Virus record (IMG/VR): IMGVR_UViG_3300013093_000019
Coordinates: 62,001-126,000 of that record
Strand: one strand, 5' to 3'
DNA from: a virus
DNA: 64,000 bases
Shown here: positions 1-64,000 of the stretch, piece after piece
Position numbering within the stretch: the first letter of the stretch is position 1
Layout: each line of letters starts with the position of its first letter
Notes under the pieces: generated by a model
What the model saw: the letters and a program-made list of their open reading frames with translations, nothing else
The model's database searches: none
What the model was told of the DNA's origin: nothing
Made by a program: the position numbers and the translations under genes

Positions 1-1914
1 ATTTTTAGCGGCGCCGCTAGCACCACTAGTGATGATACCTGTTAGTCTGTATAAGCCACCGCCTACACGAGTGATATATGCTTCAGGATTTGTGCCAAGG
101 TCGCTTCTAACCTGTAGAGAAATTCCATCAACTACTACGTTAGCATAACTTGAACCCGCTGAAATATCTGCAGCAATTTGGAAACTGTTAACTAGGCTTG
201 AATATTTTACATAAATGCTCAGTGCATATTTTGTACCATAAGCGATTGACTGTTGGAAAAATGCTACGTTAGTTCCTGCTAGGCCTGTAATTTGTCGTAG
301 GCCAATGCTTGAGAAAATTGTTCCTGCTGAGCTAGTTGTAGCTGTGGTACAATTAATAAATGGACTGAAACTTGATGCTACTAAGTTGTTTCTTCCTTGT
401 AAAGAAACTTGATATGCAACAGATGTACCTGTAGCTAAACTGTTTCCGCCAACTTGTAATGTACCGTATCCTGCATTAGTAGGATTGCCTACTACTCCGT
501 AACTGTTAACCCACAGGCTTTCGTTTGTAGAAATGCCGCCTGCAACTGTTAATGCGCCAGTAACTGCGTTTGTTAAAGTGCTACCGCCTGTTGTGGTATT
601 GGTAATGTTAATTAAATTAGTTGTAGTAAATCCGCGATTAGTTACAGATTGTAATGTACTAATATCCCAGATTGTAATGTTACCGCTAGTTGAGCTTACT
701 GCTGTGTCAGTACCTGCAAATAGACTCAACACACCTGTATTAGTAACTACAACAGATCCTGTACTTGCACTTACTGAAATACCTGCTCCAGCATTAATAG
801 CACTAACACCAAACAGTCCAATAGTTGAACTTGTTAAGTATCCTGCATCGTTGTTTAACTGACTTACATTAGTTAAGGTCGCTGTTGTCCATGCTGCCGC
901 ACCGTTTACAAATAGTGCGCCTGCTGTAATAGTACCTGTTACTTGGAAGGCTGTGCTACTTGCATTAGTAATATTAATTGCATATGGAGTAATTGCACCA
1001 CGACCAGTTACTGACTGTAAGGTATCTGTGCTTGAAACAGTAACACTACCAGTAGATGCTGATACACTGATGCCTGATCCTGCTGATAAACTTACAACAC
1101 CCATGTTGGTAATTGTAAAGATTGGACTTGGACCACCACTGATTAATCCAACAACACCTATACCTGAACCTGCATATGGTGTAACATTTGTTACTACACG
1201 ATTTGAATTGTCGTATAACTGATTTCCGTAAACTGTATTCCACGGATTTGCTAGGGTACCCAACACAAAATTTGATGTTGGAACCATGTTGCCTTTGATA
1301 TTCCATGTCTGACTACCGTCAAATAACATGCTAACGAAAGGAGAACTTGTGCTACCGATAATAATACCACTACCTGCCGCTGTGCCTGCAAGTGTTGTAG
1401 AGCTAGATAATACCAATGTCTTATCTGCTGTTTGAATTTGTGTTGTGTTGAAAATTGTTTGAGAACCGTCAACCCATAAGTCGCCATTAATGTAGGTTGT
1501 GCCACCTACATATAGTGTTCCTTGGATACCAACACCGCCCGCTACTGTTAACGCACCTGTACTGCTTGATGTAGCAGATGTTGAATTTGTAATACTGATT
1601 GCGTTTGGAGTACTAGCACCGCGGCCGGTAATAGATGCTAGGGTAGAAGTGTTCCATATTGTATAAGCACCTAAAGTATTAACTACAGCGGTATCTGTGC
1701 CTGCTGTGATGCTTAATACACCAGAACTTCCTAGTGTAGATGTTGTTAAAACTTTTGCACCGTTGGCATATAAAGTTCCGCCTACCCAAACATCGTTGGC
1801 TATACCGACACCGCCTTGTACGACAAGAGCGCCTGTTTGAGTGCTAGTTGAAGGAGCCGATCCAGATCCTAAGACCTGTACTCCATTTTTGACGATAAAA
1901 TCTTTATTTGCCAT
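1..1914 (-). CDS. tail fibre-like virion protein, 3' part cut by window edge
   Basis: The frame is open from ATG at 1914 to the window edge (638 codons seen, no stop), so this is the N-terminal part of a longer protein. It is Ser/Thr/Gly rich and carries at least three copies of the repeat TLQSVTxRG, followed by GGVGI..LYVGG strands, as in the next two genes. The last 140 or so visible residues change character: a segment with YALSIYVKYSS and VGGGLYRLTG resembles the jelly-roll or carbohydrate-binding domains found at receptor-binding ends of phage fibres (family knowledge; inference here). It is the last gene of the minus-strand fibre block visible and has its own late promoter just upstream. 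A role in host attachment is likely but not proven; it could be another structural fibre. Confidence 0.75.
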   Translation of the reverse strand, partial: MANKDFIVKNGVQVLGSGSAPSTSTQTGALVVQGGVGIANDVWVGGTLYANGAKVLTTSTLGSSGVLSITAGTDTAVVNTLGAYTIWNTSTLASITGRGASTPNAISITNSTSATSSSTGALTVAGGVGIQGTLYVGGTTYINGDLWVDGSQTIFNTTQIQTADKTLVLSSSTTLAGTAAGSGIIIGSTSSPFVSMLFDGSQTWNIKGNMVPTSNFVLGTLANPWNTVYGNQLYDNSNRVVTNVTPYAGSGIGVVGLISGGPSPIFTITNMGVVSLSAGSGISVSASTGSVTVSSTDTLQSVTGRGAITPYAINITNASSTAFQVTGTITAGALFVNGAAAWTTATLTNVSQLNNDAGYLTSSTIGLFGVSAINAGAGISVSASTGSVVVTNTGVLSLFAGTDTAVSSTSGNITIWDISTLQSVTNRGFTTTNLINITNTTTGGSTLTNAVTGALTVAGGISTNESLWVNSYGVVGNPTNAGYGTLQVGGNSLATGTSVAYQVSLQGRNNLVASSFSPFINCTTATTSSAGTIFSSIGLRQITGLAGTNVAFFQQSIAYGTKYALSIYVKYSSLVNSFQIAADISAGSSYANVVVDGISLQVRSDLGTNPEAYITRVGGGLYRLTGIITSGASGAAKN

Positions 1915-1949
1915 TAGTTTCCCTTTCCACGTAACGGCTGGTTACACGG

Positions 1950-1957
1950 TATTTATT
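1950..1957 (-). promoter_or_regulatory. late promoter AATAAATA
   Basis: The minus strand reads AATAAATA 36 bases before the ATG at 1914. This fits the NATAAATA late -10 motif used by the gp55 sigma factor in T4-like phages. The leader contains a short inverted repeat GTAAC/GTTAC (1931-1945). Confidence 0.7.
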
Positions 1958-1968
1958 CTATTTTATAA

Positions 1969-4900
1969 TTACGTACTTAGAGCTATCCTTTGAGCATTTA
2001 CAACCATGTTAGTTGGTGTATAACTTGGAGTAAATTGTAGCAAGATGTTACCTCCTGAGTACACAGCGTTCCAGGTACCTAGTTCTGTTGTATTATAACC
2101 TAACCCGTATTGGATGATATACGGAATAGTTATTAATCCGTTGTTATCATGGAACACCATAATTTCTTCAACATGCACTTTGCTTGGAGTAAATCCGCTA
2201 TCAACCACCTGTACAATATATTTGGCTGTTCTATAAGTCAATGCTGGGTAACTATCTACTGTAATTACAGCATTAGAGTTAGTGCTTGCACCGAGTGTCG
2301 ATGCCGCAACAGCCGCAGAACCAATTAATACTGATTGTGTAGCATAAACATTGCCACCTACCCATACGTCTTGTCCAACCCCTACACCGCCTGTTACTTG
2401 TAAAGCTCCAGAGTTGGTGCTTACAGCATTTGACGAGCTAGTAATTGATACAGTATATGGTGTTGTTGCGCCACGGCGTGTTACTGTTTGTAAGTTTGCT
2501 GTGTTAGTTACCGTTACAGTACCTGCACCCGGATAAGATCCTGTGCCGGAAATACTAATATCTGTACCTGCTTGAACAGCAATTACACCTGTGTTGCTGA
2601 CTGTTACAGATCCAGTGTTTGCTGTAACAGCAATACCTTGACCTTGTTGGATATTGGCAACGGTATTAGTTGTTACATAAGAAATCGTAGCAACCTGTAA
2701 TCCTTGAGCATACACATTACCTGTAGCATAAATTGTTCCAGCACCAATACCGCCATTAGGTACTTGTAATGCGTTGCCAGAAATACTGTTACTGCTTGAA
2801 GAAGCATTAGTAAAGTAAGTTACGTTATTAGTTGTAGCACCGCGATTAGTTACTGACTGTAGTGTTGCTGTGCTGAATACTGTGATAGCACCAGTTGATC
2901 CAGTTACGGCTGTGTCAGTTCCTGCAGAAATACTTGTTACGCCTGCATTATTAACAGTGAATGACATTGTACCGTTTGAAGTACTTACTGATGAAATAGT
3001 AATTGCTGTACCAGCAACAGGAGTTACGTTTGTAATTACACGAACACCGTTGTCAAATACGTTAGTTGCATTAACACGTAATGCACCAATTGACCCTGCA
3101 ATAGTTAACGCATTGCCTGTTGATGTAGTTGTACCTAATGAATTATTAGATACTGTAAGTGCATTGTTAGTTGTTGCACCGCGGCCTGTTACTGATTGTA
3201 ATGTGCTAACATCATTAACTGTTATAGATCCTGTTGTAGCACTTAAGGTGATATCTGTACCGCTAGCAAGGCTAGTAACACCCATGTTAGTTAATGTTAC
3301 AGCACCTGTTGGTCCTGTAATTGTACCGCCACCGCCTAGTCCGTTGCCTGCTGTAACAGTTACGCTAGTAATTACACGGTTGCCGTTATCAAATAATCCG
3401 CTAGCCGCAACACTTAATGCACCAATACCACCTTGTACAATCAATGTTTGATTGCTTGATGTGCTTACTGGATCATTTGCGCCATTAGTTAGTGTAATAA
3501 CTTGATTAGTTGTTTGGCCGCGCTGTGTAACAAGTTGTAGTGTGTCAATACTTTGAATATTAACTGTGCCTGTTGACTGGCTTACAACGATACCACTACC
3601 TGTAGTAATCTGTTGAACACCTAAGTTAGTTAATAGTACTGATCCTGTTGATGCACTCACACCTAAGTATGTTGTTCCTTGGATACTGTTTACACCGTAA
3701 TTGAATATTGATACAACTCCGTTTGAAGTTGTTACATAAATTCCAGAATTGCCACCAGCGATACTTGTAGCCGCATAAGAACTAATACTTGCTGTAGTAA
3801 TTACAGCTTGGCCACCAATGTAAGCATTACCGCCTACATATAAATCTTGTCCGATACCTGCGCCACCACTTACCTGTAGGTCACCCGAGTTGGTAGTTGT
3901 AGCATTTACACCGCCTGAAGCATAAAGTGTACCTGCTCTGAACGCACCTAAGTTAGATGCAGCGAATGTTGTTGTAGAAGATGCACCACTTCCATACCAA
4001 TGTAATTCGCCGCTAGCATTATCACGTACAAGGGCAGCGTTATCGCTAAGACCGCTCTTGTAGTAGTGCATTTTGAAACCAATGTCTAAGCCGTCATCAG
4101 TAGTCCACATGCCCATCGGACCGCTAGGTGGAACGTGGAGATCAACTAAGTTGTCAGTATAGTAAGTGTTTGTTGACGAAACATAAGTTGATGTACCAAT
4201 GAATGACGCATTGCCAACAACAGTTAAGTTACCGTAAATTGTACTATTGCCACCAACGTTTAAATTCTTAGAGATACCAGCACCACCTGCAACGGTTAGA
4301 GCACCGTTGGTCATTGTTGTTGACTGAGTTACGTTGGTAATGCTAATAGCGTTACTAGTTACAGATCCTCTGTTGGTCACAGATTGTAATGTAGCTGTTG
4401 AACTAACTGTTACAGTACCTGTGTTTGAACTTACTGCTAAATCATCACCTGCTGTTAAGGTTTGTACACCTAAGTTATAGATGATAATATTACCAGTTTG
4501 ATTGTTAACTCCGATGTAAGTTGAACCGTTAAGCTGTGTAACACCTGTATTGGTAATTGTTATGTCGCCAGTTGGTGCAGAAACGCTAATTCCAGAACCT
4601 GCTGTGATTGAACTTACACCTAAATTTCCTAATGTTGCTGTAGTAACAACCTGAGCACCATTAGACCACATGCTTCTAGCCCAAATATCGCGTCCAACAC
4701 CTAGACCGCCTGTGATTACTAAAGCACCTGTTGTTGTGCTTGTGGCATTTGTTGAGCTTGTGATGCTTAATGAGTAAGGAGTTGTAGATCCTTTATATGT
4801 TACTGAGCGGAATGTTGATGTGTCGTTGATTGTTACGACACCGCTTCCTGGATATGTGCCAGTGTAATCAATTGATACATCAGTACCTGCTACGATAGCA

Positions 4901-7092
4901 ATAACACCTGTGTTAGAAACTGTTACAGTACCTGTATGATTATCAACACTAATACCAGGACCTGTGTAAATTGCAGATACTGAATTAGTTGAAATAGATT
5001 CTGTTGTTGCTACAGCCTGACCGTTCGTGTAAATTGTACCAGCAACATATAATGTTTGAGCACCAATACCACCAGCAACAACTAAAGCGTTGCCTGCGAT
5101 AGTCGAACTGCTGAATGAAATATTATCAATTTCTATTGCATTAGAAGTTGCATTACCTCTATTAGTTACTGATTGTAGGGTTGATGTAGTGAATACAACG
5201 ACATCGCCTGTATTTGCTGTTACAGCGGTATCTGTACCTGCTGTTAAACTAGTTACACCTAAGTTATCAATTGTGAATGATGCTGTAGTACCATTAACAG
5301 TATAGCTAGTAACATCAATTCCGTATCCTGCTGTTGGAACAACATTAGTCAATACGCGATTACCGTTATCAAATATAACGCTTGCTGTAACCATCAATGC
5401 ACCAATACCACCAGATACTAATAATGCTTGACTGTTCGATGTGCTTGCACTATAAGTTTGGTTAGTAATTGCGATAGCGTTATTAGTTGTGCCTCCACGA
5501 TACGTTACTGACTGTAAAGTACTTGTGTTATCTATTGTAATTGTGCCAGTGTTAGCACTTACACTCATATCAACACCAGCTGTTACACTTTGAACACCTA
5601 AGTTTGTAATGTAGATAGAACCAGTGTTGTTGCTTAGACCAATATATCCATCACTAGATAAATCGAGCACACCGTAGTTGCTGATTGTAATGTCGCCTTG
5701 ATTTTGATCAACATATAATCCAGGACTTGCTACTAATGAGGTAACAGCGTGACTGAAAATATTGACAGCATCGATAACTAAATTGCCCTGCTGATACATT
5801 GTACCAGCAACACGTAAATCTTTTCCAACTCCAATACCACCAGCAACAACCAGTGCGCCGCCAGTTGGAGTATTTGATTGAGTTAGATTTGTAATGCCAA
5901 TCGCATTAGTTGTTACGTTACCTCTACCTGTTACACTTTGTAGTGTAGAGGTATTTGAAATCGTGATGTCACCAGTTGATCCGCTTACAGAAAGATCTGT
6001 TGAGGCTACAAGAGATGTTACACCTGCGTTAGTTAAGGTTACTGTTCCGCCAGGACCTGTAATTGTACCACCACCACTTAAGCCTGTACCTGCAACTATT
6101 GTGGCTGAAGTTAGTACACGGTTGACCCCGCCTTCATATAATTGTGAAGCGTTAACAATTCCAATAACACCTAAACTTCCGCCAATATTAACTGTTCCGC
6201 CAAACCCTGCACCACCTGTTACAACTAATGCACCTGTAGTAGTATTAAAACTGTCAGTCGTAGTGGTAATGTAGATGATCTGATCAGTTGAGTTACCTCG
6301 TTTAGTTACAGTTTGTAATGTAGAAGTTACGCCTAGTGTTACATAACCATTTGGTTGATTGATTGTAACGTCGCTACCTGTAATGATTGCAAGAACACCT
6401 GTATTAGAAACAATAACATCACCCGTTGGATGGTTAACACTAATTCCAGGACCTGCATTAACTGATGTTACGCCAGTTGAAGAAAAGTTTGCTGTAGTAA
6501 TTACTTGGTAGCCACCACTATACATGTTGCCGCCAACATATAATGCGCCACCAATTCCAACACCACCTTTAACAACTAACGCACCGTTAGTTACAGTTGT
6601 AGCATTTAAATTTGATAATATAGATGCTGTAGTGTCAACAATAACACCACCGCTAGATACCCAGTTACCGACACCGTCGTATAGCCATGTGATATATGGA
6701 GAACTTGCTGGACCTACTTCAATACCGCTATTGATTGCCATTAATGCAGAAGTTGCACTAGTGCTTAAAACTAAATTCTTGTCGCCTGTTTGTATTTGTA
6801 CTGTATTAACAACAGTTTGTGTACCGTCAACGTATAGGTCACCCGCGATATATGCTGATCCACCGACAGTTATGTCTCTGCCAACACCTAAACCGCCTGC
6901 AATAACTGCCGCACCATTGGTTGTAGCAGTAGAATTTGTAGAGCTTGTTACGGTTATAGTGTCTACAGTAATGCTAGTTGCTTGGAACGTTGCTTGTAAA
7001 GTCCAAGCGTAACCATTCCACACATAGGTCTTCGATCCTACTGTGTAGGTATCGCCTATATTTGGATTCGGTGGAAAGTTAAAAAATGCCAT
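1969..7092 (-). CDS. repetitive tail fibre-like virion protein, 1707 aa
   Basis: The N-terminus (FNFPPNPNIGDTYTVG, then YVWNGYAW at about 23-30) looks like the small collar-like domain that many phage fibre proteins carry. The bulk is a tandem array of about 150-residue beta-rich units, each ending in TLQSVTxRGxxT (ten copies), then NAIxITN, then GALVVxGGxGVGxDLxVGG. Around residue 1000 the array is broken by a non-repeat patch (VDLHVPPSGPMGMWTTDDG). The last 110 residues form a distinct domain (TYRTAKYIVQVVDSG, HVEEIMVFHDNNG, LGTWNAVYSGGNILLQFTP) that I recognise from C-termini of marine T4-like virion proteins. It lies between two genes built of the same repeats. It is inferred to be a trimeric fibre; the receptor is unknown. 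Confidence 0.8.
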   Translation of the reverse strand: MAFFNFPPNPNIGDTYTVGSKTYVWNGYAWTLQATFQATSITVDTITVTSSTNSTATTNGAAVIAGGLGVGRDITVGGSAYIAGDLYVDGTQTVVNTVQIQTGDKNLVLSTSATSALMAINSGIEVGPASSPYITWLYDGVGNWVSSGGVIVDTTASILSNLNATTVTNGALVVKGGVGIGGALYVGGNMYSGGYQVITTANFSSTGVTSVNAGPGISVNHPTGDVIVSNTGVLAIITGSDVTINQPNGYVTLGVTSTLQTVTKRGNSTDQIIYITTTTDSFNTTTGALVVTGGAGFGGTVNIGGSLGVIGIVNASQLYEGGVNRVLTSATIVAGTGLSGGGTITGPGGTVTLTNAGVTSLVASTDLSVSGSTGDITISNTSTLQSVTGRGNVTTNAIGITNLTQSNTPTGGALVVAGGIGVGKDLRVAGTMYQQGNLVIDAVNIFSHAVTSLVASPGLYVDQNQGDITISNYGVLDLSSDGYIGLSNNTGSIYITNLGVQSVTAGVDMSVSANTGTITIDNTSTLQSVTYRGGTTNNAIAITNQTYSASTSNSQALLVSGGIGALMVTASVIFDNGNRVLTNVVPTAGYGIDVTSYTVNGTTASFTIDNLGVTSLTAGTDTAVTANTGDVVVFTTSTLQSVTNRGNATSNAIEIDNISFSSSTIAGNALVVAGGIGAQTLYVAGTIYTNGQAVATTESISTNSVSAIYTGPGISVDNHTGTVTVSNTGVIAIVAGTDVSIDYTGTYPGSGVVTINDTSTFRSVTYKGSTTPYSLSITSSTNATSTTTGALVITGGLGVGRDIWARSMWSNGAQVVTTATLGNLGVSSITAGSGISVSAPTGDITITNTGVTQLNGSTYIGVNNQTGNIIIYNLGVQTLTAGDDLAVSSNTGTVTVSSTATLQSVTNRGSVTSNAISITNVTQSTTMTNGALTVAGGAGISKNLNVGGNSTIYGNLTVVGNASFIGTSTYVSSTNTYYTDNLVDLHVPPSGPMGMWTTDDGLDIGFKMHYYKSGLSDNAALVRDNASGELHWYGSGASSTTTFAASNLGAFRAGTLYASGGVNATTTNSGDLQVSGGAGIGQDLYVGGNAYIGGQAVITTASISSYAATSIAGGNSGIYVTTSNGVVSIFNYGVNSIQGTTYLGVSASTGSVLLTNLGVQQITTGSGIVVSQSTGTVNIQSIDTLQLVTQRGQTTNQVITLTNGANDPVSTSSNQTLIVQGGIGALSVAASGLFDNGNRVITSVTVTAGNGLGGGGTITGPTGAVTLTNMGVTSLASGTDITLSATTGSITVNDVSTLQSVTGRGATTNNALTVSNNSLGTTTSTGNALTIAGSIGALRVNATNVFDNGVRVITNVTPVAGTAITISSVSTSNGTMSFTVNNAGVTSISAGTDTAVTGSTGAITVFSTATLQSVTNRGATTNNVTYFTNASSSSNSISGNALQVPNGGIGAGTIYATGNVYAQGLQVATISYVTTNTVANIQQGQGIAVTANTGSVTVSNTGVIAVQAGTDISISGTGSYPGAGTVTVTNTANLQTVTRRGATTPYTVSITSSSNAVSTNSGALQVTGGVGVGQDVWVGGNVYATQSVLIGSAAVAASTLGASTNSNAVITVDSYPALTYRTAKYIVQVVDSGFTPSKVHVEEIMVFHDNNGLITIPYIIQYGLGYNTTELGTWNAVYSGGNILLQFTPSYTPTNMVVNAQRIALST

Positions 7093-7108
7093 TTATATAT
7101 CTCTTTAA

Positions 7109-9118
7109 TTAAAATGCACCAATCTGTATCCAGAATGTACTAGTACCGTCTTGAATAAACTGATATGAGTAACTGTTACTATCGTACCAAAAATCTCCAA
7201 TACGTGGATTTGCTGGAGGAGTTACACTTAAGGTTACATTTGGAGTGAATAATAATCCTCCATAGTAAGGTGATCCAGCATTAGTATCATAAATGCTACC
7301 GCCTACCCATAAGTCCTGACCAATTCCAACACCACCTGATACATGTAATGCGCCACCAGTTGTTGATGTAGTTGCATTAGTACCATTTGTTATATTTACT
7401 GCATTATTAGTTGTGCTTCCGCGACTAGTTACAGTTTGTAGTGTACTTGTGTCATTAACTGTTACCGCGCCAGTTGATGTAGTAATTGAAATATCTGTGC
7501 CAGCTGTAATACTTGTAACACCTACTTCTGCAACGGTATCAATTGTAATAACACCGCCAACTACGGTTGCTGTAAATCCTCTATCAAGATTAACTGTTCC
7601 TGCTGTGCCTAAAATGCTTCCGTGGTATTCAAATGTTAACGAGCTTGATGTAGTTACTTGGAAACCATTTGAGAAAATATTAGCGGCATATAAATTACCA
7701 CCTACTCCCACTCCGCCGACTACTTGTAAGGCGCCAGTAGTTTGATTACTTGCATTTTGACTGCTATTAATAATTACATAGCCGTTCGCATTGACTACTA
7801 GTGCATCTGTTTGAACAGGAATACCGCTACTATTTGCTACATTAAAATGAAACTCGCTAGCTGTTTGAGTTAATTTTGCAAAACCTGATCCGGCAGCATT
7901 AAGAACATCACTTTCAATACCGTATGTGGATACTCCGCTAGTACCAATTGCTAATTGAGCGCCTGTTGAGCCGCCTACAACTCTTATCGTATATTCTTGA
8001 TTGCCCGATCCACGGAAAGTTGTTAGACCATCTGCAAAAATACCTGCGCTGGCGTACACACCACCTGTTACAACTATAGATCCAGTTGTGCTTCCTGCTG
8101 GTGTAGCGTTATTAAAATATACAACATTAGTAGTTGTAGCACCACGACTAGTTACTGATTGTAATGTGCTACTATCTGCAATAGTAATATTGCCAGTACC
8201 GCTAGACAAATAAATATCACTACCTGCAATTAAACTTGTTACACCTGTGTTGGTTAATGCAATAGTAGCGGTTACACCAGATATGTTAACTGTGCTTGAA
8301 AGACCTGGTCCGGTATTAACTACTACATTCGTTAATACTTGATTACCATTTTCATAAATTGCAGGAGCACTAAGGCTATTGTTAATAGTTGCTGTATTTG
8401 CAGAAAAACTTGGCGCAAAGAAATTAGTTACAACTAAGTTATTTGTAACTGTTAAATTTGATACAGTTAGGTCAATAAACGATGTATTTTGAATAACAAA
8501 GTTTGTAGCTGTTAATGTAACGAATCGGCCGTTAGCTGGAGCATATTGACCAATGTCCATGTTGTCAATATAACCAACTGAGTCAGGATATATTACAACT
8601 TGTCCTAGTCCTGTAGGACGAATATTAACATTACCATTGTTTGGTTCAAAAGTTACGTTATCATAAACTTCTAAACTACCATGAATGTATGCGTTAACAC
8701 CAACATCTAAACTCTTGCTGATGTACAAACTAGCACTCATGTTGACATTAGTAGTAGTTGATACAAAGTTTGCTGCGTTAGTGATCGTTAAATCTTGGAA
8801 GGTAGCTGTAGTAACTTGTAAATTGTTAGCATTAATTACAACATTACCTGTTAATATTAATCTACCAGTACCTGTAGATGTTAAAGTAAGGTCAGTATTA
8901 GTTGTTTGTGCTGTAATAACACTATTATTAAAATAAGCACCACCTAATGTGCTTACAAAGTATGGTTGTCCTGTTAACGGATTAGATACTAATGTAAAAC
9001 CAGTAGTAGTACTTGGGGTTAATCCCAAATAAGGCTGAGCACCACCTAGCCCTAAGAACTGTTTATTAGTTCCTGAGGTGTATGTTAGGGCAACGTTCTG
9101 GTTTAATAATTGTGGCAT
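7109..9118 (-). CDS. tail fibre-like virion protein, 669 aa
   Basis: A beta-rich, Thr/Asn-rich protein. The N-terminal 260 residues are non-repetitive (for example STGTGRLILTGNVVINANN and LGQVVIYPDSVG, typical of phage fibre shafts). From about residue 290 it carries two copies of the TLQSVTSRG-type repeat that fills the neighbouring 1707-residue gene, plus GGVGIGQDLWVGGSIYD. The C-terminus has PANPRIGDFWYDSNSYSYQF, close in style to the N-terminal IGDTYTV domain of the next gene. The start ATG is preceded by AGAGATATATA, the same extended initiation sequence as its downstream neighbour. Sixteen bases separate it from that neighbour, so they are probably co-transcribed. The exact fibre position is not known. 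Confidence 0.75.
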   Translation of the reverse strand: MPQLLNQNVALTYTSGTNKQFLGLGGAQPYLGLTPSTTTGFTLVSNPLTGQPYFVSTLGGAYFNNSVITAQTTNTDLTLTSTGTGRLILTGNVVINANNLQVTTATFQDLTITNAANFVSTTTNVNMSASLYISKSLDVGVNAYIHGSLEVYDNVTFEPNNGNVNIRPTGLGQVVIYPDSVGYIDNMDIGQYAPANGRFVTLTATNFVIQNTSFIDLTVSNLTVTNNLVVTNFFAPSFSANTATINNSLSAPAIYENGNQVLTNVVVNTGPGLSSTVNISGVTATIALTNTGVTSLIAGSDIYLSSGTGNITIADSSTLQSVTSRGATTTNVVYFNNATPAGSTTGSIVVTGGVYASAGIFADGLTTFRGSGNQEYTIRVVGGSTGAQLAIGTSGVSTYGIESDVLNAAGSGFAKLTQTASEFHFNVANSSGIPVQTDALVVNANGYVIINSSQNASNQTTGALQVVGGVGVGGNLYAANIFSNGFQVTTSSSLTFEYHGSILGTAGTVNLDRGFTATVVGGVITIDTVAEVGVTSITAGTDISITTSTGAVTVNDTSTLQTVTSRGSTTNNAVNITNGTNATTSTTGGALHVSGGVGIGQDLWVGGSIYDTNAGSPYYGGLLFTPNVTLSVTPPANPRIGDFWYDSNSYSYQFIQDGTSTFWIQIGAF

Positions 9119-9130
9119 TATATATCTCTA

Positions 9131-9517
9131 TTAACTATTTGCAGATTCTAGAATACTCAATGTTAATTTAAGGACTCCCTCTGCATCTGCTGATGCGTAA
9201 ATGCTATCTAAACTTTCTACAATCAGTTTACCTGATAATAATGAAGCGGCATTATTTGGTGGTATCGCAAATCCCTTAACCTGTTCAGTAATTGTGTTGC
9301 CTACCTGACCGCCGTTACCTTGTGTATCTGGTAGAACTGGCAAGTTTCTGTAATGACTAAACGTAATTTCATGTGTGTTATTTGGATCAACGTTTGCTAC
9401 GTTCGCCATCAAAATAATCGCTGTTACACCTACAGGAGTAGTATATACTTTAGTATTCGTAGTAGTTGTAAGAGTAGCTGTCTTTGTCTTAAACGTGTTT
9501 AATGGTAATAAGGCCAT
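9131..9517 (-). CDS. small virion protein, 128 aa, paralogue of the 107-aa protein at 20.3 kb
   Basis: A compact beta-rich protein with no signal peptide. Its C-terminal half (GKLIVESLDSIYASADAEG) matches in pattern the C-terminal half of the 107-residue protein encoded at 20258-20581 (ERLILEDNDSIYAQASAGN), so the two are likely paralogues. Small proteins ending in this L-x-x-x-DSIYA pattern occur next to fibre genes in marine T4-like phages (recollection of the family). It sits between the 3287- and 669-residue structural genes with gaps of only 12-15 bases, so it is translated from the same message. GAGGAT before the ATG is its ribosome site. Function is unknown; an adaptor or capping role in a fibre is possible. 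Confidence 0.7.
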   Translation of the reverse strand: MALLPLNTFKTKTATLTTTTNTKVYTTPVGVTAIILMANVANVDPNNTHEITFSHYRNLPVLPDTQGNGGQVGNTITEQVKGFAIPPNNAASLLSGKLIVESLDSIYASADAEGVLKLTLSILESANS

Positions 9518-9532
9518 TTTATTTTATCCTCG

Positions 9533-12500
9533 TTATTCAATTGCCAATATGAACGGAGTCATATTCGCAAATAATGATTTTGTAAATGTTCTTCCTGATA
9601 ACACACCAGTTGCCTGGCTAATTACCAATCCTGGGCCAATACGGAAGTCACCGTTTTGGTCAGTTGATGTAAAGAACACCTTACCGTTGTTCAACTGAAT
9701 TGTTTCTTTTGTTTGAACAACGTCAGCTTTACCTCTTTGCGGTAAAGCACCGTAGTTTGTACCAGCACCTACATACTCAAACAAGTAACCAGAAGCTGAT
9801 TGATATGAGCGTTGATAGAAATTAATAATAGCACCGTCTGGGAATAATCCTGGATCAGTTACTGCTTCTTCTAAGTTAACAATATGATGTGTGCCATGAG
9901 TAGCATAATAGCTTTGTCCTGCAACAACCGCATTGTAGTTTCCGCCATTAGCTAAATCATATACTAGGGCATCAACGATTAATCCAACGTCACGTTTACA
10001 TTTTGCTACATTGTATGAACCAAATGCTTTGTTGATATATGCAATAGTTTCTGCTTGCATAAATGTTCTGTTGGCTTTTAGTATTGCGGCTGCATTAATC
10101 ACTGACTGAGTTGAACTCATGTTCAAGTTAATTGGTCTCTTAGGTAATGGTGCTTTTGGACCATTAGTAATAATACCTGTCAAGATATCAACGTTAATTT
10201 GTGCAACTTCTGCCCATTCAACATTACCAGGAGTGCCACTAGTTACTTGTGATACTGTTCCTTGGTATGTTGATGGTAGTGGAACACCTTCTACAATATT
10301 TGGCAATATTGATTTAATATAGTTGTACGCAGCCACTGCCTGTATTTGTTCACCGGGTAATGCTGTTGAACTTGCATTGAATCCATAGTAGTAAGTACCT
10401 GCCTGTACAGCTTGACGATTACCACCGTATAATAAGTCAATACTAATTGCATCAATCATGTATCCAACATCGCGATAACATGTTTCTGAATTGTAATTAA
10501 ATCCACTAGATTTAATTGCGTCAACATACGCAACTGCTTCTGCTTGGATATATGCTTTGTTTGCTTGCAAGTTTTCAAATGCTACATTAACGTTGAAACT
10601 TCCACTCGGAGTTAAGCTGTTTGGTACAATTAAATCTGTTACACCGCTTGTTCCTGTGTTTAGAATCTGTAGAATAACATTGAAGTCTGCGCCAATCGCA
10701 GATGCTTCTGCTGATGTTGCAGGACTTAATGATGTAGATTGAGTTGCGATTGACTGATAACGTGGACCAGATGTATCGTTCAACACAATTTTCTGTGCTA
10801 GATTTTTAACGTAGTTGATAGCGGCTGTAGTAGTTGTTAGTTCACTTGCAATAGCACCAACGTATCCGTTGTGATTCCAATACTGTTCGCCTGCAAAATA
10901 AATTTGACTGAAGCTGTTAAACGCTAAGTCTTGTGCGATCGCATCAACAATCAATCCTGTATCACGTGAGCATGTTGCTGTGTTGTATACAAATCCTGGG
11001 AACGCACTATTGATATACGCATTTGTTTCAGCAATAATAAAGTTTCTATTTTGTTCAATCATCATAGCTGAATTTACAGCGTTGATGTCTGTGCAAGTTG
11101 TTACTGGCAACGGACCGTTGACAACATATGGACCATTGTTTATAATATTAGTAATCAAATTAAGTCTGTCAGCAACAATAGTTGATTCTGCACTTGTACC
11201 TTTTGGTAAGTATGCAATTTGTGTAACAGTTGATTGATATGTTGTTACAGTCTCGCCTCTAATAATTTGATCAGCAATAATGCTTAGGTGTTGATATGCC
11301 GCTGTTACTTCTGGTAGCTCATTTGATACTGAACTTGAAGTTGTGCTGTAACCGTAATAGTAAACAGCACTTTGAATTGCCTGACGGTTGCCGCCATATA
11401 ACAAGTCAAAACTTACAGAGTCAATGATGTATCCTACATCTCTATAGCAAGTTGCTGTATTGTATGCAAATCCAGGAGTCTTAGTTGACTCAACAAACGC
11501 AACAGCTTCACTTTGGATGTACTGTCTGTTAGCTTGCAACAAGTTATATGAGTTAACCACGTTGGCATTAGTGCTTGTTGTGATTCCATTAGGGACAATT
11601 AAATCTGTTACACCAGCTGTACCTGTGTTTAATATTGATAATATTAAATCAAAGTCTGCACCAATAGTGTTAGATTCATCAATAGTTCCTGCGATACCTG
11701 TAATTTGTGTTTCTGTACCATAACGAGTACCACCAGTAATATTTTGAATTACCTGTTGTGATAATGTTTTAATATAAGAAATCGCAGCTGTCGTTGTAGT
11801 AATTTCTGAACCAATAGCACCAGTGTAACTTACTTGATTCCAGTATTGGATACCAGCAAATGTTGATTGGCTATCTGTTAAGAATAATAAGTCTTGTGCA
11901 ATAGCATCAACAATCAATCCTGTATCACGGTAGCAAGTTTGTTGATTATATGTGAATGGCGGATATGTGTTATTAATGTATTGTACTACTTCATCTTGTA
12001 TGAACGCACGGTTATCATTTAACAAGCTGGCCGCTTGTGATGCACCTGTTGGTAATGTTCCACTAGTTGTTACTGTTGGAGCACTTGAGTATCCGTTTAC
12101 TAAGATACTACCGATGATGTTTAAATCGTTTACAATGAATGATTCTGCACCTGCACCACCGACTAAACTCAAGTCGTACACTTGTGTAGTTGCTGTTTGC
12201 AATGGAGTTACAGGAGTATTAGAAATAATATAAGAAGTTAATGTTCCTAAGAATCCTAATGCCACATCTTCTTGAAGATTTTGTACTCCTGGAAGCAATA
12301 GTGTACCTGGAGTAATTGGATCTGGTGCTACAGTACTTGACAGTACTGTGTAGTACGCATTACCAGATGTATATAGATTGAAGTAGTTACTGTTATTAGG
12401 ATCGCCACCACCACTATTCAATGGATAATTTAGTGTAACGCTTTGATACGCTACATCAGCAACGATTGTACCAGGAGTTACATAAGGTTGGTTATTTGCA

Positions 12501-15500
12501 TCTACTTGGAGACCGTATTGGTCAACTACATAGAAACTTTGACCTACAACCATTCCTGTATTATCAATACCAGTAATTAAAATTGTTCCTGTTGTAAGAA
12601 CTCCGATGTTTGTATTACCTGTTAAGAAACCAGGAAGTCCTTGATAGTTTTTATAACCTTCTGGTGGCTCAACTTCCATAATCAATGAAATGTGTGGACG
12701 TAGGCCTGGATCAGCGATATAAACTTCCACGCTACCGCTCTGTGGGTATACACCGTTTGGATAATATGGAGCCACTGGTGGATTATAAATGTAACCACTA
12801 AATTCTCTTGTTCCATAGCCCTTAGATACTAAGCATTGATCACCAAAGTTGGCGTTAGAGTTAGTAATAGAAGCGATACCACCGTTCTCTGTTAATACAG
12901 CGGTTGAACAGAAGATCGTAAACACAGAAACTAACTGTGCGTATCCGTTGTTGTTAATGTGTATACCGATACCGCCCTGGTTAACTTGAGTAAACGCATC
13001 AAACACGAAAGAGTTAATTGGTGAACGAGCTGAAACTACAGCACCGTCTACAAGAGCACCGCCCATAGATCCATATGGATTAATACGGCGTTGTTGCCAA
13101 CGATCTGGAATAGCACTATCTAATAGTGGGAACACCAGTGTATCACCAAAGTATAAAGTAGTACTATCACCATAACCAACAGTACTTTGACTTAGTGTCA
13201 CTAGATATGTTCCAGTAGTTACTGTTGTTACTGAAGTTACGGTTGGAGCAATTCTTACGTCATCTCCTACAAGACCAGTATAGTTATAAATTCCGTTACC
13301 TTGTGTGCTTGTAGGTGCAACACCTGGACCGTTATTAACAATATTTGTAATTAAATCAAAGTTACGTGTTACAGATAATGTAGCGTTAGCACCTTTGTTA
13401 TAGAATGTGTTAATAACCTGTTGATTAGATACGATTGTTGCATCAACAAACGCAATAACCTCTGCTTGTATAAATGATCTATTTGCTTCTAGTAGTGCAA
13501 CTGCATTATTAACAAACGCATTATTGCTTTGTACAAGACCAATAGGTTTCTTAGCTGGTGCTGATGCAGGACCATTATTGATGATAGTAGTAATTAATTC
13601 AACATTAGTTGCGATTGAGGCTGCTTCATTTGATGTCGCCGCAGGTAAATTAGTTACCTGGGTAACCGCTGTTTGATAAGTTAGTGGCAACGGTGTAGCT
13701 GTTACAATACTTGAGATAATTTGACTCATGTAATTGTATGCTTGTGTGGAAGCATTTTGCTCTCTTGGCAAACTTGTGCTGGTATTATTGTAACCCCAAT
13801 AGTATACACCTGATTGAATTGCTTGACGATTACCGCCATATAACAAGTCAAAGCTCACACTATCAATAATATATCCTATATCTCGTTGGCATGTTTCAAC
13901 ATTATAGTTGAAAGCAAAGAATTTATTGATATAAGCAATTACCTCAGCTTGGATGAATGCCTTGTTAGCTAAAATGTTAGTTGCAGCTATGATTAAATTA
14001 CCGTCTGATGTTTCAGATAGTCCAATTGGTTCTTTGTACGCAACTTCGCTTGGTCCATTTTCAAGAATTTTAATAATTCTATCTGTTTCAGCGCCAATGC
14101 TATTGATCACTGAGCCATTTGCACTTATTAAATCAGTAGTAACTTGCGCCACATCTGTTTGTTGAGGAGTGATAACAATATTTTGTGCAATAGATTTAAC
14201 TAGAGTGTCAAGATATTGATAAGCTGCGATAGTTTGCGGAATTTCTCCTGCAATCGAAGTTGATGTGCTATCAAATGTATAGTAGTATACACCTGATTGA
14301 ATTGCTTGACGATTACCGCCGTGCAATAAGTCAAAGCTCACAGAGTCAATCATGTATCCAACATCGCGATAGCAAGTATCTGGATTGTAAACAAATCCGG
14401 CTGTCTTAGTTGCTTCTACAAATGCTACAGCCTCTGCTTGAATGTATGCTCTATTTGCTTGTAGTAATGTATAAGCACTATTAATGTTTGTAGATGTTGA
14501 TGCAGAAATACCGTTAGGAACGATTAGATCAGTTACACCAGATGTTCCAGAATTAATAATATGAGTAATTAAATTAAATTCTGTTTGTAATATTGTTGCT
14601 TCAGCTGTTGTGGCAGCGGTTCCTGTAACTTGAGGTACAGCATTTTGATATCTTGTACCTGCTGTAATATTTTGAACCACAGCTTGTGCTAGATTACTTA
14701 CGTAATTAATTGCGTTAGTTGTTGTTGTTAACTCATTACCAATAGAGCCAATGTATCCGCTGTCTTGATTCCAATATGACAATGCCGCAAAAGTTGCTTG
14801 ACTAGATCCATGTGTTGATGGATATAACAAGTCAAAAATAATACTGTCAACGATCAATCCTGTGTCGCGACTGCATTTTGCTTGATTATATTTGAAACTC
14901 TTATTAGCTTCAATCCATGCAATAACTTCTGCTTGCAGATATGACTTATTATTTTGTAGTGCTGTGAAAGCATTAACAACATTATAATCTGTGTTTGCTG
15001 TAAATCCGTTAGGAATAATTGTATCTGTAATTCCTGTCACGCCATTTGTTAAAATGTTTGTGATAACTGAAAACTCGTTAGCCACTGTAGATTTCTGTGC
15101 GTTAGTTGCAGGAACTGTAGCCACTTGTGTTACTGTATTTTGATAGCGTGGTCCTGAGAAATCATTAAGAACAATTTTTTGAGCAACGCTACTGATATAA
15201 TTCAATGCGGCTGTTGTTGTTGTGATTTCATTTGGAATGTTTCCAACATAATTACCGTGGTTCCAATATTGGATGCCAGCAAACGTACTTTGGCTGTTAC
15301 CGCCAAATAATAAATCTTGAGCCAGTGCATCAACAATTAATCCAGTGTCACGAGCACATTTAGCAGATGTAAATGTAAATGCTGATGTAGTAACTGTGGT
15401 ATTGTTGATAATCTGTAATGCCAATGATTTAGCGTAGTTCAGTGCAGCTGTTGTTGTAGTTAATTCTTTAGCTACAGAGTTAACACCACCGGTCCAGTAT

Positions 15501-18500
15501 GTAAGACCTGCTTCAATAGATTTAGCATTAGCATTTAAAATAATGTCTTGACTAATCGCGTCAATAATTAGACCAGTATCTCTATAGCATAGATCTTCTC
15601 TATAGATAAAGTTTGGAAAATTATCATCTACCCAGTTAATAACTTCAGTTTGAATAAATCTTCTGTTAGCCTGTAATAATACTTCAGCACTTACAGAACC
15701 CCAATCTGGTCCGTTTCCTGTTTGTACCGGAGGAGCCACAGATGGACCATTTTGAATAATATTATTCATAACACCAATTAGTTTTGTTACTAACGGTGCG
15801 GCTGTTGAACCATTAGTCAACACATAGTTAATAACTTGTGGTGCTGTTTGATATGTGTTTAATAAATTAGTTGCTGTAACATTGGCTAACACATCAACCG
15901 CAAGTTCCCCTAGATATGTAAAGGCATTTGTAGTTGTTGTGATTTCGTTTGGAATATAACTTGTTACACCATTCCAATAAGCAAGACCTGCTTCAACAGT
16001 TTTTGCATTTCCACCAAAGGCAACGTCATAGGCAATGTTTTCAACAACAAGACCAATATCTCGTTTACATTTTGCTCGGTTATAGACAAAGCCTTGATTA
16101 AACAAGTTAGTGTAAGCAATAGTTTCTGCTTGTATAAATGCTCTGTTAGCCATCAACATGTTGTAAGCATACGCTGTGTTAGGATCAACACTTGGTGTTA
16201 GGCTAATTGGAGTTTTAGATCCGGCAACTGAAGGGCCATTATTAATAATGTTTGTGATATTATCAATTAAACCGTAAGCTGTTGTAACTACTCCAGAGCT
16301 TGCTGTTGACAGCGCAGTAACTTGTGTAGAAGTATTTCCTGTTGTTGGATTAACAGTTTGACCAGTTAGGATTTTTCCAATAATATTTTTAATATGATCG
16401 TATGCCGCGACTACTTGAGGAACTTCGTTTGGTACCGCTGTTGAATTAGCATCGTACGAATAATAGTAAACACCTGCTTGGAAGGCTTGGCGGTTACCTC
16501 CATGAACAAGGTCAAAACTGATGCTGTCAATAATGTATCCTACATCGCGATAGCATGTTGCGTGATTATAGTCAAATCCAGGATTGTTTGCAGCCACCCA
16601 TGCAACAATTTCTGCTTGCATAAATGGTTTGTTTGCTTGTAGCAAGCTGTAAGCATTTAGAATATTTGTTGAAGTTGTTGCTATACCGTTTGGAACTATG
16701 GAGTCTGTTACTCCTGCTGTTCCAGTATTCAAAATGTTTATAATGTAATCAAATTCTTTACCAACAGTAACTTGTTCTGCCACGGTAGCAGCACTGCTTA
16801 ATATCTGCGTTACTGTATTTTGATAAGTTGTACCTGTTGCATTAACAATAATTGATTGAGCAAGTTGTTTTAGGTATTGGATCGCATTAGTTGTAGTTGT
16901 AATTTCTGCACCAATGGCACCTGTATAGCCTAAGTCTTGATTCCAATACTGCAAGCCTGCAAATGTAGTCTGACTATCACCTGCATATAATATGTCCATC
17001 GCGATAGAATCAACAATCAATCCAGTGTCACGATAGCATTTAGGTTCATTGTAAGCAAACTTATTATTATAGAATTGATCAACGTAGCTGATTACTTCCG
17101 TGATAATAAATGCTCTGTTAGCTCTTAAAATAGCAGCCGCATTTAAGATGTTAGTGTTAGCTGACTTAGTTACACTAATTGGTTTAAGAGTTAATGCAGA
17201 ATTAGGACCAGCGTTAATAATTTCTGTAATTAAATTAACCATTGACTGTAATGTCTGTGCTTCACTACTTGTAGCCGATGGTAAGCTAGTATTCTGTGAG
17301 CTAAGGTTACCTTCTGATTTTGTAATAACTTGGTTGATTACAATTTGTGATACAATATCTTTAATTCTATAATAAGCCGCAGTTACTTGTGGTGCTTCTG
17401 AAGCAACAATGCTGTCAGTGTCAGAGTATCCATAATATAAAACAGCACTTTGAATCGCTTGGCGATTGCCACCGTAAAGAATATCAAATGATACGCTGTC
17501 AATAATATATCCTATGTCGCGGTAGCATTTTGTTTGATCATAAACAAATCCAGGATTAGCTGCGTTAACATACGCAACCGCTTCTGCTTGGATATATGCT
17601 TTGTTGGCTTGTAAAGTGTTAAATGCGTTTTGTGCGTCAGCTGAAACAACTGTTATGCCATTTGAAACAATTTGATCTGTTACGCCTACAGTACCTGAAT
17701 TTAAAATATTAATAATAGTTGTAAATTCACTAGCGATAGTTGCCGCAGACTGTGTTGACGCCACACCTAATGTCTGTGTTAGTGTTGATTGATAGCGAGG
17801 ACCGCTTGTATTATTAGCAACGAGTTTTTCTGCTAAAATTTGTACATAGCTTAGAGCATTTGTTGTAGTCGATAACTCGTTGCCAATTTGTCCTGTATAT
17901 CCTTGTTGGCTCCAATATTGTAAACCTGCAAAATTGCTTTGTGTATATCCGTTACCACCAAACACTAAGTCAGCAACCATACTGTCGATGATTAGTCCAG
18001 TATCTCTAATGCAATTTTCTTTGTTGTACCCAAACAAAGTATTATTTTCATCGACATACGCAATTACTTGTTCTTGGAAGAAAGGTAAGTTAGCTAACAG
18101 TAATGTTCTTGCATTTACATAATCTTGAGGTGTTGGGCCAACGTTTACTGAATGCCCAACTTGGATTGTTCCTTCACTAACACTTACTGTAATTGATGTA
18201 GTATTAATCGCCCATGTACCTGTACCTACTGCACTTGGAAGCTGTACTGTAGAGTTAGGAAAGAACATTGTTCCATCCATTAACCATGGACCAGATTGGT
18301 TTGTACAGTTTTGAATATATGGTGAGTGGAATACGTCAATCTTTGTTCCGCCATAGTTAGGTGGAAACGCCGCACAGTATGCGCCACGGTTAGTGCCTGG
18401 AGTATAACCAGGACCAGGTAATAAACCTGATTGACCGTTTAAGAACTGCATCTGTGCAAGATAGTTACCTGATTGCACATGGAATAAGTCTTGAGTCTTA

Positions 18501-19396
18501 TTAATTGGCTCAATACTTGTTGTACGCAAGTCAGAACCGATAACTGAAGTATAAGGTTTTAATTCAATTGGATTATTTTCGTAGTAGTGACCTGGTGCAA
18601 CTTTAATACTTGTACCGTATTTGTAGTAAGGAGATTTTACTGCTCCGCCAATTGTACGGCAAGCACGGCTAGCATCTGCAGCACGACCATCATTAGTGTC
18701 GTCGCCGTCCATGCTAACATATAAAATATTTGAAACTGTTGGACTTGTACCTAGTGGATTATCTCCCCAAATGCGTACAGGACCATTTAAATTAATTGTT
18801 GGATTAACAATAGGACCTACATTGATATCACTACCTGTGCGGTCTAGTTTTTGACCAATGTTAATTTCTTGGCCGGTGAATCCTAATATTGAATCAGCTA
18901 CTACGTTATTAAAATAACCGTTAGCCCATGTCTTATCTGCACTACCTAGATTATAATTATCAGGTGTTTGTGGAATAAGATCTGATGTAAAGTTAGCGAA
19001 TACGCTAACAGTATCTGTACCAGTAATGTTACCAATTTGTACATTACCGTCTGCTGTAATGTTTCCAGTAGCGTGGATATTTCCAGTAACTTCTACTGAA
19101 TTTTGTAAACGAATTTTCCCTTCAGGTCCTGCAGAGATGAATACATCACCAACAGTATTAGTGATACTGCTACCTGTAATTACAAAATTCGCTAGGGTTG
19201 ATTTTTGTGGAACAATTAGATTTTGTAGTGCGGCTGTGCCGTTAACATCTAATTGGTATTGCGGAGTCGCGGTACTGATACCAATGCGGCCATCAATGAC
19301 GTCAAGGAATAATAAATTAGTTTCAAATGCTAGGTCAACGCCATTACGGATAAGGTTATCCGCAAGCATTGGCCCCGTAATGCGACCTACGGCCAT
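9533..19396 (-). CDS. giant modular virion protein, 3287 aa, split beta-helix
   Basis: Residues 1-220 are fibre-like (ITGPMLADNLIRNGVDLAFE, IGISTATPQYQLDVNG). A pectate-lyase-like beta-helix starts near 223 (ILYVSMDGDDTNDG) and reaches SPYIQNCTN near 360. It resumes only near 2109 (GGALVDGAVV, FDAFTQVNQGGIGIHI, NGYAQLVSVFTIFC). Between the halves lie ten copies, and after the second half five more, of a roughly 160-residue helical module marked by C-x-R-D-x-G-x-I-x-D. Two module types alternate: one with STFAGIQYWN and ITTTTAA, the other with GGNRQAIQSAVYYYG. The C-terminus (NGDFRIGPGLVISQATG, SGRTFTKSLFANMTPFILAI) is a conserved ending of marine T4-like structural proteins. It has its own late promoter and a GAGG ribosome site. 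Probably a long fibre or baseplate appendage; enzymatic activity is not shown. Confidence 0.8.
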   Translation of the reverse strand: MAVGRITGPMLADNLIRNGVDLAFETNLLFLDVIDGRIGISTATPQYQLDVNGTAALQNLIVPQKSTLANFVITGSSITNTVGDVFISAGPEGKIRLQNSVEVTGNIHATGNITADGNVQIGNITGTDTVSVFANFTSDLIPQTPDNYNLGSADKTWANGYFNNVVADSILGFTGQEINIGQKLDRTGSDINVGPIVNPTINLNGPVRIWGDNPLGTSPTVSNILYVSMDGDDTNDGRAADASRACRTIGGAVKSPYYKYGTSIKVAPGHYYENNPIELKPYTSVIGSDLRTTSIEPINKTQDLFHVQSGNYLAQMQFLNGQSGLLPGPGYTPGTNRGAYCAAFPPNYGGTKIDVFHSPYIQNCTNQSGPWLMDGTMFFPNSTVQLPSAVGTGTWAINTTSITVSVSEGTIQVGHSVNVGPTPQDYVNARTLLLANLPFFQEQVIAYVDENNTLFGYNKENCIRDTGLIIDSMVADLVFGGNGYTQSNFAGLQYWSQQGYTGQIGNELSTTTNALSYVQILAEKLVANNTSGPRYQSTLTQTLGVASTQSAATIASEFTTIINILNSGTVGVTDQIVSNGITVVSADAQNAFNTLQANKAYIQAEAVAYVNAANPGFVYDQTKCYRDIGYIIDSVSFDILYGGNRQAIQSAVLYYGYSDTDSIVASEAPQVTAAYYRIKDIVSQIVINQVITKSEGNLSSQNTSLPSATSSEAQTLQSMVNLITEIINAGPNSALTLKPISVTKSANTNILNAAAILRANRAFIITEVISYVDQFYNNKFAYNEPKCYRDTGLIVDSIAMDILYAGDSQTTFAGLQYWNQDLGYTGAIGAEITTTTNAIQYLKQLAQSIIVNATGTTYQNTVTQILSSAATVAEQVTVGKEFDYIINILNTGTAGVTDSIVPNGIATTSTNILNAYSLLQANKPFMQAEIVAWVAANNPGFDYNHATCYRDVGYIIDSISFDLVHGGNRQAFQAGVYYYSYDANSTAVPNEVPQVVAAYDHIKNIIGKILTGQTVNPTTGNTSTQVTALSTASSGVVTTAYGLIDNITNIINNGPSVAGSKTPISLTPSVDPNTAYAYNMLMANRAFIQAETIAYTNLFNQGFVYNRAKCKRDIGLVVENIAYDVAFGGNAKTVEAGLAYWNGVTSYIPNEITTTTNAFTYLGELAVDVLANVTATNLLNTYQTAPQVINYVLTNGSTAAPLVTKLIGVMNNIIQNGPSVAPPVQTGNGPDWGSVSAEVLLQANRRFIQTEVINWVDDNFPNFIYREDLCYRDTGLIIDAISQDIILNANAKSIEAGLTYWTGGVNSVAKELTTTTAALNYAKSLALQIINNTTVTTSAFTFTSAKCARDTGLIVDALAQDLLFGGNSQSTFAGIQYWNHGNYVGNIPNEITTTTAALNYISSVAQKIVLNDFSGPRYQNTVTQVATVPATNAQKSTVANEFSVITNILTNGVTGITDTIIPNGFTANTDYNVVNAFTALQNNKSYLQAEVIAWIEANKSFKYNQAKCSRDTGLIVDSIIFDLLYPSTHGSSQATFAALSYWNQDSGYIGSIGNELTTTTNAINYVSNLAQAVVQNITAGTRYQNAVPQVTGTAATTAEATILQTEFNLITHIINSGTSGVTDLIVPNGISASTSTNINSAYTLLQANRAYIQAEAVAFVEATKTAGFVYNPDTCYRDVGYMIDSVSFDLLHGGNRQAIQSGVYYYTFDSTSTSIAGEIPQTIAAYQYLDTLVKSIAQNIVITPQQTDVAQVTTDLISANGSVINSIGAETDRIIKILENGPSEVAYKEPIGLSETSDGNLIIAATNILANKAFIQAEVIAYINKFFAFNYNVETCQRDIGYIIDSVSFDLLYGGNRQAIQSGVYYWGYNNTSTSLPREQNASTQAYNYMSQIISSIVTATPLPLTYQTAVTQVTNLPAATSNEAASIATNVELITTIINNGPASAPAKKPIGLVQSNNAFVNNAVALLEANRSFIQAEVIAFVDATIVSNQQVINTFYNKGANATLSVTRNFDLITNIVNNGPGVAPTSTQGNGIYNYTGLVGDDVRIAPTVTSVTTVTTGTYLVTLSQSTVGYGDSTTLYFGDTLVFPLLDSAIPDRWQQRRINPYGSMGGALVDGAVVSARSPINSFVFDAFTQVNQGGIGIHINNNGYAQLVSVFTIFCSTAVLTENGGIASITNSNANFGDQCLVSKGYGTREFSGYIYNPPVAPYYPNGVYPQSGSVEVYIADPGLRPHISLIMEVEPPEGYKNYQGLPGFLTGNTNIGVLTTGTILITGIDNTGMVVGQSFYVVDQYGLQVDANNQPYVTPGTIVADVAYQSVTLNYPLNSGGGDPNNSNYFNLYTSGNAYYTVLSSTVAPDPITPGTLLLPGVQNLQEDVALGFLGTLTSYIISNTPVTPLQTATTQVYDLSLVGGAGAESFIVNDLNIIGSILVNGYSSAPTVTTSGTLPTGASQAASLLNDNRAFIQDEVVQYINNTYPPFTYNQQTCYRDTGLIVDAIAQDLLFLTDSQSTFAGIQYWNQVSYTGAIGSEITTTTAAISYIKTLSQQVIQNITGGTRYGTETQITGIAGTIDESNTIGADFDLILSILNTGTAGVTDLIVPNGITTSTNANVVNSYNLLQANRQYIQSEAVAFVESTKTPGFAYNTATCYRDVGYIIDSVSFDLLYGGNRQAIQSAVYYYGYSTTSSSVSNELPEVTAAYQHLSIIADQIIRGETVTTYQSTVTQIAYLPKGTSAESTIVADRLNLITNIINNGPYVVNGPLPVTTCTDINAVNSAMMIEQNRNFIIAETNAYINSAFPGFVYNTATCSRDTGLIVDAIAQDLAFNSFSQIYFAGEQYWNHNGYVGAIASELTTTTAAINYVKNLAQKIVLNDTSGPRYQSIATQSTSLSPATSAEASAIGADFNVILQILNTGTSGVTDLIVPNSLTPSGSFNVNVAFENLQANKAYIQAEAVAYVDAIKSSGFNYNSETCYRDVGYMIDAISIDLLYGGNRQAVQAGTYYYGFNASSTALPGEQIQAVAAYNYIKSILPNIVEGVPLPSTYQGTVSQVTSGTPGNVEWAEVAQINVDILTGIITNGPKAPLPKRPINLNMSSTQSVINAAAILKANRTFMQAETIAYINKAFGSYNVAKCKRDVGLIVDALVYDLANGGNYNAVVAGQSYYATHGTHHIVNLEEAVTDPGLFPDGAIINFYQRSYQSASGYLFEYVGAGTNYGALPQRGKADVVQTKETIQLNNGKVFFTSTDQNGDFRIGPGLVISQATGVLSGRTFTKSLFANMTPFILAIE
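9930..18040 (-). repeat. 15-copy coding repeat, C-x-R-D module array
   Basis: Fifteen in-frame copies of a module of about 160 codons, each with a Cys-x-Arg-Asp-x-Gly core. Ten copies precede and five follow the resumed beta-helix segment of the same gene. DNA identity is locally high: a 37-base stretch is identical at 13801-13837 and 14284-14320. Confidence 0.85.
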
Positions 19397-19487
19397 GTTA
19401 GCTCCTCAATACACCGTGTTTCACGGATAACCACCTTTCATTGCGGGTTTACCACAGTATGTTCTGCTAGAGATCCAGCATCAACTG

Positions 19488-19495
19488 TATTTATT
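19488..19495 (-). promoter_or_regulatory. late promoter AATAAATA
   Basis: The minus strand reads AATAAATA 92 bases before the start of the 3287-codon gene. The 121-base gap between genes also holds a perfect hairpin CCGTG-TTT-CACGG at 19414-19426, inside the leader just before the GAGG ribosome site. Confidence 0.65.
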
Positions 19496-19517
19496 ACTGA
19501 AATTTTAAATCAAATGA

Positions 19518-20258
19518 TTAGGATTCAAAAGGAGCGCCGTAACCATCAAATCCTTGTATTGTTACGACAGGTACACTAGGTACTGGGTAAGAGCCTGGGG
19601 TAAACACTACATAAGTGCCAGTTCCAAACGAGGTTGTAATCACAGTTCCTGATGAAATTGGAGAGATTGAACCCGGAGAAATTGTTAATGTGCTTGCTGT
19701 GATGCTATATCCTACTACTTCAGATCCGTTAACGCCCGTTCCTGACAAAGTTGCGCCGATATTAAAGTCTGCGATTTCAGAAACATACAATGTTGTGGTG
19801 TTTGCTGGTTCGTTTCTAATAATCGTAGTAGAAGTAGTTAGAATGTTTGATGGTGTGCTTTTAACTAGGATGTAGTCTGTACCACCTATTTGATAAACGT
19901 TATCAACTACTACCACAACATTTTGTGGAGAACTTACACTAACATCATACGGTAGTGGACCAAAGATTGTGTTTGCGTAATCGCCGTTAGTAAAAGTAGT
20001 TTGTGTAATTGTAGCCTGTCTATTAGTCAATACTCGTTGCCATGTGCCATTGACATAAGCTTCAATATCGCCTGTACCTAATTGTGTGTTATAACGTAAT
20101 TGTCCGTTAACAGGAGTAGCAGGACGCTGTGCTTTTGTTCCAGCTGGAATTTCTAAGCTATTTGTACTGTCAGTAACAATGCGGCCATCGCTTTCTACAG
20201 CGAATTGGTTTCTCATCGGACTGTTTCTATCGATAGGTTGTCGTTTAATAAATTTCAT
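19518..20258 (-). CDS. virion structural protein, 246 aa
   Basis: A beta-rich protein. The N-terminus is charged (MKFIKRQPIDRNSPMRNQ). It is followed by a small domain with TKAQRPATPVNGQLRYNT and IEAYVNGTWQRV, a pattern common in phage fibre and tail proteins (the same xxGxLRYNTxxxxxExYxxGxW style appears in many virion proteins). The rest is Thr/Ser/Ile-rich strands ending in Pro-rich VPSVPVVTIQGFDGYG. The start overlaps the stop of the upstream 107-residue gene by one base (TAATG), so translation is coupled. The gap after its stop contains the late promoter of the 3287-residue gene, so it ends its own cluster. Exact role unknown. Confidence 0.7.
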   Translation of the reverse strand: MKFIKRQPIDRNSPMRNQFAVESDGRIVTDSTNSLEIPAGTKAQRPATPVNGQLRYNTQLGTGDIEAYVNGTWQRVLTNRQATITQTTFTNGDYANTIFGPLPYDVSVSSPQNVVVVVDNVYQIGGTDYILVKSTPSNILTTSTTIIRNEPANTTTLYVSEIADFNIGATLSGTGVNGSEVVGYSITASTLTISPGSISPISSGTVITTSFGTGTYVVFTPGSYPVPSVPVVTIQGFDGYGAPFES

Positions 20259-20581
20259 TATGCTGTAGCTATATAACTAATAGTTGATGTAACAACATTA
20301 CCTGCGCTTGCTTGAGCGTAGATAGAATCGTTATCTTCTAAGATTAATCTTTCTGTATCAAATACAAAAGTTTCTGCCGGCGGTAGTGAAACAGCCTTAA
20401 GAACTTGAGTCTGAATGCTGGCATTACTGCTAGTTGTGTATGGAACTATGTACAGATCAAATGTTGCTGATGTACCTGTAGTTACGTTACAAAAAAACAT
20501 AGAAGTAATGGCATTTTGACCACTAGATAAAAATATCTTTGTAGTAGTTGTTGATGCTAATTGTGCATTTGTAATTGCCAT
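20258..20581 (-). CDS. small virion protein, 107 aa
   Basis: A short beta-rich protein beginning MAITNAQLASTTTTKIF. It has a middle segment (ATFDLYIVPYTTS) and a C-terminal block PPAETFVFDTERLILEDNDS that recurs in marine T4-like small structural proteins. It resembles the 128-residue protein at 9131-9517. The start follows AAGGAATTTAT. It lies nine bases after the upstream 370-residue gene and overlaps the downstream one by one base, so the three form one translation unit. Fold or function is not established; an immunoglobulin-like decoration or adaptor domain is possible. Confidence 0.7.
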   Translation of the reverse strand: MAITNAQLASTTTTKIFLSSGQNAITSMFFCNVTTGTSATFDLYIVPYTTSSNASIQTQVLKAVSLPPAETFVFDTERLILEDNDSIYAQASAGNVVTSTISYIATA

Positions 20582-20590
20582 ATAAATTCC

Positions 20591-21703
20591 TTATCCAAAT
20601 ATAATACTAAACACTAGGGCTTTTTTACGACTAACGAATTCATCTGATGTAGTTACACCTAAACTATCTGTTGTCTGGAAGTACATACCTGTACCACCAC
20701 CACCTGCTGTACTAGCATATAAGTTTGTTTGTCCAATTGGTGGGCTAGTTGGAGTCACCAATGAGTTAAAAACTAACGGGGCTTCTAATATAATACGACC
20801 AGAACCGTTAGTTACTAATTTTAAATCTGTATTTGTTCCAGTCGGTTGTATTTGATTTCCAATGAACTGGATTCCTGAGAACTGAGCAATAGCCGCTGTT
20901 AGGCGCATTACTACTGTTCCGGTTGTAATATTTACTCGCTGAGTAGGGTCGCCATCTAAAACTGCAATTACTTCGCTAGTCACACCATCTAGGTAATTGT
21001 CTATTATTTTTAGGTACGAATGGCCGTCAACTAAACTTTGTGCTGTATTAATACCAGATGCTAATGTATTGTCTACATAGGCTTTATTTGGAATGTCGTC
21101 TTTATCTGTAACACGACTTTCATAGTTAATTGTTCCAGATACGCTAATAACTGATGTAGGGTTATCTGAACCTAAGATATTTAAACGGGCTCCAAGACCT
21201 TGTCCAGACCCTGCTGTACTTGCAGAGGCTTCATCAATACGGATAGCATTAACTTTGATTGCAGAATATTTTGCACCACTACCTGTTGGACCTTCACGGA
21301 ATTCCCAAACACCGCGCACACTTGATAGTACGCCAGTTCCTGCCCATTGAGCATTGTCGTTCCACTCTAAAAATGCGCCAATGCTAGGAGTATCTGCACC
21401 AGCACGGCCTCTAGAAATCATAATACCGCTAGTGCCGTTAGTTACACCACCGGGTGTTGTATTATTTGGTTCACCGCTGTTTAAGATAAGAGTATTATCT
21501 TTAATAGTGGCATTGATACTTTCAATTTGTGTAGTAGTGCCTCTAACATCTAAGTTACCTGTAATTACTACAGTACCTGTGTTAACACCATTTCCACCGA
21601 CGTCAAGCGTGATATTACCACCACCACTAGCGCCATTCGTAGTAGTAGATGCGTTGGTTATTATGTGATAATCGCCTTGTACTCTTAAAACGTCTACAGT
21701 CAT
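20591..21703 (-). CDS. virion structural protein, 370 aa
   Basis: The N-terminal third has the beta-strand style of phage fibre shafts (GNLDVRGTTTQIESINATIK followed by DNTLILNSGE), a motif frequent in T4-like marine structural genes. The middle (IGAFLEWNDNAQWAG, GVWEFREGP) and a patch with DIPNKAYVDNTLASG, common in fibre proteins, follow. The C-terminus is SRKKALVFSIIFG. A late promoter lies directly upstream and AAAGGA precedes the ATG. It heads a three-gene unit with the 107- and 246-residue genes. It is likely a tail or head fibre component; there is no catalytic motif. Confidence 0.75.
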   Translation of the reverse strand: MTVDVLRVQGDYHIITNASTTTNGASGGGNITLDVGGNGVNTGTVVITGNLDVRGTTTQIESINATIKDNTLILNSGEPNNTTPGGVTNGTSGIMISRGRAGADTPSIGAFLEWNDNAQWAGTGVLSSVRGVWEFREGPTGSGAKYSAIKVNAIRIDEASASTAGSGQGLGARLNILGSDNPTSVISVSGTINYESRVTDKDDIPNKAYVDNTLASGINTAQSLVDGHSYLKIIDNYLDGVTSEVIAVLDGDPTQRVNITTGTVVMRLTAAIAQFSGIQFIGNQIQPTGTNTDLKLVTNGSGRIILEAPLVFNSLVTPTSPPIGQTNLYASTAGGGGTGMYFQTTDSLGVTTSDEFVSRKKALVFSIIFG

Positions 21704-21721
21704 TGATCTGATCCTTTACTC

Positions 21722-21729
21722 TATTTATT
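21722..21729 (-). promoter_or_regulatory. late promoter AATAAATA
   Basis: The minus strand reads AATAAATA 19 bases before the ATG at 21703. It sits exactly in the short gap between two structural genes, giving a predicted leader of about 13 bases with AAAGGA. Confidence 0.7.
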
Positions 21730-21730
21730 C

Positions 21731-22264
21731 TTAGTAGACAGTTAAAGAAACTGAATCTAAATATATACCGGTACGATGCGGAGTATACGGGTGTGCTTGA
21801 AACTTTACAATCACCCCAAAACTAGGATCTTGTAGCATTTCTGGGGTTAGCGTTGCTCCCCATAAATCTGTTGTACCGCCATATGTAGTATTGTTAAGTA
21901 TTTCTAAATTACCATAATAATCAGTTTGGTATTTAAAATTGTTTATGCCAATAGCTTGCCCTTGATACGTTAGCTGTATCTGTTCATCTACAACTCTACC
22001 ACCTCGTTGGGCTTTAATGTTTACTTCAATTCCTGAAATTACAGGAGGTAACTGAGTTACTTGAAATCCAATACATGCTAATGCTTGTGTTCGTGTGCGT
22101 TGATCGCCAACGGCAGGATTTGATAAGTGCGATAATTCTGATATAGTGATATATCGTCTATTTCCAATAGATTCGTCATTAGCTGACGGTACGCTATTCC
22201 ACCCGATTTCACCTTCAACGGGCTGAAGTCCTACGACTTGACTTGGAAAATATGTATATGGCAT
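21731..22264 (-). CDS. conserved virion protein, 177 aa
   Basis: A beta-rich protein beginning MPYTYFPSQVVGLQPVEG. The body carries the string IKAQRGGRVVDEQIQLTYQG, then NTTYGGTTDLWGATLTPEML, and ends with FGVIVKFQAHPYTPHRTG and a strand LDSVSLTVY. I recognise this RGGRxxDxxxQL ... YGGxxDLWG ... FGVxxxxxxHP pattern from small structural proteins of marine T4-like phages; the function there is also unassigned. The start lies one base past the stop of the upstream 89-residue gene and has only a weak ribosome site inside that gene, pointing to coupled translation. Confidence 0.7.
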   Translation of the reverse strand: MPYTYFPSQVVGLQPVEGEIGWNSVPSANDESIGNRRYITISELSHLSNPAVGDQRTRTQALACIGFQVTQLPPVISGIEVNIKAQRGGRVVDEQIQLTYQGQAIGINNFKYQTDYYGNLEILNNTTYGGTTDLWGATLTPEMLQDPSFGVIVKFQAHPYTPHRTGIYLDSVSLTVY

Positions 22265-22265
22265 C

Positions 22266-22535
22266 TTATCTACTTAATACTGACATTAAATGAATTTTGT
22301 GTACTTGTTTTAATTCTTCGTTAATCCTATCTGCTTGATGTTTACATCTGTCAATAGAATATTTTGAATGTGTTCTTCTTGCTTCAACTTCTAACTTGCT
22401 TAACTCTGATACCATTTCGCCAATACGATTAATAAAGCGTCTAGTATCATGGTTAAACATTGGCATCATGTTGCCAAGTTTACGTAGCTCTGATTCTACA
22501 CTAGGCCAATCTAAACTTTGTTTAATTGTTAACAT
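22266..22535 (-). CDS. small helical protein, 89 aa, unknown
   Basis: I do not recognise a family. It is predominantly alpha-helical with a likely coiled coil (INRIGEMVSELSKLEVEARR, then CKHQADRINEELKQVHKIHL), so oligomerisation or a chaperone-like role is possible. It has no membrane segment or signal peptide. It lies between two structural genes on the same strand and abuts the next by one base. No good Shine-Dalgarno sequence precedes its ATG: the only purine-rich run (AAGGGGG) is locked in a nine-base-pair hairpin immediately upstream, so translation may depend on that structure. Confidence 0.65.
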   Translation of the reverse strand: MLTIKQSLDWPSVESELRKLGNMMPMFNHDTRRFINRIGEMVSELSKLEVEARRTHSKYSIDRCKHQADRINEELKQVHKIHLMSVLSR

Positions 22536-22540
22536 AGAAG

Positions 22541-22562
22541 TAAGGGGGACGAATCCCCCTTA
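22541..22562 (-). terminator. perfect hairpin with TTCG loop between structural genes
   Basis: Nine-base-pair stem TAAGGGGGA/TCCCCCTTA with a four-base loop that reads TTCG on the minus strand. It lies between the stop of the 331-residue gene and the ATG of the 89-residue gene. The T-run follows the stem on the plus strand, not on the minus strand. On the minus strand it may therefore act as an mRNA-end or processing and translation-control hairpin rather than a full terminator. Confidence 0.5.
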
Positions 22563-22573
22563 TTTTTTACAAA

Positions 22574-23569
22574 TTAAATTGTATGTGCAATAGATACGAT
22601 TGTACCAGTAGCAGCACCTACAGTCCAGCCTGTACGGCCAGTTGTTTGTCCTGCACCGTCAGTAACTAATGTAACTAACGCTGTACTTGTATTTGTTCTT
22701 GGACGTAAAACTACTTTACGACCTGACAATTTGCCAACATAATATGTAGCGCCACCGAAGTCAGTTGCAATAATAGTCATCTGACCTGCTGCTAGTGTAT
22801 CAGTTGATACAAGTTTGCATTGGCCTAGACCTTGTGCTGTTTTTACAAGATAACGACGGCTAGCTTCTTGCTTGATAATATCAAATGTAACTGCACTTGA
22901 GCCGGTGCTTAGATATGCAAGACCTTTAATAGCAGGGCCATGAGTTTCTATTGTCTGCATCCATGCTGTTGGAGCTCCAGGTCCTGTACCGATAACACCA
23001 GAGTTGTTGAAACTTAGTGCAGGAATTGTGCTATAACCACGTCCAGCATTTGTTACGTTGATTTGTTTAACACGGAATTTAACCTGTGTTTGGTTATTAC
23101 CGTCACCGTTGCCTGCTCCTTGTCCAACAATTTGATATGTTGTAGCTACTGTAGGAATAGTTGTAAAGCTACCACGATTTGAACCAGTTGAGTTAAAATC
23201 AATAGTTTGAACTTCGCCTTGGCCTGAACCAACTGTTGCGATGTGAACTACAACTCCGCCACCTAAACTTGTTAGTGTAGCATTAGTACCTGTTTGATAG
23301 TTATGACCTGCTGTACCGTTTGTAACAGTAACACTTTCAACTTCCCAAACTACTTGAGCTGTTGCTTGAATGCCTGTTGGTAGATCAGGTGCTGGAATTA
23401 CTAGTGCTGGAGTTACTGTAGCTGTGCTGTTAACAAGGAAGCTACCTAGTTGCACTGGATTTGTAATATTGGCGATACCTTCACCACCAATACCGCTTTG
23501 GCTGTTAACTAAACCAAAACTTTCATTATTTAAATTACCAAAATATTTGGCTTTAATAGGACGTCCCAT
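22574..23569 (-). CDS. virion structural protein, 331 aa
   Basis: It begins MGRPIKAKYFGNLN, an opening I associate with a structural protein of marine T4-like phages that starts MGRPxxxxYFG. It is rich in Gly/Thr/Val strands. Two repeats of the type TVTNGTAGHNYQTGT and NVTNAGRGYSTIPALSF are the same x-x-x-Gly-x-Gly-Tyr-x-x-x-Pro pattern seen several times in the giant gene at the right end of the window. The C-terminal part (RRYLVKTAQGLGQCKL, RKVVLRPRTN) is a separate small domain. AAGGAGAAACG before the ATG is a strong ribosome site. It heads the minus-strand structural block, diverging from the endolysin gene. The virion position is unknown; a capsid-surface or fibre role is plausible. Confidence 0.75.
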   Translation of the reverse strand: MGRPIKAKYFGNLNNESFGLVNSQSGIGGEGIANITNPVQLGSFLVNSTATVTPALVIPAPDLPTGIQATAQVVWEVESVTVTNGTAGHNYQTGTNATLTSLGGGVVVHIATVGSGQGEVQTIDFNSTGSNRGSFTTIPTVATTYQIVGQGAGNGDGNNQTQVKFRVKQINVTNAGRGYSTIPALSFNNSGVIGTGPGAPTAWMQTIETHGPAIKGLAYLSTGSSAVTFDIIKQEASRRYLVKTAQGLGQCKLVSTDTLAAGQMTIIATDFGGATYYVGKLSGRKVVLRPRTNTSTALVTLVTDGAGQTTGRTGWTVGAATGTIVSIAHTI

Positions 23570-23659
23570 TTCGTTTCTCCTTAAAAGAATATAACGGCGT
23601 TCTAGGCCGTACGCGGTTGGATTTCCGCATAAAATTCACCCCATGTGAATCATACATTA

Positions 23660-23666
23660 TATTTAG
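23660..23666 (-). promoter_or_regulatory. candidate late promoter CTAAATA
   Basis: The minus strand reads CTAAATA about 90 bases before the 331-codon gene, a variant of the late motif. The leader contains two short hairpins (ACGGC/GCCGT at 23594-23610 and GCGG/CCGC at 23613-23628). Confidence 0.4.
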
Positions 23667-23681
23667 TGTAACAAAGGTATC

Positions 23682-23689
23682 TATAAATA
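23682..23689 (+). promoter_or_regulatory. late promoter TATAAATA (exact)
   Basis: Exact T4 late -10 consensus 25 bases before the endolysin ATG. It is followed by a very strong ribosome site, AAAGGAGG, at 23700-23707. Confidence 0.8.
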
Positions 23690-23714
23690 AACATACATTA
23701 AAAGGAGGCACATA

Positions 23715-24353
23715 ATGCCGTTTGCATTTAATTTTACACAAGACAAGTTACAAGAATGTCTTGCTAAAAACAGAGAAATTGATCAATGGTTTCCAGTTGT
23801 GTACGCACAATTAGAACACTTTGAGATTAACACCGTACAACGTGCCGCTGCTTTTTTAGCTCAATGTTCTCATGAGAGTATGGACTTTACCGTTACTCAT
23901 GAAAACTTAAATTATCAAGCACAAGGATTAATGCGTGTATTTCCGCATTATTTCCCTGATGAAGCTACAGCTAGCCAGTATGCACATAATCCAGAAGCTA
24001 TTGCTAATCGCATCTACGGTAATCGCATGGGCAACCGTGATGAAGCGTCAGGCGATGGATATCGTTTCCGTGGTCGCGGTATCGTTCAACTAACAGGACA
24101 TGATAATTATCTAGCATGTTCTAAAGCTGTATTTGGTGACGGACGTCTTTTAGATAGTCCTGATTGGCTAGAAAGCAAAGAAGGGTGTGTTGTAGGTGCT
24201 TGTTGGTTCTGGAACGCTCATGGCTTAAATGCTTGGGCTGACGCTGATGATATTAAAGAAATCACACATCGTATCAATGGTGGTTACATTGGCTTAGAAG
24301 AGCGTACACAAAAGTACAATGCGTTCTGTGATATTTTAGCAGACAACAGTTAA
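23715..24353 (+). CDS. endolysin, GH19 chitinase/lysozyme family
   Basis: A 212-residue single-domain muramidase- or chitinase-like enzyme expected to cut the peptidoglycan sugar backbone at lysis. AFLAQCSHESMDF (Glu54) and HENLNY (Glu63) match the acid/base glutamate region of phage GH19 endolysins. YRFRGRGIVQLTGHDNY and the ending ITHRINGGYIGLEERTQKY are family hallmarks. There is no signal peptide or membrane segment, so a holin or other route is needed; none is visible here. It is the only plus-strand gene between two minus-strand blocks, with its own exact late promoter, a strong AAAGGAGG and a terminator, so it is a self-contained late lysis unit. Confidence in family is high; the precise bond cut is not certain. 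Confidence 0.92.
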   Translation: MPFAFNFTQDKLQECLAKNREIDQWFPVVYAQLEHFEINTVQRAAAFLAQCSHESMDFTVTHENLNYQAQGLMRVFPHYFPDEATASQYAHNPEAIANRIYGNRMGNRDEASGDGYRFRGRGIVQLTGHDNYLACSKAVFGDGRLLDSPDWLESKEGCVVGACWFWNAHGLNAWADADDIKEITHRINGGYIGLEERTQKYNAFCDILADNS

Positions 24354-24374
24354 TCGTAATTTTTTAAGTCAACA

Positions 24375-24399
24375 AAAAACCCGCATAAAGCGGGTTTTT
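24375..24399. terminator. bidirectional intrinsic terminator
   Basis: Ten-base-pair stem AAAAACCCGC/GCGGGTTTTT with loop ATAAA and T-rich tails on both strands. It lies between the convergent endolysin (plus) and capsid (minus) genes and can end both transcripts. Confidence 0.9.
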
Positions 24400-24421
24400 G
24401 TTTTTGTGATCCCTCTTAGGA

Positions 24422-25600
24422 TTACTTGAAGCTTACGTTAGCAGAAGTAATAGATACTTTGCCTAAGTAGTCAGCAGCGTTACCTAGAGATGAAGCAGTG
24501 TTTGTCAACTCAACATAGCCGTAGCGTGTTAAGAAGCCAACTACTGGTTCGAATGTTGTTGGATCTAGAACAACACCAGAGCTCATTAGAGGAATATATG
24601 GGCAGTAGAACGCAGCTGCGTCAGCTTCGCTAGCACCTTTATAACCAATAAGAACCTGATCGTTGTCACGACCTGTGTCAGGCATATAGCTGTTTACATA
24701 GATACGCATAGCGCCATTCAATGTACCAACAAACTTAGTGTTTGTAGGTGCTTCAAATGTACCTTCTGTTGTACGAGCAAATGCGCTTGTAGTAGCAGAT
24801 TGTAAAATTGTAAGAGCTAAGTTAGAAACAACTGCCCAGTTACCAGCACCACGACGTGTGCGTTGAGCAATTAAGTTTGCAACACGGTTGATTTGAATCG
24901 CTAAAGCAGCGTGTTCATCACCAACGAATGTAGCTGTACCAGAAACTAATGATTGGTCATAGTATTCTTCAACACCAGCCAATGCGCTTAGACTTGCTAA
25001 GATTTCTTGGTCGATTTCAGTTGTAATTTCTTGAGCCAATGCAGCCATGATTTCTGCTTCGATGTCAATACCTTGTTGGGCTTGTGCATCTTGAGCAGCT
25101 TCAAATGTCCAGCGAGCTGATAGCTTGCGTGACTTAGCTTCTACTGGAGCTTTCAAGATTTGAATGCTCATCTTACGGCCTGGTGTACCTTCTAAGGCAG
25201 CTGTTGAATTAGCAGCTGGAGTAGAATCTACATCGTTACCAGAATAAGCAGCAGCGATCTTGAATGGGCTTAGTGCTTCTTCACCAGCTACTACGTTGTT
25301 ACCTTGATCAGCGTAACGAACACGTAATGTATGGATCTGAGCCACTGGACCAGTCATAGGTTGAACGCCAATAATTTCATTAGCGATAACTGTTGGCATA
25401 ACACGACGGATTACTGGAAGAATCACGCGGTTTAATGTTGCGATGTTACCCGCAGAAGTTGCACCTGAAGTTGCACTTTCAGCCAAGTACTTACGTGTAT
25501 TTTCTAAGCATACGCTCATCGAAGCACGACGGTTACCTTGTAGGCCTTCAAGTAGAGCTTCTTTGGTATCTGACCATCTTTCGTTCAGAAGTTGTGACAT
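24422..25600 (-). CDS. 23: major capsid protein gp23
   Basis: The main shell protein of the head. IIGVQPMTGPVAQIHTLRVR is the near-invariant gp23 signature (T4 has GVQPMTGP..QIF..R). FVGTLNGAMRIYVNSYMPD and YIPLMSSGVVLDPTTFEPVV are other conserved blocks. At 392 residues it is clearly shorter than T4 gp23 (521), in line with reduced insertion domains in marine relatives (inference). A gp21 cleavage site of the (I/L)-x-E type may be LAE at 39-41, just before SATSGATSAG. A variant late motif lies 28 bases upstream and AAGGAGATATAT is a strong ribosome site, as expected for the most abundant protein. Next to it are gp22 and gp21, as in T4. Confidence 0.95.
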   Translation of the reverse strand: MSQLLNERWSDTKEALLEGLQGNRRASMSVCLENTRKYLAESATSGATSAGNIATLNRVILPVIRRVMPTVIANEIIGVQPMTGPVAQIHTLRVRYADQGNNVVAGEEALSPFKIAAAYSGNDVDSTPAANSTAALEGTPGRKMSIQILKAPVEAKSRKLSARWTFEAAQDAQAQQGIDIEAEIMAALAQEITTEIDQEILASLSALAGVEEYYDQSLVSGTATFVGDEHAALAIQINRVANLIAQRTRRGAGNWAVVSNLALTILQSATTSAFARTTEGTFEAPTNTKFVGTLNGAMRIYVNSYMPDTGRDNDQVLIGYKGASEADAAAFYCPYIPLMSSGVVLDPTTFEPVVGFLTRYGYVELTNTASSLGNAADYLGKVSITSANVSFK

Positions 25601-25626
25601 TTTAATATATCTCCTTGAATATTATA

Positions 25627-26721
25627 TTATTTAGATAGACCCGCTAACTTGCGGATGTCTAAAATATTGTCTAAGCCTACCTCAGACTTGCGTACTTCGC
25701 GATCACCAGTTACTTCGGTACCTTCTGTAATAACAGCTTTTACCGTTGCTTTCTTAGTTGCGCCTTCCATGACTGCGGGTAGGTATTTGTCAAATGCTAT
25801 GTTTAATTTACTTGTCTGTACAGACTCTAGTAAACTACCCATAACCTCTTTTTTATCAGCACTTAAAGGTGCCAACAATTCGCCCATTACTTTAGCACGT
25901 TCCATTAGATCTTTCTGAACACGTAATTCACGTTCTTTAGATTCTGCTAGTTTTTGTGTTTGAGCTAGAGCAGCTTGTGCCTCAGCAATTTCTTTTTCTT
26001 TCTTATCTACAATCTTCAACAGACGAGCTGTATCTGATTTTTCGTTTAGGAATGAACCTTGAAACTCTTGAGCGAACGCTTCAAAAATTCTGCGACCAAA
26101 ACTATTTGTACGAGCTGAATCAATGTCTTCACGTAACTGTTTGATTTCAGTACGTAGACCTTTTTCAACTGTTTCTTGTACAGTTTTAGCTGCTTTATTA
26201 ATGAATTGTTGTTTTACTTCAGCAAATTTTGCTTTAGCACCCGCAACTAACTTAACTTTCGTTTCAGCTAGATCACGTTTGTCTTCTGCAAAGTCTGCAA
26301 TTTCTCTTGCCAATGCGTGTACTACGAATTGTTCAAGTTTTTGGAAATTCTCAGAAACTTTCTTGCGATCATTTTGGAATTCCACCATCTCTTTGGCTAG
26401 TTGATGAGACATAAATGCTTCCATGACTTTAGCGTCACTTCCCATTTTTTCAGCGTACTTAGCTGTTGCTTCTGCTAATGCACGTTTATCCTCAGCCAAC
26501 TCTGCCATTTCAGCGGCAAGTCTGTCGTTTAACATCTTGTCAAGTGACTCGATCATAACACCTTTATCGTGTTCATATTTCTGAGCAAACTCTTCACGAA
26601 GTTCTGCTGTGACTTGGTCGCGATTCTCTTGAATTTTTTGACTGAAGGCAGATTCAATTTCAGACTTAACTTGCTCTGACATTACACCACTTTCTACCAA
26701 TTGTTTGAATGCGTCCAACAT
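25627..26721 (-). CDS. 22: prohead core scaffold protein gp22
   Basis: A 364-residue, almost wholly alpha-helical, highly charged protein with long coiled-coil runs (for example LAAEMAELAEDKRALAEATA and a second copy DFAEDKRDLAETKVKLVAGA). It lies between the prohead protease and the capsid gene, as gp22 does in T4. The C-terminal LDNILDIRKLAGL is a typical capsid-binding type ending for this protein (family knowledge). Scaffold proteins form the core on which gp23 assembles and are then degraded by gp21. The AEDKRxLAE motif occurs twice with a related VEFQNDRKKV copy between, suggesting internal duplication. AAGGAGAACAGG precedes the ATG. It is longer than T4 gp22 (about 269 residues). Confidence 0.85.
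   Translation of the reverse strand: MLDAFKQLVESGVMSEQVKSEIESAFSQKIQENRDQVTAELREEFAQKYEHDKGVMIESLDKMLNDRLAAEMAELAEDKRALAEATAKYAEKMGSDAKVMEAFMSHQLAKEMVEFQNDRKKVSENFQKLEQFVVHALAREIADFAEDKRDLAETKVKLVAGAKAKFAEVKQQFINKAAKTVQETVEKGLRTEIKQLREDIDSARTNSFGRRIFEAFAQEFQGSFLNEKSDTARLLKIVDKKEKEIAEAQAALAQTQKLAESKERELRVQKDLMERAKVMGELLAPLSADKKEVMGSLLESVQTSKLNIAFDKYLPAVMEGATKKATVKAVITEGTEVTGDREVRKSEVGLDNILDIRKLAGLSK
25628..25634 (-). promoter_or_regulatory. candidate late promoter CTAAATA for gp23
   Basis: CTAAATA on the minus strand overlaps the gp22 stop codon and lies 28 bases before the capsid ATG. It is one step from NATAAATA. A separate late start for gene 23 is usual in T4. Confidence 0.45.
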
Positions 26722-26731
26722 CCTGTTCTCC

Positions 26732-27358
26732 TTATTTTAAACCCTTAATAACATTCATTAATGATTCACGAATGTATTTCTGGGCCTTTGGATCTTCTTT
26801 AACTTCCTGGGCAACACGCCATGCACCATAACCACCTTTGTTATTCATGAGATGCTCATAAATTGGAGTTGGATATGCGCCGGGTGCGCTTGGTTGAGCA
26901 ACTATATCGACTGTGATTATCTCAAAGTCGGCTACTTCGCCTGTAGACTCGTTAACGTTTCCGCTACCACGAGAGCTTACGCCAAGTTTTACACCTGCTT
27001 CAAGCATAGTACGAATTAAGTTACCCATCGGGGTAGGCAAGACTTTCATCTTGCCGTATCCGTTTGGACCGTCCATCCACATATCTGTAATCATGTGACT
27101 AACGCGGTCCAAATTTACTTTAAGGTCATCTGGATGATCTACTTCTCCTAGAACACTATAACCGTTTTGAATCTGGTCGTTTAGAGTCTTTACAGCATTG
27201 CCTATCTCGGAGACTGGATACACACGCTGGTTAGCGTTGCGTATGCCACCTTGGATGCAGATACCTTTTAGGTAAAGGTTTTTTCCGCCGTCCTTCTCAT
27301 CACTCTCCAATACGACACGAGCTTGGTCAAAACTTAAATGTTCACGTAGATATAGCAT
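26732..27358 (-). CDS. 21: prohead core protease gp21
   Basis: A serine protease of the T4 prohead type (herpesvirus-assemblin-like fold, family knowledge) that removes the core and trims capsid proteins before DNA packaging. Visible motifs: GICIQGGIRNANQRVYP near 32-48, LGEVDHP with the likely catalytic His75, GVSSRGSG with the likely catalytic Ser128 or Ser129, and FEIITVDIVAQPSAPGA near 145-161. Length (208) matches T4 gp21 (212). It lies 10 bases upstream of gp22 and 17 downstream of the gp67-like gene in the T4 order. The ribosome site is AGGA at a slightly long spacing. Whether autocleavage trims its C-terminus cannot be seen. Confidence 0.93.
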   Translation of the reverse strand: MLYLREHLSFDQARVVLESDEKDGGKNLYLKGICIQGGIRNANQRVYPVSEIGNAVKTLNDQIQNGYSVLGEVDHPDDLKVNLDRVSHMITDMWMDGPNGYGKMKVLPTPMGNLIRTMLEAGVKLGVSSRGSGNVNESTGEVADFEIITVDIVAQPSAPGAYPTPIYEHLMNNKGGYGAWRVAQEVKEDPKAQKYIRESLMNVIKGLK

Positions 27359-27375
27359 CTATCTTGAATTCCTAA

Positions 27376-28440
27376 TTATAGTTTCTTGTCAACTACAGAC
27401 TTAGTATTTGTACTACCGCCTGTTTGACCTGCTTTTTCGCCACCAGTCTGTGCACCAACGCCGTGACCTTCGCCACTTGCTGGTTTCTTAGCTGTGCTAA
27501 AAATGTTCTTTGTAGAACGGCTTGATTTCTCAACGTTTTCAAAGTCACCCATGTGTGGAACGTCAGCACCTTTCTTCAATACACCACCTAACTTACCGTG
27601 TGGTTTTTGACCGTCTTCGTCAGCACCTTTACCAGCTTGTGCTATGTTTTTAGCATTTGCACCGCTTGTTGGTTTACCTGAACCAGAGCTGATTGGGCTC
27701 TTGCCACTATCGTGACCTGTTTGTCCAGCTTTATCACCACGACCTGATCCAACGCCTTCACCGTCTGCCATTGTTACAGCAACTTTTTCGATGTATTCGC
27801 GCATCATTTCGCCTTGTGACTTAGCTCCGCGGCTTTCTTTCATGCTTTCGCCCTCGTCGTCTTCTTCACCTTCTTCATCACCTTCTTCGTCGTCTTCGGC
27901 ACCGCCGTCAACATCATCTAAAGGATCATGGCCAGTTTCGTCATCATGAACGCCTGGTTCGTTTTCTTCTTCATTGCGCTCTGCAGACATAAGAGCTTCA
28001 AATTCAGCTTTTAGTTCTTCTAGAGCATCTTCAAGATCTTGTACGTCATCTTTAGTAGCTGGAGCTGTGCCGTCGCCACCTTCGTCGCCGCCAAATTCAT
28101 CGTCGCCGCCCATAGCATCGTGATCCATTGTATCACCTTCTAGGTCGTCTGTTTTATCTTGAATTGGGAATTCGTCTTCTTCTTCTCCGAACATTGATTC
28201 TACAGTTTCGTCTTCTACAGACTCTTCTACAGACTCATCGTCTTCTTCTTCAGCGGCTTCTTCCATAGATTCATCATCTTCTTCAGATGCTTCGTCCATT
28301 TCCGCTTCTTCTTCTTCAGCGATAAGATTTTGGTATATTTCTCGTGACTTCTCTACAACGATTTCATGAAAAAGCTCATTGGCTTTATCAGTTTCTTCGT
28401 TTACTAGATAGTCCAGTAATTGTTCAAACTTTGTTGACAT
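27376..28440 (-). CDS. acidic prohead core protein, gp67-like with long extension
   Basis: I chose ATG at 28440 (MSTKFEQ) because AAGGAG stands nine bases before it; a TTG 30 bases upstream would place that site inside the gene. The first 50 residues (LLDYLVNEETDKANELFHEI, VEKSREIYQNLIAEEEE) align in pattern with T4 gp67 (helix, then an acid tail). Here the acid region runs for about 150 residues with long Glu/Asp runs, and a Gly/Ser/Lys-rich basic tail follows (KPISSGSG, GKLGGVLKK style). At 354 residues it is over four times T4 gp67 (80). It lies between gp20 and gp21, the gp67/68 position. It is inferred to be an internal core protein trimmed by gp21. Confidence 0.75.
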   Translation of the reverse strand: MSTKFEQLLDYLVNEETDKANELFHEIVVEKSREIYQNLIAEEEEAEMDEASEEDDESMEEAAEEEDDESVEESVEDETVESMFGEEEDEFPIQDKTDDLEGDTMDHDAMGGDDEFGGDEGGDGTAPATKDDVQDLEDALEELKAEFEALMSAERNEEENEPGVHDDETGHDPLDDVDGGAEDDEEGDEEGEEDDEGESMKESRGAKSQGEMMREYIEKVAVTMADGEGVGSGRGDKAGQTGHDSGKSPISSGSGKPTSGANAKNIAQAGKGADEDGQKPHGKLGGVLKKGADVPHMGDFENVEKSSRSTKNIFSTAKKPASGEGHGVGAQTGGEKAGQTGGSTNTKSVVDKKL

Positions 28441-28550
28441 GTGATTTTTCTCCTTAGTATCAGCAGGCAAGGCTGTGTATTATATTTACAGCACTATTGA
28501 ATTACTTATGCGAAATAGGCCAAAAATCGATCGTTTTGGCTCAAACGAGA

Positions 28551-28558
28551 TATTTATC
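28551..28558 (-). promoter_or_regulatory. late promoter GATAAATA
   Basis: GATAAATA on the minus strand, 111 bases before the gp67-like ATG. The leader contains an inverted repeat GCCAAAA/TTTTGGC with loop ATCGATCG (28519-28540). The 147-base gap holds nothing else recognisable. Confidence 0.65.
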
Positions 28559-28587
28559 GAGCCGAAAATTAAATTAAAATGGCAGTT

Positions 28588-28830
28588 TTAGGCCTGAACT
28601 TCAGCTGGAGGATTTTTATACATCTCTCTAACTAAAGCTAATTCTTCTTCGGTTTCTTGTTCTCGTGCTTCACCTGCAAGGCGAAGTTGATTCAGCATCT
28701 TAAGAGTCAAGCGTGTTTTACGAGTATCTTTGATACTCAATATGCTTTTATCAGAGTCAGGATCGTAACGCTTATCCTGCTGTTGATCAGCATCTTCATC
28801 ATTAAAATAAACAAATTCTCTTAATAGCAT
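28588..28830 (-). CDS. small conserved head-cluster protein, 80 aa
   Basis: A charged helical protein, MLLREFVYFNDEDADQQQDK, then RKTRLTLKMLNQLRLAGEAR and ELALVREMYKNPP. I recall similar short proteins (RKTRLTLKxLNxLRxxxEAxxxE) between gp20 and the prohead genes in marine T4-like phages, with no assigned role. The basic first half of the helix and acidic second half suit a scaffold or portal partner. The ATG lacks a Shine-Dalgarno site and lies in the same reading frame as gp20, eight codons after its stop, so re-initiation by ribosomes leaving gp20 is likely. CTAAATA also occurs just six bases upstream, probably by chance. Confidence 0.7.
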   Translation of the reverse strand: MLLREFVYFNDEDADQQQDKRYDPDSDKSILSIKDTRKTRLTLKMLNQLRLAGEAREQETEEELALVREMYKNPPAEVQA

Positions 28831-28854
28831 AAGGGTATTTAGCCCAAAATTAGA

Positions 28855-30582
28855 TTAGGCTGGTGGAGTGCTTTGAGGAGCACTAGGACTTGCTTGACCT
28901 GCTCCAGGAGCAGCTTCAGCACCCATATCATCTTCCATACCTTCTGGAGGTTGACTTAGGTCGTCTATATCACCTAGATCCTGCTGGGCGCCAGCAGATG
29001 TAACACCTGCAGAACGTAATTCAGCATTAGCATCCATCTTGCCTTTGTTGCTTTCTAGGTTTTCTTCTTGCCACATTTCTTGGTTTTCTGCAATTTCTTC
29101 TGCTGTTAAACCTAGGAAACGTTTCATAGCAAAGCGTTTGCTCATGAACGGAATTCCAACCATAGTACCAAATGTACCTACACGGGCTGTATCCATTTCT
29201 GCTTGGCGATAAGACGCAAAGTTTTGTGGTGGATTAAATTTAACGTCGAATAAATTAGGATCAATGTTGATACCGCGTTGGTTCAAGTATGCCTTAAACT
29301 CGTTGTTAAATTGTTCGTTTAATAGTGATTGTAGTCTTTCGCAGTATTTGTTGAATCGTAATTCTTGTATGTAAGCTGTTCCCACTCGGCCATCGTTAAA
29401 ACTGCTACCGCCATCATCTGGACCAGTAGGTAAGTAACTGGAAGGAATACGAAGAGCCCTAAACAACTTATTAGTAAAATATCGTAAATCATCAATTTCT
29501 CCTAAGTTCGTACCACCCGGTAATAGTTCTACTTTAGAGCCACGACCTTCTGATGTTTGTGGGAAGAAGTAATCTTCATTGATGCTTAGTGGATTGTAAC
29601 TAGCGTCTATGACGCTAGTGCCACCGCCTGTTAAAGACGGTATACGGCGCTGGTTAACTTCGTTCTTAACACGTTCAACAAATCCCATAGCCAAGTGACT
29701 AGGCATGTTACCTACGTCAATATAGAACACTCTACGCTCTGGAGCACGTTGCACACGATAGATAATAATAGCGTCTTCAAGCAATTCTTTTTGCTTATAG
29801 ACTTTGAAAATTGACTCTAAAAGTGAATTTCCAAAAGGAAAGTTGTTGTCTAAACCTTCACTCATTGACAAATGAATGACATGTTTTGCGTCGATTGCGT
29901 ATTGCTGTTGGTTAATAGCAAAGCGTCCGCCGTTATTTGCTTGGTTATATGTACCTACCATACCACGTTGCTGTGCGTTATTTGTAGTAAAACCTGAACC
30001 GCCAGGACCGCTTGTTTGGTTTGTAGGTGTGATTTGTGTAACTGTTAAGTTCTGTAGGTTAATGTTTAGATCACGGACAACATACTGTTCAGGTTGTTTG
30101 CCGTCACTTTCATTAACAATGATCTTGTCAATCTTAGCAGGATCAATGTATAACCATGCTAGAGTTTCTGGATCACGTATAAAGAATACGTCACCGTATT
30201 TGAACGCATTACGTACTAATTTAAAGATACGTTTAGGAAATTTGTTTAGCTTAGACCACTGTTGTAGGTACTTCTTAAGGATCTTAACTTCAGTTGAAGT
30301 AGCATTTTCTTTAAAGAACAGTTCAAACGGAGTACCGTTTTCTTCGTTCATTTGTGTACAGAATTCAGCTAGAATATCTAAGGCTGCATTAACTTCACTG
30401 TCGCTGTCCATAGTGTCATATTGACCATATCGTTCTAAACGATTTGGATGTCCTGAATAAACATCTGGCAAATATGAACTGTAGTTTGTGCGAGTAGGAT
30501 TTGCTCTGCTTCCTCCAGAACCACTGATAGGGCTTAGTGTACCTTGTGTATTAACAGGAGTGAAGTACTTTTTCCAACTCAT
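28855..30582 (-). CDS. 20: portal vertex protein gp20
   Basis: Forms the dodecameric portal through which DNA enters and leaves the head, and starts prohead assembly. The core signature EDAIIIYRVQRAPERRVFYI followed by DVGNMPSHLA is close to invariant in gp20. FKYGDVFFIRDP, QQYAIDAKHVIHLS and LLPGGTNLGEIDDLRYFTNK are further conserved blocks. At 575 residues it is near T4 gp20 (524). A Gly/Ser/Thr/Asn-rich patch near 190-225 is a variable surface loop. The C-terminal 60 residues are Ala/Pro/Gly-rich low complexity (GAGQASPSAPQSTPPA), probably disordered. AAGGATAATTT precedes the ATG, nine bases after the tape-measure-like gene. Confidence 0.96.
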   Translation of the reverse strand: MSWKKYFTPVNTQGTLSPISGSGGSRANPTRTNYSSYLPDVYSGHPNRLERYGQYDTMDSDSEVNAALDILAEFCTQMNEENGTPFELFFKENATSTEVKILKKYLQQWSKLNKFPKRIFKLVRNAFKYGDVFFIRDPETLAWLYIDPAKIDKIIVNESDGKQPEQYVVRDLNINLQNLTVTQITPTNQTSGPGGSGFTTNNAQQRGMVGTYNQANNGGRFAINQQQYAIDAKHVIHLSMSEGLDNNFPFGNSLLESIFKVYKQKELLEDAIIIYRVQRAPERRVFYIDVGNMPSHLAMGFVERVKNEVNQRRIPSLTGGGTSVIDASYNPLSINEDYFFPQTSEGRGSKVELLPGGTNLGEIDDLRYFTNKLFRALRIPSSYLPTGPDDGGSSFNDGRVGTAYIQELRFNKYCERLQSLLNEQFNNEFKAYLNQRGINIDPNLFDVKFNPPQNFASYRQAEMDTARVGTFGTMVGIPFMSKRFAMKRFLGLTAEEIAENQEMWQEENLESNKGKMDANAELRSAGVTSAGAQQDLGDIDDLSQPPEGMEDDMGAEAAPGAGQASPSAPQSTPPA

Positions 30583-30591
30583 AAATTATCC

Positions 30592-33090
30592 TTATTTTCT
30601 AAACAGATTACCGTTTGACGCTAGCGTAGTTGCGGTTTTTTCTGTTGCTTCTGCTGTTCTGGTATTAACTGCAATTAGTCTTGCTATGTTAGTATTTAAC
30701 GCAGTAATAGGATCTTGTTTAGGTTCTTGGACCGAAGCCGCCGGTGCATCTGCAGGTTTTTGATCTTTTTTCTCTGCGGCAGCTTTAGCATCTGCGGCTT
30801 TCTTATCAGCAGCTTCTCTTTCTTGTGCGGCTTTTTGATCTGCAATTTTCTTAGCTTCTGCAGCTTTGAAACTTGCAGCCTGTGCTTTAAGATTAGCATC
30901 TGGATTATTGTAAATCTTAAGAACATCATCTTTAATGCTTGCTGGAACTTTGCTAGCGTCATCGGGAGTAGCACCAATCATCATGCTGTATGCCCAATTT
31001 CTAATATTGGTTGCTTGATCAACTTTTGGTGCTTCTGCAGATGATTGATTTGCAGCAGGTTGACTAGAAGGAGTTACCCCCATGTCTTTTTCTACACGGC
31101 CCTTCCATTGTTTTTGTTGATTAATTTGGTTATCAAGTATACCTTTTTTCTGTCTATCCCAGAATCCGTCACCTAAGGCTGCTTTTTCTTTTTCTAATTT
31201 AATGATGTTATCATTAATTTTTTGTAGAGTTTCTTCTTGCTGTTGTTTTTTCTTTGCGGCATCTTCTGCTTTTTCCATGTCAGTATCTGATCGCATCCAA
31301 CGAGGAATAACAGCACCTTTGATCGCTTGCCATAAGAAATCAAATAGTTCTTTGATGGCGGAATACAATATAGGTTTAGTTGATTCCCACAGTTCATGGA
31401 CAGCAGGGCCAAATATCTTTTTAGTATCGTCCCAGAATTGTAACAATGCTGTTTTAAATTCGTCCCAACTATGGATATTCTCAAACTTGTCAGTAAACGC
31501 TTTAAATGCGGCACCAAATCTAGTAACGTATGGTTCAATTATGTGTGCAAAAGTTAACGACACAGCTTCAAACTTTCCAGACATAGCTAACATTGGTTTT
31601 AAGAATGGTCCTAATAAGGTACCCATAATTCTGTCAATTACGTTACCTACATCTCGTAAATTCTGTGTTAAGTCACCCATTTGAGCAGCTTGATTTCCAG
31701 CAGTATCTTTAGTTTTTGCATGTAGTTTGCTCATTGCTTCTAGATATTCTGCATCAGATTTGTATTGGCTTCGTTGGTTAGCTAGATTCTGCATCTGGCC
31801 GTTGATAATGCCTTTACCTTGAGCGACCATGATGTTGTTAGTAACACCTAGTTGGTCGTGCATTTGTTTGATACCATTAGCCGCTGCTAGTGTACCTCTA
31901 TCTATACCTGATTGAAATTGATCAGCAGATTCATTAATATTTTTAGCGTTTTCTAAATATTGTCTAAATTGTCCTTTAGACGCTACGTTCATTCTAACAC
32001 CAGCTTCGTTAACTGGAGTAGTAATACCTGTTTGGATAGCTAGTTTAACTGCTTTAGCACCATCTGGACCAAATTTTGCTAGTGCGTCTGCTACAGCGGT
32101 AGTTGCATTAGCGGCTGCTTTAGGATCTAGTCCTGCTGTAAATGCTTTCCAGTTGGCTTCTTCTGTAGCTTCTTTTAATTCTGCTTCTATTTGTTCTCTG
32201 CGTTTACCAGTTACTTCGCTTAAGAATGTCATTTCTTGTGCGAGATTTGTAGCACCTTCTGCAACTACTCTGCTGTCCTGTAATCCTTTTTTAGTAATAC
32301 TACCTTGCCCCATCATGAATACTTCCATGATTCCGGCCGCTTGTTGTGTAGTATACCCTAATCCGTAGATAGCTTTTCTAAATTCGCTACCTTCTCCCAT
32401 AAACGATTTCATATTCTTGTTGAATAGTAGTCGCCCTGATTCAACATCGCCTGTCATTGTAGCTAATGCCTGACCAAATTTAGGATCTGACATAACCGCC
32501 TGATACTCGCTAAGAGTAAGTCCAGTTAATCTTGCTGTATCTCTTAGGGTTTCAAAATCTGCATTTAAGGCCATACCGCCTGCGGTTAGCTTACGATAAA
32601 TTTCAAGATTTTCTTCTTGACGCTTGATCGCCATGCCGCCAATGTCAAATAGCATCTTTAATACTCCGCCAACTAGCGGAACTTGAGACGCAAGGTCTCC
32701 CATGACATCAGCTAATTGGCTAAGTTTCATTTCGCCTGTTGCGGCTGCAAGAGCAAAATCTTTAAGTATTCCTAGTACATTACCCACTGTAGATGCTAGA
32801 CTACCCAGAATACCAAACAGTCCTGAAAATGCTTTTGCTACTAGGCTTACCGCAGGTCCTAATAAATCAAATGCTACTCCTACGGCTTTTGCTACAGGAA
32901 CAAATTTACTAAATTGTCCTGCTAGTGTATCAACAACTCCTGAGCTAGCACCGCTAGATCCTGAAGTTTTCTTTTCTTCAGACTGATTAGTTTTTACCAA
33001 AGTTGATGAAATCTTGGTCAGATTTACATTCATCGCTTGTGCGACTTGTAGTAAATCCTGTAAGGTCTGTTCTGATGCGTAATCGGCCAT
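30592..33090 (-). CDS. tail tape-measure-like protein, 832 aa
   Basis: A long, mostly helical protein. Residues 60-140 are strongly hydrophobic (VAKAVGVAFDLLGPAVSLVA, then FSGLFGILGSLASTVGNVLG), and a second hydrophobic helix patch lies near 500-530. Coiled-coil and Lys/Ala/Glu-rich heptads fill the C-terminal 230 residues (EAKKIADQKAAQEREAADKK). This profile fits a tape-measure protein that sets tail length; T4 gp29 has 590 residues. At about 1.5 A per residue, 832 residues would span roughly 125 nm (inference). It is adjacent to, and diverges from, the gp26-like gene, which may encode a tail assembly chaperone. No strong Shine-Dalgarno site precedes the ATG, but an exact late promoter does. 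Confidence 0.65.
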   Translation of the reverse strand: MADYASEQTLQDLLQVAQAMNVNLTKISSTLVKTNQSEEKKTSGSSGASSGVVDTLAGQFSKFVPVAKAVGVAFDLLGPAVSLVAKAFSGLFGILGSLASTVGNVLGILKDFALAAATGEMKLSQLADVMGDLASQVPLVGGVLKMLFDIGGMAIKRQEENLEIYRKLTAGGMALNADFETLRDTARLTGLTLSEYQAVMSDPKFGQALATMTGDVESGRLLFNKNMKSFMGEGSEFRKAIYGLGYTTQQAAGIMEVFMMGQGSITKKGLQDSRVVAEGATNLAQEMTFLSEVTGKRREQIEAELKEATEEANWKAFTAGLDPKAAANATTAVADALAKFGPDGAKAVKLAIQTGITTPVNEAGVRMNVASKGQFRQYLENAKNINESADQFQSGIDRGTLAAANGIKQMHDQLGVTNNIMVAQGKGIINGQMQNLANQRSQYKSDAEYLEAMSKLHAKTKDTAGNQAAQMGDLTQNLRDVGNVIDRIMGTLLGPFLKPMLAMSGKFEAVSLTFAHIIEPYVTRFGAAFKAFTDKFENIHSWDEFKTALLQFWDDTKKIFGPAVHELWESTKPILYSAIKELFDFLWQAIKGAVIPRWMRSDTDMEKAEDAAKKKQQQEETLQKINDNIIKLEKEKAALGDGFWDRQKKGILDNQINQQKQWKGRVEKDMGVTPSSQPAANQSSAEAPKVDQATNIRNWAYSMMIGATPDDASKVPASIKDDVLKIYNNPDANLKAQAASFKAAEAKKIADQKAAQEREAADKKAADAKAAAEKKDQKPADAPAASVQEPKQDPITALNTNIARLIAVNTRTAEATEKTATTLASNGNLFRK

Positions 33091-33119
33091 GGGTTTTAAA
33101 ATTGGTGGTTATGTAGGTA

Positions 33120-33127
33120 TATAAATA
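33120..33127 (+). promoter_or_regulatory. late promoter TATAAATA (exact), rightward
   Basis: Exact late consensus 42 bases before the gp26-like ATG. It faces a leftward copy 21 bases away, so the two predicted transcripts overlap at their 5' ends. Confidence 0.8.
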
Positions 33128-33148
33128 CAATCCATACTGTACTATCTT

Positions 33149-33156
33149 TATTTATA
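33149..33156 (-). promoter_or_regulatory. late promoter TATAAATA (exact), leftward
   Basis: Exact late consensus on the minus strand, 58 bases before the tape-measure-like ATG at 33090. It is paired head to head with the rightward promoter at 33120-33127. Confidence 0.8.
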
Positions 33157-33169
33157 GGAATTTAAAACC

Positions 33170-34036
33170 ATGGTTAAAACCACAACTAATCAAAACAATC
33201 CGTTGACACGCTTTATGCGTCAACCTAAGATTTATATCACTTTACCTAGTGGAGGTAAGTATTGGCCTGTTGGTTCTATCGAGATTCCTGAAAACGGACA
33301 GCTACCTGTGTTTTCCATGACAGCTAAAGATGAGATAGTAATGAAAACTCCTGATGCACTTCTAAACGGACAAAGCGTTGTTGACGTGATACAAAGCTGT
33401 GTGCCTAATATTAAAAATGCTTGGAACTGTCCTAGCATTGATTTAGACATGTTGTTAGTTGCGATCCGTATCGCTACTTACGGTGAAAAAATGACCGTTA
33501 GCTATAAAATTCCTAATACAGTTGAAGAAGGCGATTACGAAATTGAACTACACAGTTTCATAGATCAAATATCAAATGCACAATGGATCGAACAAGTACC
33601 TGTTACTGATGAACTGGTAATGTTTGTTAAGCCATTGACTTATAAACATATGACCACTATCAGTCAAAAGAGTTTTGAAACTAATAAGATGATGCAGATC
33701 GCAGGTGACGAATCGCTAAGTGATGATCAAAAAGCCGCTTATATTCAAAAGAGCTTTCAGACGCTAACTGACCTAACTACAGAAATGTTAGTAAGTTCTA
33801 TTTTTAAAATTAAAACGTTTGATGAAGATGTAACTGAAACTCGTTATATTAAAGAGTTTATTGAAAACGCTGACAAGAGCATAATTGACAGTATCCAAAA
33901 GCACCTAAACGAGCTTAAAGAACAAAATCAACTTAAACCAGTTACACTAAGCACTACACCGTTACAACAAGAAGCTGGTGCTCCTGAAACGTTTGAAGTA
34001 CCTATTAACTTCGACCAGTCAAATTTTTTCGCATAA
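33170..34036 (+). CDS. gp26-like baseplate hub / tail assembly protein, 288 aa
   Basis: FMRQPKIYITLPSGGKYWPV, MTAKDEIVMKTPDALLNGQ and VVDVIQSCVPNIKNAWNCP are conserved in the protein called gp26 (baseplate hub) in marine T4-like phages (recognised by eye). T4 gp26 has 208 residues. The second half is helical and charged (QKSFETNKMMQIAGDESLSD), ending in PINFDQSNFFA. The last codons contain T_TTT_TTC at 34024-34030 inside an overlap with the next ORF, so a minority of ribosomes could shift -1 and make a 363-residue fusion. It diverges from the tape-measure-like gene, which is where lambda-type tail assembly chaperones sit. A hub role versus a chaperone role cannot be settled from sequence. Confidence 0.8.
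   Translation: MVKTTTNQNNPLTRFMRQPKIYITLPSGGKYWPVGSIEIPENGQLPVFSMTAKDEIVMKTPDALLNGQSVVDVIQSCVPNIKNAWNCPSIDLDMLLVAIRIATYGEKMTVSYKIPNTVEEGDYEIELHSFIDQISNAQWIEQVPVTDELVMFVKPLTYKHMTTISQKSFETNKMMQIAGDESLSDDQKAAYIQKSFQTLTDLTTEMLVSSIFKIKTFDEDVTETRYIKEFIENADKSIIDSIQKHLNELKEQNQLKPVTLSTTPLQQEAGAPETFEVPINFDQSNFFA
34024..34030 (+). other. candidate programmed -1 ribosomal frameshift site
   Basis: The 0-frame codons end ..AAT TTT TTC GCA TAA. T_TTT_TTC matches the X_XXY_YYZ slippery rule (one base from the HIV-1 site), and A_AAT_TTT overlaps it at 34021-34027. The -1 frame is open from 34009 (stop at 34006-34008) to 34260, so the slip site lies inside the 28-base overlap window. No clear strong stem-loop follows. 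Confidence 0.55.
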
Positions 34037-34041
34037 GGCTT

Positions 34042-34260
34042 TTGCTTCTCGACAATGAAGGTGTAGCCAAATTCATTGAAGAGATTGATTCGGAAGTAAA
34101 GGCCTTAAAAGACGAGTTGTTTAGGCTAGTCTGGTTTATGCGCGGTGGCATATCCTTAGAAGAAGCTTATCAGCTAGACGTTGCTGATCGTTCGATCATT
34201 AATACGATTATCAAAGATAATCTAGAAACTACACAAGAAAGCGGACTGCCTTTCTTTTAA
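34042..34260 (+). CDS. 72-codon ORF, probable -1 frameshift extension of gp26-like
   Basis: Sequence LLDNEGVAKFIEEIDSEVKA, then KDELFRLVWFMRGGISLEEA and DRSIINTIIKDNLETTQESG, ending LPFF. I recall similar short proteins (WxMRGGxxxxxA ... ENxETTxxxxxPF) right after gp26 in marine T4-like phages. The only usable independent start is TTG at 34042, with AAGG just three bases away; the first ATG is at codon 33. The frame is open upstream to 34009, across the gp26-like stop. Both facts favour expression by -1 frameshift from the upstream gene (fusion of 287 + 76 residues). Its stop overlaps the stop region of the convergent minus-strand gene by four bases. Confidence 0.75.
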   Translation: MLLDNEGVAKFIEEIDSEVKALKDELFRLVWFMRGGISLEEAYQLDVADRSIINTIIKDNLETTQESGLPFF

Positions 34261-34964
34261 ATGTTTTTGCCTAGGAATTTACTGTAGAATTCAACAACAG
34301 GTTTAGCATTACTAGTAGTACCTTCCGCTGCACCCACTAATTTTTCCACTTTAGCAAGACGTTGACTGATTGCTTGTAGATCAGCACCACCTGCAGCACC
34401 GCTACCACCGCCTGTGTATCTTGCAGCACCTGTTGCAGGAGCTTGATTGCCTGCTTGTGAACTATAACCAGGACCGCCAACAGCATCAGCACCTGCATTA
34501 TATCCTTTCTTAAGAGCGCGGCCAGCGCCAGCTACTCCGCCTGCTACAGCGCCAATACCTTTGGCTGTTTGTCCTACTACATTTGCTAGACCTTTAACAA
34601 AGCCACGACCCTGTTTAGGTTGACCCGGTAAAGGAGCATCTAGAGTTGGATCACCTGTAGGACCTGTTGATGTTTGAGGATCTTGGCCTACTTTTTGATC
34701 TGTATCTGCTGGAGGAGTTGTTGCTTGTGTTGTATCTGCTGGAGTATCTTGCTGTTGTAATTGAGAAGCCATGTTGCCCATTACTTGCTTGCCCGCACCA
34801 TTATCTGCTGGAGCAGCTTGATTCTTAGCAGTAGCTATTTTAGTAGCAATTTGCTGTCCTCTTTGCTTATTAGCATCTTTGATAGCTTTATATTGATCAG
34901 GAGTCATACCTGTCGCATCAAGTTCAAATATATCTTGGCTTTCTACTAAGTGAATAATTTTCAT
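34257..34964 (-). CDS. low-complexity protein, 235 aa, unknown
   Basis: I recognise no family. The N-terminus MKIIHLVESQDIFELDATGM followed by TPDQYKAIKDANKQRGQQIA is helical and charged. Residues 48-120 are Gln/Pro/Thr/Asp-rich and probably disordered. Residues 120-190 are Gly/Ala-rich with a hydrophobic stretch (GLANVVGQTAKGIGAVAGGV). The C-terminus has a short helix (DLQAISQRLAKVEKLVGAAE) and VVEFYSKFLGKNI. It has a late promoter (34994-35001) and a good GAGGATCG ribosome site, so it is a late gene; a small virion or assembly factor is likely. It converges on the gp26-like/72-codon pair with a four-base 3' overlap and no terminator between. Confidence 0.65.
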   Translation of the reverse strand: MKIIHLVESQDIFELDATGMTPDQYKAIKDANKQRGQQIATKIATAKNQAAPADNGAGKQVMGNMASQLQQQDTPADTTQATTPPADTDQKVGQDPQTSTGPTGDPTLDAPLPGQPKQGRGFVKGLANVVGQTAKGIGAVAGGVAGAGRALKKGYNAGADAVGGPGYSSQAGNQAPATGAARYTGGGSGAAGGADLQAISQRLAKVEKLVGAAEGTTSNAKPVVEFYSKFLGKNI

Positions 34965-34993
34965 TTACACGATCCTCAAATTACGTATGTTTT

Positions 34994-35001
34994 TATTTAT
35001 G
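34994..35001 (-). promoter_or_regulatory. late promoter CATAAATA
   Basis: CATAAATA on the minus strand 30 bases before the ATG at 34964. Upstream of it lies a perfect hairpin, AAATGAGC/GCTCATTT with loop TAAA. Confidence 0.65.
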
Positions 35002-35098
35002 TTTAAAAATGAGCTAAAGCTCATTTGCTCTTTCGCTAACGCTCAACGCATTTATTTCTTTCGAAGAAAGATTAAGTATTATCTAGATATAATGGTCA

Positions 35099-35276
35099 CA
35101 CTTAACCCAGGAAAGGGTCAAGATGTACTAGCATTATCTGAGTATGCAAGTCACTTAGCGTTGTGGCATTACTGAAGCGGTCATCCTGTACTCCTAGCCA
35201 CGTCTTATTATGACGGTAATCTAACATATATACGCTAACATATATGTTAAATCCGGGGTTTCTCTCCCCTCTTTTA
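35099..35276 (+). ncRNA. candidate small RNA, weakly supported
   Basis: A TATAAT box (35088-35093) precedes and a GGGG-TTTCTCT-CCCC hairpin with TCTTTT tail (35255-35275) follows a stretch of about 175 bases without a good ORF. No -35 box is evident and no known RNA family was recognised. The extent is inferred only from these two signals. Confidence 0.2.
35255..35275 (+). terminator. intrinsic terminator-like hairpin
   Basis: GGGG, loop TTTCTCT, CCCC, then TCTTTT on the plus strand. The stem is only four pairs, so its strength is uncertain. No coding gene lies upstream on this strand. Confidence 0.4.
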
Positions 35277-35446
35277 GCTCTTATTCACTCTATTCAAATA
35301 GCAAAACCGCGGCAAATTGCGATCGACGTCCTGTTAAGGATAGTTGCTAAGTACTCTGTACAGCGCAGGGAATTCCGTCCCTCTTATTATCGAGTTGGCG
35401 TGGGCACACGATGTTAGCCTGTGCTAGCTTAAACTGTAATACGAGC

Positions 35447-35875
35447 CTAAAGTTTACCTTTAATATGATTCTTGTGTACTCTTACTTGTACATGTCCATT
35501 ATAGTAGTCATCTGATTCTAATACTTTGCGGTCAAATTGTTCGCGGGCCTCAATGTAGGATGTTGCTGATTTTGATTTGCAGTAATGTAATATTTCGCGG
35601 GTAAATTTATCTGTGCCTAGTGTGTCTATATCTGCTTGTAAGTTAGGACTGCTTCCATAATATGTCATCCAGTCGCTTTCTATCTTGCCTCTGATTCTTT
35701 TCTTTTTCTTTTTGCCGTTCTTTAACTTTACAGTCTTGTAGGTCGTCTTACTAAATTTTGCTAATTTTTTGCCTATGTATTTGCGCCCTGTTACTGTGTT
35801 GGTTATAATGTATACAAATCCAACACAGTCCTCAGGTAATTCTGTTACTATAGCACCTTGATACGTCCAAGTCAT
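35447..35875 (-). CDS. GIY-YIG family nuclease
   Basis: I chose ATG at 35875, which overlaps the upstream methyltransferase stop as ATGA; the TTG nine bases upstream has no ribosome site. The N-terminal GIY-YIG core is visible: GFVYIITNTVTG (19-30) and RKYIGKKLAK (31-40). A Lys-rich patch (KLKNGKKKKKRIRG) and SDWMTYYGSS follow, then FTREILHYCKSKSATSYIEA with the likely metal-binding Glu. Related proteins of this exact layout (ESDWxTYYGSS ... SDDYYN) are widespread in T4-like phages and are called Seg-like or homing endonucleases (family knowledge). Its stable place in an operon with a methyltransferase suggests a resident function. It is the last gene of the early-type operon and borders the non-coding gap. 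Confidence 0.8.
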   Translation of the reverse strand: MTWTYQGAIVTELPEDCVGFVYIITNTVTGRKYIGKKLAKFSKTTYKTVKLKNGKKKKKRIRGKIESDWMTYYGSSPNLQADIDTLGTDKFTREILHYCKSKSATSYIEAREQFDRKVLESDDYYNGHVQVRVHKNHIKGKL

Positions 35876-36609
35876 TCTTTCCAACTTGCGACATGCTGGC
35901 TAGGACTAAAGTGTTGTACTTCCATTCCTAGTTTATCGAACATGATTTCTAAACTCTTATTAGAGTGCATACATACATGTCCGTTACGAGGAGCAATATA
36001 CCAATAGTTTGCACCCTCGCGACCAATAATATCGTTGACCAACGTGCTGATAACAATCTGCCCGCTCTCTGGATTTAGAAAAGAAACTATTTCTTTTGCT
36101 GTTTCCCAAGGAGTAGGAGTATGTTCTAGTACTTCAAATGCTGTGATTACATCAAAGGTTTTGTCTTTTTCAAATGTAGGATCAGTTAACCACATTGGGT
36201 CCCATCCTACTGCATCGTAGCCTTGTCTTTTTAGTTCTTGACTGAACGCATCTGTTCCTGCACCGTAGTCAAGAACAGTAATAGTCTTATCACCACCTAG
36301 CATTGGAGTAAACCAATTGACACAGTCTATAGGTCTTTTACCACCGTACTCTGGATCTACTTTGAGATAATCGCTATTATAAATGTTTTCTAAAAAGTCG
36401 TCTTTAGTCCAACTATCAAAATCAGTGCTAAAAATAAATTGACAGTCGTTGCACTGATGATAGTAAACAGCAAAGCCCATAGGACTAAAAACAATCTTAT
36501 TCTTTTCTTCTTCGCAAGTCCTATTAAAGTCCTTAACTCCGAGAACAGATGTTTCTCCGTCGCAAATTTTGCAACGAAGGTGTTGATATTTTGGTGCTAG
36601 AGTAACCAC
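35872..36609 (-). CDS. class I SAM-dependent methyltransferase with N-terminal Zn-type cysteines
   Basis: A 245-residue protein starting at GTG, three bases after the upstream stop. The N-terminus has two CxxC pairs (C13-C16 and C53-C56), a zinc-binding layout seen in sugar C-methyltransferases and related enzymes. Motif I of the SAM site is VLDYGAGTDAFS (112-123). FDVITAFEVLEHTPTPW, around residue 160, is motif IV with the typical VLEH. NGHVCMHSNKSLEIMFDKLG is the C-terminal helix pattern of the Methyltransf_23 type. The substrate is unknown; sugar, nucleotide or protein are all open. It is co-directional with gp46/47 and overlaps the GIY-YIG gene by four bases, so it is part of the same early operon. 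Confidence 0.85.
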   Translation of the reverse strand: MVTLAPKYQHLRCKICDGETSVLGVKDFNRTCEEEKNKIVFSPMGFAVYYHQCNDCQFIFSTDFDSWTKDDFLENIYNSDYLKVDPEYGGKRPIDCVNWFTPMLGGDKTITVLDYGAGTDAFSQELKRQGYDAVGWDPMWLTDPTFEKDKTFDVITAFEVLEHTPTPWETAKEIVSFLNPESGQIVISTLVNDIIGREGANYWYIAPRNGHVCMHSNKSLEIMFDKLGMEVQHFSPSQHVASWKE

Positions 36610-36612
36610 AGA

Positions 36613-36804
36613 TTAAGCTGCCTTAGCTTCTTTGCGGGCGTTCTTTTCTGCTGTAATTTCATTACGGCGTTGTTTAACTAGTTTACCTAATTCAGCCAAT
36701 GCCTTGCGAGCACGAGTGCCTGCCGCAGAATTACCTGCTGTAAATTTTGCGTCTTCTGCCATGTACTGGGTCACAGCATCTGTAATTTGATTATTAACAC
36801 TCAT
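36613..36804 (-). CDS. small basic helical protein, 63 aa
   Basis: MSVNNQITDAVTQYMAEDAK then AGNSAAGTRARKALAELGKL and KQRRNEITAEKNARKEAKAA. The central AGxxxAGTRARKALxEL with a Lys/Arg-rich tail is the style of small H1-like or nucleoid-type proteins in phages and bacteria, and binding to nucleic acid is plausible (inference). A good AAGGAT ribosome site lies upstream, inside the preceding gene, which it overlaps by 11 bases. It is in the operon gp55-47-46. Too short for a firm family call. Confidence 0.65.
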   Translation of the reverse strand: MSVNNQITDAVTQYMAEDAKFTAGNSAAGTRARKALAELGKLVKQRRNEITAEKNARKEAKAA

Positions 36805-37048
36805 CTTCTTTATCCTTTTTAAGTCTGTTTACGGCTCGCCACTCAGTTCTGCGTTCGTGCATACGTGCTTGGGCGGCCTTTTCGGTTTCTTTCACTTTGA
36901 GACGCAGTTCCTTTAGTACTTTGCGTAACTCTTTTGCTCTTGCGTAACTCTGTCTGTCTATGAACTCTAAATGAGTACGGTGATGCTCGATCAACAATGC
37001 TATCATCTGATCGTGAGCTTCAATATACTTGTTTAGCAAATCACTCAT
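36794..37048 (-). CDS. small basic helical protein, 84 aa
   Basis: MSDLLNKYIEAHDQMIALLI, then REHRT-type helix and KELRKVLKELRLKVKETEKA, ending AVNRLKKDKEDEC. It is almost wholly alpha-helical with coiled-coil heptads and a basic C-terminal half. No family recognised. It starts at an ATGA overlap with the gp46 stop, so it is translationally coupled to gp46. It may be an accessory to the recombination nuclease or an RNA- or DNA-binding protein; neither is shown. Confidence 0.65.
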   Translation of the reverse strand: MSDLLNKYIEAHDQMIALLIEHHRTHLEFIDRQSYARAKELRKVLKELRLKVKETEKAAQARMHERRTEWRAVNRLKKDKEDEC

Positions 37049-38826
37049 TGGGGCTCTACTAATTCTGAATCGGTAGCATAACTGGTAAATCCGTTTTCTT
37101 TAACTACATGCAATACGTTGTTTACACGGCCTACTAGTTCATCTTTATGGCTGATCAAGAATACGTTCTTATTACGCTCTCTGGCCATCTTCTTAAGTAC
37201 CGACAGTCCTGCTTCAACACCTGCGGCATCCATACCAGCATCAATCAACTCGTCAATGAATAACAAGTTAATATGTTGATACAAGTTTTCCCACACATCG
37301 CGGAAAGCAAAACTCAAAGATAAAATTAGTCGATTGCGTTCACCACGGCTTAGATTATCAAAGTCTAAATCTTGGCCATACAAAGTAATCAAAACATTTA
37401 AATCGTTTTGGAATACTACAGTATGTGGCAAGCCCATCTTATCAATATAATAACTTAACCGCTTGTTCAAGTAACTTAAATTCTGATCGATAATCTTTTT
37501 ACGGATGAAAGAATCTTTATTTGTCAGCAACTTATGTAGGAATTCTTGATGATCTTTTAGTTTTGTTAGATCATTAACAACAGTCCAGTCTATTTTTTGT
37601 ATCGCTGTATTTTTTAATTCTTCAATCTGTTCTGTGTAAGGATTCACTTCATTAAACTTTGCTTCAAGGCTTTGTTCAAGTCCTGCTAGATTGTTTTTGT
37701 GACCTAACGCTTCGCTTTCTTCTTCATAGAATGTAACAGGTGGCTTAGGCAATTCACCTAATTCACTGATCGCTGTAGTAATTGTCAGCAGGTCAGCTGT
37801 AACTTTATCGTAGTAAGTACCTGCTTCTAAACGATGCTTGTTAGCCTCCTCTATCATTTTGCTATGCTTATGATCGTGGAGTTCTTGTTCACATGCAGGA
37901 CATGTTTTATTTGCTAGACTTTCTAAGTCTTTTCTATATTTGGTTACTGCTTTTTCTGCTTGACCTACTGCAGATTCTAAAGTAGCTTTTTGTTTGTTTA
38001 GATCTTTAAGGGTGTTGTTATTAACAGTCCATTGTTTTAGAGCCGCATGATTTGCTAGCTCTGTTTCAATGTCTACACGGCCAAGTTGCATAATAGCATT
38101 ACCTAGCTTTTCTAATTCTTCTTGCTTTTTAGTTTCCCAAGCAGAACTCTTTAGCCCTAGACTATCGATGCTTTTCTGTACATTCTCATTGGCAGTTTGA
38201 ATACCTTGTATTTTAAATGTTTCTGATTGTACAGCATCTTTTGTTATTTTTGTCTGCTCTTTTAACAGTTCTGCTTTTTCACTCAGCAGAGTAATACCTA
38301 ACAGTTGTTCAATAACTTCACGTTGTTCTGCGGCTTTTAAACTTAGGAACGGTTCTGTATAAGTGTTAAGTGCAACAAGATGCTTGAACATCGTATGGCT
38401 CATGCCTAATAGTTGTTCAATATGCTTTTGTGTTTCGCGGCTGTCGCCTTGAGCATCGTCATCTTTTGCTTCTTGTTCTTCATCGTTAACATACAGTTTA
38501 AGAACATTAGGTTTACGGCCTCGTTCAATACGATACTCAACACCGCCTACTTCAAACTTAACTGTGACTAACATATTCTTACCGTTAGTTTTGTTAATTA
38601 AGTTTTCTCGTTTGATGTTAGTAAGTGCTTGTCCGTATAGTGCATAACTTAGAGCATTTACAATGGTCGTTTTGCCTGTACCGTTACGTGATCCGCTATC
38701 ATCTCCGCCCAAGTCTAGATTCTCACCTAGCACCAAGGTCAAATGATTTCGGTCAAAGTCTACAGCCTGTGTTTGATTGCCAACACTAAGGAAATTTTTA
38801 ACTGTTATATTTTTTATGTTAAACAT
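37045..38826 (-). CDS. 46: recombination nuclease subunit gp46 (Rad50/SbcC-like ATPase)
   Basis: The ATPase arm of the gp46/gp47 complex that resects double-strand ends for recombination-dependent replication and host DNA breakdown. The Walker A region is GENLDLGGDD then SGSRNGTGKTT (34-54). The zinc-hook CPAC lies near residue 308 between two long coiled coils. The ABC signature FDNLSRGERNRLILSLSFAF is near 489 and Walker B LLFIDELIDAG near 521. At 593 residues it is near T4 gp46 (560). The ATG overlaps the gp47 stop by one base (TAATG), so the two subunits are coupled. It is expressed from the gp47 sigma70 promoter. Confidence 0.95.
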   Translation of the reverse strand: MFNIKNITVKNFLSVGNQTQAVDFDRNHLTLVLGENLDLGGDDSGSRNGTGKTTIVNALSYALYGQALTNIKRENLINKTNGKNMLVTVKFEVGGVEYRIERGRKPNVLKLYVNDEEQEAKDDDAQGDSRETQKHIEQLLGMSHTMFKHLVALNTYTEPFLSLKAAEQREVIEQLLGITLLSEKAELLKEQTKITKDAVQSETFKIQGIQTANENVQKSIDSLGLKSSAWETKKQEELEKLGNAIMQLGRVDIETELANHAALKQWTVNNNTLKDLNKQKATLESAVGQAEKAVTKYRKDLESLANKTCPACEQELHDHKHSKMIEEANKHRLEAGTYYDKVTADLLTITTAISELGELPKPPVTFYEEESEALGHKNNLAGLEQSLEAKFNEVNPYTEQIEELKNTAIQKIDWTVVNDLTKLKDHQEFLHKLLTNKDSFIRKKIIDQNLSYLNKRLSYYIDKMGLPHTVVFQNDLNVLITLYGQDLDFDNLSRGERNRLILSLSFAFRDVWENLYQHINLLFIDELIDAGMDAAGVEAGLSVLKKMARERNKNVFLISHKDELVGRVNNVLHVVKENGFTSYATDSELVEPQ

Positions 38827-39839
38827 TAAAGTCCGTTATAGATATCTAAAAGTAATTTTTTATCAAACGAATCAGATTCAATATTAACTAACTGATCATT
38901 AACGATTTGATCAACTGACTCAAACTTAGCATCTGCTGTATCGTCAATGATACCTTCTAAGTTATTCTTTTCTTGAATTAGACCCATTTCACGAATATCA
39001 AATTCGCCTACAAATGTTTCTTTTAAGAAGTTTGCTTCTTCGTAACTAATATCAATATCAAGATTAACACGCAGATACATCTTGCTCTGCATGACTTCGT
39101 CTTTGCGATCAATCAGTTCTGAAAGTTTAATAACTCTAAATTTAGGAGCATCTGGCCAGTTGATATATTGAGGTTCACCACCCCATTCTAATATCATCAT
39201 TCCTCTTTCATCATCCCACGCATCTGCATAATTGTGCGGAAACGCATTACCAATGTATACTACCTTTTGGTTCGTTTGACGTTTGTGGAAGTGTCCTGAG
39301 AATATGTAGTCAGGTCCGTTAAAATCTTCTGCGTGAAGTTCTCCGTGATCTGGCATCTGTACCATTGCGTTCATAAAGAACTTAGGAAGTTCAAAATGTC
39401 CAAAGACATATTTGCTCTTAAGATCCTTCATAGTCTTCCATTCGTCTCCAACTAACCACGGAACTAGGGTAACATCATCAAGAGTTGTAATACCGTCTAC
39501 AACAGTAACTCCTGGAATGTGGCGACCAAACGCCGATGAATGAATGTCACGCTTGTCTTTATAAAATAAATCGTGGTTACCTGGAAACCAAAAGAATTGG
39601 TCAAATGCCGCACCTAGTTTTTCCAAGCATCGTAAGCTAGTATCTAATGTAATTAAATTGATAGAGTTGCGATTATGATGCCAGTCGCCTAGGAATATGC
39701 AGGTTTCGCAACCTGCATCCTTAGCTTGTTGGATAAACCAATCTACGAATTCTTCACAATCTTCGTTGTGTGTCTGACTATTTGATTTAAGACCAAAATG
39801 TATGTCAGTAAAACATGCTACCTTTTTAAAAAGTCCCAT
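38826..39839 (-). CDS. 47: recombination nuclease subunit gp47 (Mre11/SbcD-like)
   Basis: The metallophosphoesterase subunit of the resection complex. Metal-binding motifs are in order: DIHFG (12-16), FLGDWHHNRN (49-58), PGNHD (86-90), FGHFELP near 150 and SGHFHKRQ near 190. At 337 residues it matches T4 gp47 (339). It heads the gp47-46-small genes-methyltransferase-nuclease string; the promoter overlaps the end of gp55. AGGAGAAATT is the ribosome site. Confidence 0.95.
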   Translation of the reverse strand: MGLFKKVACFTDIHFGLKSNSQTHNEDCEEFVDWFIQQAKDAGCETCIFLGDWHHNRNSINLITLDTSLRCLEKLGAAFDQFFWFPGNHDLFYKDKRDIHSSAFGRHIPGVTVVDGITTLDDVTLVPWLVGDEWKTMKDLKSKYVFGHFELPKFFMNAMVQMPDHGELHAEDFNGPDYIFSGHFHKRQTNQKVVYIGNAFPHNYADAWDDERGMMILEWGGEPQYINWPDAPKFRVIKLSELIDRKDEVMQSKMYLRVNLDIDISYEEANFLKETFVGEFDIREMGLIQEKNNLEGIIDDTADAKFESVDQIVNDQLVNIESDSFDKKLLLDIYNGL

Positions 39840-39855
39840 AATTTCTCCTGTTACT

Positions 39856-39884
39856 AGTATAGCATGTGTAAAAAGTTAGATCAA
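39856..39884 (-). promoter_or_regulatory. sigma70-type promoter TTGATC-17-TATACT
   Basis: Minus strand: -35 TTGATC at 39879-39884, 17-base spacer, -10 TATACT at 39856-39861, just before the gp47 ribosome site. The -35 box overlaps the 3' end of gp55. This indicates host-polymerase (early) expression of gp47/46. Confidence 0.65.
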
Positions 39885-40795
39885 GCACCTTCTTCGCCAT
39901 CTTCAACAGGTTCTTCTTCACTCTTAGGCATACGGAATTTTTTGTACATTTCTGCCTGGCGGGCAGTTTCTTCTGCATATTCTTCTTTGCTTTGACGAGT
40001 CAACGATGGGGTTAAACCATTTTCTTCTAACAGGTCATCACGAATGTTTTGCATTTTCTTTTCTAGATTTAGAATACGAGTAAATGAGTTTGTTACAGCG
40101 GCGGTATAATAAGCAAATGGGTTTTCTGATTTTGATTCATCAAACTGTAGACCAATTTGACTTAGCTGTAGGATAGCCTGCCCCTTCATTTCTTCGATGT
40201 AGGTATAACCACGCCAGTTGCTACGCTGTGCATATCGTTCACTTAATTTGATATACATTTTACCTAAGTTTTCTGTAATACGTCCGTGGTCTTTTGAAAA
40301 CTTACCTTTTTCTAAAGTACCCTTCCAATGACTTTTACCTACACAAATTAAGTTATCGTTTTCATCAAACTTCCAATGTTGGTATGGAGGAAAATTAACT
40401 TTTTCGTGACTATCTGCTGTAGTCTTGGTAGTTTTCTTACGTCCTGGGGCTAGGGGAATATGATCAAATGTCATAATCCTAATAACGACATCTGTTTTTT
40501 TGATAGTGGTATAATCAGGTGTTACTTCTGCTAGCTTAATTTTCTTATCACCTGCGAGTCTTGCCGCGTTAAATGCTTCTAAACCTATTCTTTTGGCTCT
40601 TGCACGTTTGGCATCTGCTATTGTACGAATGTTTATTTTATCTAAATTTGGTAAAATAATGTCATGTTGTATGTAATCTTTGCTGGCATAGCTACTAAAA
40701 CTTGCTTTGCTTTTATGTATTTCTGCTAATAAATCTTTATTGTTTAGGTATTTTTGCTTTCTACCTGATGGTTGTACTATTGTTGAATTGGGCAT
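39881..40795 (-). CDS. 55: late transcription sigma factor gp55
   Basis: The phage sigma subunit that directs host RNA polymerase to TATAAATA late promoters. The N-terminal KYLNNKDLLAEIHKSK (15-30) parallels the T4 gp55 YVNNKELLQAI segment, and the core (185-254) has RGYTYIEEMKGQAILQLSQI, FDESKSENPFAYYTAAV and TNSFTRILNLEKK, the region 2-like part. T4 gp55 has 185 residues; here a segment of about 110 residues (roughly 50-165) is inserted between those two parts, and a 50-residue acidic tail (EEEPVEDGEEGA) follows. A strong AGGAGGG precedes the ATG. The promoter context (perfect sigma70 plus late motif) suits an early-to-late switch gene. Confidence 0.9.
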   Translation of the reverse strand: MPNSTIVQPSGRKQKYLNNKDLLAEIHKSKASFSSYASKDYIQHDIILPNLDKINIRTIADAKRARAKRIGLEAFNAARLAGDKKIKLAEVTPDYTTIKKTDVVIRIMTFDHIPLAPGRKKTTKTTADSHEKVNFPPYQHWKFDENDNLICVGKSHWKGTLEKGKFSKDHGRITENLGKMYIKLSERYAQRSNWRGYTYIEEMKGQAILQLSQIGLQFDESKSENPFAYYTAAVTNSFTRILNLEKKMQNIRDDLLEENGLTPSLTRQSKEEYAEETARQAEMYKKFRMPKSEEEPVEDGEEGA

Positions 40796-40820
40796 CTTAG
40801 CGCACCCTCCTTTATTGACT

Positions 40821-40850
40821 ATTATAACAGATTGGATTTGGTTGTGTCAA
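40821..40850 (-). promoter_or_regulatory. consensus sigma70 promoter TTGACA-18-TATAAT for gp55
   Basis: Minus strand: TTGACA (40845-40850), 18 bases, TATAAT (40821-40826), 26 bases before the gp55 ATG. Both boxes are exact consensus. Confidence 0.85.
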
Positions 40851-40872
40851 CCATTTGATTAACTGCGTACAT

Positions 40873-40880
40873 TATTTATC
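40873..40880 (-). promoter_or_regulatory. late motif GATAAATA upstream of gp55
   Basis: GATAAATA on the minus strand, 78 bases before gp55 and upstream of its sigma70 boxes. It could let gp55 sustain its own expression. Confidence 0.45.
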
Positions 40881-40883
40881 AGG

Positions 40884-40890
40884 TTAAATA
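40884..40890 (+). promoter_or_regulatory. candidate late promoter TTAAATA
   Basis: TTAAATA 24 bases before the plus-strand baseplate operon. It is one mismatch from NATAAATA, so it is weaker evidence than the others. Confidence 0.35.
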
Positions 40891-40913
40891 AGGTATAAGG
40901 AACTAAATCAACT

Positions 40914-41606
40914 ATGGCAGATATACCAGCAGGAGCAACACCCGTTAATATTCCAGGCGCTAATGCACAGTGGGCAGGCGCTCAAGATTTGAGAGCCAAA
41001 CTTCGTGTGCCGGCAAGTTATCTGGTAGGTCCTGCAGCAGGTCCTAACGATGTTATTAAAAATAACGGAGGAATTTTATTTCCGTACACTCCTAGTATAG
41101 CAATGGATAACAAAGCCGACTATGCTGTACAAATTCCAATGCACTCTAATTTTCCGATTAACTTTTTTAAGAACGGTAATGTCGGACCCATAACAGTTAC
41201 AGCAAAATTTACAGCACAGTCCCCTGGTGAAGCTGCTGTATTATTAGGAACAATTCACTTGTTACGTTCTTTGACAAAAATGCGTTGGGGTAATGAAGAT
41301 GGTGCAGGTTCACCTCCACCAGTATGTCGTTTTGATGCCTACGGCGATTATATGTTTAGTAACGTGCCAGTGGTTGTTGCTAACTGGAGACACGAATTAC
41401 CCGATGGAGTTGATTATATTTCTGTAGGAGGTCCTGCATCTCCAGGAACTAGCGTTCCTAATACATACGGATACAGCATGGTTCCTACAATGAGTTCAAT
41501 TACACTGACATTGAACATTACATACAGTAGACGCGAAATGCAAAATTATACAGTTAGTGATTGGTTACAAGGTACTACTGTTAAAGCAGGTGGAGGATAT
41601 CTATAA
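40914..41606 (+). CDS. baseplate-tail tube junction protein (gp48/gp54-like), 230 aa
   Basis: Sequence blocks DLRAKLRVPASYLVGPAAGP, NNGGILFPYTPSIAMDNKAD, HLLRSLTKMRWG and SPPPVCRFDAYGDYMFSNVP are conserved in a tail tube cap or initiator of marine T4-like phages usually named gp48. T4 gp48 has 364 and gp54 320 residues, so the homology call is by recollection of the marine family, not T4. It heads the plus-strand operon 48/54-53-hub-5-25-6, consistent with tail initiation on the baseplate. It overlaps gp53 by one base. Confidence 0.75.
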   Translation: MADIPAGATPVNIPGANAQWAGAQDLRAKLRVPASYLVGPAAGPNDVIKNNGGILFPYTPSIAMDNKADYAVQIPMHSNFPINFFKNGNVGPITVTAKFTAQSPGEAAVLLGTIHLLRSLTKMRWGNEDGAGSPPPVCRFDAYGDYMFSNVPVVVANWRHELPDGVDYISVGGPASPGTSVPNTYGYSMVPTMSSITLTLNITYSRREMQNYTVSDWLQGTTVKAGGGYL

Positions 41607-41908
41607 TGCCGTCTGGATATAATAAATTCAGTCCGTATGCAAGTACTCCGTTAACTAATGGTTATCTTGACGTATTAAAATTTGTTGATCTACCTCCACA
41701 AGTAGACGACATACAATTTACAATAACAAGTCTGTATATGCACAGACCTGATTTATTAGCGAACGATATTTACGGTGATAGTCAATTATGGTGGGTGTTT
41801 GCTGTGCGTAATAAAGACGTGATCAGAGATTCAGTATATGATTTTGTTCCAGGCCAAGTAATCTATCTTCCAAAGATTGCTACAATCAAAACAGCATTAG
41901 GATTCTAA
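41606..41908 (+). CDS. 53: baseplate wedge protein gp53
   Basis: A 100-residue protein with HRPDLLANDIYGDSQLWWVF, then AVRNKDVIRDSVYDFVPGQV and IYLPKIATI. The RPDLLAxxxYxxxxLWWVFAxRN...DFxxGxxIYLP pattern is the LysM-like domain of gp53 in marine T4-like phages; T4 gp53 (196 residues) has an extra domain. It starts in a TAATG overlap with the upstream gene. It acts in the wedge, at the joint between neighbouring wedges (established for T4). Confidence 0.85.
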   Translation: MPSGYNKFSPYASTPLTNGYLDVLKFVDLPPQVDDIQFTITSLYMHRPDLLANDIYGDSQLWWVFAVRNKDVIRDSVYDFVPGQVIYLPKIATIKTALGF

Positions 41909-41909
41909 C

Positions 41910-44810
41910 ATGACTGCAACGGGCGTTACCGTAGAAAATAAAACTCCCAACACCAATGCAGGCGTTGATCCTTCTAATCAGATTTACAATGGTACAGATA
42001 CAAGTAAAGTCTTGTATGCACAACAACAAAATATTTTAAACCAATATAGATCTTTTGTTTATAACTTTGCATTTGGACCAATCACTCCCCAAACATTGTC
42101 TACAGAAAATCCTGAAGACATTAACGCTGATTTAAGAAAATACGGAATAATAAATTCGTCAGGTAAAGGCGGACAAGGATTAGGAATTAATCCAGACAGT
42201 TCTTTCGCATCGACTTCGACAGATTACGGTGCTGTACAATCTATGGTTGAGGAATTTAATAAGAACAGTCCTGGTTCTTATGATATGTTTATTGACAATG
42301 TTATCATAGACAGTACTGTAGGTGCAGGATCTCGCGAAGCAGGACAAAGTATTGCGTCTAACATTAGATTTGAGGTATTTGAACCTTATAGCATGAACGG
42401 ATTCTTAGAAGCCATGTCAGTATCTGCCAAGGCCGCAGGATATCCTGATTTTTTAAAAGCATCTTTTTGTTTAAGAATTAAATTCCAAGGTTGGAGAGAT
42501 ACAGCTGATATTAATACTCCTCCGGAAGATATTGATTTTTCAACTAGATATTTTTGTGTGTCAATTACTGAATGTAATGTTGATGTGGGCGAATCTGGAA
42601 CAAAGTATCATTTAGTAACTGCCGCTACGAATCAAATGGGATTCGGTCAGACAAATATTCTCTCCAACGATATTAAGATAACAGGAAATACAGTTGGTGA
42701 AGTATTGACTAACTTCTTTGATGCAATCAATCAAATGATTCAATCAAGAACAGAAAAGCAAACAGATCAAAAAGGTTTTGACACATATGAGTTATCTGTA
42801 CCTAAGCTAGTTACAGTCGATACGCCTCAAGATACCTTACAGGCAATGTTGTACTCACCTCCAACACAAAATCACGTTGGTGATCCTAACTATCAAAATT
42901 CTGAGTTATTATCTGCAAAAATTAATGATGAATTAAAATCAACAAACGTTTTTAAATTTGGAGACCCAGCACAATTTAAAAACGGATACATGTTTAGTAA
43001 TGTACCAGGTGCAACAACAGCAAATTCACAAGCAAGTCCCGCTACTGGTGGACTAAATCCTAAAGAAGGCACAATAGTTTTTGCCGCAGGTGCTAGCATA
43101 CACGAATGTATAGCAGGTATTATTCGTGATAGTGAATATACTAGAAATTTGTTAAGCGAAGAAAATCTAAAAAAAGCAGAACAAGGAAATCAGCAAATAA
43201 CTTATTTTACTGTTAGAATTGAAACATCTCTGAACAACAATACCTACGACTCAACTAACAACAAATATTTTGCAAATTATAGATATGTGGTAGAACCTTT
43301 TCAGATTCCATTAACTATGGTTCCGGGTTACCGTCAATCTAAATTAGAATATAAAGATATTAAAGCAGAAGTTAAACGTTCTTACAACTATATCTATACA
43401 GGCAAGAATGAAGAAATTATTAAATTTAATTTAAAGTTTGATAACCTTTACTTTGACTCTATACCTGCATTGATGGGTAATGTAACTGATGTATCAAGTA
43501 GTGCAGGTGCTGGTGCATCACCAGCAAACACAGTTGATGCAAAGACAGCGGAAAATAAAACAGATAAAGCAGAAGAACAAAAAAGTTCTCCAACAACGGC
43601 TCCTAAAGAATCTGTAGCTGTTAATACTAAATCTACTACAGAGGTTGCTACTCAGCTAGGACAGAAGAGCGGCCAAGCCCAATTAACGCCATACTATCAA
43701 TTAGCAAAGAATTTACACGAAGCTGTTTTAAACAGAACAGCACTAGTGATGGCAGATTTAGAAATTTTAGGAGATCCTTACTTCTTATGTACGAGCGGTA
43801 TGGGTAAACAAAATTTAATTTTATTATCTCCTGGGTTTACTAATACAGGCGAAGCTCCGTATACTCAAGGTGAGCTGTTAATAAGTTTAACCTTTAGAAC
43901 ACCAATTGACTTTGATCCTGCAACTGGATTTATGAAGTTTGACGAAAAGCTAGCACCATATAATGGATTGTATCTAGTGACAACATTGGTTAATACTTTT
44001 AGAGATGGCCAGTTTACACAAAAATTAACTTTAAATAGATTGCCTGGACAGATTGTCGGTAATGAACAGGCCCAGCCAAATGTTCTTAATAAGACAACTC
44101 CTGCTAAAGGTGAGCAGGTTGTAAAAGATGCGGCACCTTCTACTGTTCAAAAAACAGGAATAAAAACTCCATCGTTTGATTTAAAGAATTTATTAAGCCC
44201 TGGTGCAGATTATCTTGCCTCTGGTATTAGATTAGCCGCCAGCGGACTGGCATTACTAAGTGCTGTTGACAATTTATTATCAAGCGGAAATACTTCAGCC
44301 GCCGCAGCGGCACCTACCACAAGTCCGGCGGCACAGGCGATCGCTTCAGACGTAGTAGCAACAGCCGTAGCAACAGCACAACAACAAAATTCTATACAGG
44401 GCGGAACATACATATTCAATTATGAAACAAACCCAATCACTAATAATTCACCTGCAAGCCTTGATGTAATTCAATCTCCTGTACAAAATGATGTAAGGGG
44501 AGTTAGCAACGCTGTTGGAATTGATTTAACATCGATCGCTGGATTGAGTCCAGGTGCCCAGAGTCAATTAGCTTCACAGCTAACTCAGGTAACTAGTACA
44601 GTACCAAACAATATTAATATAGCAGGGCTTGCAGCAGCTGGTGTTGCACTTGCAGGTATCACAGCTCAAACAATTAGAAATATACCAGCAAGTCAACCAC
44701 AGACAAATGCTGCCCAGGCGACTAACGCTACACCAACAGCGGGAGCAACAGCGGTACCTACAACTGCCGCATCTGCTAGTCCTTTAGTACAAGCATTACA
44801 AAAAGGTTAA
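41910..44810 (+). CDS. baseplate hub-like virion protein, 966 aa
   Basis: Residues 1-520 form one folded region (NQYRSFVYNFAFGPITPQTL, SITECNVDVGESGTKYHLVT, TTFVRIETSL-like strands). A Lys/Glu/Thr/Ala-rich linker lies near 530-575. The second region has LGDPYFLCTSGMGKQNLILL, GELLISLTFRTPIDFDPATG and YNGLYLVTTLVNTFRDGQFT, the last being the pattern of hub proteins that end ...YxVxxVxHxFxxGxFxQxLxxxR. The C-terminal 230 residues are Ala/Thr/Gln-rich and probably disordered. It lies directly before gp5, where a gp27-type hub partner is expected (inference), and is found at this place in marine T4-like phages as an unnamed structural protein. It begins one base after gp53. Confidence 0.65.
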   Translation: MTATGVTVENKTPNTNAGVDPSNQIYNGTDTSKVLYAQQQNILNQYRSFVYNFAFGPITPQTLSTENPEDINADLRKYGIINSSGKGGQGLGINPDSSFASTSTDYGAVQSMVEEFNKNSPGSYDMFIDNVIIDSTVGAGSREAGQSIASNIRFEVFEPYSMNGFLEAMSVSAKAAGYPDFLKASFCLRIKFQGWRDTADINTPPEDIDFSTRYFCVSITECNVDVGESGTKYHLVTAATNQMGFGQTNILSNDIKITGNTVGEVLTNFFDAINQMIQSRTEKQTDQKGFDTYELSVPKLVTVDTPQDTLQAMLYSPPTQNHVGDPNYQNSELLSAKINDELKSTNVFKFGDPAQFKNGYMFSNVPGATTANSQASPATGGLNPKEGTIVFAAGASIHECIAGIIRDSEYTRNLLSEENLKKAEQGNQQITYFTVRIETSLNNNTYDSTNNKYFANYRYVVEPFQIPLTMVPGYRQSKLEYKDIKAEVKRSYNYIYTGKNEEIIKFNLKFDNLYFDSIPALMGNVTDVSSSAGAGASPANTVDAKTAENKTDKAEEQKSSPTTAPKESVAVNTKSTTEVATQLGQKSGQAQLTPYYQLAKNLHEAVLNRTALVMADLEILGDPYFLCTSGMGKQNLILLSPGFTNTGEAPYTQGELLISLTFRTPIDFDPATGFMKFDEKLAPYNGLYLVTTLVNTFRDGQFTQKLTLNRLPGQIVGNEQAQPNVLNKTTPAKGEQVVKDAAPSTVQKTGIKTPSFDLKNLLSPGADYLASGIRLAASGLALLSAVDNLLSSGNTSAAAAAPTTSPAAQAIASDVVATAVATAQQQNSIQGGTYIFNYETNPITNNSPASLDVIQSPVQNDVRGVSNAVGIDLTSIAGLSPGAQSQLASQLTQVTSTVPNNINIAGLAAAGVALAGITAQTIRNIPASQPQTNAAQATNATPTAGATAVPTTAASASPLVQALQKG

Positions 44811-44813
44811 TGA

Positions 44814-46970
44814 ATGGAAAATACTCGTAATATAAATGTTAGGATAGCACCTGGTCCATACTTGGCCAAGGTAACAAACCATCTTGACACAACTTATATG
44901 GGTATGTTAGAAGCAACTCTAGTTAGATCAATTCCTGGTGTTCCTGAACTTGATGGTACGAATCTTCCTTTTAGATATTGTAGTCCATTTAGCGGTGTAA
45001 GTTCGATAAAGTTTGAAGGCAACGATAGTTCAAATTTTAATGATGTACAGAAATCTTACGGATTCTGGATGATTCCTCCGGACGTAGGAACAACCATTAT
45101 GGTTATTTTCCTAGACGGCGATGTTAACAGCGGTTTCTGGATGGGATGTATATCTGATCAATATCAGAATCATATGATTCCGGGTCTTGCGGCCAGCGAA
45201 TATGTAGCACTAACTCCTGAGCAAGAAACAAAGTACGGCACACGATACTTACCTGTTGCAGAATATCATAAGAAAAGTAGAGATGGTCAAATACCTGCAC
45301 CTGACACTTTTACAAAACCTGTACATCCGTTTGCAGATGTATTATTGAAGCAAGGCTTAATATTAGATACGATCAGAGGACCTACATCTAGTAGTGCCAG
45401 ACGTGAAGTACCTAGCCAAGTATATGGTATTTCAACCCCAGGACCTGTTGATTCTACAGCACCTAAAAAGCAAATTACTCCAAGTGTGACAGCACCTGTT
45501 AGCCGTTTAGGCGGAACAACCTTTGTTATGGATGACGGAGACAAAGATGGCCTAAATGAATTAGTACGTATTCGTACTAGAACAGGTCATCAGATCTTAC
45601 TACACAATAGTAGTGATTTGATCTACATAGCGAATTCTGGAGGCACAGCATGGATAGAACTTACTAGTGCTGGTAAGATTGATGTGTACGGTGAAGATTC
45701 TATTAGTATTCGTACTAAAGGCGACTTTAACTTCCATGCTGATCGAGATTTTAATTTAGAAGCAGGTCGTAATTTTAATATTGCAACTAATGAAGGTAAA
45801 GTTAATATCAATTCAGGAGACGAAATTGATATTATTAGTGACGGAATAAAAATAGGCACAACTAAAGACTTTAATTTAAATGTTACAGGAAATGTTGCCA
45901 TATCCGCTACCGCTAACATAAACAACAACGCAGGCGGTGAAGGTCGTTATACAGCCGCAGGTCAAATGAGTATTGGTACAGCAGATACATTGGCTCTTAG
46001 TGCTAATGGTGATTTAGGTTTATCTGGAGGCAATATTCTAGCATCTGCAGGACGTATTGATTTAAATGGTCCTACAGCACCTGGTGCAATATCAGCAACA
46101 CCTGCAGCAAGTCCAACACCACTAACACTATTTGCTGTTCCTCAGCGAGACGGACAGCGTTCTTGGGCTAATGGTGTATTCTATAAAGCCGCAGATCTTG
46201 CGTCTATTATGCAACGTATACCTAGCCATGAGCCTTGGGATCAACATGAAAATATTAATCCTGTTCAGTTTAGTTTAGACAAAACAGACACTAGTGTTAC
46301 TCCTGCTCAAGTAGCCGCAAACGGTGCTGTAATTCCTGGCGGAGCGAGTTCTAACCCGTCATATCCTGCAATTAAAGGATCTACAAAAGATAGAGGTTCA
46401 GTACACAATCAAGTATTCCCGTGGTCAACAGATCAACCATTCCTGGATAAAGTTAAATCTATAGCAGGCGCACTAAAGTTTGATCCTATTGATTTACTAG
46501 CTTGTATGAACTTAGAAAGTAATAGAACGTTCGACCCTTCAATTACTAATAATTTAGGTTATACAGGACTTATACAGTTTGGTACAGCAGCCGCAACTAG
46601 TTTAGGAACAACAACTAGTGCGTTAGGTCAGTTAGGCCGTGTGGCACAGATGGACTGGGTCCTTAAGTATTTTAACAAGTGGGGATGGCCAAGTTCTGCT
46701 TGTCCTAATCCAACGTTAGCCAACATTTATCTAACTATCTTATTGCCTGCTCTTAGATTTGCAGGTCCTAATGACAAGATAGCAGACGGAAGTAATCCTA
46801 AAACCTCAGGTTGGTATTTTGCCAACGGTGGTTTTGATCCAGCACCTAAGAAGGGATATTTTACACCTTCAATGGTATTAGACGTTGTTAGCAAACATCG
46901 CCGTGAAGTGCTAGCTGTACTTGAAGCTAGCGGTACTACAGTACCAGATCTTAAAGTAACCGCAGTATAA
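44814..46970 (+). CDS. 5: baseplate central spike gp5 with C-terminal lytic domain
   Basis: The N-terminus (GPYLAKVTNHLDTTYMGMLE, YGFWMIPPDVGTTIMVIFLD) is the OB-fold hub-binding domain. Residues about 255-345 (HQILLHNSSDLIYIANSGGT, FNFHADRDFNLEAGRNFNI) form the triple-stranded beta-helix of the spike. After a Pro/Ala linker, residues 545-718 carry a separate lytic-transglycosylase-like domain: LLACMNLESNRTFDPSI with Glu568, then GYTGLIQFGTAAATSLGTT. T4 gp5 instead places its lysozyme between OB-fold and helix. It pierces the outer membrane and degrades peptidoglycan during injection. It is followed by gp25 and gp6 as in T4-like baseplate clusters. Confidence 0.85.
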   Translation: MENTRNINVRIAPGPYLAKVTNHLDTTYMGMLEATLVRSIPGVPELDGTNLPFRYCSPFSGVSSIKFEGNDSSNFNDVQKSYGFWMIPPDVGTTIMVIFLDGDVNSGFWMGCISDQYQNHMIPGLAASEYVALTPEQETKYGTRYLPVAEYHKKSRDGQIPAPDTFTKPVHPFADVLLKQGLILDTIRGPTSSSARREVPSQVYGISTPGPVDSTAPKKQITPSVTAPVSRLGGTTFVMDDGDKDGLNELVRIRTRTGHQILLHNSSDLIYIANSGGTAWIELTSAGKIDVYGEDSISIRTKGDFNFHADRDFNLEAGRNFNIATNEGKVNINSGDEIDIISDGIKIGTTKDFNLNVTGNVAISATANINNNAGGEGRYTAAGQMSIGTADTLALSANGDLGLSGGNILASAGRIDLNGPTAPGAISATPAASPTPLTLFAVPQRDGQRSWANGVFYKAADLASIMQRIPSHEPWDQHENINPVQFSLDKTDTSVTPAQVAANGAVIPGGASSNPSYPAIKGSTKDRGSVHNQVFPWSTDQPFLDKVKSIAGALKFDPIDLLACMNLESNRTFDPSITNNLGYTGLIQFGTAAATSLGTTTSALGQLGRVAQMDWVLKYFNKWGWPSSACPNPTLANIYLTILLPALRFAGPNDKIADGSNPKTSGWYFANGGFDPAPKKGYFTPSMVLDVVSKHRREVLAVLEASGTTVPDLKVTAV

Positions 46971-46974
46971 ATAT
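46967..46974 (+). promoter_or_regulatory. late motif TATAAATA overlapping gp5 stop
   Basis: Exact late consensus spanning the gp5 stop, only seven bases before the gp25 ATG. Transcription would begin almost at the ATG, so it may serve gp6 more than gp25, or be chance. Confidence 0.4.
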
Positions 46975-46980
46975 TAGGTC

Positions 46981-47421
46981 ATGACTTATAAAAATATTGT
47001 AATTAATCCTGGAAACGTTAGTAATCAACGTCAAGCACAACAAAGCCAATTCTATAAAGGCTTTAGTAGTGTTAATGATGCTGCATTGACTACTAAATTG
47101 TATGATTTTCCTTTGATACAACAGGATATTATCAATCAATTTCAAACAAGAAAAGGCGAAAGAGTAATGAATCCTAACTTTGGGACAGTTATTTGGAGCC
47201 TAATTTACGAACCTTTTACTGATGATGTTAAGCAATTAATCAGCAACGATGTAACTCGTATTTTAAACGAAGATCCTAGGGTAACACCTACACAAATTTT
47301 AATTACAGAAGCCGATATGGGCATGGTAATTGAAGCTACGCTGTTCTATAAAAACTTTGATGTTAGCCAAAAAATGAGCTTATCGTTTGACAAAGAACTT
47401 GGCATAGTTACACAACAATAA
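46981..47421 (+). CDS. 25: baseplate wedge protein gp25
   Basis: A 146-residue wedge protein of the gp25-like fold (T4 gp25: 132). Motifs: TTKLYDFPLIQQDIINQFQT, KGERVMNPNFGTVIWSLIYE and PFTDDVKQLISNDVTRIL, with RVMxPxFG nearly invariant in the family. An N-terminal extension of about 30 residues (VINPGNVSNQRQAQQSQFYK) is marine-type. It joins gp6 and gp53 in the wedge core. Ribosome site TTAGGTC is weak. Confidence 0.93.
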   Translation: MTYKNIVINPGNVSNQRQAQQSQFYKGFSSVNDAALTTKLYDFPLIQQDIINQFQTRKGERVMNPNFGTVIWSLIYEPFTDDVKQLISNDVTRILNEDPRVTPTQILITEADMGMVIEATLFYKNFDVSQKMSLSFDKELGIVTQQ

Positions 47422-47441
47422 TATACCAATATAATTTTTTC

Positions 47442-47449
47442 AATAAATA
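47442..47449 (+). promoter_or_regulatory. late promoter AATAAATA for gp6
   Basis: AATAAATA 26 bases before the gp6 ATG. A seven-base-pair inverted repeat TGTTATC/GATAACA (47450-47473) brackets TAGGA, the ribosome site. Confidence 0.6.
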
Positions 47450-47474
47450 TGTTATCTAGGACAATTGATAACAT

Positions 47475-50400
47475 ATGATACCAGCAACCAACTCACAACT
47501 ACTAGTCGCAGAAGATTGGACTAAGATCTACCAAAGTTTCCGCAACGCAGACTTCCAAAGCTATGACTTTGACACTCTGCGCCGCACAATGATCACGTAT
47601 CTACGTGAAACCTACCCAGAAGAATTTAATGACTATATTGATTCTAGCGAATATATCGCTCTCATTGATCTTATTGCTTATCTTGGCCAGAATTTAAGTT
47701 TCCGTATTGACTTAAATGCCCGTGAAAACTTCCTAGAAACAGCACAGCGACAAGATAGTGTTCTACGTCTTGCACAGTTAATCAGTTATAATCCTAAGCG
47801 TAATATACCTGCCAGCGGACTATTAAAAATTTCTGCTATTTCAACCACAGATAATATTTTTGATAACAACGGTCTTAATCTAGCTAACCAAGTTATTGGG
47901 TGGAATGACCCTGCTAATGCGAACTGGTATCAACAGTTTGTTAGTATTTTAAATTCTGCTATGCCTAACGGCACATCATTTGGTACACCATCAGACTCTG
48001 CGGTAGTAAACGGCGTGTCAACTGATCAATATCAGGTTAACAGTACAAACGTTGATGTACCAGTATATACAATTACAAAACCTATCAACGGCATTCCAAC
48101 AACATTTGAATTGTCTGGAGCCGCGTTCTCAGGTCAAACGTATGTTTATGAAACTCCGCCAAAGCCTGCGGAGTCATTTAGCTATATTTTTCAAAACGAC
48201 AATAAAGGCGCAGGATCAGCAAATACAGGATTCTTTACATATTTCCGCCAAGGCACATTAGCATCAACTAGGTTTTCAATCAACAATCCTGTTGCTAACG
48301 AAATTATTGGTATCAATGCCAACGGCATCAATAACGATGATGTATGGCTATGGCAATTAGATGCTAACGGCAATTATAAGACCTTATGGACACGAGTTGA
48401 TGCGTTAGTTGGCAACAATGTTATCTATAACAATATTGCAAATAACACAAGAACACTTTATACAGTTACTTCAAGAGCTAACGATCAGATTGATTTAAAC
48501 TTTGCTGATGGTAGCTTTGCTGACTTGCCTAAAGGTAACTTTGTTTTATTTTATAGACAAAGTAATGGAAGAACATATTCAATCACTCCAGATCAAATGG
48601 CTGGTATTAATATTACCATTCCTTATGTTAATAAATCTGGTGTTGCACAAAAACTTACATTAACACTTAGCCTACAATATACTGTAACTAACAGTAGTGG
48701 TCCAGAATCATTAGCCAGCATCAAACAGAATGCTCCGCAGACTTATTATCTGCAAAACAGAATGATCACAGGGGAAGATTATAATATCGCTCCTCTGTCT
48801 ATCAGTAATGACATTCTTAAAATTTCTAGTGTTAACCGCATCAGTAGCGGTATCTCAAAATATTTTGAATTAAGCGACATCAGTGGACAGTATTCTAGTA
48901 CTGATATTTTTGCTAAAGACGGAATAATTTATAGAGAAGAAGCACAACCTAGTTTTGATTTTTCATTCCAAACAGCTAACGATGTGTATGCTGCAATTAA
49001 TTCTCAACTAGCACCGATTATTAGATCAAACACATTTAAGAATTGGTACTTTAGTACAGACTTTTATCCACGTCCACAACTTTCACTGTTAAACTATCAG
49101 TGGAATAAGACTACTGTAACAACAGCACAAACAACTGGTTATTTTCAAGATCAGTTCAGCGGGTCTCCTGTTCAATTAGGATACTTCAGCAACAACAATG
49201 CTACCTATATTACACCGGGTGCAATGATTAAATTTAAAGCACCTATTGAAAATGGTGTTCAGAAGTATTTTACTGCAGACGGCACACTAACAATTAACCC
49301 AGACAGCACAACTTCTTTGTTTATGTGGGATACTGTTATAAATGTTGTAGGAGATGGTTCAAATCAAGGTAAAGGAAATCTAGTAACAGGAATAGGTCCA
49401 GTTGTATTATCTGGAAAAATTCCTAGCGGTGCGATTCCTGTAGAAGTTATACCTACATTGATTACTACTCTTAGTGTTGCCTTCCAAGCTCAGATAGCCG
49501 TACTATGCTTATCACAACAGAACTTTGGTTTAAGTTTTGATAAAAATACACGTCAATGGTTTATTATTGTCAATTCTAATCTTGATATGACATCGCCTTT
49601 TAGTTTAACATATCAAGGCGACACAGCAAACATACAAAAAGATGCTAGTTGGTTGATCTTGTTTGCATGGAACGGGTCTAATTACACAGTATCTTATAGA
49701 TTATTGAATTATATATTTGAAAGTGCTAATCAAACAGCGTTCTTTGTAAACTACGATAATAACAATTATGATTATGTGAACGGTCGTACAATCAAAGACC
49801 AAATTGATGTACTATCAGTTAACTCATTGAATACAAGCACTACAGCATTAGGTGTTGATTATCGTTGGCAAATAGAATCAAGTGTTGTAGAATTTGATGG
49901 GTATGTTGAACCTAAGAAAGTTGTTATAGGTTTTTACGATGCGAATAACGATGGTCAGATTGATAATCCAGATGCGTTTAATATCATTGTTGATCCTAAT
50001 TCTGTAAATGCACAAACTTCTTATAATGATAAGTTTGTTTATTTCCAACTAAGTTCAGACGGAAATAGATATTCTATTGTTGATACTTCTATAACTCCAG
50101 TACATGCTTATCCTAATGAAGATGCTGCGTTTGCCGCTTATGTGTCAACACCAAGTGTTGAACCACTAAGTGCTGATACTTTATATTATTTTTATCAACC
50201 AGATGTGATTAAAAACTTTGATCCAACATCTAGAACATTCGTGCTTAACACTGGTTATTTTGCTAAGTCAGGTAGAGCTAATATTAAATTCCACTATCAG
50301 CATAACACAGGCGAAGAACGCCGTTTAGATCCAAGCAAAACAAATATTATTGACATTTACATTTTAACAAACAGTTATGATTCTGCGTTCCGCAGTTATT

Positions 50401-50930
50401 TGTCAGGAGCTACAGCAACATTGCCGCTAGCTCCTACTAGTTCTAGTTTAGAAGAAAATTTTGCTAACGCTCTAGAACCAATTAAATCTATTTCTGATAC
50501 GATTGTGTATCGTCCTGCTAGCTATAAGGTATTATTTGGATCAAAAGCAGATCCAAATCTACAAGCAACATTTAAGGCAGTTTCAAATCCTGGTGTAGTT
50601 ACAAGTACCAACGATTTAACTACTAGAATTTTAGCTGCGATTAATAGTTTCTTCAGCATCGACAACTGGACATTCGGCCAATCATTTAATTTTGGTGAGC
50701 TGGCCACTTATGTTTTAAATACAATGACACCAGATATTGTAAACTTTGTAATCGTTCCAAAGAATGCAAGTTTACCTTTTGGTAGCCTATACGAAATTTC
50801 ATGTCAATCAAATGAAATCTTAATTAGTGGGGCGCAAGCTACCGATATTGAAATCATTGATGCACTTACAGCCGCATCTATAAATTCAACTTCACCTATT
50901 ATTACTAATACAAATGGAACTGTTTACTAA
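47475..50930 (+). CDS. 6: baseplate wedge protein gp6, long form
   Basis: The N-terminal 200 residues carry the gp6/J-like signature: DFDTLRRTMITYLRETYPEE, EYIALIDLIAYLGQNLSFRI and DLNARENFLETAQRQDSVLR. T4 gp6 has 660 residues; here 1151, with a large beta-rich middle (for example TVFELSGAAFSGQTYVYETP-type strands and FYRQSNGRTYSITPDQMAGI) and a conserved C-terminal block (FGQSFNFGELATYVLNTMTP, FVIVPKNASLPFGSLYEISC) where gp6 forms its dimer contacts (by analogy with T4). gp6 links the wedges into the baseplate ring. It ends in TAATG shared with the giant gene downstream. Confidence 0.9.
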   Translation: MIPATNSQLLVAEDWTKIYQSFRNADFQSYDFDTLRRTMITYLRETYPEEFNDYIDSSEYIALIDLIAYLGQNLSFRIDLNARENFLETAQRQDSVLRLAQLISYNPKRNIPASGLLKISAISTTDNIFDNNGLNLANQVIGWNDPANANWYQQFVSILNSAMPNGTSFGTPSDSAVVNGVSTDQYQVNSTNVDVPVYTITKPINGIPTTFELSGAAFSGQTYVYETPPKPAESFSYIFQNDNKGAGSANTGFFTYFRQGTLASTRFSINNPVANEIIGINANGINNDDVWLWQLDANGNYKTLWTRVDALVGNNVIYNNIANNTRTLYTVTSRANDQIDLNFADGSFADLPKGNFVLFYRQSNGRTYSITPDQMAGINITIPYVNKSGVAQKLTLTLSLQYTVTNSSGPESLASIKQNAPQTYYLQNRMITGEDYNIAPLSISNDILKISSVNRISSGISKYFELSDISGQYSSTDIFAKDGIIYREEAQPSFDFSFQTANDVYAAINSQLAPIIRSNTFKNWYFSTDFYPRPQLSLLNYQWNKTTVTTAQTTGYFQDQFSGSPVQLGYFSNNNATYITPGAMIKFKAPIENGVQKYFTADGTLTINPDSTTSLFMWDTVINVVGDGSNQGKGNLVTGIGPVVLSGKIPSGAIPVEVIPTLITTLSVAFQAQIAVLCLSQQNFGLSFDKNTRQWFIIVNSNLDMTSPFSLTYQGDTANIQKDASWLILFAWNGSNYTVSYRLLNYIFESANQTAFFVNYDNNNYDYVNGRTIKDQIDVLSVNSLNTSTTALGVDYRWQIESSVVEFDGYVEPKKVVIGFYDANNDGQIDNPDAFNIIVDPNSVNAQTSYNDKFVYFQLSSDGNRYSIVDTSITPVHAYPNEDAAFAAYVSTPSVEPLSADTLYYFYQPDVIKNFDPTSRTFVLNTGYFAKSGRANIKFHYQHNTGEERRLDPSKTNIIDIYILTNSYDSAFRSYLSGATATLPLAPTSSSLEENFANALEPIKSISDTIVYRPASYKVLFGSKADPNLQATFKAVSNPGVVTSTNDLTTRILAAINSFFSIDNWTFGQSFNFGELATYVLNTMTPDIVNFVIVPKNASLPFGSLYEISCQSNEILISGAQATDIEIIDALTAASINSTSPIITNTNGTVY

Positions 50931-53900
50931 TGGCAAGTAACGATATTAATAACCCTGTTGACGTTAACAACCCGTCTAACACTCGTCGCTCATCCGACCT
51001 GTTGCCTGGCTATCTAAGAACAGATAAAAACACTAAATTCTTAGCAAGCACATTAGATCAATTAATACAACAACCTCAACTAGAGCGTATTAACGGATTT
51101 ATGGGAGATAAATTAACTCCAACATATAATCCTGAAACAGACAACTACATTGATAGCGGTACTGCTTTAAGAAACGCATATCAGTTACAACCATCTCTAG
51201 TTGTTAAAGATCAAAATAATCAGTTCAGTTTAAGTTCTGGGTTTGACGATTTAATCAATCAATTAAATTTCTACGGAGCAAACACAAATAATCTTGACAG
51301 ATTGTTCCGTCCTCGTTCGTATTCATACGATCCAATGATTGATTGGGATAAGTTTGTAAATTTCCGCGAGTACTATTGGTTGCCAACAGGTACTGATAGC
51401 GTAGAAATCACAGGTCAACAAAAACAAACACAAAGTACATATACCGTTACAGATAGTTCAGACGGTCAGGGACTAGTATTCACTCCTGACGGCTTAACAA
51501 GTAATCCTTTACTAACATTATACAGAGGATTAACTTATGTATTCAATGTTAACAGTAAGTATCCTTTCTATATTAAGACAGCTTATACTAAAACTGTAAA
51601 TGATTTATATTCTAATGCGACAGGCAACGGTACAGCCAATGGACAAGTTATACTAACCATTGATAATACAACTCCTGACATATTATTTTATTTTGCACAA
51701 GGTAATGCAAATGCCGTTGGACAAATTAATGTTAAAGCATTGGCAGAAGATACAGTAATTGATATTGAAAAAGATATTATTGGTAAGCAATCTTATATTT
51801 CAGGTAATGGAGTTACATTTTCTAATGGAATGAAAATCCATTTTGCTGGCGCAATAACACCTAGCACATATCAAGATAAAGAATTTATTATTGAAGGTGT
51901 AGGAACTGCGATCAAATTAGTTGACTTTGATAGTTTATCTAACGCAGGTCTTGTGATCAATACACTAGATACAAACTTTGATGCTACTCCTTTTGATCAA
52001 TATCCGTTTGATGATTTTGCGAATGTTCCATTAGTTCCTGAATACGTAACAATTAATCGTGCTTCTAAAGATAAAAATCCATGGAGCCGTTACAATCGTT
52101 GGGTTCATGCTGACGTAATTGCTGCTGTGGCTGAAGTAAACGGAGTTCCTCCTGTTTATGATACAGCAATGAGAGCACAACGTCCTATCATTGAATTCCA
52201 GCCAGACATTCAATTATTCAACTTTGGTGCAAACAGTAAACCTAACGTAGATTTAATTGATACTGTAACTAAAGATGCTATCGCTACATTTGAAGGTTCA
52301 CCTGGATTTTATATTGATGGTGTATTAGTTGAACAAGGATTTAGAGTTATTTTCAACGCAGACACAGATCCTTTAGTTAAAGGTAAAGTATTTGAAGTTA
52401 AGTATGTAACCGCTGGAAATAATGTTATTGTTAACCTTGAAGAAGCGGCAGACGCCGATCCTTCACTTAACGATTCCTTAGTAGTAACAAGAGGTACAAG
52501 CTATCAAGGCACAAATTGGTGGTATGATGGAGTAGTATGGCAATTCGGCCAACAAAAAACTTCATTAAATCAAGCACCATTGTACGAGTTATTTGATAAC
52601 AGTGGCAACAAGTACTCTGATCAAACAATCTATAATAGTTCTTTCGTAGGTACAGCAATATTTGGTTATACTCGAGGAACTGGAACAGCAGATCCTGTTT
52701 TAGGATTTCCGCTAACATATAAAAATGTTTCTAACGTTGGTGATTATTTGTTTAGTAATTTTTTCACAACAGATACATTTACTACTTACGACTTAGGAGT
52801 ATTAAGCACACTATCAGTTGCTGACGGTTTCTTAAAAGTCAATAACGACAACGGTGAAGAATATAGAAACGTTTGGATTAAATCAAACGATAAAGCGATT
52901 CCTATTTTACAATTCCAAGTTGTAGAACAAGCCACACCTTATATAGAAATAAATGCGATCGATGATGCAGGATTTGCATCCGACCTTGCTGTAGATGTTT
53001 TTGTTAATAATGTAAAAATTATTAATAATGTTGACTATACTATTGGTCAGAATCTCAACAAAGCATTTATTGTTCCAACAAATGAATTTGCATCAGGCGA
53101 TGCTGTGCTGTTTAAAATATACACAGCTCAACCTGCAAACAGCAATGGATATTACGAACCGCCAATTAATTTAACTAACAATCCGTTGAATGGTCCAATC
53201 GGTTCATTTACATTTACAGAATTAAGTGACCATGTGTCTACTATTGTAGAAAATAATGATTTGTTTGTAGGATCATTCCCAGGTAATAGTAATTTAAGAG
53301 ATTTATCAAATCTAAGCGCATACGGTTCACGTTTAGTTCAACATATTGATCCACTAGTATTCGCACATTACTTTTTAGGTAACCAAAAAAATAACATTGT
53401 TGATGCTATTAGAAAAGTAGCATTTGATTACAACCAATTTAAAACTAGTCTTATTAAACAAGTTACTGGGCTAACAGAAGTTTATACTCCTGCCCAGGCG
53501 TTAGATATTGCATTAACAAATTTAAATTCTGGAAAAGATTTAACATTCCCGTACACCTATACTGATATGTTGGGCCACGGTAATAATTATGTTGAACGTG
53601 TTTATACCGTTACTAATAAGCGAGTAAAGAACTTTAGTTTAATCAGCTCATTTGATCAGACAGTATTAAGTGAACGTGCTATTTTAGTTTACCTTACATC
53701 AGCAAGTGATTCAACAAAGACTCCTGTGTTGTTGACTAACGGATATGATTATACTATCGATCCAAACATCGCTACAATTTATGTTAATGCTACTATCTCG
53801 GTTGGCGATGTCATTACCATAAGAGATTATACTAGTACTGTTGGATCTTATGTTCCACCTACACCAACTAAGTTAGGGTTATATCCAGCATTTAAACCTA

Positions 53901-56900
53901 GCATTTTTGTAGACGACACTTATATAACTCCAACAAAAGTTATCCAAGGACATGACGGAAGTGTCACTGTAGCCTACGGCGATTATAGAGATGCAATCTT
54001 ATTAGAATACGAAACACGAATCTATAATAACCTTAAAGTAAAATTTAATCCTGATCTATTAACTCCTTACGAAACATTGCCTGGGGCATTTAGATCTAAT
54101 GATTATTCTCTAGCCGACATTGATAATATATTGGTCGCAGATTTCTTAAAATGGGTAGGATTCTTTAGTGTTGATTATCAAACAAACTCATCGTACGATG
54201 AACTAAATCCATTCACTTACAACTATACTGGATCAGTAGACAGCGTAACTGGTCAGGCACTATCTGGTAGCTGGAGATCAATTTACAAATATTACTACGA
54301 TACAGATCGTCCACACGTTGCACCATGGGAAATGTTAGGCTTTACAGAAATGCCATCATGGTGGACATCAATGTACGGTGCCGCACCTTACACAAGTGGA
54401 AACGGAATTCTCTGGGGCGACTTAGAAACAGGTCGTATCAACGGCGTTATAAATCCTTTATTTGCTAGACCTGGTCTAAGCAAGATAATTCCTGTAGATG
54501 ATATGGGAGAATTGTTAGACCCAACAACTATTGGTCTAGCTACATCTCCTGTTCCTGACTTAACAGATCCAAATCGCATAGTAGTATTACGAAGCACTGA
54601 GATTAGTGCTAACTGGGTATTTGGCGATCAAGGTCCTGCAGAAACCGCATGGAGACGTAGTAGCTACTGGCCATTCGTCCAGCAGGTCCTATTGGCGTTA
54701 ACTCGTCCTAGTTCATATGCAGCAACAATGTTTGATACTAGCCGTATGGTTATAAACCTAGCTGGTCAAATATCTTATCAAACATCAACAAATAATATAG
54801 AAACAATTAATCCTGCTACAGTTGCAGAATTTTTGTATAGAAATAATACAGGTATTGAAGGTCGTATATTAGCCTCTGGTTATAGTGTATTTGTTATAGA
54901 AACGAATCTAGTTAAAAATCAAAACTATTTGACTCAACTATCTAGTGACCTTACAAACTTAAATTATAACCTAATGGTTAAACTAGGTGGATTTGCTAGC
55001 AAAGACAAATTAACAGTATCTATTGATGCTGTTGATCCTACAAGTCCTTATCCTGGTGTATTGATACCTGCAGAAGATTATAGTATTTTCTTTAACCAAA
55101 GTGCAACTACTCAAAGTTTAAGTATCAGCGGTATTATTGTACAAAAAACTCCTTCAGGATTTATATTCAGAGGATATGACAAATACAGTCCGTATTTTAC
55201 AATTTTACAACCTTATGCAACTAATGTCGACCAATATGAAACTGTTGGTGGCACTACAGAAGCTTACTTGACATGGTCACAAAATACTACATATCAAGCA
55301 GGACAGATTGTATTCTATACTGATAGATATTACAGAGTTACAATTACTCACAACAGCGATACAGCGTTCAATGCTACATATTATCAAGTATTACCGTACT
55401 TGCCAACTGTAGGCGGCATCTCAGTAATCAAGAAAACATCATTTGGAACTACACCTGTTGTAATTCCTTACGGTACTGAATTTACAACATTACAAGATGC
55501 GTACGATGCTATCATAGGATATGGTCAATGGTTGATTAGTCAAGGATTTGTTTTTGATGAATACAATACTGACCTAGGTCAAATATTAGATTGGAATTTT
55601 TCAGGTAGAGAATTTTTATTCTGGACAACACAGAATTGGAATGCCAACTCTGTTATTACACTAAGTCCGTTCGCTAATAAATTAGTTCTTTCATCAAGTA
55701 CAGGCGTAGTTGACAATTTATTAAATGAATTTTATGAATACAGTTTATTAAAAGCAGACGGATCACCATTCCCTGTAAATTCTTTTACTGTAGTTAGATT
55801 AGATGGAATAACAACAGTTTCTACTGTTAATACTACTGACGGTTTATTCTATGCTAGACTAAATCTTGTACAAAAAGAACATGTGATTGTCTTTAATAAT
55901 CTTACATTGTTTAATGATGTTGTATATGATATTGAAAGCGGATATAGACAACACCGTATTAATTTAAAAGGATTCCGTACATCCAATTGGAACGGCGATT
56001 TCTTTAGTCCGGGATTTATATTTGACCAAGCAATTATAAACGACTGGCAACAGTACACAGATTATTCTATTGGTGATGTAGTTCGCTTTGCTGGAAAATA
56101 TTATTCAGCACCAGCAAGAATTACAGGTTCTGCAAGTTTTGTTTTAAATCAATGGATACAGTTAGATACTAAACCTACACCAAATCTATTGCCAAACTTT
56201 GATTATAAGATTGGACAGTTTGAAGATTTTTACAGTTTAGATATTGATAACTTTGATGCTGGCCAGCAGGCCGCAGCACAGCACTTAGTTGGATATACTC
56301 CTCGTCCATACCTAAATTATATCATTGGCGATCCAATCGCACAATATAAATTCTATCAAGGTTACATAAGAGAAAAAGGAACTAAGAGTCCTCTAACTAA
56401 ATTAAGCAAATCCCTACTAAACAAATTTAAAAATAATATTGATTTTAAAGAAGAATGGGCGTTCCGCATAGGTGAATACGGCGGATACAACACCTATCAA
56501 GAATTAGAAACAACATTATCAAATTCTTCATTTTACGAAAATCCTCAGATCGTTAGTTTTGTATCTAGTGTTCCTGTAGATAATACTGGAACGATCTACT
56601 ATAAAACAGAATCTGATTTAGTAGTGAAACCTTTAGACTATGATGTTGCACAGACATTTATCACATCAGATATTAGTCAGGCTGATTCACAAATTAAAAT
56701 TCCTGTTGCAGGATATGTGAGATTTGACGACATCACAGTTACAGCATTTAACTACAATAGCGTACTAGATATTGCAAATAATAAGGGCCTATTAGAAGGC
56801 GACACAATTTGGTTAGGTAATACACCTGCTGGTTCATGGGATGTATTGCGAGTAACACAGATTCCTACATACATTGTAAATGTTGCGTTTGATATACCTG

Positions 56901-59900
56901 GTGTGAGTTTAATATTCTCAACTTATTACACACACCAATTGTCTGTAGGTGATATTATCAGCGTTAGCCGCGTAGCTGGCGGAATTGACCGCATTTATGT
57001 AGTATCTCAAATACTAAGTCCAACAGACTTTGTAGTAAACTCTACATTATCAACATTACCTGCACTAACAGTTCCGTTAAGCGGTTTGTTGTTTGCATTT
57101 AAATCTAGTCGTTTAGCTACACTTGATAATCTAGCAGATGTGCCATTCTTAGACAGATGGAAGGACGGCGAAAAAGTTTGGGTTGACACTATTAGCGGAG
57201 ATGCTACATCACCTCAATGGGCGGTGTTTGAGAAAACAAATAACTATTCTTCTGTAGCATACTCTACAGGAATTAAATCTGTTGCACAACATTTTGGTGC
57301 TACGATTTATTCAAACAGTAACATAGATAAGATTGTTGTTTCTGCTCCAGACTTTTACGATACTGTAACAGGTAATTATGGTCGTGTGTATATTCTTTCT
57401 AAGAATCCAGGAAGCACTCCATTACCGTTGTTTAATTATTCACTAAACGATGCGACCGGTTCATACTACACAGGTACAACTAACTCGTTTGGTTCGAGTC
57501 TATACTTTGATGCTACACTACAATTATCGATAGCAAGTGCTCCAACTGCTTCGGGTGTTAAAACTTATACAACTGGTACTATTGCATTTGCTGTTCCTAC
57601 AGCAACAGCTTCAGGATATGTCGAACAAGGTATTGTAAAATTATCATTAATAAATTACAACCTGTTAGAAGAAGTTGGTCAAATTGCAATTACAACACCA
57701 CATCATGGTGATAATGCTAATTTTGGTGCAAGCCTTGTAGCAGCACCAAATTCAACCTCTACTACTTTAATGGTAGGTGCTCCTGGCGAATATACAGCAG
57801 CAGGTTCAGTATATGTTTATAATGTAGGTGCTACAACTAGTACAATTTACGTAACTCCTAACGCATCTGTAACATTACAGCATACCTTAGCACATCAACC
57901 TCCAGTAGGAAGTTTGTTTGGTTATAGTATGTCAGGTAACGCAGATTTATCAAGAGTCGCTGTGTCTGCTCCTGGTTATCCTGTGTTTGATACATTAGGT
58001 AATACTGTTAGAGTTGGTGCTGTATATGTTTATAACTTTGCATCTACATCAACAGAAGCACAACTTATTTTAGGTAACGATACTACAATATTCCCAGCCG
58101 CATTTACAGAAACTGATAGCTTTGGTGACACAGTTAAAATGTCTCAAGACGGAAATTATCTGTTTATTGGTTCTCCAAGTGCAACAGATCAAGTTCGCGG
58201 AACTAAGTCAGGTATTGTAGATGTGTTAGTATGGTCTACAGATACAAACAAATATGTGTTCAGCCAACGAATCCATGCACCTATATCTTCTAATGATATT
58301 AGCTTTGGTCATGATATTTCTATAGATGAGTTAAATCGTCTAGTGGTTATTGCAAGTTTAGGAAATTCAAAAACAACTAATACATCATTTGATGTTTATT
58401 CTGAACGTCTAGCAAATTCATTTGTAAAATACGGTTCAATCTATATTAATGATAGCACTAGCGATGAAAGAAAACGTAAAACTACTTTTGATAGCGGGTC
58501 TACAAAATTCTTTTCACAAATTAAAAATGCTGGCGCGGTCCATGCGTACAACAAAGCTGACGTTGCAACAAAATGGTCGTTCAGTCAAGAACTGTTTGAT
58601 CAATCAGTAATCAGCGATAGTCTTTATGGTCAAAGCGTACTTGCAACACAAAATAGTGTGTTTGTTGGTAGCCCAGGAAATATTGTTTACAATGCTAATA
58701 ACAACGGTCAGATATTTGAATTTGACAAGATTGATGAAACTGTAAATGGCTGGTTACAAGCTAGAACACAAGATGCTTTAGTAAATCTATCTGCAATTGA
58801 TAGTGCCGTTACGATTGATTCTACAACAGCACAAATAAAAGACTACATCGATGTTATTGATCCAGTTAAAGGACAGTTCCTAGGAACAGCACAAGAAGAG
58901 TTGCGTTATACAAGTCCATTTGACCCTGCTACTTATAGCATTGGAACAGGTACAGTAGTGATTAATGCCAACGCTAATTGGACTAATGAACACGTCGGTG
59001 AATTATGGTGGGATCTAAGTACAGTTAAGTATGTCTGGTACGAACAAGGCGAGCTAGAATACAGAAAAAATAATTGGAATACTGTATTTCCAGGAAGCAG
59101 TATTGATGTATACGAATGGGTAAGTTCTACTTATAGACCAAGTGAGTGGGCGGCTATTGCTGATACAAGCGATGGATTGGCTCAAGGAATTAGCGGTCAA
59201 CCTAAGTTTACCGATAACTCAACAGTTTCAGTTGCTCAAAAATATAATGCACAAACTGGACAGTTTGTAAACATTTATTATTTCTGGGTTAAGAATAAAA
59301 CAGTAGTTCCTTCTATTAAGAATCGCAGAATTTCTGCGTTTGAAGTCGCACAGTTTATTAAAAATCCTTTATCGTCAGGACAGCCTTACTTAGGAATCAT
59401 TGGTCCTACAGCAGTTATGTTAGCTAACATAAAAAATTCTATTGTAGGCGATACGATTAATTTAAAAATTAGTTTTGATACGATTCCAGATGCTGCTCCT
59501 CGTCATACAGAATGGGCGATCATAACTGAGGATGATCCTGCAGGCGTTAATGTTAATGCGTTAGTAACCAAACTTGTTGACAGTTTATTAGGTTACGATG
59601 CACAAGGTAATCCAGTACCAGATCCTACATTACCAGACAAGCTAAAATATGGATTAGAAATCCGCCCACGTCAAAGTATGTTTGTTAACAGAATTGAGGC
59701 GGTACGAAATCTAATTGAATATACTAACAGTATTGTAATCAATTTACTATTGCTTGGTAATATTAGCTATGACAACCTAAATGCTAAAGATCCGTTGCCT
59801 ACAGCAGATATGTACGATCAATTGGTTGAAGACATCTATACACGAGATCTAATTTCAACTAAATCTTTAAGAACCGCTGTATTAGCAGCAAACATTGATA

Positions 59901-62900
59901 CTAACGGATTAATATCAAGCGTGACCATCGTAGATCCTGGATATGGATACTTAGTAGCACCTACTATTTCAGTAGTAGGAGACACATCCGGTGCGAGCCT
60001 ACAAGCAATAATTAATGTATCAGGCGAAGTCGTTGGAATTGACATTTTAAATTCTGGTATGAATTTTACTTCTGCGCCTTATCTATATGTAAGACCTTAC
60101 ACAGTAGTAGTTCAAACAGACAACACTATTGGTGGTAAATGGGCTGTATACGAGTGGGATCAAAATTATCAAACTTGGTCAAGAACGCAGACTCAATCAT
60201 ACGATACTACACAGTATTGGAGTTATGCACACTGGTCTGATAGTACATTCAATCCTTTAGTACAGGTTGTTTCGACTGTTCCTTCTTTATATGTATTACA
60301 AGTATTGCAGGACATTCCAACAGGATCTTATGTTAAGGTATTAGACGGCGGCTACGGTTTCTTTAATATTTTAAGAAAGACTGATGGCAACGGCGGAACC
60401 TTTGATCCTAATTGGGATTTAATATTTGTTGAAAATGGTACTATAAAGATCCTAGATAAAATTTGGAACGAATCTCTTACTACCTATGCGTTTGATGAAC
60501 AAGTAGGCTTTGACCAAACAGAATTTGATCAAGGCGTTGTAAAAGAAGCATTCTTTATTATCAACGCTATTGTAAATGATATATTCAATGGTCCAACAAA
60601 TTTCTACAACACTCGCTTATGGTTTAAGGCTGTTAAGTATGCGTTGACAGAACAGAAATTCTTAGACTGGGCATTTAAAACAACATTTATTAGTGTTACT
60701 AATGATGCTGGTAGTCTCGATCAACGTCCAACATACAAACTGCAAAATAGTCAATACTATGAACAGTTCTTGAATGAGATCAAACCGTATCATACTAAAG
60801 TTCGTAAGTTCACAGAACAGTATACTAGCACTGAGTATTCTGCTAGCTTTACTTCAGACTTTGACTTACCAGCGATTTATAATACAACGACTCAAAATTA
60901 TAACAAGATCGAGTTTGGAAATTCATTGCTTGCACAGTACCCATGGAAATCATGGTATGATAATTTTACCTTTGGCGTACAATCTATTATAGTCGCAAAC
61001 GGTGGGGCAAATTATACTCAAGTTCCAAACATCGAAATTATTTCAGCTCCTGGTGATCTAGGCTTTGGTGCAACAGCTCAAGCGTACATCACTGGCGGAA
61101 CAATTTCTTCTATCGTTGTAACAAATCCTGGTTTAGGATATTCCAGCACTCCAACAGTTGTTATTAACGGCGGCGGCTCTACAAACTTAACTACAGCAAC
61201 AGCTTATGCACAGTTAGGTCAAGGAACTGAAACAGGGTTCATTCAATCTAGAGATGGTGCAGGTAACGTAAGATTAATGACAATGGGTCTAAAATTTGAC
61301 CGCGTTGCTTCTTACGATGCATCAGGTAATGTAATAACTGAAATTGGATCTACATCAACATTTACTGATTCATTTGTAGGTGACGGCGAAAAAGACATAT
61401 TCCGTTTAACTTGGTTACCAAGCCCTGATAAGAAAGAAATTGTTGTCTACAGAAATTCTGTATTGCAAACAATTGATCAGTTTAATATTACACTAAACGA
61501 AAGCGTTTATCAACCACAACCAAATACATCATATCGTAAAAAATACGGATATCTTGTATTGAACTTTATTCCTGTAGCAGGTGAAGTTATCACAGTAACT
61601 TATCCAAAGAGCTTGGATCTTTATACTGCTGTTGACCGCATTAATTATTTCTATCAACCAGGCAGCGGTATGCCTGGTACTGATTATGATCAACTAATGT
61701 CTGGTATGTCTTATGCAGGATTGAATATAGATACACTACCTTTCAGTTATTCTGCAGGATTTGATAGTGTACCGTTTGGTTCAACAACATGGGACAACTA
61801 TGCTTCTGAAGTAGGATATTATTCATACTCATTAACTACTACAACTAGTGCTCCACCATTTATTATTCCAGATATTATTCCAGGTGGATCTAGCCCTACG
61901 CAGGTTAACACATACGTACAAATTGGCACAGCACCTGCTGTTAGACTTGACGGCCCATCTAATGTTGTTCCAACATTGATTGGTCGAGGTACGGCTGCTG
62001 TTGATAAGGTTGTATTAACAAATCCTGGTTTAGGATACGTTTACAGTACAACACAAGTTACTATCTCAGCACCAAATAGTGTGAATGGTACACAGGCAGT
62101 TGCGTCATTTACATTAAATGACGATGGATCATTTGCAAGTATTGGTGTAAGTGATTATACTCGCGGTAGAGGATACACAAGTACTCCAGTTGTTACAATC
62201 ACAGGTAACAGCACAGTTCAAGCCTATGCTAGTGCATTCTTAAGAGCAGAGTTTACTACAGCTACAAACATCGCTAATACGTTTACTTCGTTGACTATTC
62301 CTGATGCAGCGTTTACCGCATCTAATACTTCAACTCTAGTAATTTTTCGTTACTCAACTAGCGATGGTACAGTATTGCCAAGCGATACAGATACACTTGA
62401 TGCTGTGATCAGCGGCGGGTTAATTAGTGACGGCCAATTAAGTGGCGCACTGGGCACCACACCTAGCGAGATTGTTTTAGATGGCGGCAACGGATTCCTA
62501 AGCACAATTAATAGTCCTGCTCCAGAAGAACACGTTCCTGGATCAGTGCATGAGTCTGTTGGTATTACTGTGTTTACACAGCCAGCTGCATCAAGTGCGG
62601 TTATATCAACTAAGAGATATTGGTCAGATGGTATTACACAAACATTTGCATTAGGTGCTGAACCAGTTAACTTAGATTCAGTCCTTGTGTTGTTAAACGA
62701 CACAAAACTAACAGTTAATGTTGATTACACTATTGATTTTTCTAATAAATTATTAACATTTACATCATCTACTCCTGCACAAGGTTGGTTAACGCTTACT
62801 GTGTTTGTAGGTGGATCTATCGGTCTGTTAGATTATTATGAAACAGTGACTACTAATGCAACTACTGTATACCTAAGTAGTGTTAGATATACAGATGTTG

Positions 62901-64000
62901 GAAGTATCTATATTACTATTGATGGCGTAGCGTACCAATCATATAACTTAGACTCATACAGATCTAGAGCTCGTGTATCAATTAGTCAACCAGGTACGAT
63001 TCAAGTTTACCTATTCAGAGGAACAACTAAGTCATTCAGTGAAGTAGTAGAACAAGTTGTTAATATTACAACAACAACTACTTCTATTGGATTAACACAA
63101 CCTCCAGGTAATGTTGGTCCATTCCACAGCCAAGTAATTGTAACTAAGAATGGCCTACGTTTAACTCCGCCAATTACTACATACTATCAAGTAGCTAACA
63201 ATCAAACTACATTTGATATTAGTCAATCAGTAACATTGCCTAGCAAGAGAACTGACCTAAAGAGTTTAGAAGTTTATGTAAACGGTGCGCTAATTCCAAC
63301 AAGTGATTGGGTATTTGATCAACCAAATAAACAAATTATATTCTCTGACAACTATCTTAACACAGGTGATGTTGTAGCGATCGTAGTTAAAGTCGGTCAC
63401 GACTATGTAGTTCAAAATGGTCTAGTAGTATTAACTAAACCTGCACGTAATCTTGATGTGATTCGTATAACAACATTTACGAATCATGACCCAGATTTAA
63501 TTAGAAGTGAAAGATATGTTGGCCATGCTACTAACACTTATGTGATGCAACGACCAGTATTCAACAGCAGTTATGTATGGGTAGCATACAACGGCAAGCC
63601 ACTAACTGTTAACGTAGATTATCGTGTTGAGGCTGACGGTCAGACAGTTGTTATCGATGATAAGTTCTATACAGGTGGTTCAGATGCTGTAGTAATTACC
63701 AGCTTCGCTAATCTATCTGCTACACACTTAGTAGGTTATAGAATATTTGATGATATCTTTGGTAACGCATCTTATAAACGTATTAGTGCTCAGAACAGCA
63801 CATTCCTAACACAGGATCTAACTTCTACTGCAACTAATATTTTTGTGCAAGATGGTTCAGTACTATCAACACCAAATATTGCGTTTAATCGTCCTGGTGT
63901 GATTTTAGTTAACGGTGAAAGAATTGAATTCTTCCAGATTAGCGGAAACGTTCTAGCACAATTAAGACGTGGAACTTACGGTACAACTCCTCCAGCTGTT
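50930..64000 (+). CDS. giant baseplate-region virion protein, 3' cut by window edge
   Basis: ATG overlaps the gp6 stop (TAATG); the frame is open to the window edge, 4357 codons with no stop. The N-terminus (SDLLPGYLRTDKNTKFLAST, LDQLIQQPQLERINGFMGD, FRPRSYSYDPMIDWDKFVNF, REYYWLPTG) resembles a large structural protein that follows gp6 in marine T4-like phages; the position matches gp7 of T4 (1032 residues), but homology is not shown. Near residues 2120-2600 lie seven FG-GAP-type repeats, an integrin-like propeller. Later it has several xxGxGYxxxPTVxI modules and, at the visible end, FQISGNVLAQLRRGTYGTTP, a phage structural motif. Probably a wedge-to-fibre scaffold spanning the baseplate. Confidence 0.8.
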   Translation, partial: MASNDINNPVDVNNPSNTRRSSDLLPGYLRTDKNTKFLASTLDQLIQQPQLERINGFMGDKLTPTYNPETDNYIDSGTALRNAYQLQPSLVVKDQNNQFSLSSGFDDLINQLNFYGANTNNLDRLFRPRSYSYDPMIDWDKFVNFREYYWLPTGTDSVEITGQQKQTQSTYTVTDSSDGQGLVFTPDGLTSNPLLTLYRGLTYVFNVNSKYPFYIKTAYTKTVNDLYSNATGNGTANGQVILTIDNTTPDILFYFAQGNANAVGQINVKALAEDTVIDIEKDIIGKQSYISGNGVTFSNGMKIHFAGAITPSTYQDKEFIIEGVGTAIKLVDFDSLSNAGLVINTLDTNFDATPFDQYPFDDFANVPLVPEYVTINRASKDKNPWSRYNRWVHADVIAAVAEVNGVPPVYDTAMRAQRPIIEFQPDIQLFNFGANSKPNVDLIDTVTKDAIATFEGSPGFYIDGVLVEQGFRVIFNADTDPLVKGKVFEVKYVTAGNNVIVNLEEAADADPSLNDSLVVTRGTSYQGTNWWYDGVVWQFGQQKTSLNQAPLYELFDNSGNKYSDQTIYNSSFVGTAIFGYTRGTGTADPVLGFPLTYKNVSNVGDYLFSNFFTTDTFTTYDLGVLSTLSVADGFLKVNNDNGEEYRNVWIKSNDKAIPILQFQVVEQATPYIEINAIDDAGFASDLAVDVFVNNVKIINNVDYTIGQNLNKAFIVPTNEFASGDAVLFKIYTAQPANSNGYYEPPINLTNNPLNGPIGSFTFTELSDHVSTIVENNDLFVGSFPGNSNLRDLSNLSAYGSRLVQHIDPLVFAHYFLGNQKNNIVDAIRKVAFDYNQFKTSLIKQVTGLTEVYTPAQALDIALTNLNSGKDLTFPYTYTDMLGHGNNYVERVYTVTNKRVKNFSLISSFDQTVLSERAILVYLTSASDSTKTPVLLTNGYDYTIDPNIATIYVNATISVGDVITIRDYTSTVGSYVPPTPTKLGLYPAFKPSIFVDDTYITPTKVIQGHDGSVTVAYGDYRDAILLEYETRIYNNLKVKFNPDLLTPYETLPGAFRSNDYSLADIDNILVADFLKWVGFFSVDYQTNSSYDELNPFTYNYTGSVDSVTGQALSGSWRSIYKYYYDTDRPHVAPWEMLGFTEMPSWWTSMYGAAPYTSGNGILWGDLETGRINGVINPLFARPGLSKIIPVDDMGELLDPTTIGLATSPVPDLTDPNRIVVLRSTEISANWVFGDQGPAETAWRRSSYWPFVQQVLLALTRPSSYAATMFDTSRMVINLAGQISYQTSTNNIETINPATVAEFLYRNNTGIEGRILASGYSVFVIETNLVKNQNYLTQLSSDLTNLNYNLMVKLGGFASKDKLTVSIDAVDPTSPYPGVLIPAEDYSIFFNQSATTQSLSISGIIVQKTPSGFIFRGYDKYSPYFTILQPYATNVDQYETVGGTTEAYLTWSQNTTYQAGQIVFYTDRYYRVTITHNSDTAFNATYYQVLPYLPTVGGISVIKKTSFGTTPVVIPYGTEFTTLQDAYDAIIGYGQWLISQGFVFDEYNTDLGQILDWNFSGREFLFWTTQNWNANSVITLSPFANKLVLSSSTGVVDNLLNEFYEYSLLKADGSPFPVNSFTVVRLDGITTVSTVNTTDGLFYARLNLVQKEHVIVFNNLTLFNDVVYDIESGYRQHRINLKGFRTSNWNGDFFSPGFIFDQAIINDWQQYTDYSIGDVVRFAGKYYSAPARITGSASFVLNQWIQLDTKPTPNLLPNFDYKIGQFEDFYSLDIDNFDAGQQAAAQHLVGYTPRPYLNYIIGDPIAQYKFYQGYIREKGTKSPLTKLSKSLLNKFKNNIDFKEEWAFRIGEYGGYNTYQELETTLSNSSFYENPQIVSFVSSVPVDNTGTIYYKTESDLVVKPLDYDVAQTFITSDISQADSQIKIPVAGYVRFDDITVTAFNYNSVLDIANNKGLLEGDTIWLGNTPAGSWDVLRVTQIPTYIVNVAFDIPGVSLIFSTYYTHQLSVGDIISVSRVAGGIDRIYVVSQILSPTDFVVNSTLSTLPALTVPLSGLLFAFKSSRLATLDNLADVPFLDRWKDGEKVWVDTISGDATSPQWAVFEKTNNYSSVAYSTGIKSVAQHFGATIYSNSNIDKIVVSAPDFYDTVTGNYGRVYILSKNPGSTPLPLFNYSLNDATGSYYTGTTNSFGSSLYFDATLQLSIASAPTASGVKTYTTGTIAFAVPTATASGYVEQGIVKLSLINYNLLEEVGQIAITTPHHGDNANFGASLVAAPNSTSTTLMVGAPGEYTAAGSVYVYNVGATTSTIYVTPNASVTLQHTLAHQPPVGSLFGYSMSGNADLSRVAVSAPGYPVFDTLGNTVRVGAVYVYNFASTSTEAQLILGNDTTIFPAAFTETDSFGDTVKMSQDGNYLFIGSPSATDQVRGTKSGIVDVLVWSTDTNKYVFSQRIHAPISSNDISFGHDISIDELNRLVVIASLGNSKTTNTSFDVYSERLANSFVKYGSIYINDSTSDERKRKTTFDSGSTKFFSQIKNAGAVHAYNKADVATKWSFSQELFDQSVISDSLYGQSVLATQNSVFVGSPGNIVYNANNNGQIFEFDKIDETVNGWLQARTQDALVNLSAIDSAVTIDSTTAQIKDYIDVIDPVKGQFLGTAQEELRYTSPFDPATYSIGTGTVVINANANWTNEHVGELWWDLSTVKYVWYEQGELEYRKNNWNTVFPGSSIDVYEWVSSTYRPSEWAAIADTSDGLAQGISGQPKFTDNSTVSVAQKYNAQTGQFVNIYYFWVKNKTVVPSIKNRRISAFEVAQFIKNPLSSGQPYLGIIGPTAVMLANIKNSIVGDTINLKISFDTIPDAAPRHTEWAIITEDDPAGVNVNALVTKLVDSLLGYDAQGNPVPDPTLPDKLKYGLEIRPRQSMFVNRIEAVRNLIEYTNSIVINLLLLGNISYDNLNAKDPLPTADMYDQLVEDIYTRDLISTKSLRTAVLAANIDTNGLISSVTIVDPGYGYLVAPTISVVGDTSGASLQAIINVSGEVVGIDILNSGMNFTSAPYLYVRPYTVVVQTDNTIGGKWAVYEWDQNYQTWSRTQTQSYDTTQYWSYAHWSDSTFNPLVQVVSTVPSLYVLQVLQDIPTGSYVKVLDGGYGFFNILRKTDGNGGTFDPNWDLIFVENGTIKILDKIWNESLTTYAFDEQVGFDQTEFDQGVVKEAFFIINAIVNDIFNGPTNFYNTRLWFKAVKYALTEQKFLDWAFKTTFISVTNDAGSLDQRPTYKLQNSQYYEQFLNEIKPYHTKVRKFTEQYTSTEYSASFTSDFDLPAIYNTTTQNYNKIEFGNSLLAQYPWKSWYDNFTFGVQSIIVANGGANYTQVPNIEIISAPGDLGFGATAQAYITGGTISSIVVTNPGLGYSSTPTVVINGGGSTNLTTATAYAQLGQGTETGFIQSRDGAGNVRLMTMGLKFDRVASYDASGNVITEIGSTSTFTDSFVGDGEKDIFRLTWLPSPDKKEIVVYRNSVLQTIDQFNITLNESVYQPQPNTSYRKKYGYLVLNFIPVAGEVITVTYPKSLDLYTAVDRINYFYQPGSGMPGTDYDQLMSGMSYAGLNIDTLPFSYSAGFDSVPFGSTTWDNYASEVGYYSYSLTTTTSAPPFIIPDIIPGGSSPTQVNTYVQIGTAPAVRLDGPSNVVPTLIGRGTAAVDKVVLTNPGLGYVYSTTQVTISAPNSVNGTQAVASFTLNDDGSFASIGVSDYTRGRGYTSTPVVTITGNSTVQAYASAFLRAEFTTATNIANTFTSLTIPDAAFTASNTSTLVIFRYSTSDGTVLPSDTDTLDAVISGGLISDGQLSGALGTTPSEIVLDGGNGFLSTINSPAPEEHVPGSVHESVGITVFTQPAASSAVISTKRYWSDGITQTFALGAEPVNLDSVLVLLNDTKLTVNVDYTIDFSNKLLTFTSSTPAQGWLTLTVFVGGSIGLLDYYETVTTNATTVYLSSVRYTDVGSIYITIDGVAYQSYNLDSYRSRARVSISQPGTIQVYLFRGTTKSFSEVVEQVVNITTTTTSIGLTQPPGNVGPFHSQVIVTKNGLRLTPPITTYYQVANNQTTFDISQSVTLPSKRTDLKSLEVYVNGALIPTSDWVFDQPNKQIIFSDNYLNTGDVVAIVVKVGHDYVVQNGLVVLTKPARNLDVIRITTFTNHDPDLIRSERYVGHATNTYVMQRPVFNSSYVWVAYNGKPLTVNVDYRVEADGQTVVIDDKFYTGGSDAVVITSFANLSATHLVGYRIFDDIFGNASYKRISAQNSTFLTQDLTSTATNIFVQDGSVLSTPNIAFNRPGVILVNGERIEFFQISGNVLAQLRRGTYGTTPPAV
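57296..58740 (+). repeat. seven FG-GAP-type coding repeats (beta-propeller)
   Basis: Seven successive blades beginning with (H/S/N/L)(F/Y)G and ending in a (V/I)xSAP or VGAP/IGSP loop. Examples: HFGATIYSNS...VVSAPDF, NFGASLVAAP...MVGAPGEY, FGYSMSGNAD...VSAPGYP, SFGDTVKMSQ...IGSPSATD, LYGQSVLATQ...VGSPGN. Each closes with a GxVYVYN-type strand. The spacing (about 60-80 codons) fits integrin-alpha FG-GAP blades. Confidence 0.75.

Follow-up and report, generated by a model that had tools for sequence, protein, structure and literature searches.

Phycobiliproteins are light-harvesting proteins, and the N-terminal X-Y helical hairpin of their subunits serves alpha-beta assembly. The insertion of domains into phage fibres is also already known. 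In the CXRD motif of phycobiliproteins, the bilin is attached to the Cys at the Cys84 position and kept in place by the Arg and Asp, and bilin-binding globins with CXRD occur in heterotrophs too (PMC10151467). The bilin biosynthesis-associated globins (BBAGs) (Rockwell et al. 2023, PMC10151467) are, like the phage modules described below, phycobiliprotein relatives found outside cyanobacteria, some of them with CXRD; different from these modules, with which we compare them by description, BBAGs are cellular proteins located beside pre-PcyA genes. Furthermore, bilin enzymes of freshwater phages are known, and the accessible part of the report on them leaves their purpose open, names bilin-binding globins as one possible partner, and mentions no acceptor protein for the phage hemO-pcyA/pcyX cassettes (PMC11480375).

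As regards the fibre, two sets of cyanophage proteins share the beta-helix considered here, whose two parts we call half A and half B. PSSM2_293 of P-SSM2, gp329 of S-SRM01 and gp224 of S-CAM9 contain half A, half B and a C-terminal domain in the same order as the protein of our study, but the A/B junction has no insertion and no modules were found genome-wide. The long tail fibre of S-SCSM1 (gp026), gp261 of ACG-2014f, gp088 of ACG-2014e and SfFR1_80 of Sf-FR1 present the same beta-helix with a large module-bearing insert which, different from that of our protein, lies before the SPYIQNCTN strand rather than after it and contains few recognisable modules.

In the window, that is, the whole stretch of 64,000 nucleotides analysed, a single giant ORF (Table 1) contains all 18 of the module matches found in the 151-kb record to which the window belongs. 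Its assignment as a tail fibre relies on matches to sequence families (PHROGs 17885, 5342 and 4527), and these features are best explained if a large freshwater T4-like phage encodes here a protein of the tail-fibre/baseplate type, probably a component of the virion. Taken as a whole, we consider it best explained as a fibre-type protein with one DUF1565-type beta-helix into which variable arrays of phycobiliprotein-related modules have been inserted, a reading to which we assign a probability of about 0.72.

Table 1. Features of the giant fibre-type ORF, with positions in the window
Feature	Residues	Position	Strand	Basis or remark
Giant tail-fibre-type protein P0001	3287 aa	9533..19396	(-)	One open ORF; PHROG tail fibre families 17885, 5342, 4527
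N-terminal region	1-215	18752..19396	(-)	Outside the beta-helix; profile finds a counterpart in only some relatives
Beta-helix half A	216-366	18299..18751	(-)	Profile match E 2e-69; SPYIQNCTN at its end
Insertion 1	367-2100 (1734 aa)	13097..18298	(-)	Gap from A to B; includes beta-stranded flanks on either side of the array (strands from the L018 model)
Module array 1	424-1992	13421..18127	(-)	Ten phycobiliprotein-like modules and a fragment; profile matches
Dimodule, types a+b	748-1071	16184..17155	(-)	Piece taken for structure prediction
Beta-helix half B	2101-2204	12785..13096	(-)	GGALVDG...; profile match E 2e-49
Module array 2	about 2450-3180	9857..12049	(-)	Five modules, matched at 2452-3176; profile matches
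Conserved C-terminal domain	3188-3286	9539..9835	(-)	Profile; also in module-free cyanophage relatives

The sequence-only reading of this DNA had described a beta-helix with its first half at about residues 223-360 and its second at about 2109-2172, split by an insertion of about 1750 residues with ten helical modules. The profiles place the halves at 216-366 and 2101-2204 with 1734 residues between them, and we counted ten full or near-full modules, one of them shortened, plus the fragment; its layout was thus accurate up to half B, but it lacked the second array between half B and the C-terminal domain, the C-terminal domain itself, the identity of the module family, the length variation and the earlier insertion site used in marine cyanophages. 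The Cys of the CXRD motif occupies residues 462, 624, 787, 948, 1110, 1270, 1347, 1508, 1675 and 1836 in the first array and residues 2488, 2650, 2809, 2973 and 3133 in the second.

As regards the genomic context, a plain cyanophage origin of the window is too simple, given that its portal protein (28855-30582, minus strand) is nearest, at about 50%, to those of jumbo T4-like phages of Proteobacteria (PA5oct, Atu_ph07 and Phosso), with cyanophages less close, and that no psbA was found in the record. Contigs of the relatives reach 355 kb. A search of 22 records gave no AmoC/PmoC, but it missed its control as well and carries little weight for or against a PmoC phage. Downstream of a baseplate wedge gene, the window also presents an ORF of at least 4357 aa (50930-64000, plus strand) that runs past the window edge, and short tandem repeats of 18 to 36 bases occur at 28082-28319 within the ORF 27376-28470.

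When each half was searched alone, the same cultured-cyanophage genes were retrieved at adjoining places, namely, 215042-215416 and 215366-215704 in P-SSM2, 212582-212953 and 212975-213247 in S-SRM01, and 83565-83942 and 83964-84248 in SynMITS9220M01. In particular, in the 617-aa protein of P-SSM2 the last residue of half A is 182 and the first residue of half B is 183, and the halves adjoin likewise in S-SRM01, S-CAM9, SynMITS9220M01, AG-345-F15, AG-345-L05 and AG-345-O18. Among the 8 phage records, the distance from A to B varies between -1 and +4 aa, in agreement with the earlier statement that the two parts lie close together in marine phages; in S-RIP2, 23 aa separate A from B. A second scan of IMG/VR gave 25 loci; in the 17 that are distinct and complete, the halves lie -1 to +1 aa apart. 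The comparison with cyanophage homologues that had been proposed thus revealed that homologues devoid of the insertion exist and that A and B are contiguous there (P-SSM2, S-SRM01 and at least 20 others), which bears out the claim of one split beta-helix. Moreover, conservation in the joined A+B block of the module-free relatives runs over both halves as one block, and this block matches DUF1565 and pectate-lyase-like families, in agreement with the fold originally proposed: PF07602 was matched by 12 of 15 module-free homologues (best 1.6e-5) and PF12708 also by 12 of 15 (best 3.8e-4), the first member shown reaching 20.1 bits against a cut-off of 20.3. The window's own halves reached no match in Pfam, and the beta-helix profile A2 found none in the PDB.

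A two-module relative (L018, 1200 aa), folded whole and template-free (pLDDT 69.9, pTM 0.52), presents beta strands, including strands that flank the module array. A viral DUF1565 protein of 442 aa was aligned to this model by Foldseek in such a way that it spans the insertion (873 columns, target TM 0.51); for a protein of 442 residues, such an alignment needs a gap about the size of the module block. We regard the split as well supported, with a single solenoid running through both halves as the probable fold.

The site of insertion differs between two lineages. In the window and in the related freshwater proteins, the insert comes after the SPYIQNCTN strand, whereas in S-SCSM1, ACG-2014e, ACG-2014f and Sf-FR1 it precedes that strand, i.e., it lies one turn earlier, and contains modules of the same family as those of the window. 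Each site being empty in the other lineage, the simplest explanation for modules at both is that an older beta-helix acquired them independently, with a polarity that we infer from an unrooted tree; modules at two different places of the same beta-helix also speak against ancestral modules between unrelated halves, the opposite case that had been raised. In ACG-2014f gp261 (L088:14938-26841), about 3440 aa are inserted, with only two recognisable modules, located near the ends of the insert. AG-345-D19 was considered as a one-module intermediate and rejected, its 355-aa insert lying at the earlier site and having no detectable module; the locus (L082:9968-13012) shows different cargo at that site.

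Among the 80 relatives retrieved with half A, the inserted freshwater proteins present A-B gaps of 438 to 2393 aa at one site, with 2 to 14 modules; gaps of about 440, 795, 1100, 1415, 1580, 1740, 2070 and 2390 aa correspond to 2, 4, 6, 8, 9, 10, 12 and 14 modules, respectively. The number of modules is even in 50 of 55 distinct inserted proteins (including L022, for which the gap length suggested 5 but a count gave four), and odd counts in the first array are rare, with one clade of 9 modules; in the second array the count is usually odd (1, 3 or 5). In the unrooted tree of A+B, the module-free proteins form a single branch (support 100/100), and the module number needs about 22-23 changes or more. 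The modules of the window fall mainly into types a and b, both used in both arrays, with identities of 50-69% between b modules, 42-64% between a modules and mostly 29-45% between a and b. A strict a/b alternation along the arrays is not general, and identity shows no peak at lag 2. The highest number of modules seen (about 20 matches) occurs in a 3849-aa ORF of a 328-kb relative (G040:C1:315553-325527), which also has a bilin reductase.

At the level of sequence, the modules, of about 161 aa, are distantly related to phycobiliproteins and bilin-binding globins. A PDB search with a stretch of window modules as a single sequence gave three matches with E<=1, all phycobiliproteins, and a profile of 97 modules gave six with E<=10, each of them phycocyanin alpha (best 0.025). 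In Pfam, PF00502 was found in 22 of the 97 modules and any other family in at most 2, while in NCBIfam phycocy_alpha ranked first (11/97). Alignment of the modules to 64 phycobiliproteins with hhalign had a probability of 87.5 and a score of 41.8, compared to a maximum score of 20.7 (probability 2.9) over 100 column shuffles and to 0.09 for the reversed profile. Furthermore, a phycobiliprotein HMM run on 4026 phage ORFs gave 75 matches with E<=1, all 75 to module proteins, of which 80 exist; its E-values (best 3.6e-15; window protein 5.5e-8; one match at 0.64 in the reversed database) sum over repeats that are not independent, and single modules score weakly (best in the window 0.065).

In an alignment with four phycobiliprotein sequences, of which phycocyanin alpha is identical to PDB 8wql, module residues 1-143 pair with phycocyanin residues 35-162, colinear from helix A to helix H, the similarity being mostly in helices B-E. 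Modules and phycobiliproteins (PF00502; phycocyanin alpha and others) share profile similarity, the helix order A-B-E-F'-G-H and CXRD at Cys84. However, different from phycobiliproteins, the modules show no X-Y hairpin in the alignment, which begins at phycocyanin residue 35, present a loop in place of helix F, occur in tandem inside a fibre, and are only putative bilin carriers. Since a search of ten cyanobacterial genomes with the module profile matched no phycobiliprotein, the kinship is remote.

With the template-free L018 model, phycobiliproteins headed the Foldseek list, with a probability of 1.00, a target TM of about 0.6-0.74 in many cases and an rmsd of 4-6 Å for several chains. With the model of the a+b dimodule (pLDDT 94.9, pTM 0.90), phycobiliproteins filled most of the list, but with E of 0.3 or worse, target TM of about 0.3 and rmsd of about 17 Å, so that in the prediction the local structure matches phycobiliproteins and the global packing does not. 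The packing of the modules may be swapped or otherwise different; helix swapping between neighbouring modules, or an unnatural cut of the array, would explain the poor superposition. The model supports the dimodule as one rigid unit, which would fit the pair-wise changes of length. The rank-1 PDB match of this model (m8fdf08ace86f) was a weak one (E 0.26, probability 0.25) to a baseplate chain of Agrobacterium phage 7-7-1 (9rku).

These results bear on the alternatives to a split beta-helix carrying phycobiliprotein-related modules. Given the metagenomic origin of the sequence, one might suspect that a single contig was misassembled or contains a fused gene, but dozens of independent contigs, obtained from many samples, present the same architecture with differing numbers of modules, which refutes this explanation with near certainty. 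It is improbable, too, that the halves are separate beta domains, neighbours by accident, joined by the modules as an ordinary interdomain linker: even though the extra strands on both sides of the insert in the L018 model could close each half separately, the junction has zero residues in module-free relatives, where both halves are conserved as a single block, and the 442-aa viral protein aligns to both over the insertion. Rather more weight, while still unlikely, goes to the modules being a mere helical spacer that resembles phycobiliproteins, by chance or convergence, around one C-x-R-D helix. The remoteness of the similarity, the poor superposition of the dimodule and the absence of phycobiliproteins among the module-profile matches in whole cyanobacterial genomes would agree with such a spacer; on the other hand, phycobiliproteins are singled out by profile tests in both directions, by two family libraries, by the column shuffles and by the template-free model, and the alignment with phycocyanin is colinear from helix A to helix H.

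A further alternative goes beyond kinship and supposes that the tail fibre carries covalent bilins, the CXRD modules being working bilin-binding globins and phage heme oxygenase and reductase making the pigment; in that case the arm would have a colour, sense light or protect against it, or the bilin would act as a structural cofactor. We regard this as doubtful. In its favour, the motif is kept in 624 modules (C 95%, R 98%, D 99%), each module of the window contains one CXRD Cys (15 of the 21 Cys of the protein), and this near-invariant Cys falls on Cys84 in all 11 full-length modules of the window that were aligned with the phycobiliprotein profile, accompanied by the Arg and Asp which in phycobiliproteins keep the bilin in place. 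In two relatives of the window (L014 and L012), a heme oxygenase gene overlaps a bilin reductase gene; modules are also present in all five contigs of 140 kb or more that were selected by their reductase, and the reductase in five of the eight relatives of 200 kb or more that were chosen by module or portal. Against it, no heme oxygenase, CpeT or bilin reductase was found in the window's own 151-kb record, the co-occurrence in freshwater is explicable by shared ancestry, and modules and reductase are not associated in marine cyanophages. Indeed, a general link between the two fails in cyanophages, each trait occurring alone: the reductase without modules in P-SSM2 and four other marine cyanophages, and the modules without reductase in ACG-2014e/f, Sf-FR1 and DSL-LC03. 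The overlapping gene arrangement in some relatives of the window is like that of the hemO-pcyA/pcyX cassettes (PMC11480375), whereas no such genes were found in the window's own record. In relatives, at L207:4541-5750 and L208:4414-5602, the overlapping heme oxygenase/bilin reductase genes lie downstream of a small heat-shock-type protein, with a ClpS-like ORF in L207.

The conservation of CXRD points to selection on the pocket region, either for a ligand or for structure; a bilin or some other small molecule in the pocket is no more than a possibility. It is still less likely that large freshwater phages and some cyanophages bear tandem bilin-binding globins on their fibres, with pigment made for the virion itself where the enzymes are encoded, and thus a pigmented or light-responsive adsorption arm.

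Returning to the inserted arrays as such, we consider the following the most likely way in which the arm works. The core would be one pectate-lyase-like (DUF1565-type) beta-helix, common to marine cyanophages and acting as a rod; in the freshwater lineage, an array of modules of about 161 aa would have entered the loop after one strand, and a second array would have been inserted before the C-terminal domain. The arrays would exit the rod at surface loops as side arms, lengthening or shortening mostly by whole pairs of modules while leaving the helix undisturbed, and arm length would follow module number, changing reach or contact area without remaking the fibre. From the topology, the fixed sites and the variation in length, we lean moderately toward a looped-out side arm of this kind, its length set by module number, with a role as reach, spacer or contact surface in adsorption.

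In the literature searched, which comprised few subscription journals, we found no expandable array of phycobiliprotein relatives inside a beta-helix, and titles and abstracts contained nothing relevant on bilin or phycobiliprotein modules in tail fibres. The identity of the modules is a larger result than the split beta-helix itself. With these modules, a probable virion protein contains a branch of the bilin-globin superfamily in which the chromophore motif is retained. Moreover, the fixed site with pair-wise changes of length provides a clean natural series for relating arm length to host contact. Finally, the modules are candidates, open to testing, for the acceptor of the bilins that can be made by freshwater phages, and may give a first clue to the purpose of these pigments, which is stated to be open (PMC11480375); if the supposition of bilin-carrying fibres were true, the phage-made pigment would serve the virion, as a pigmented or light-responsive adsorption arm.
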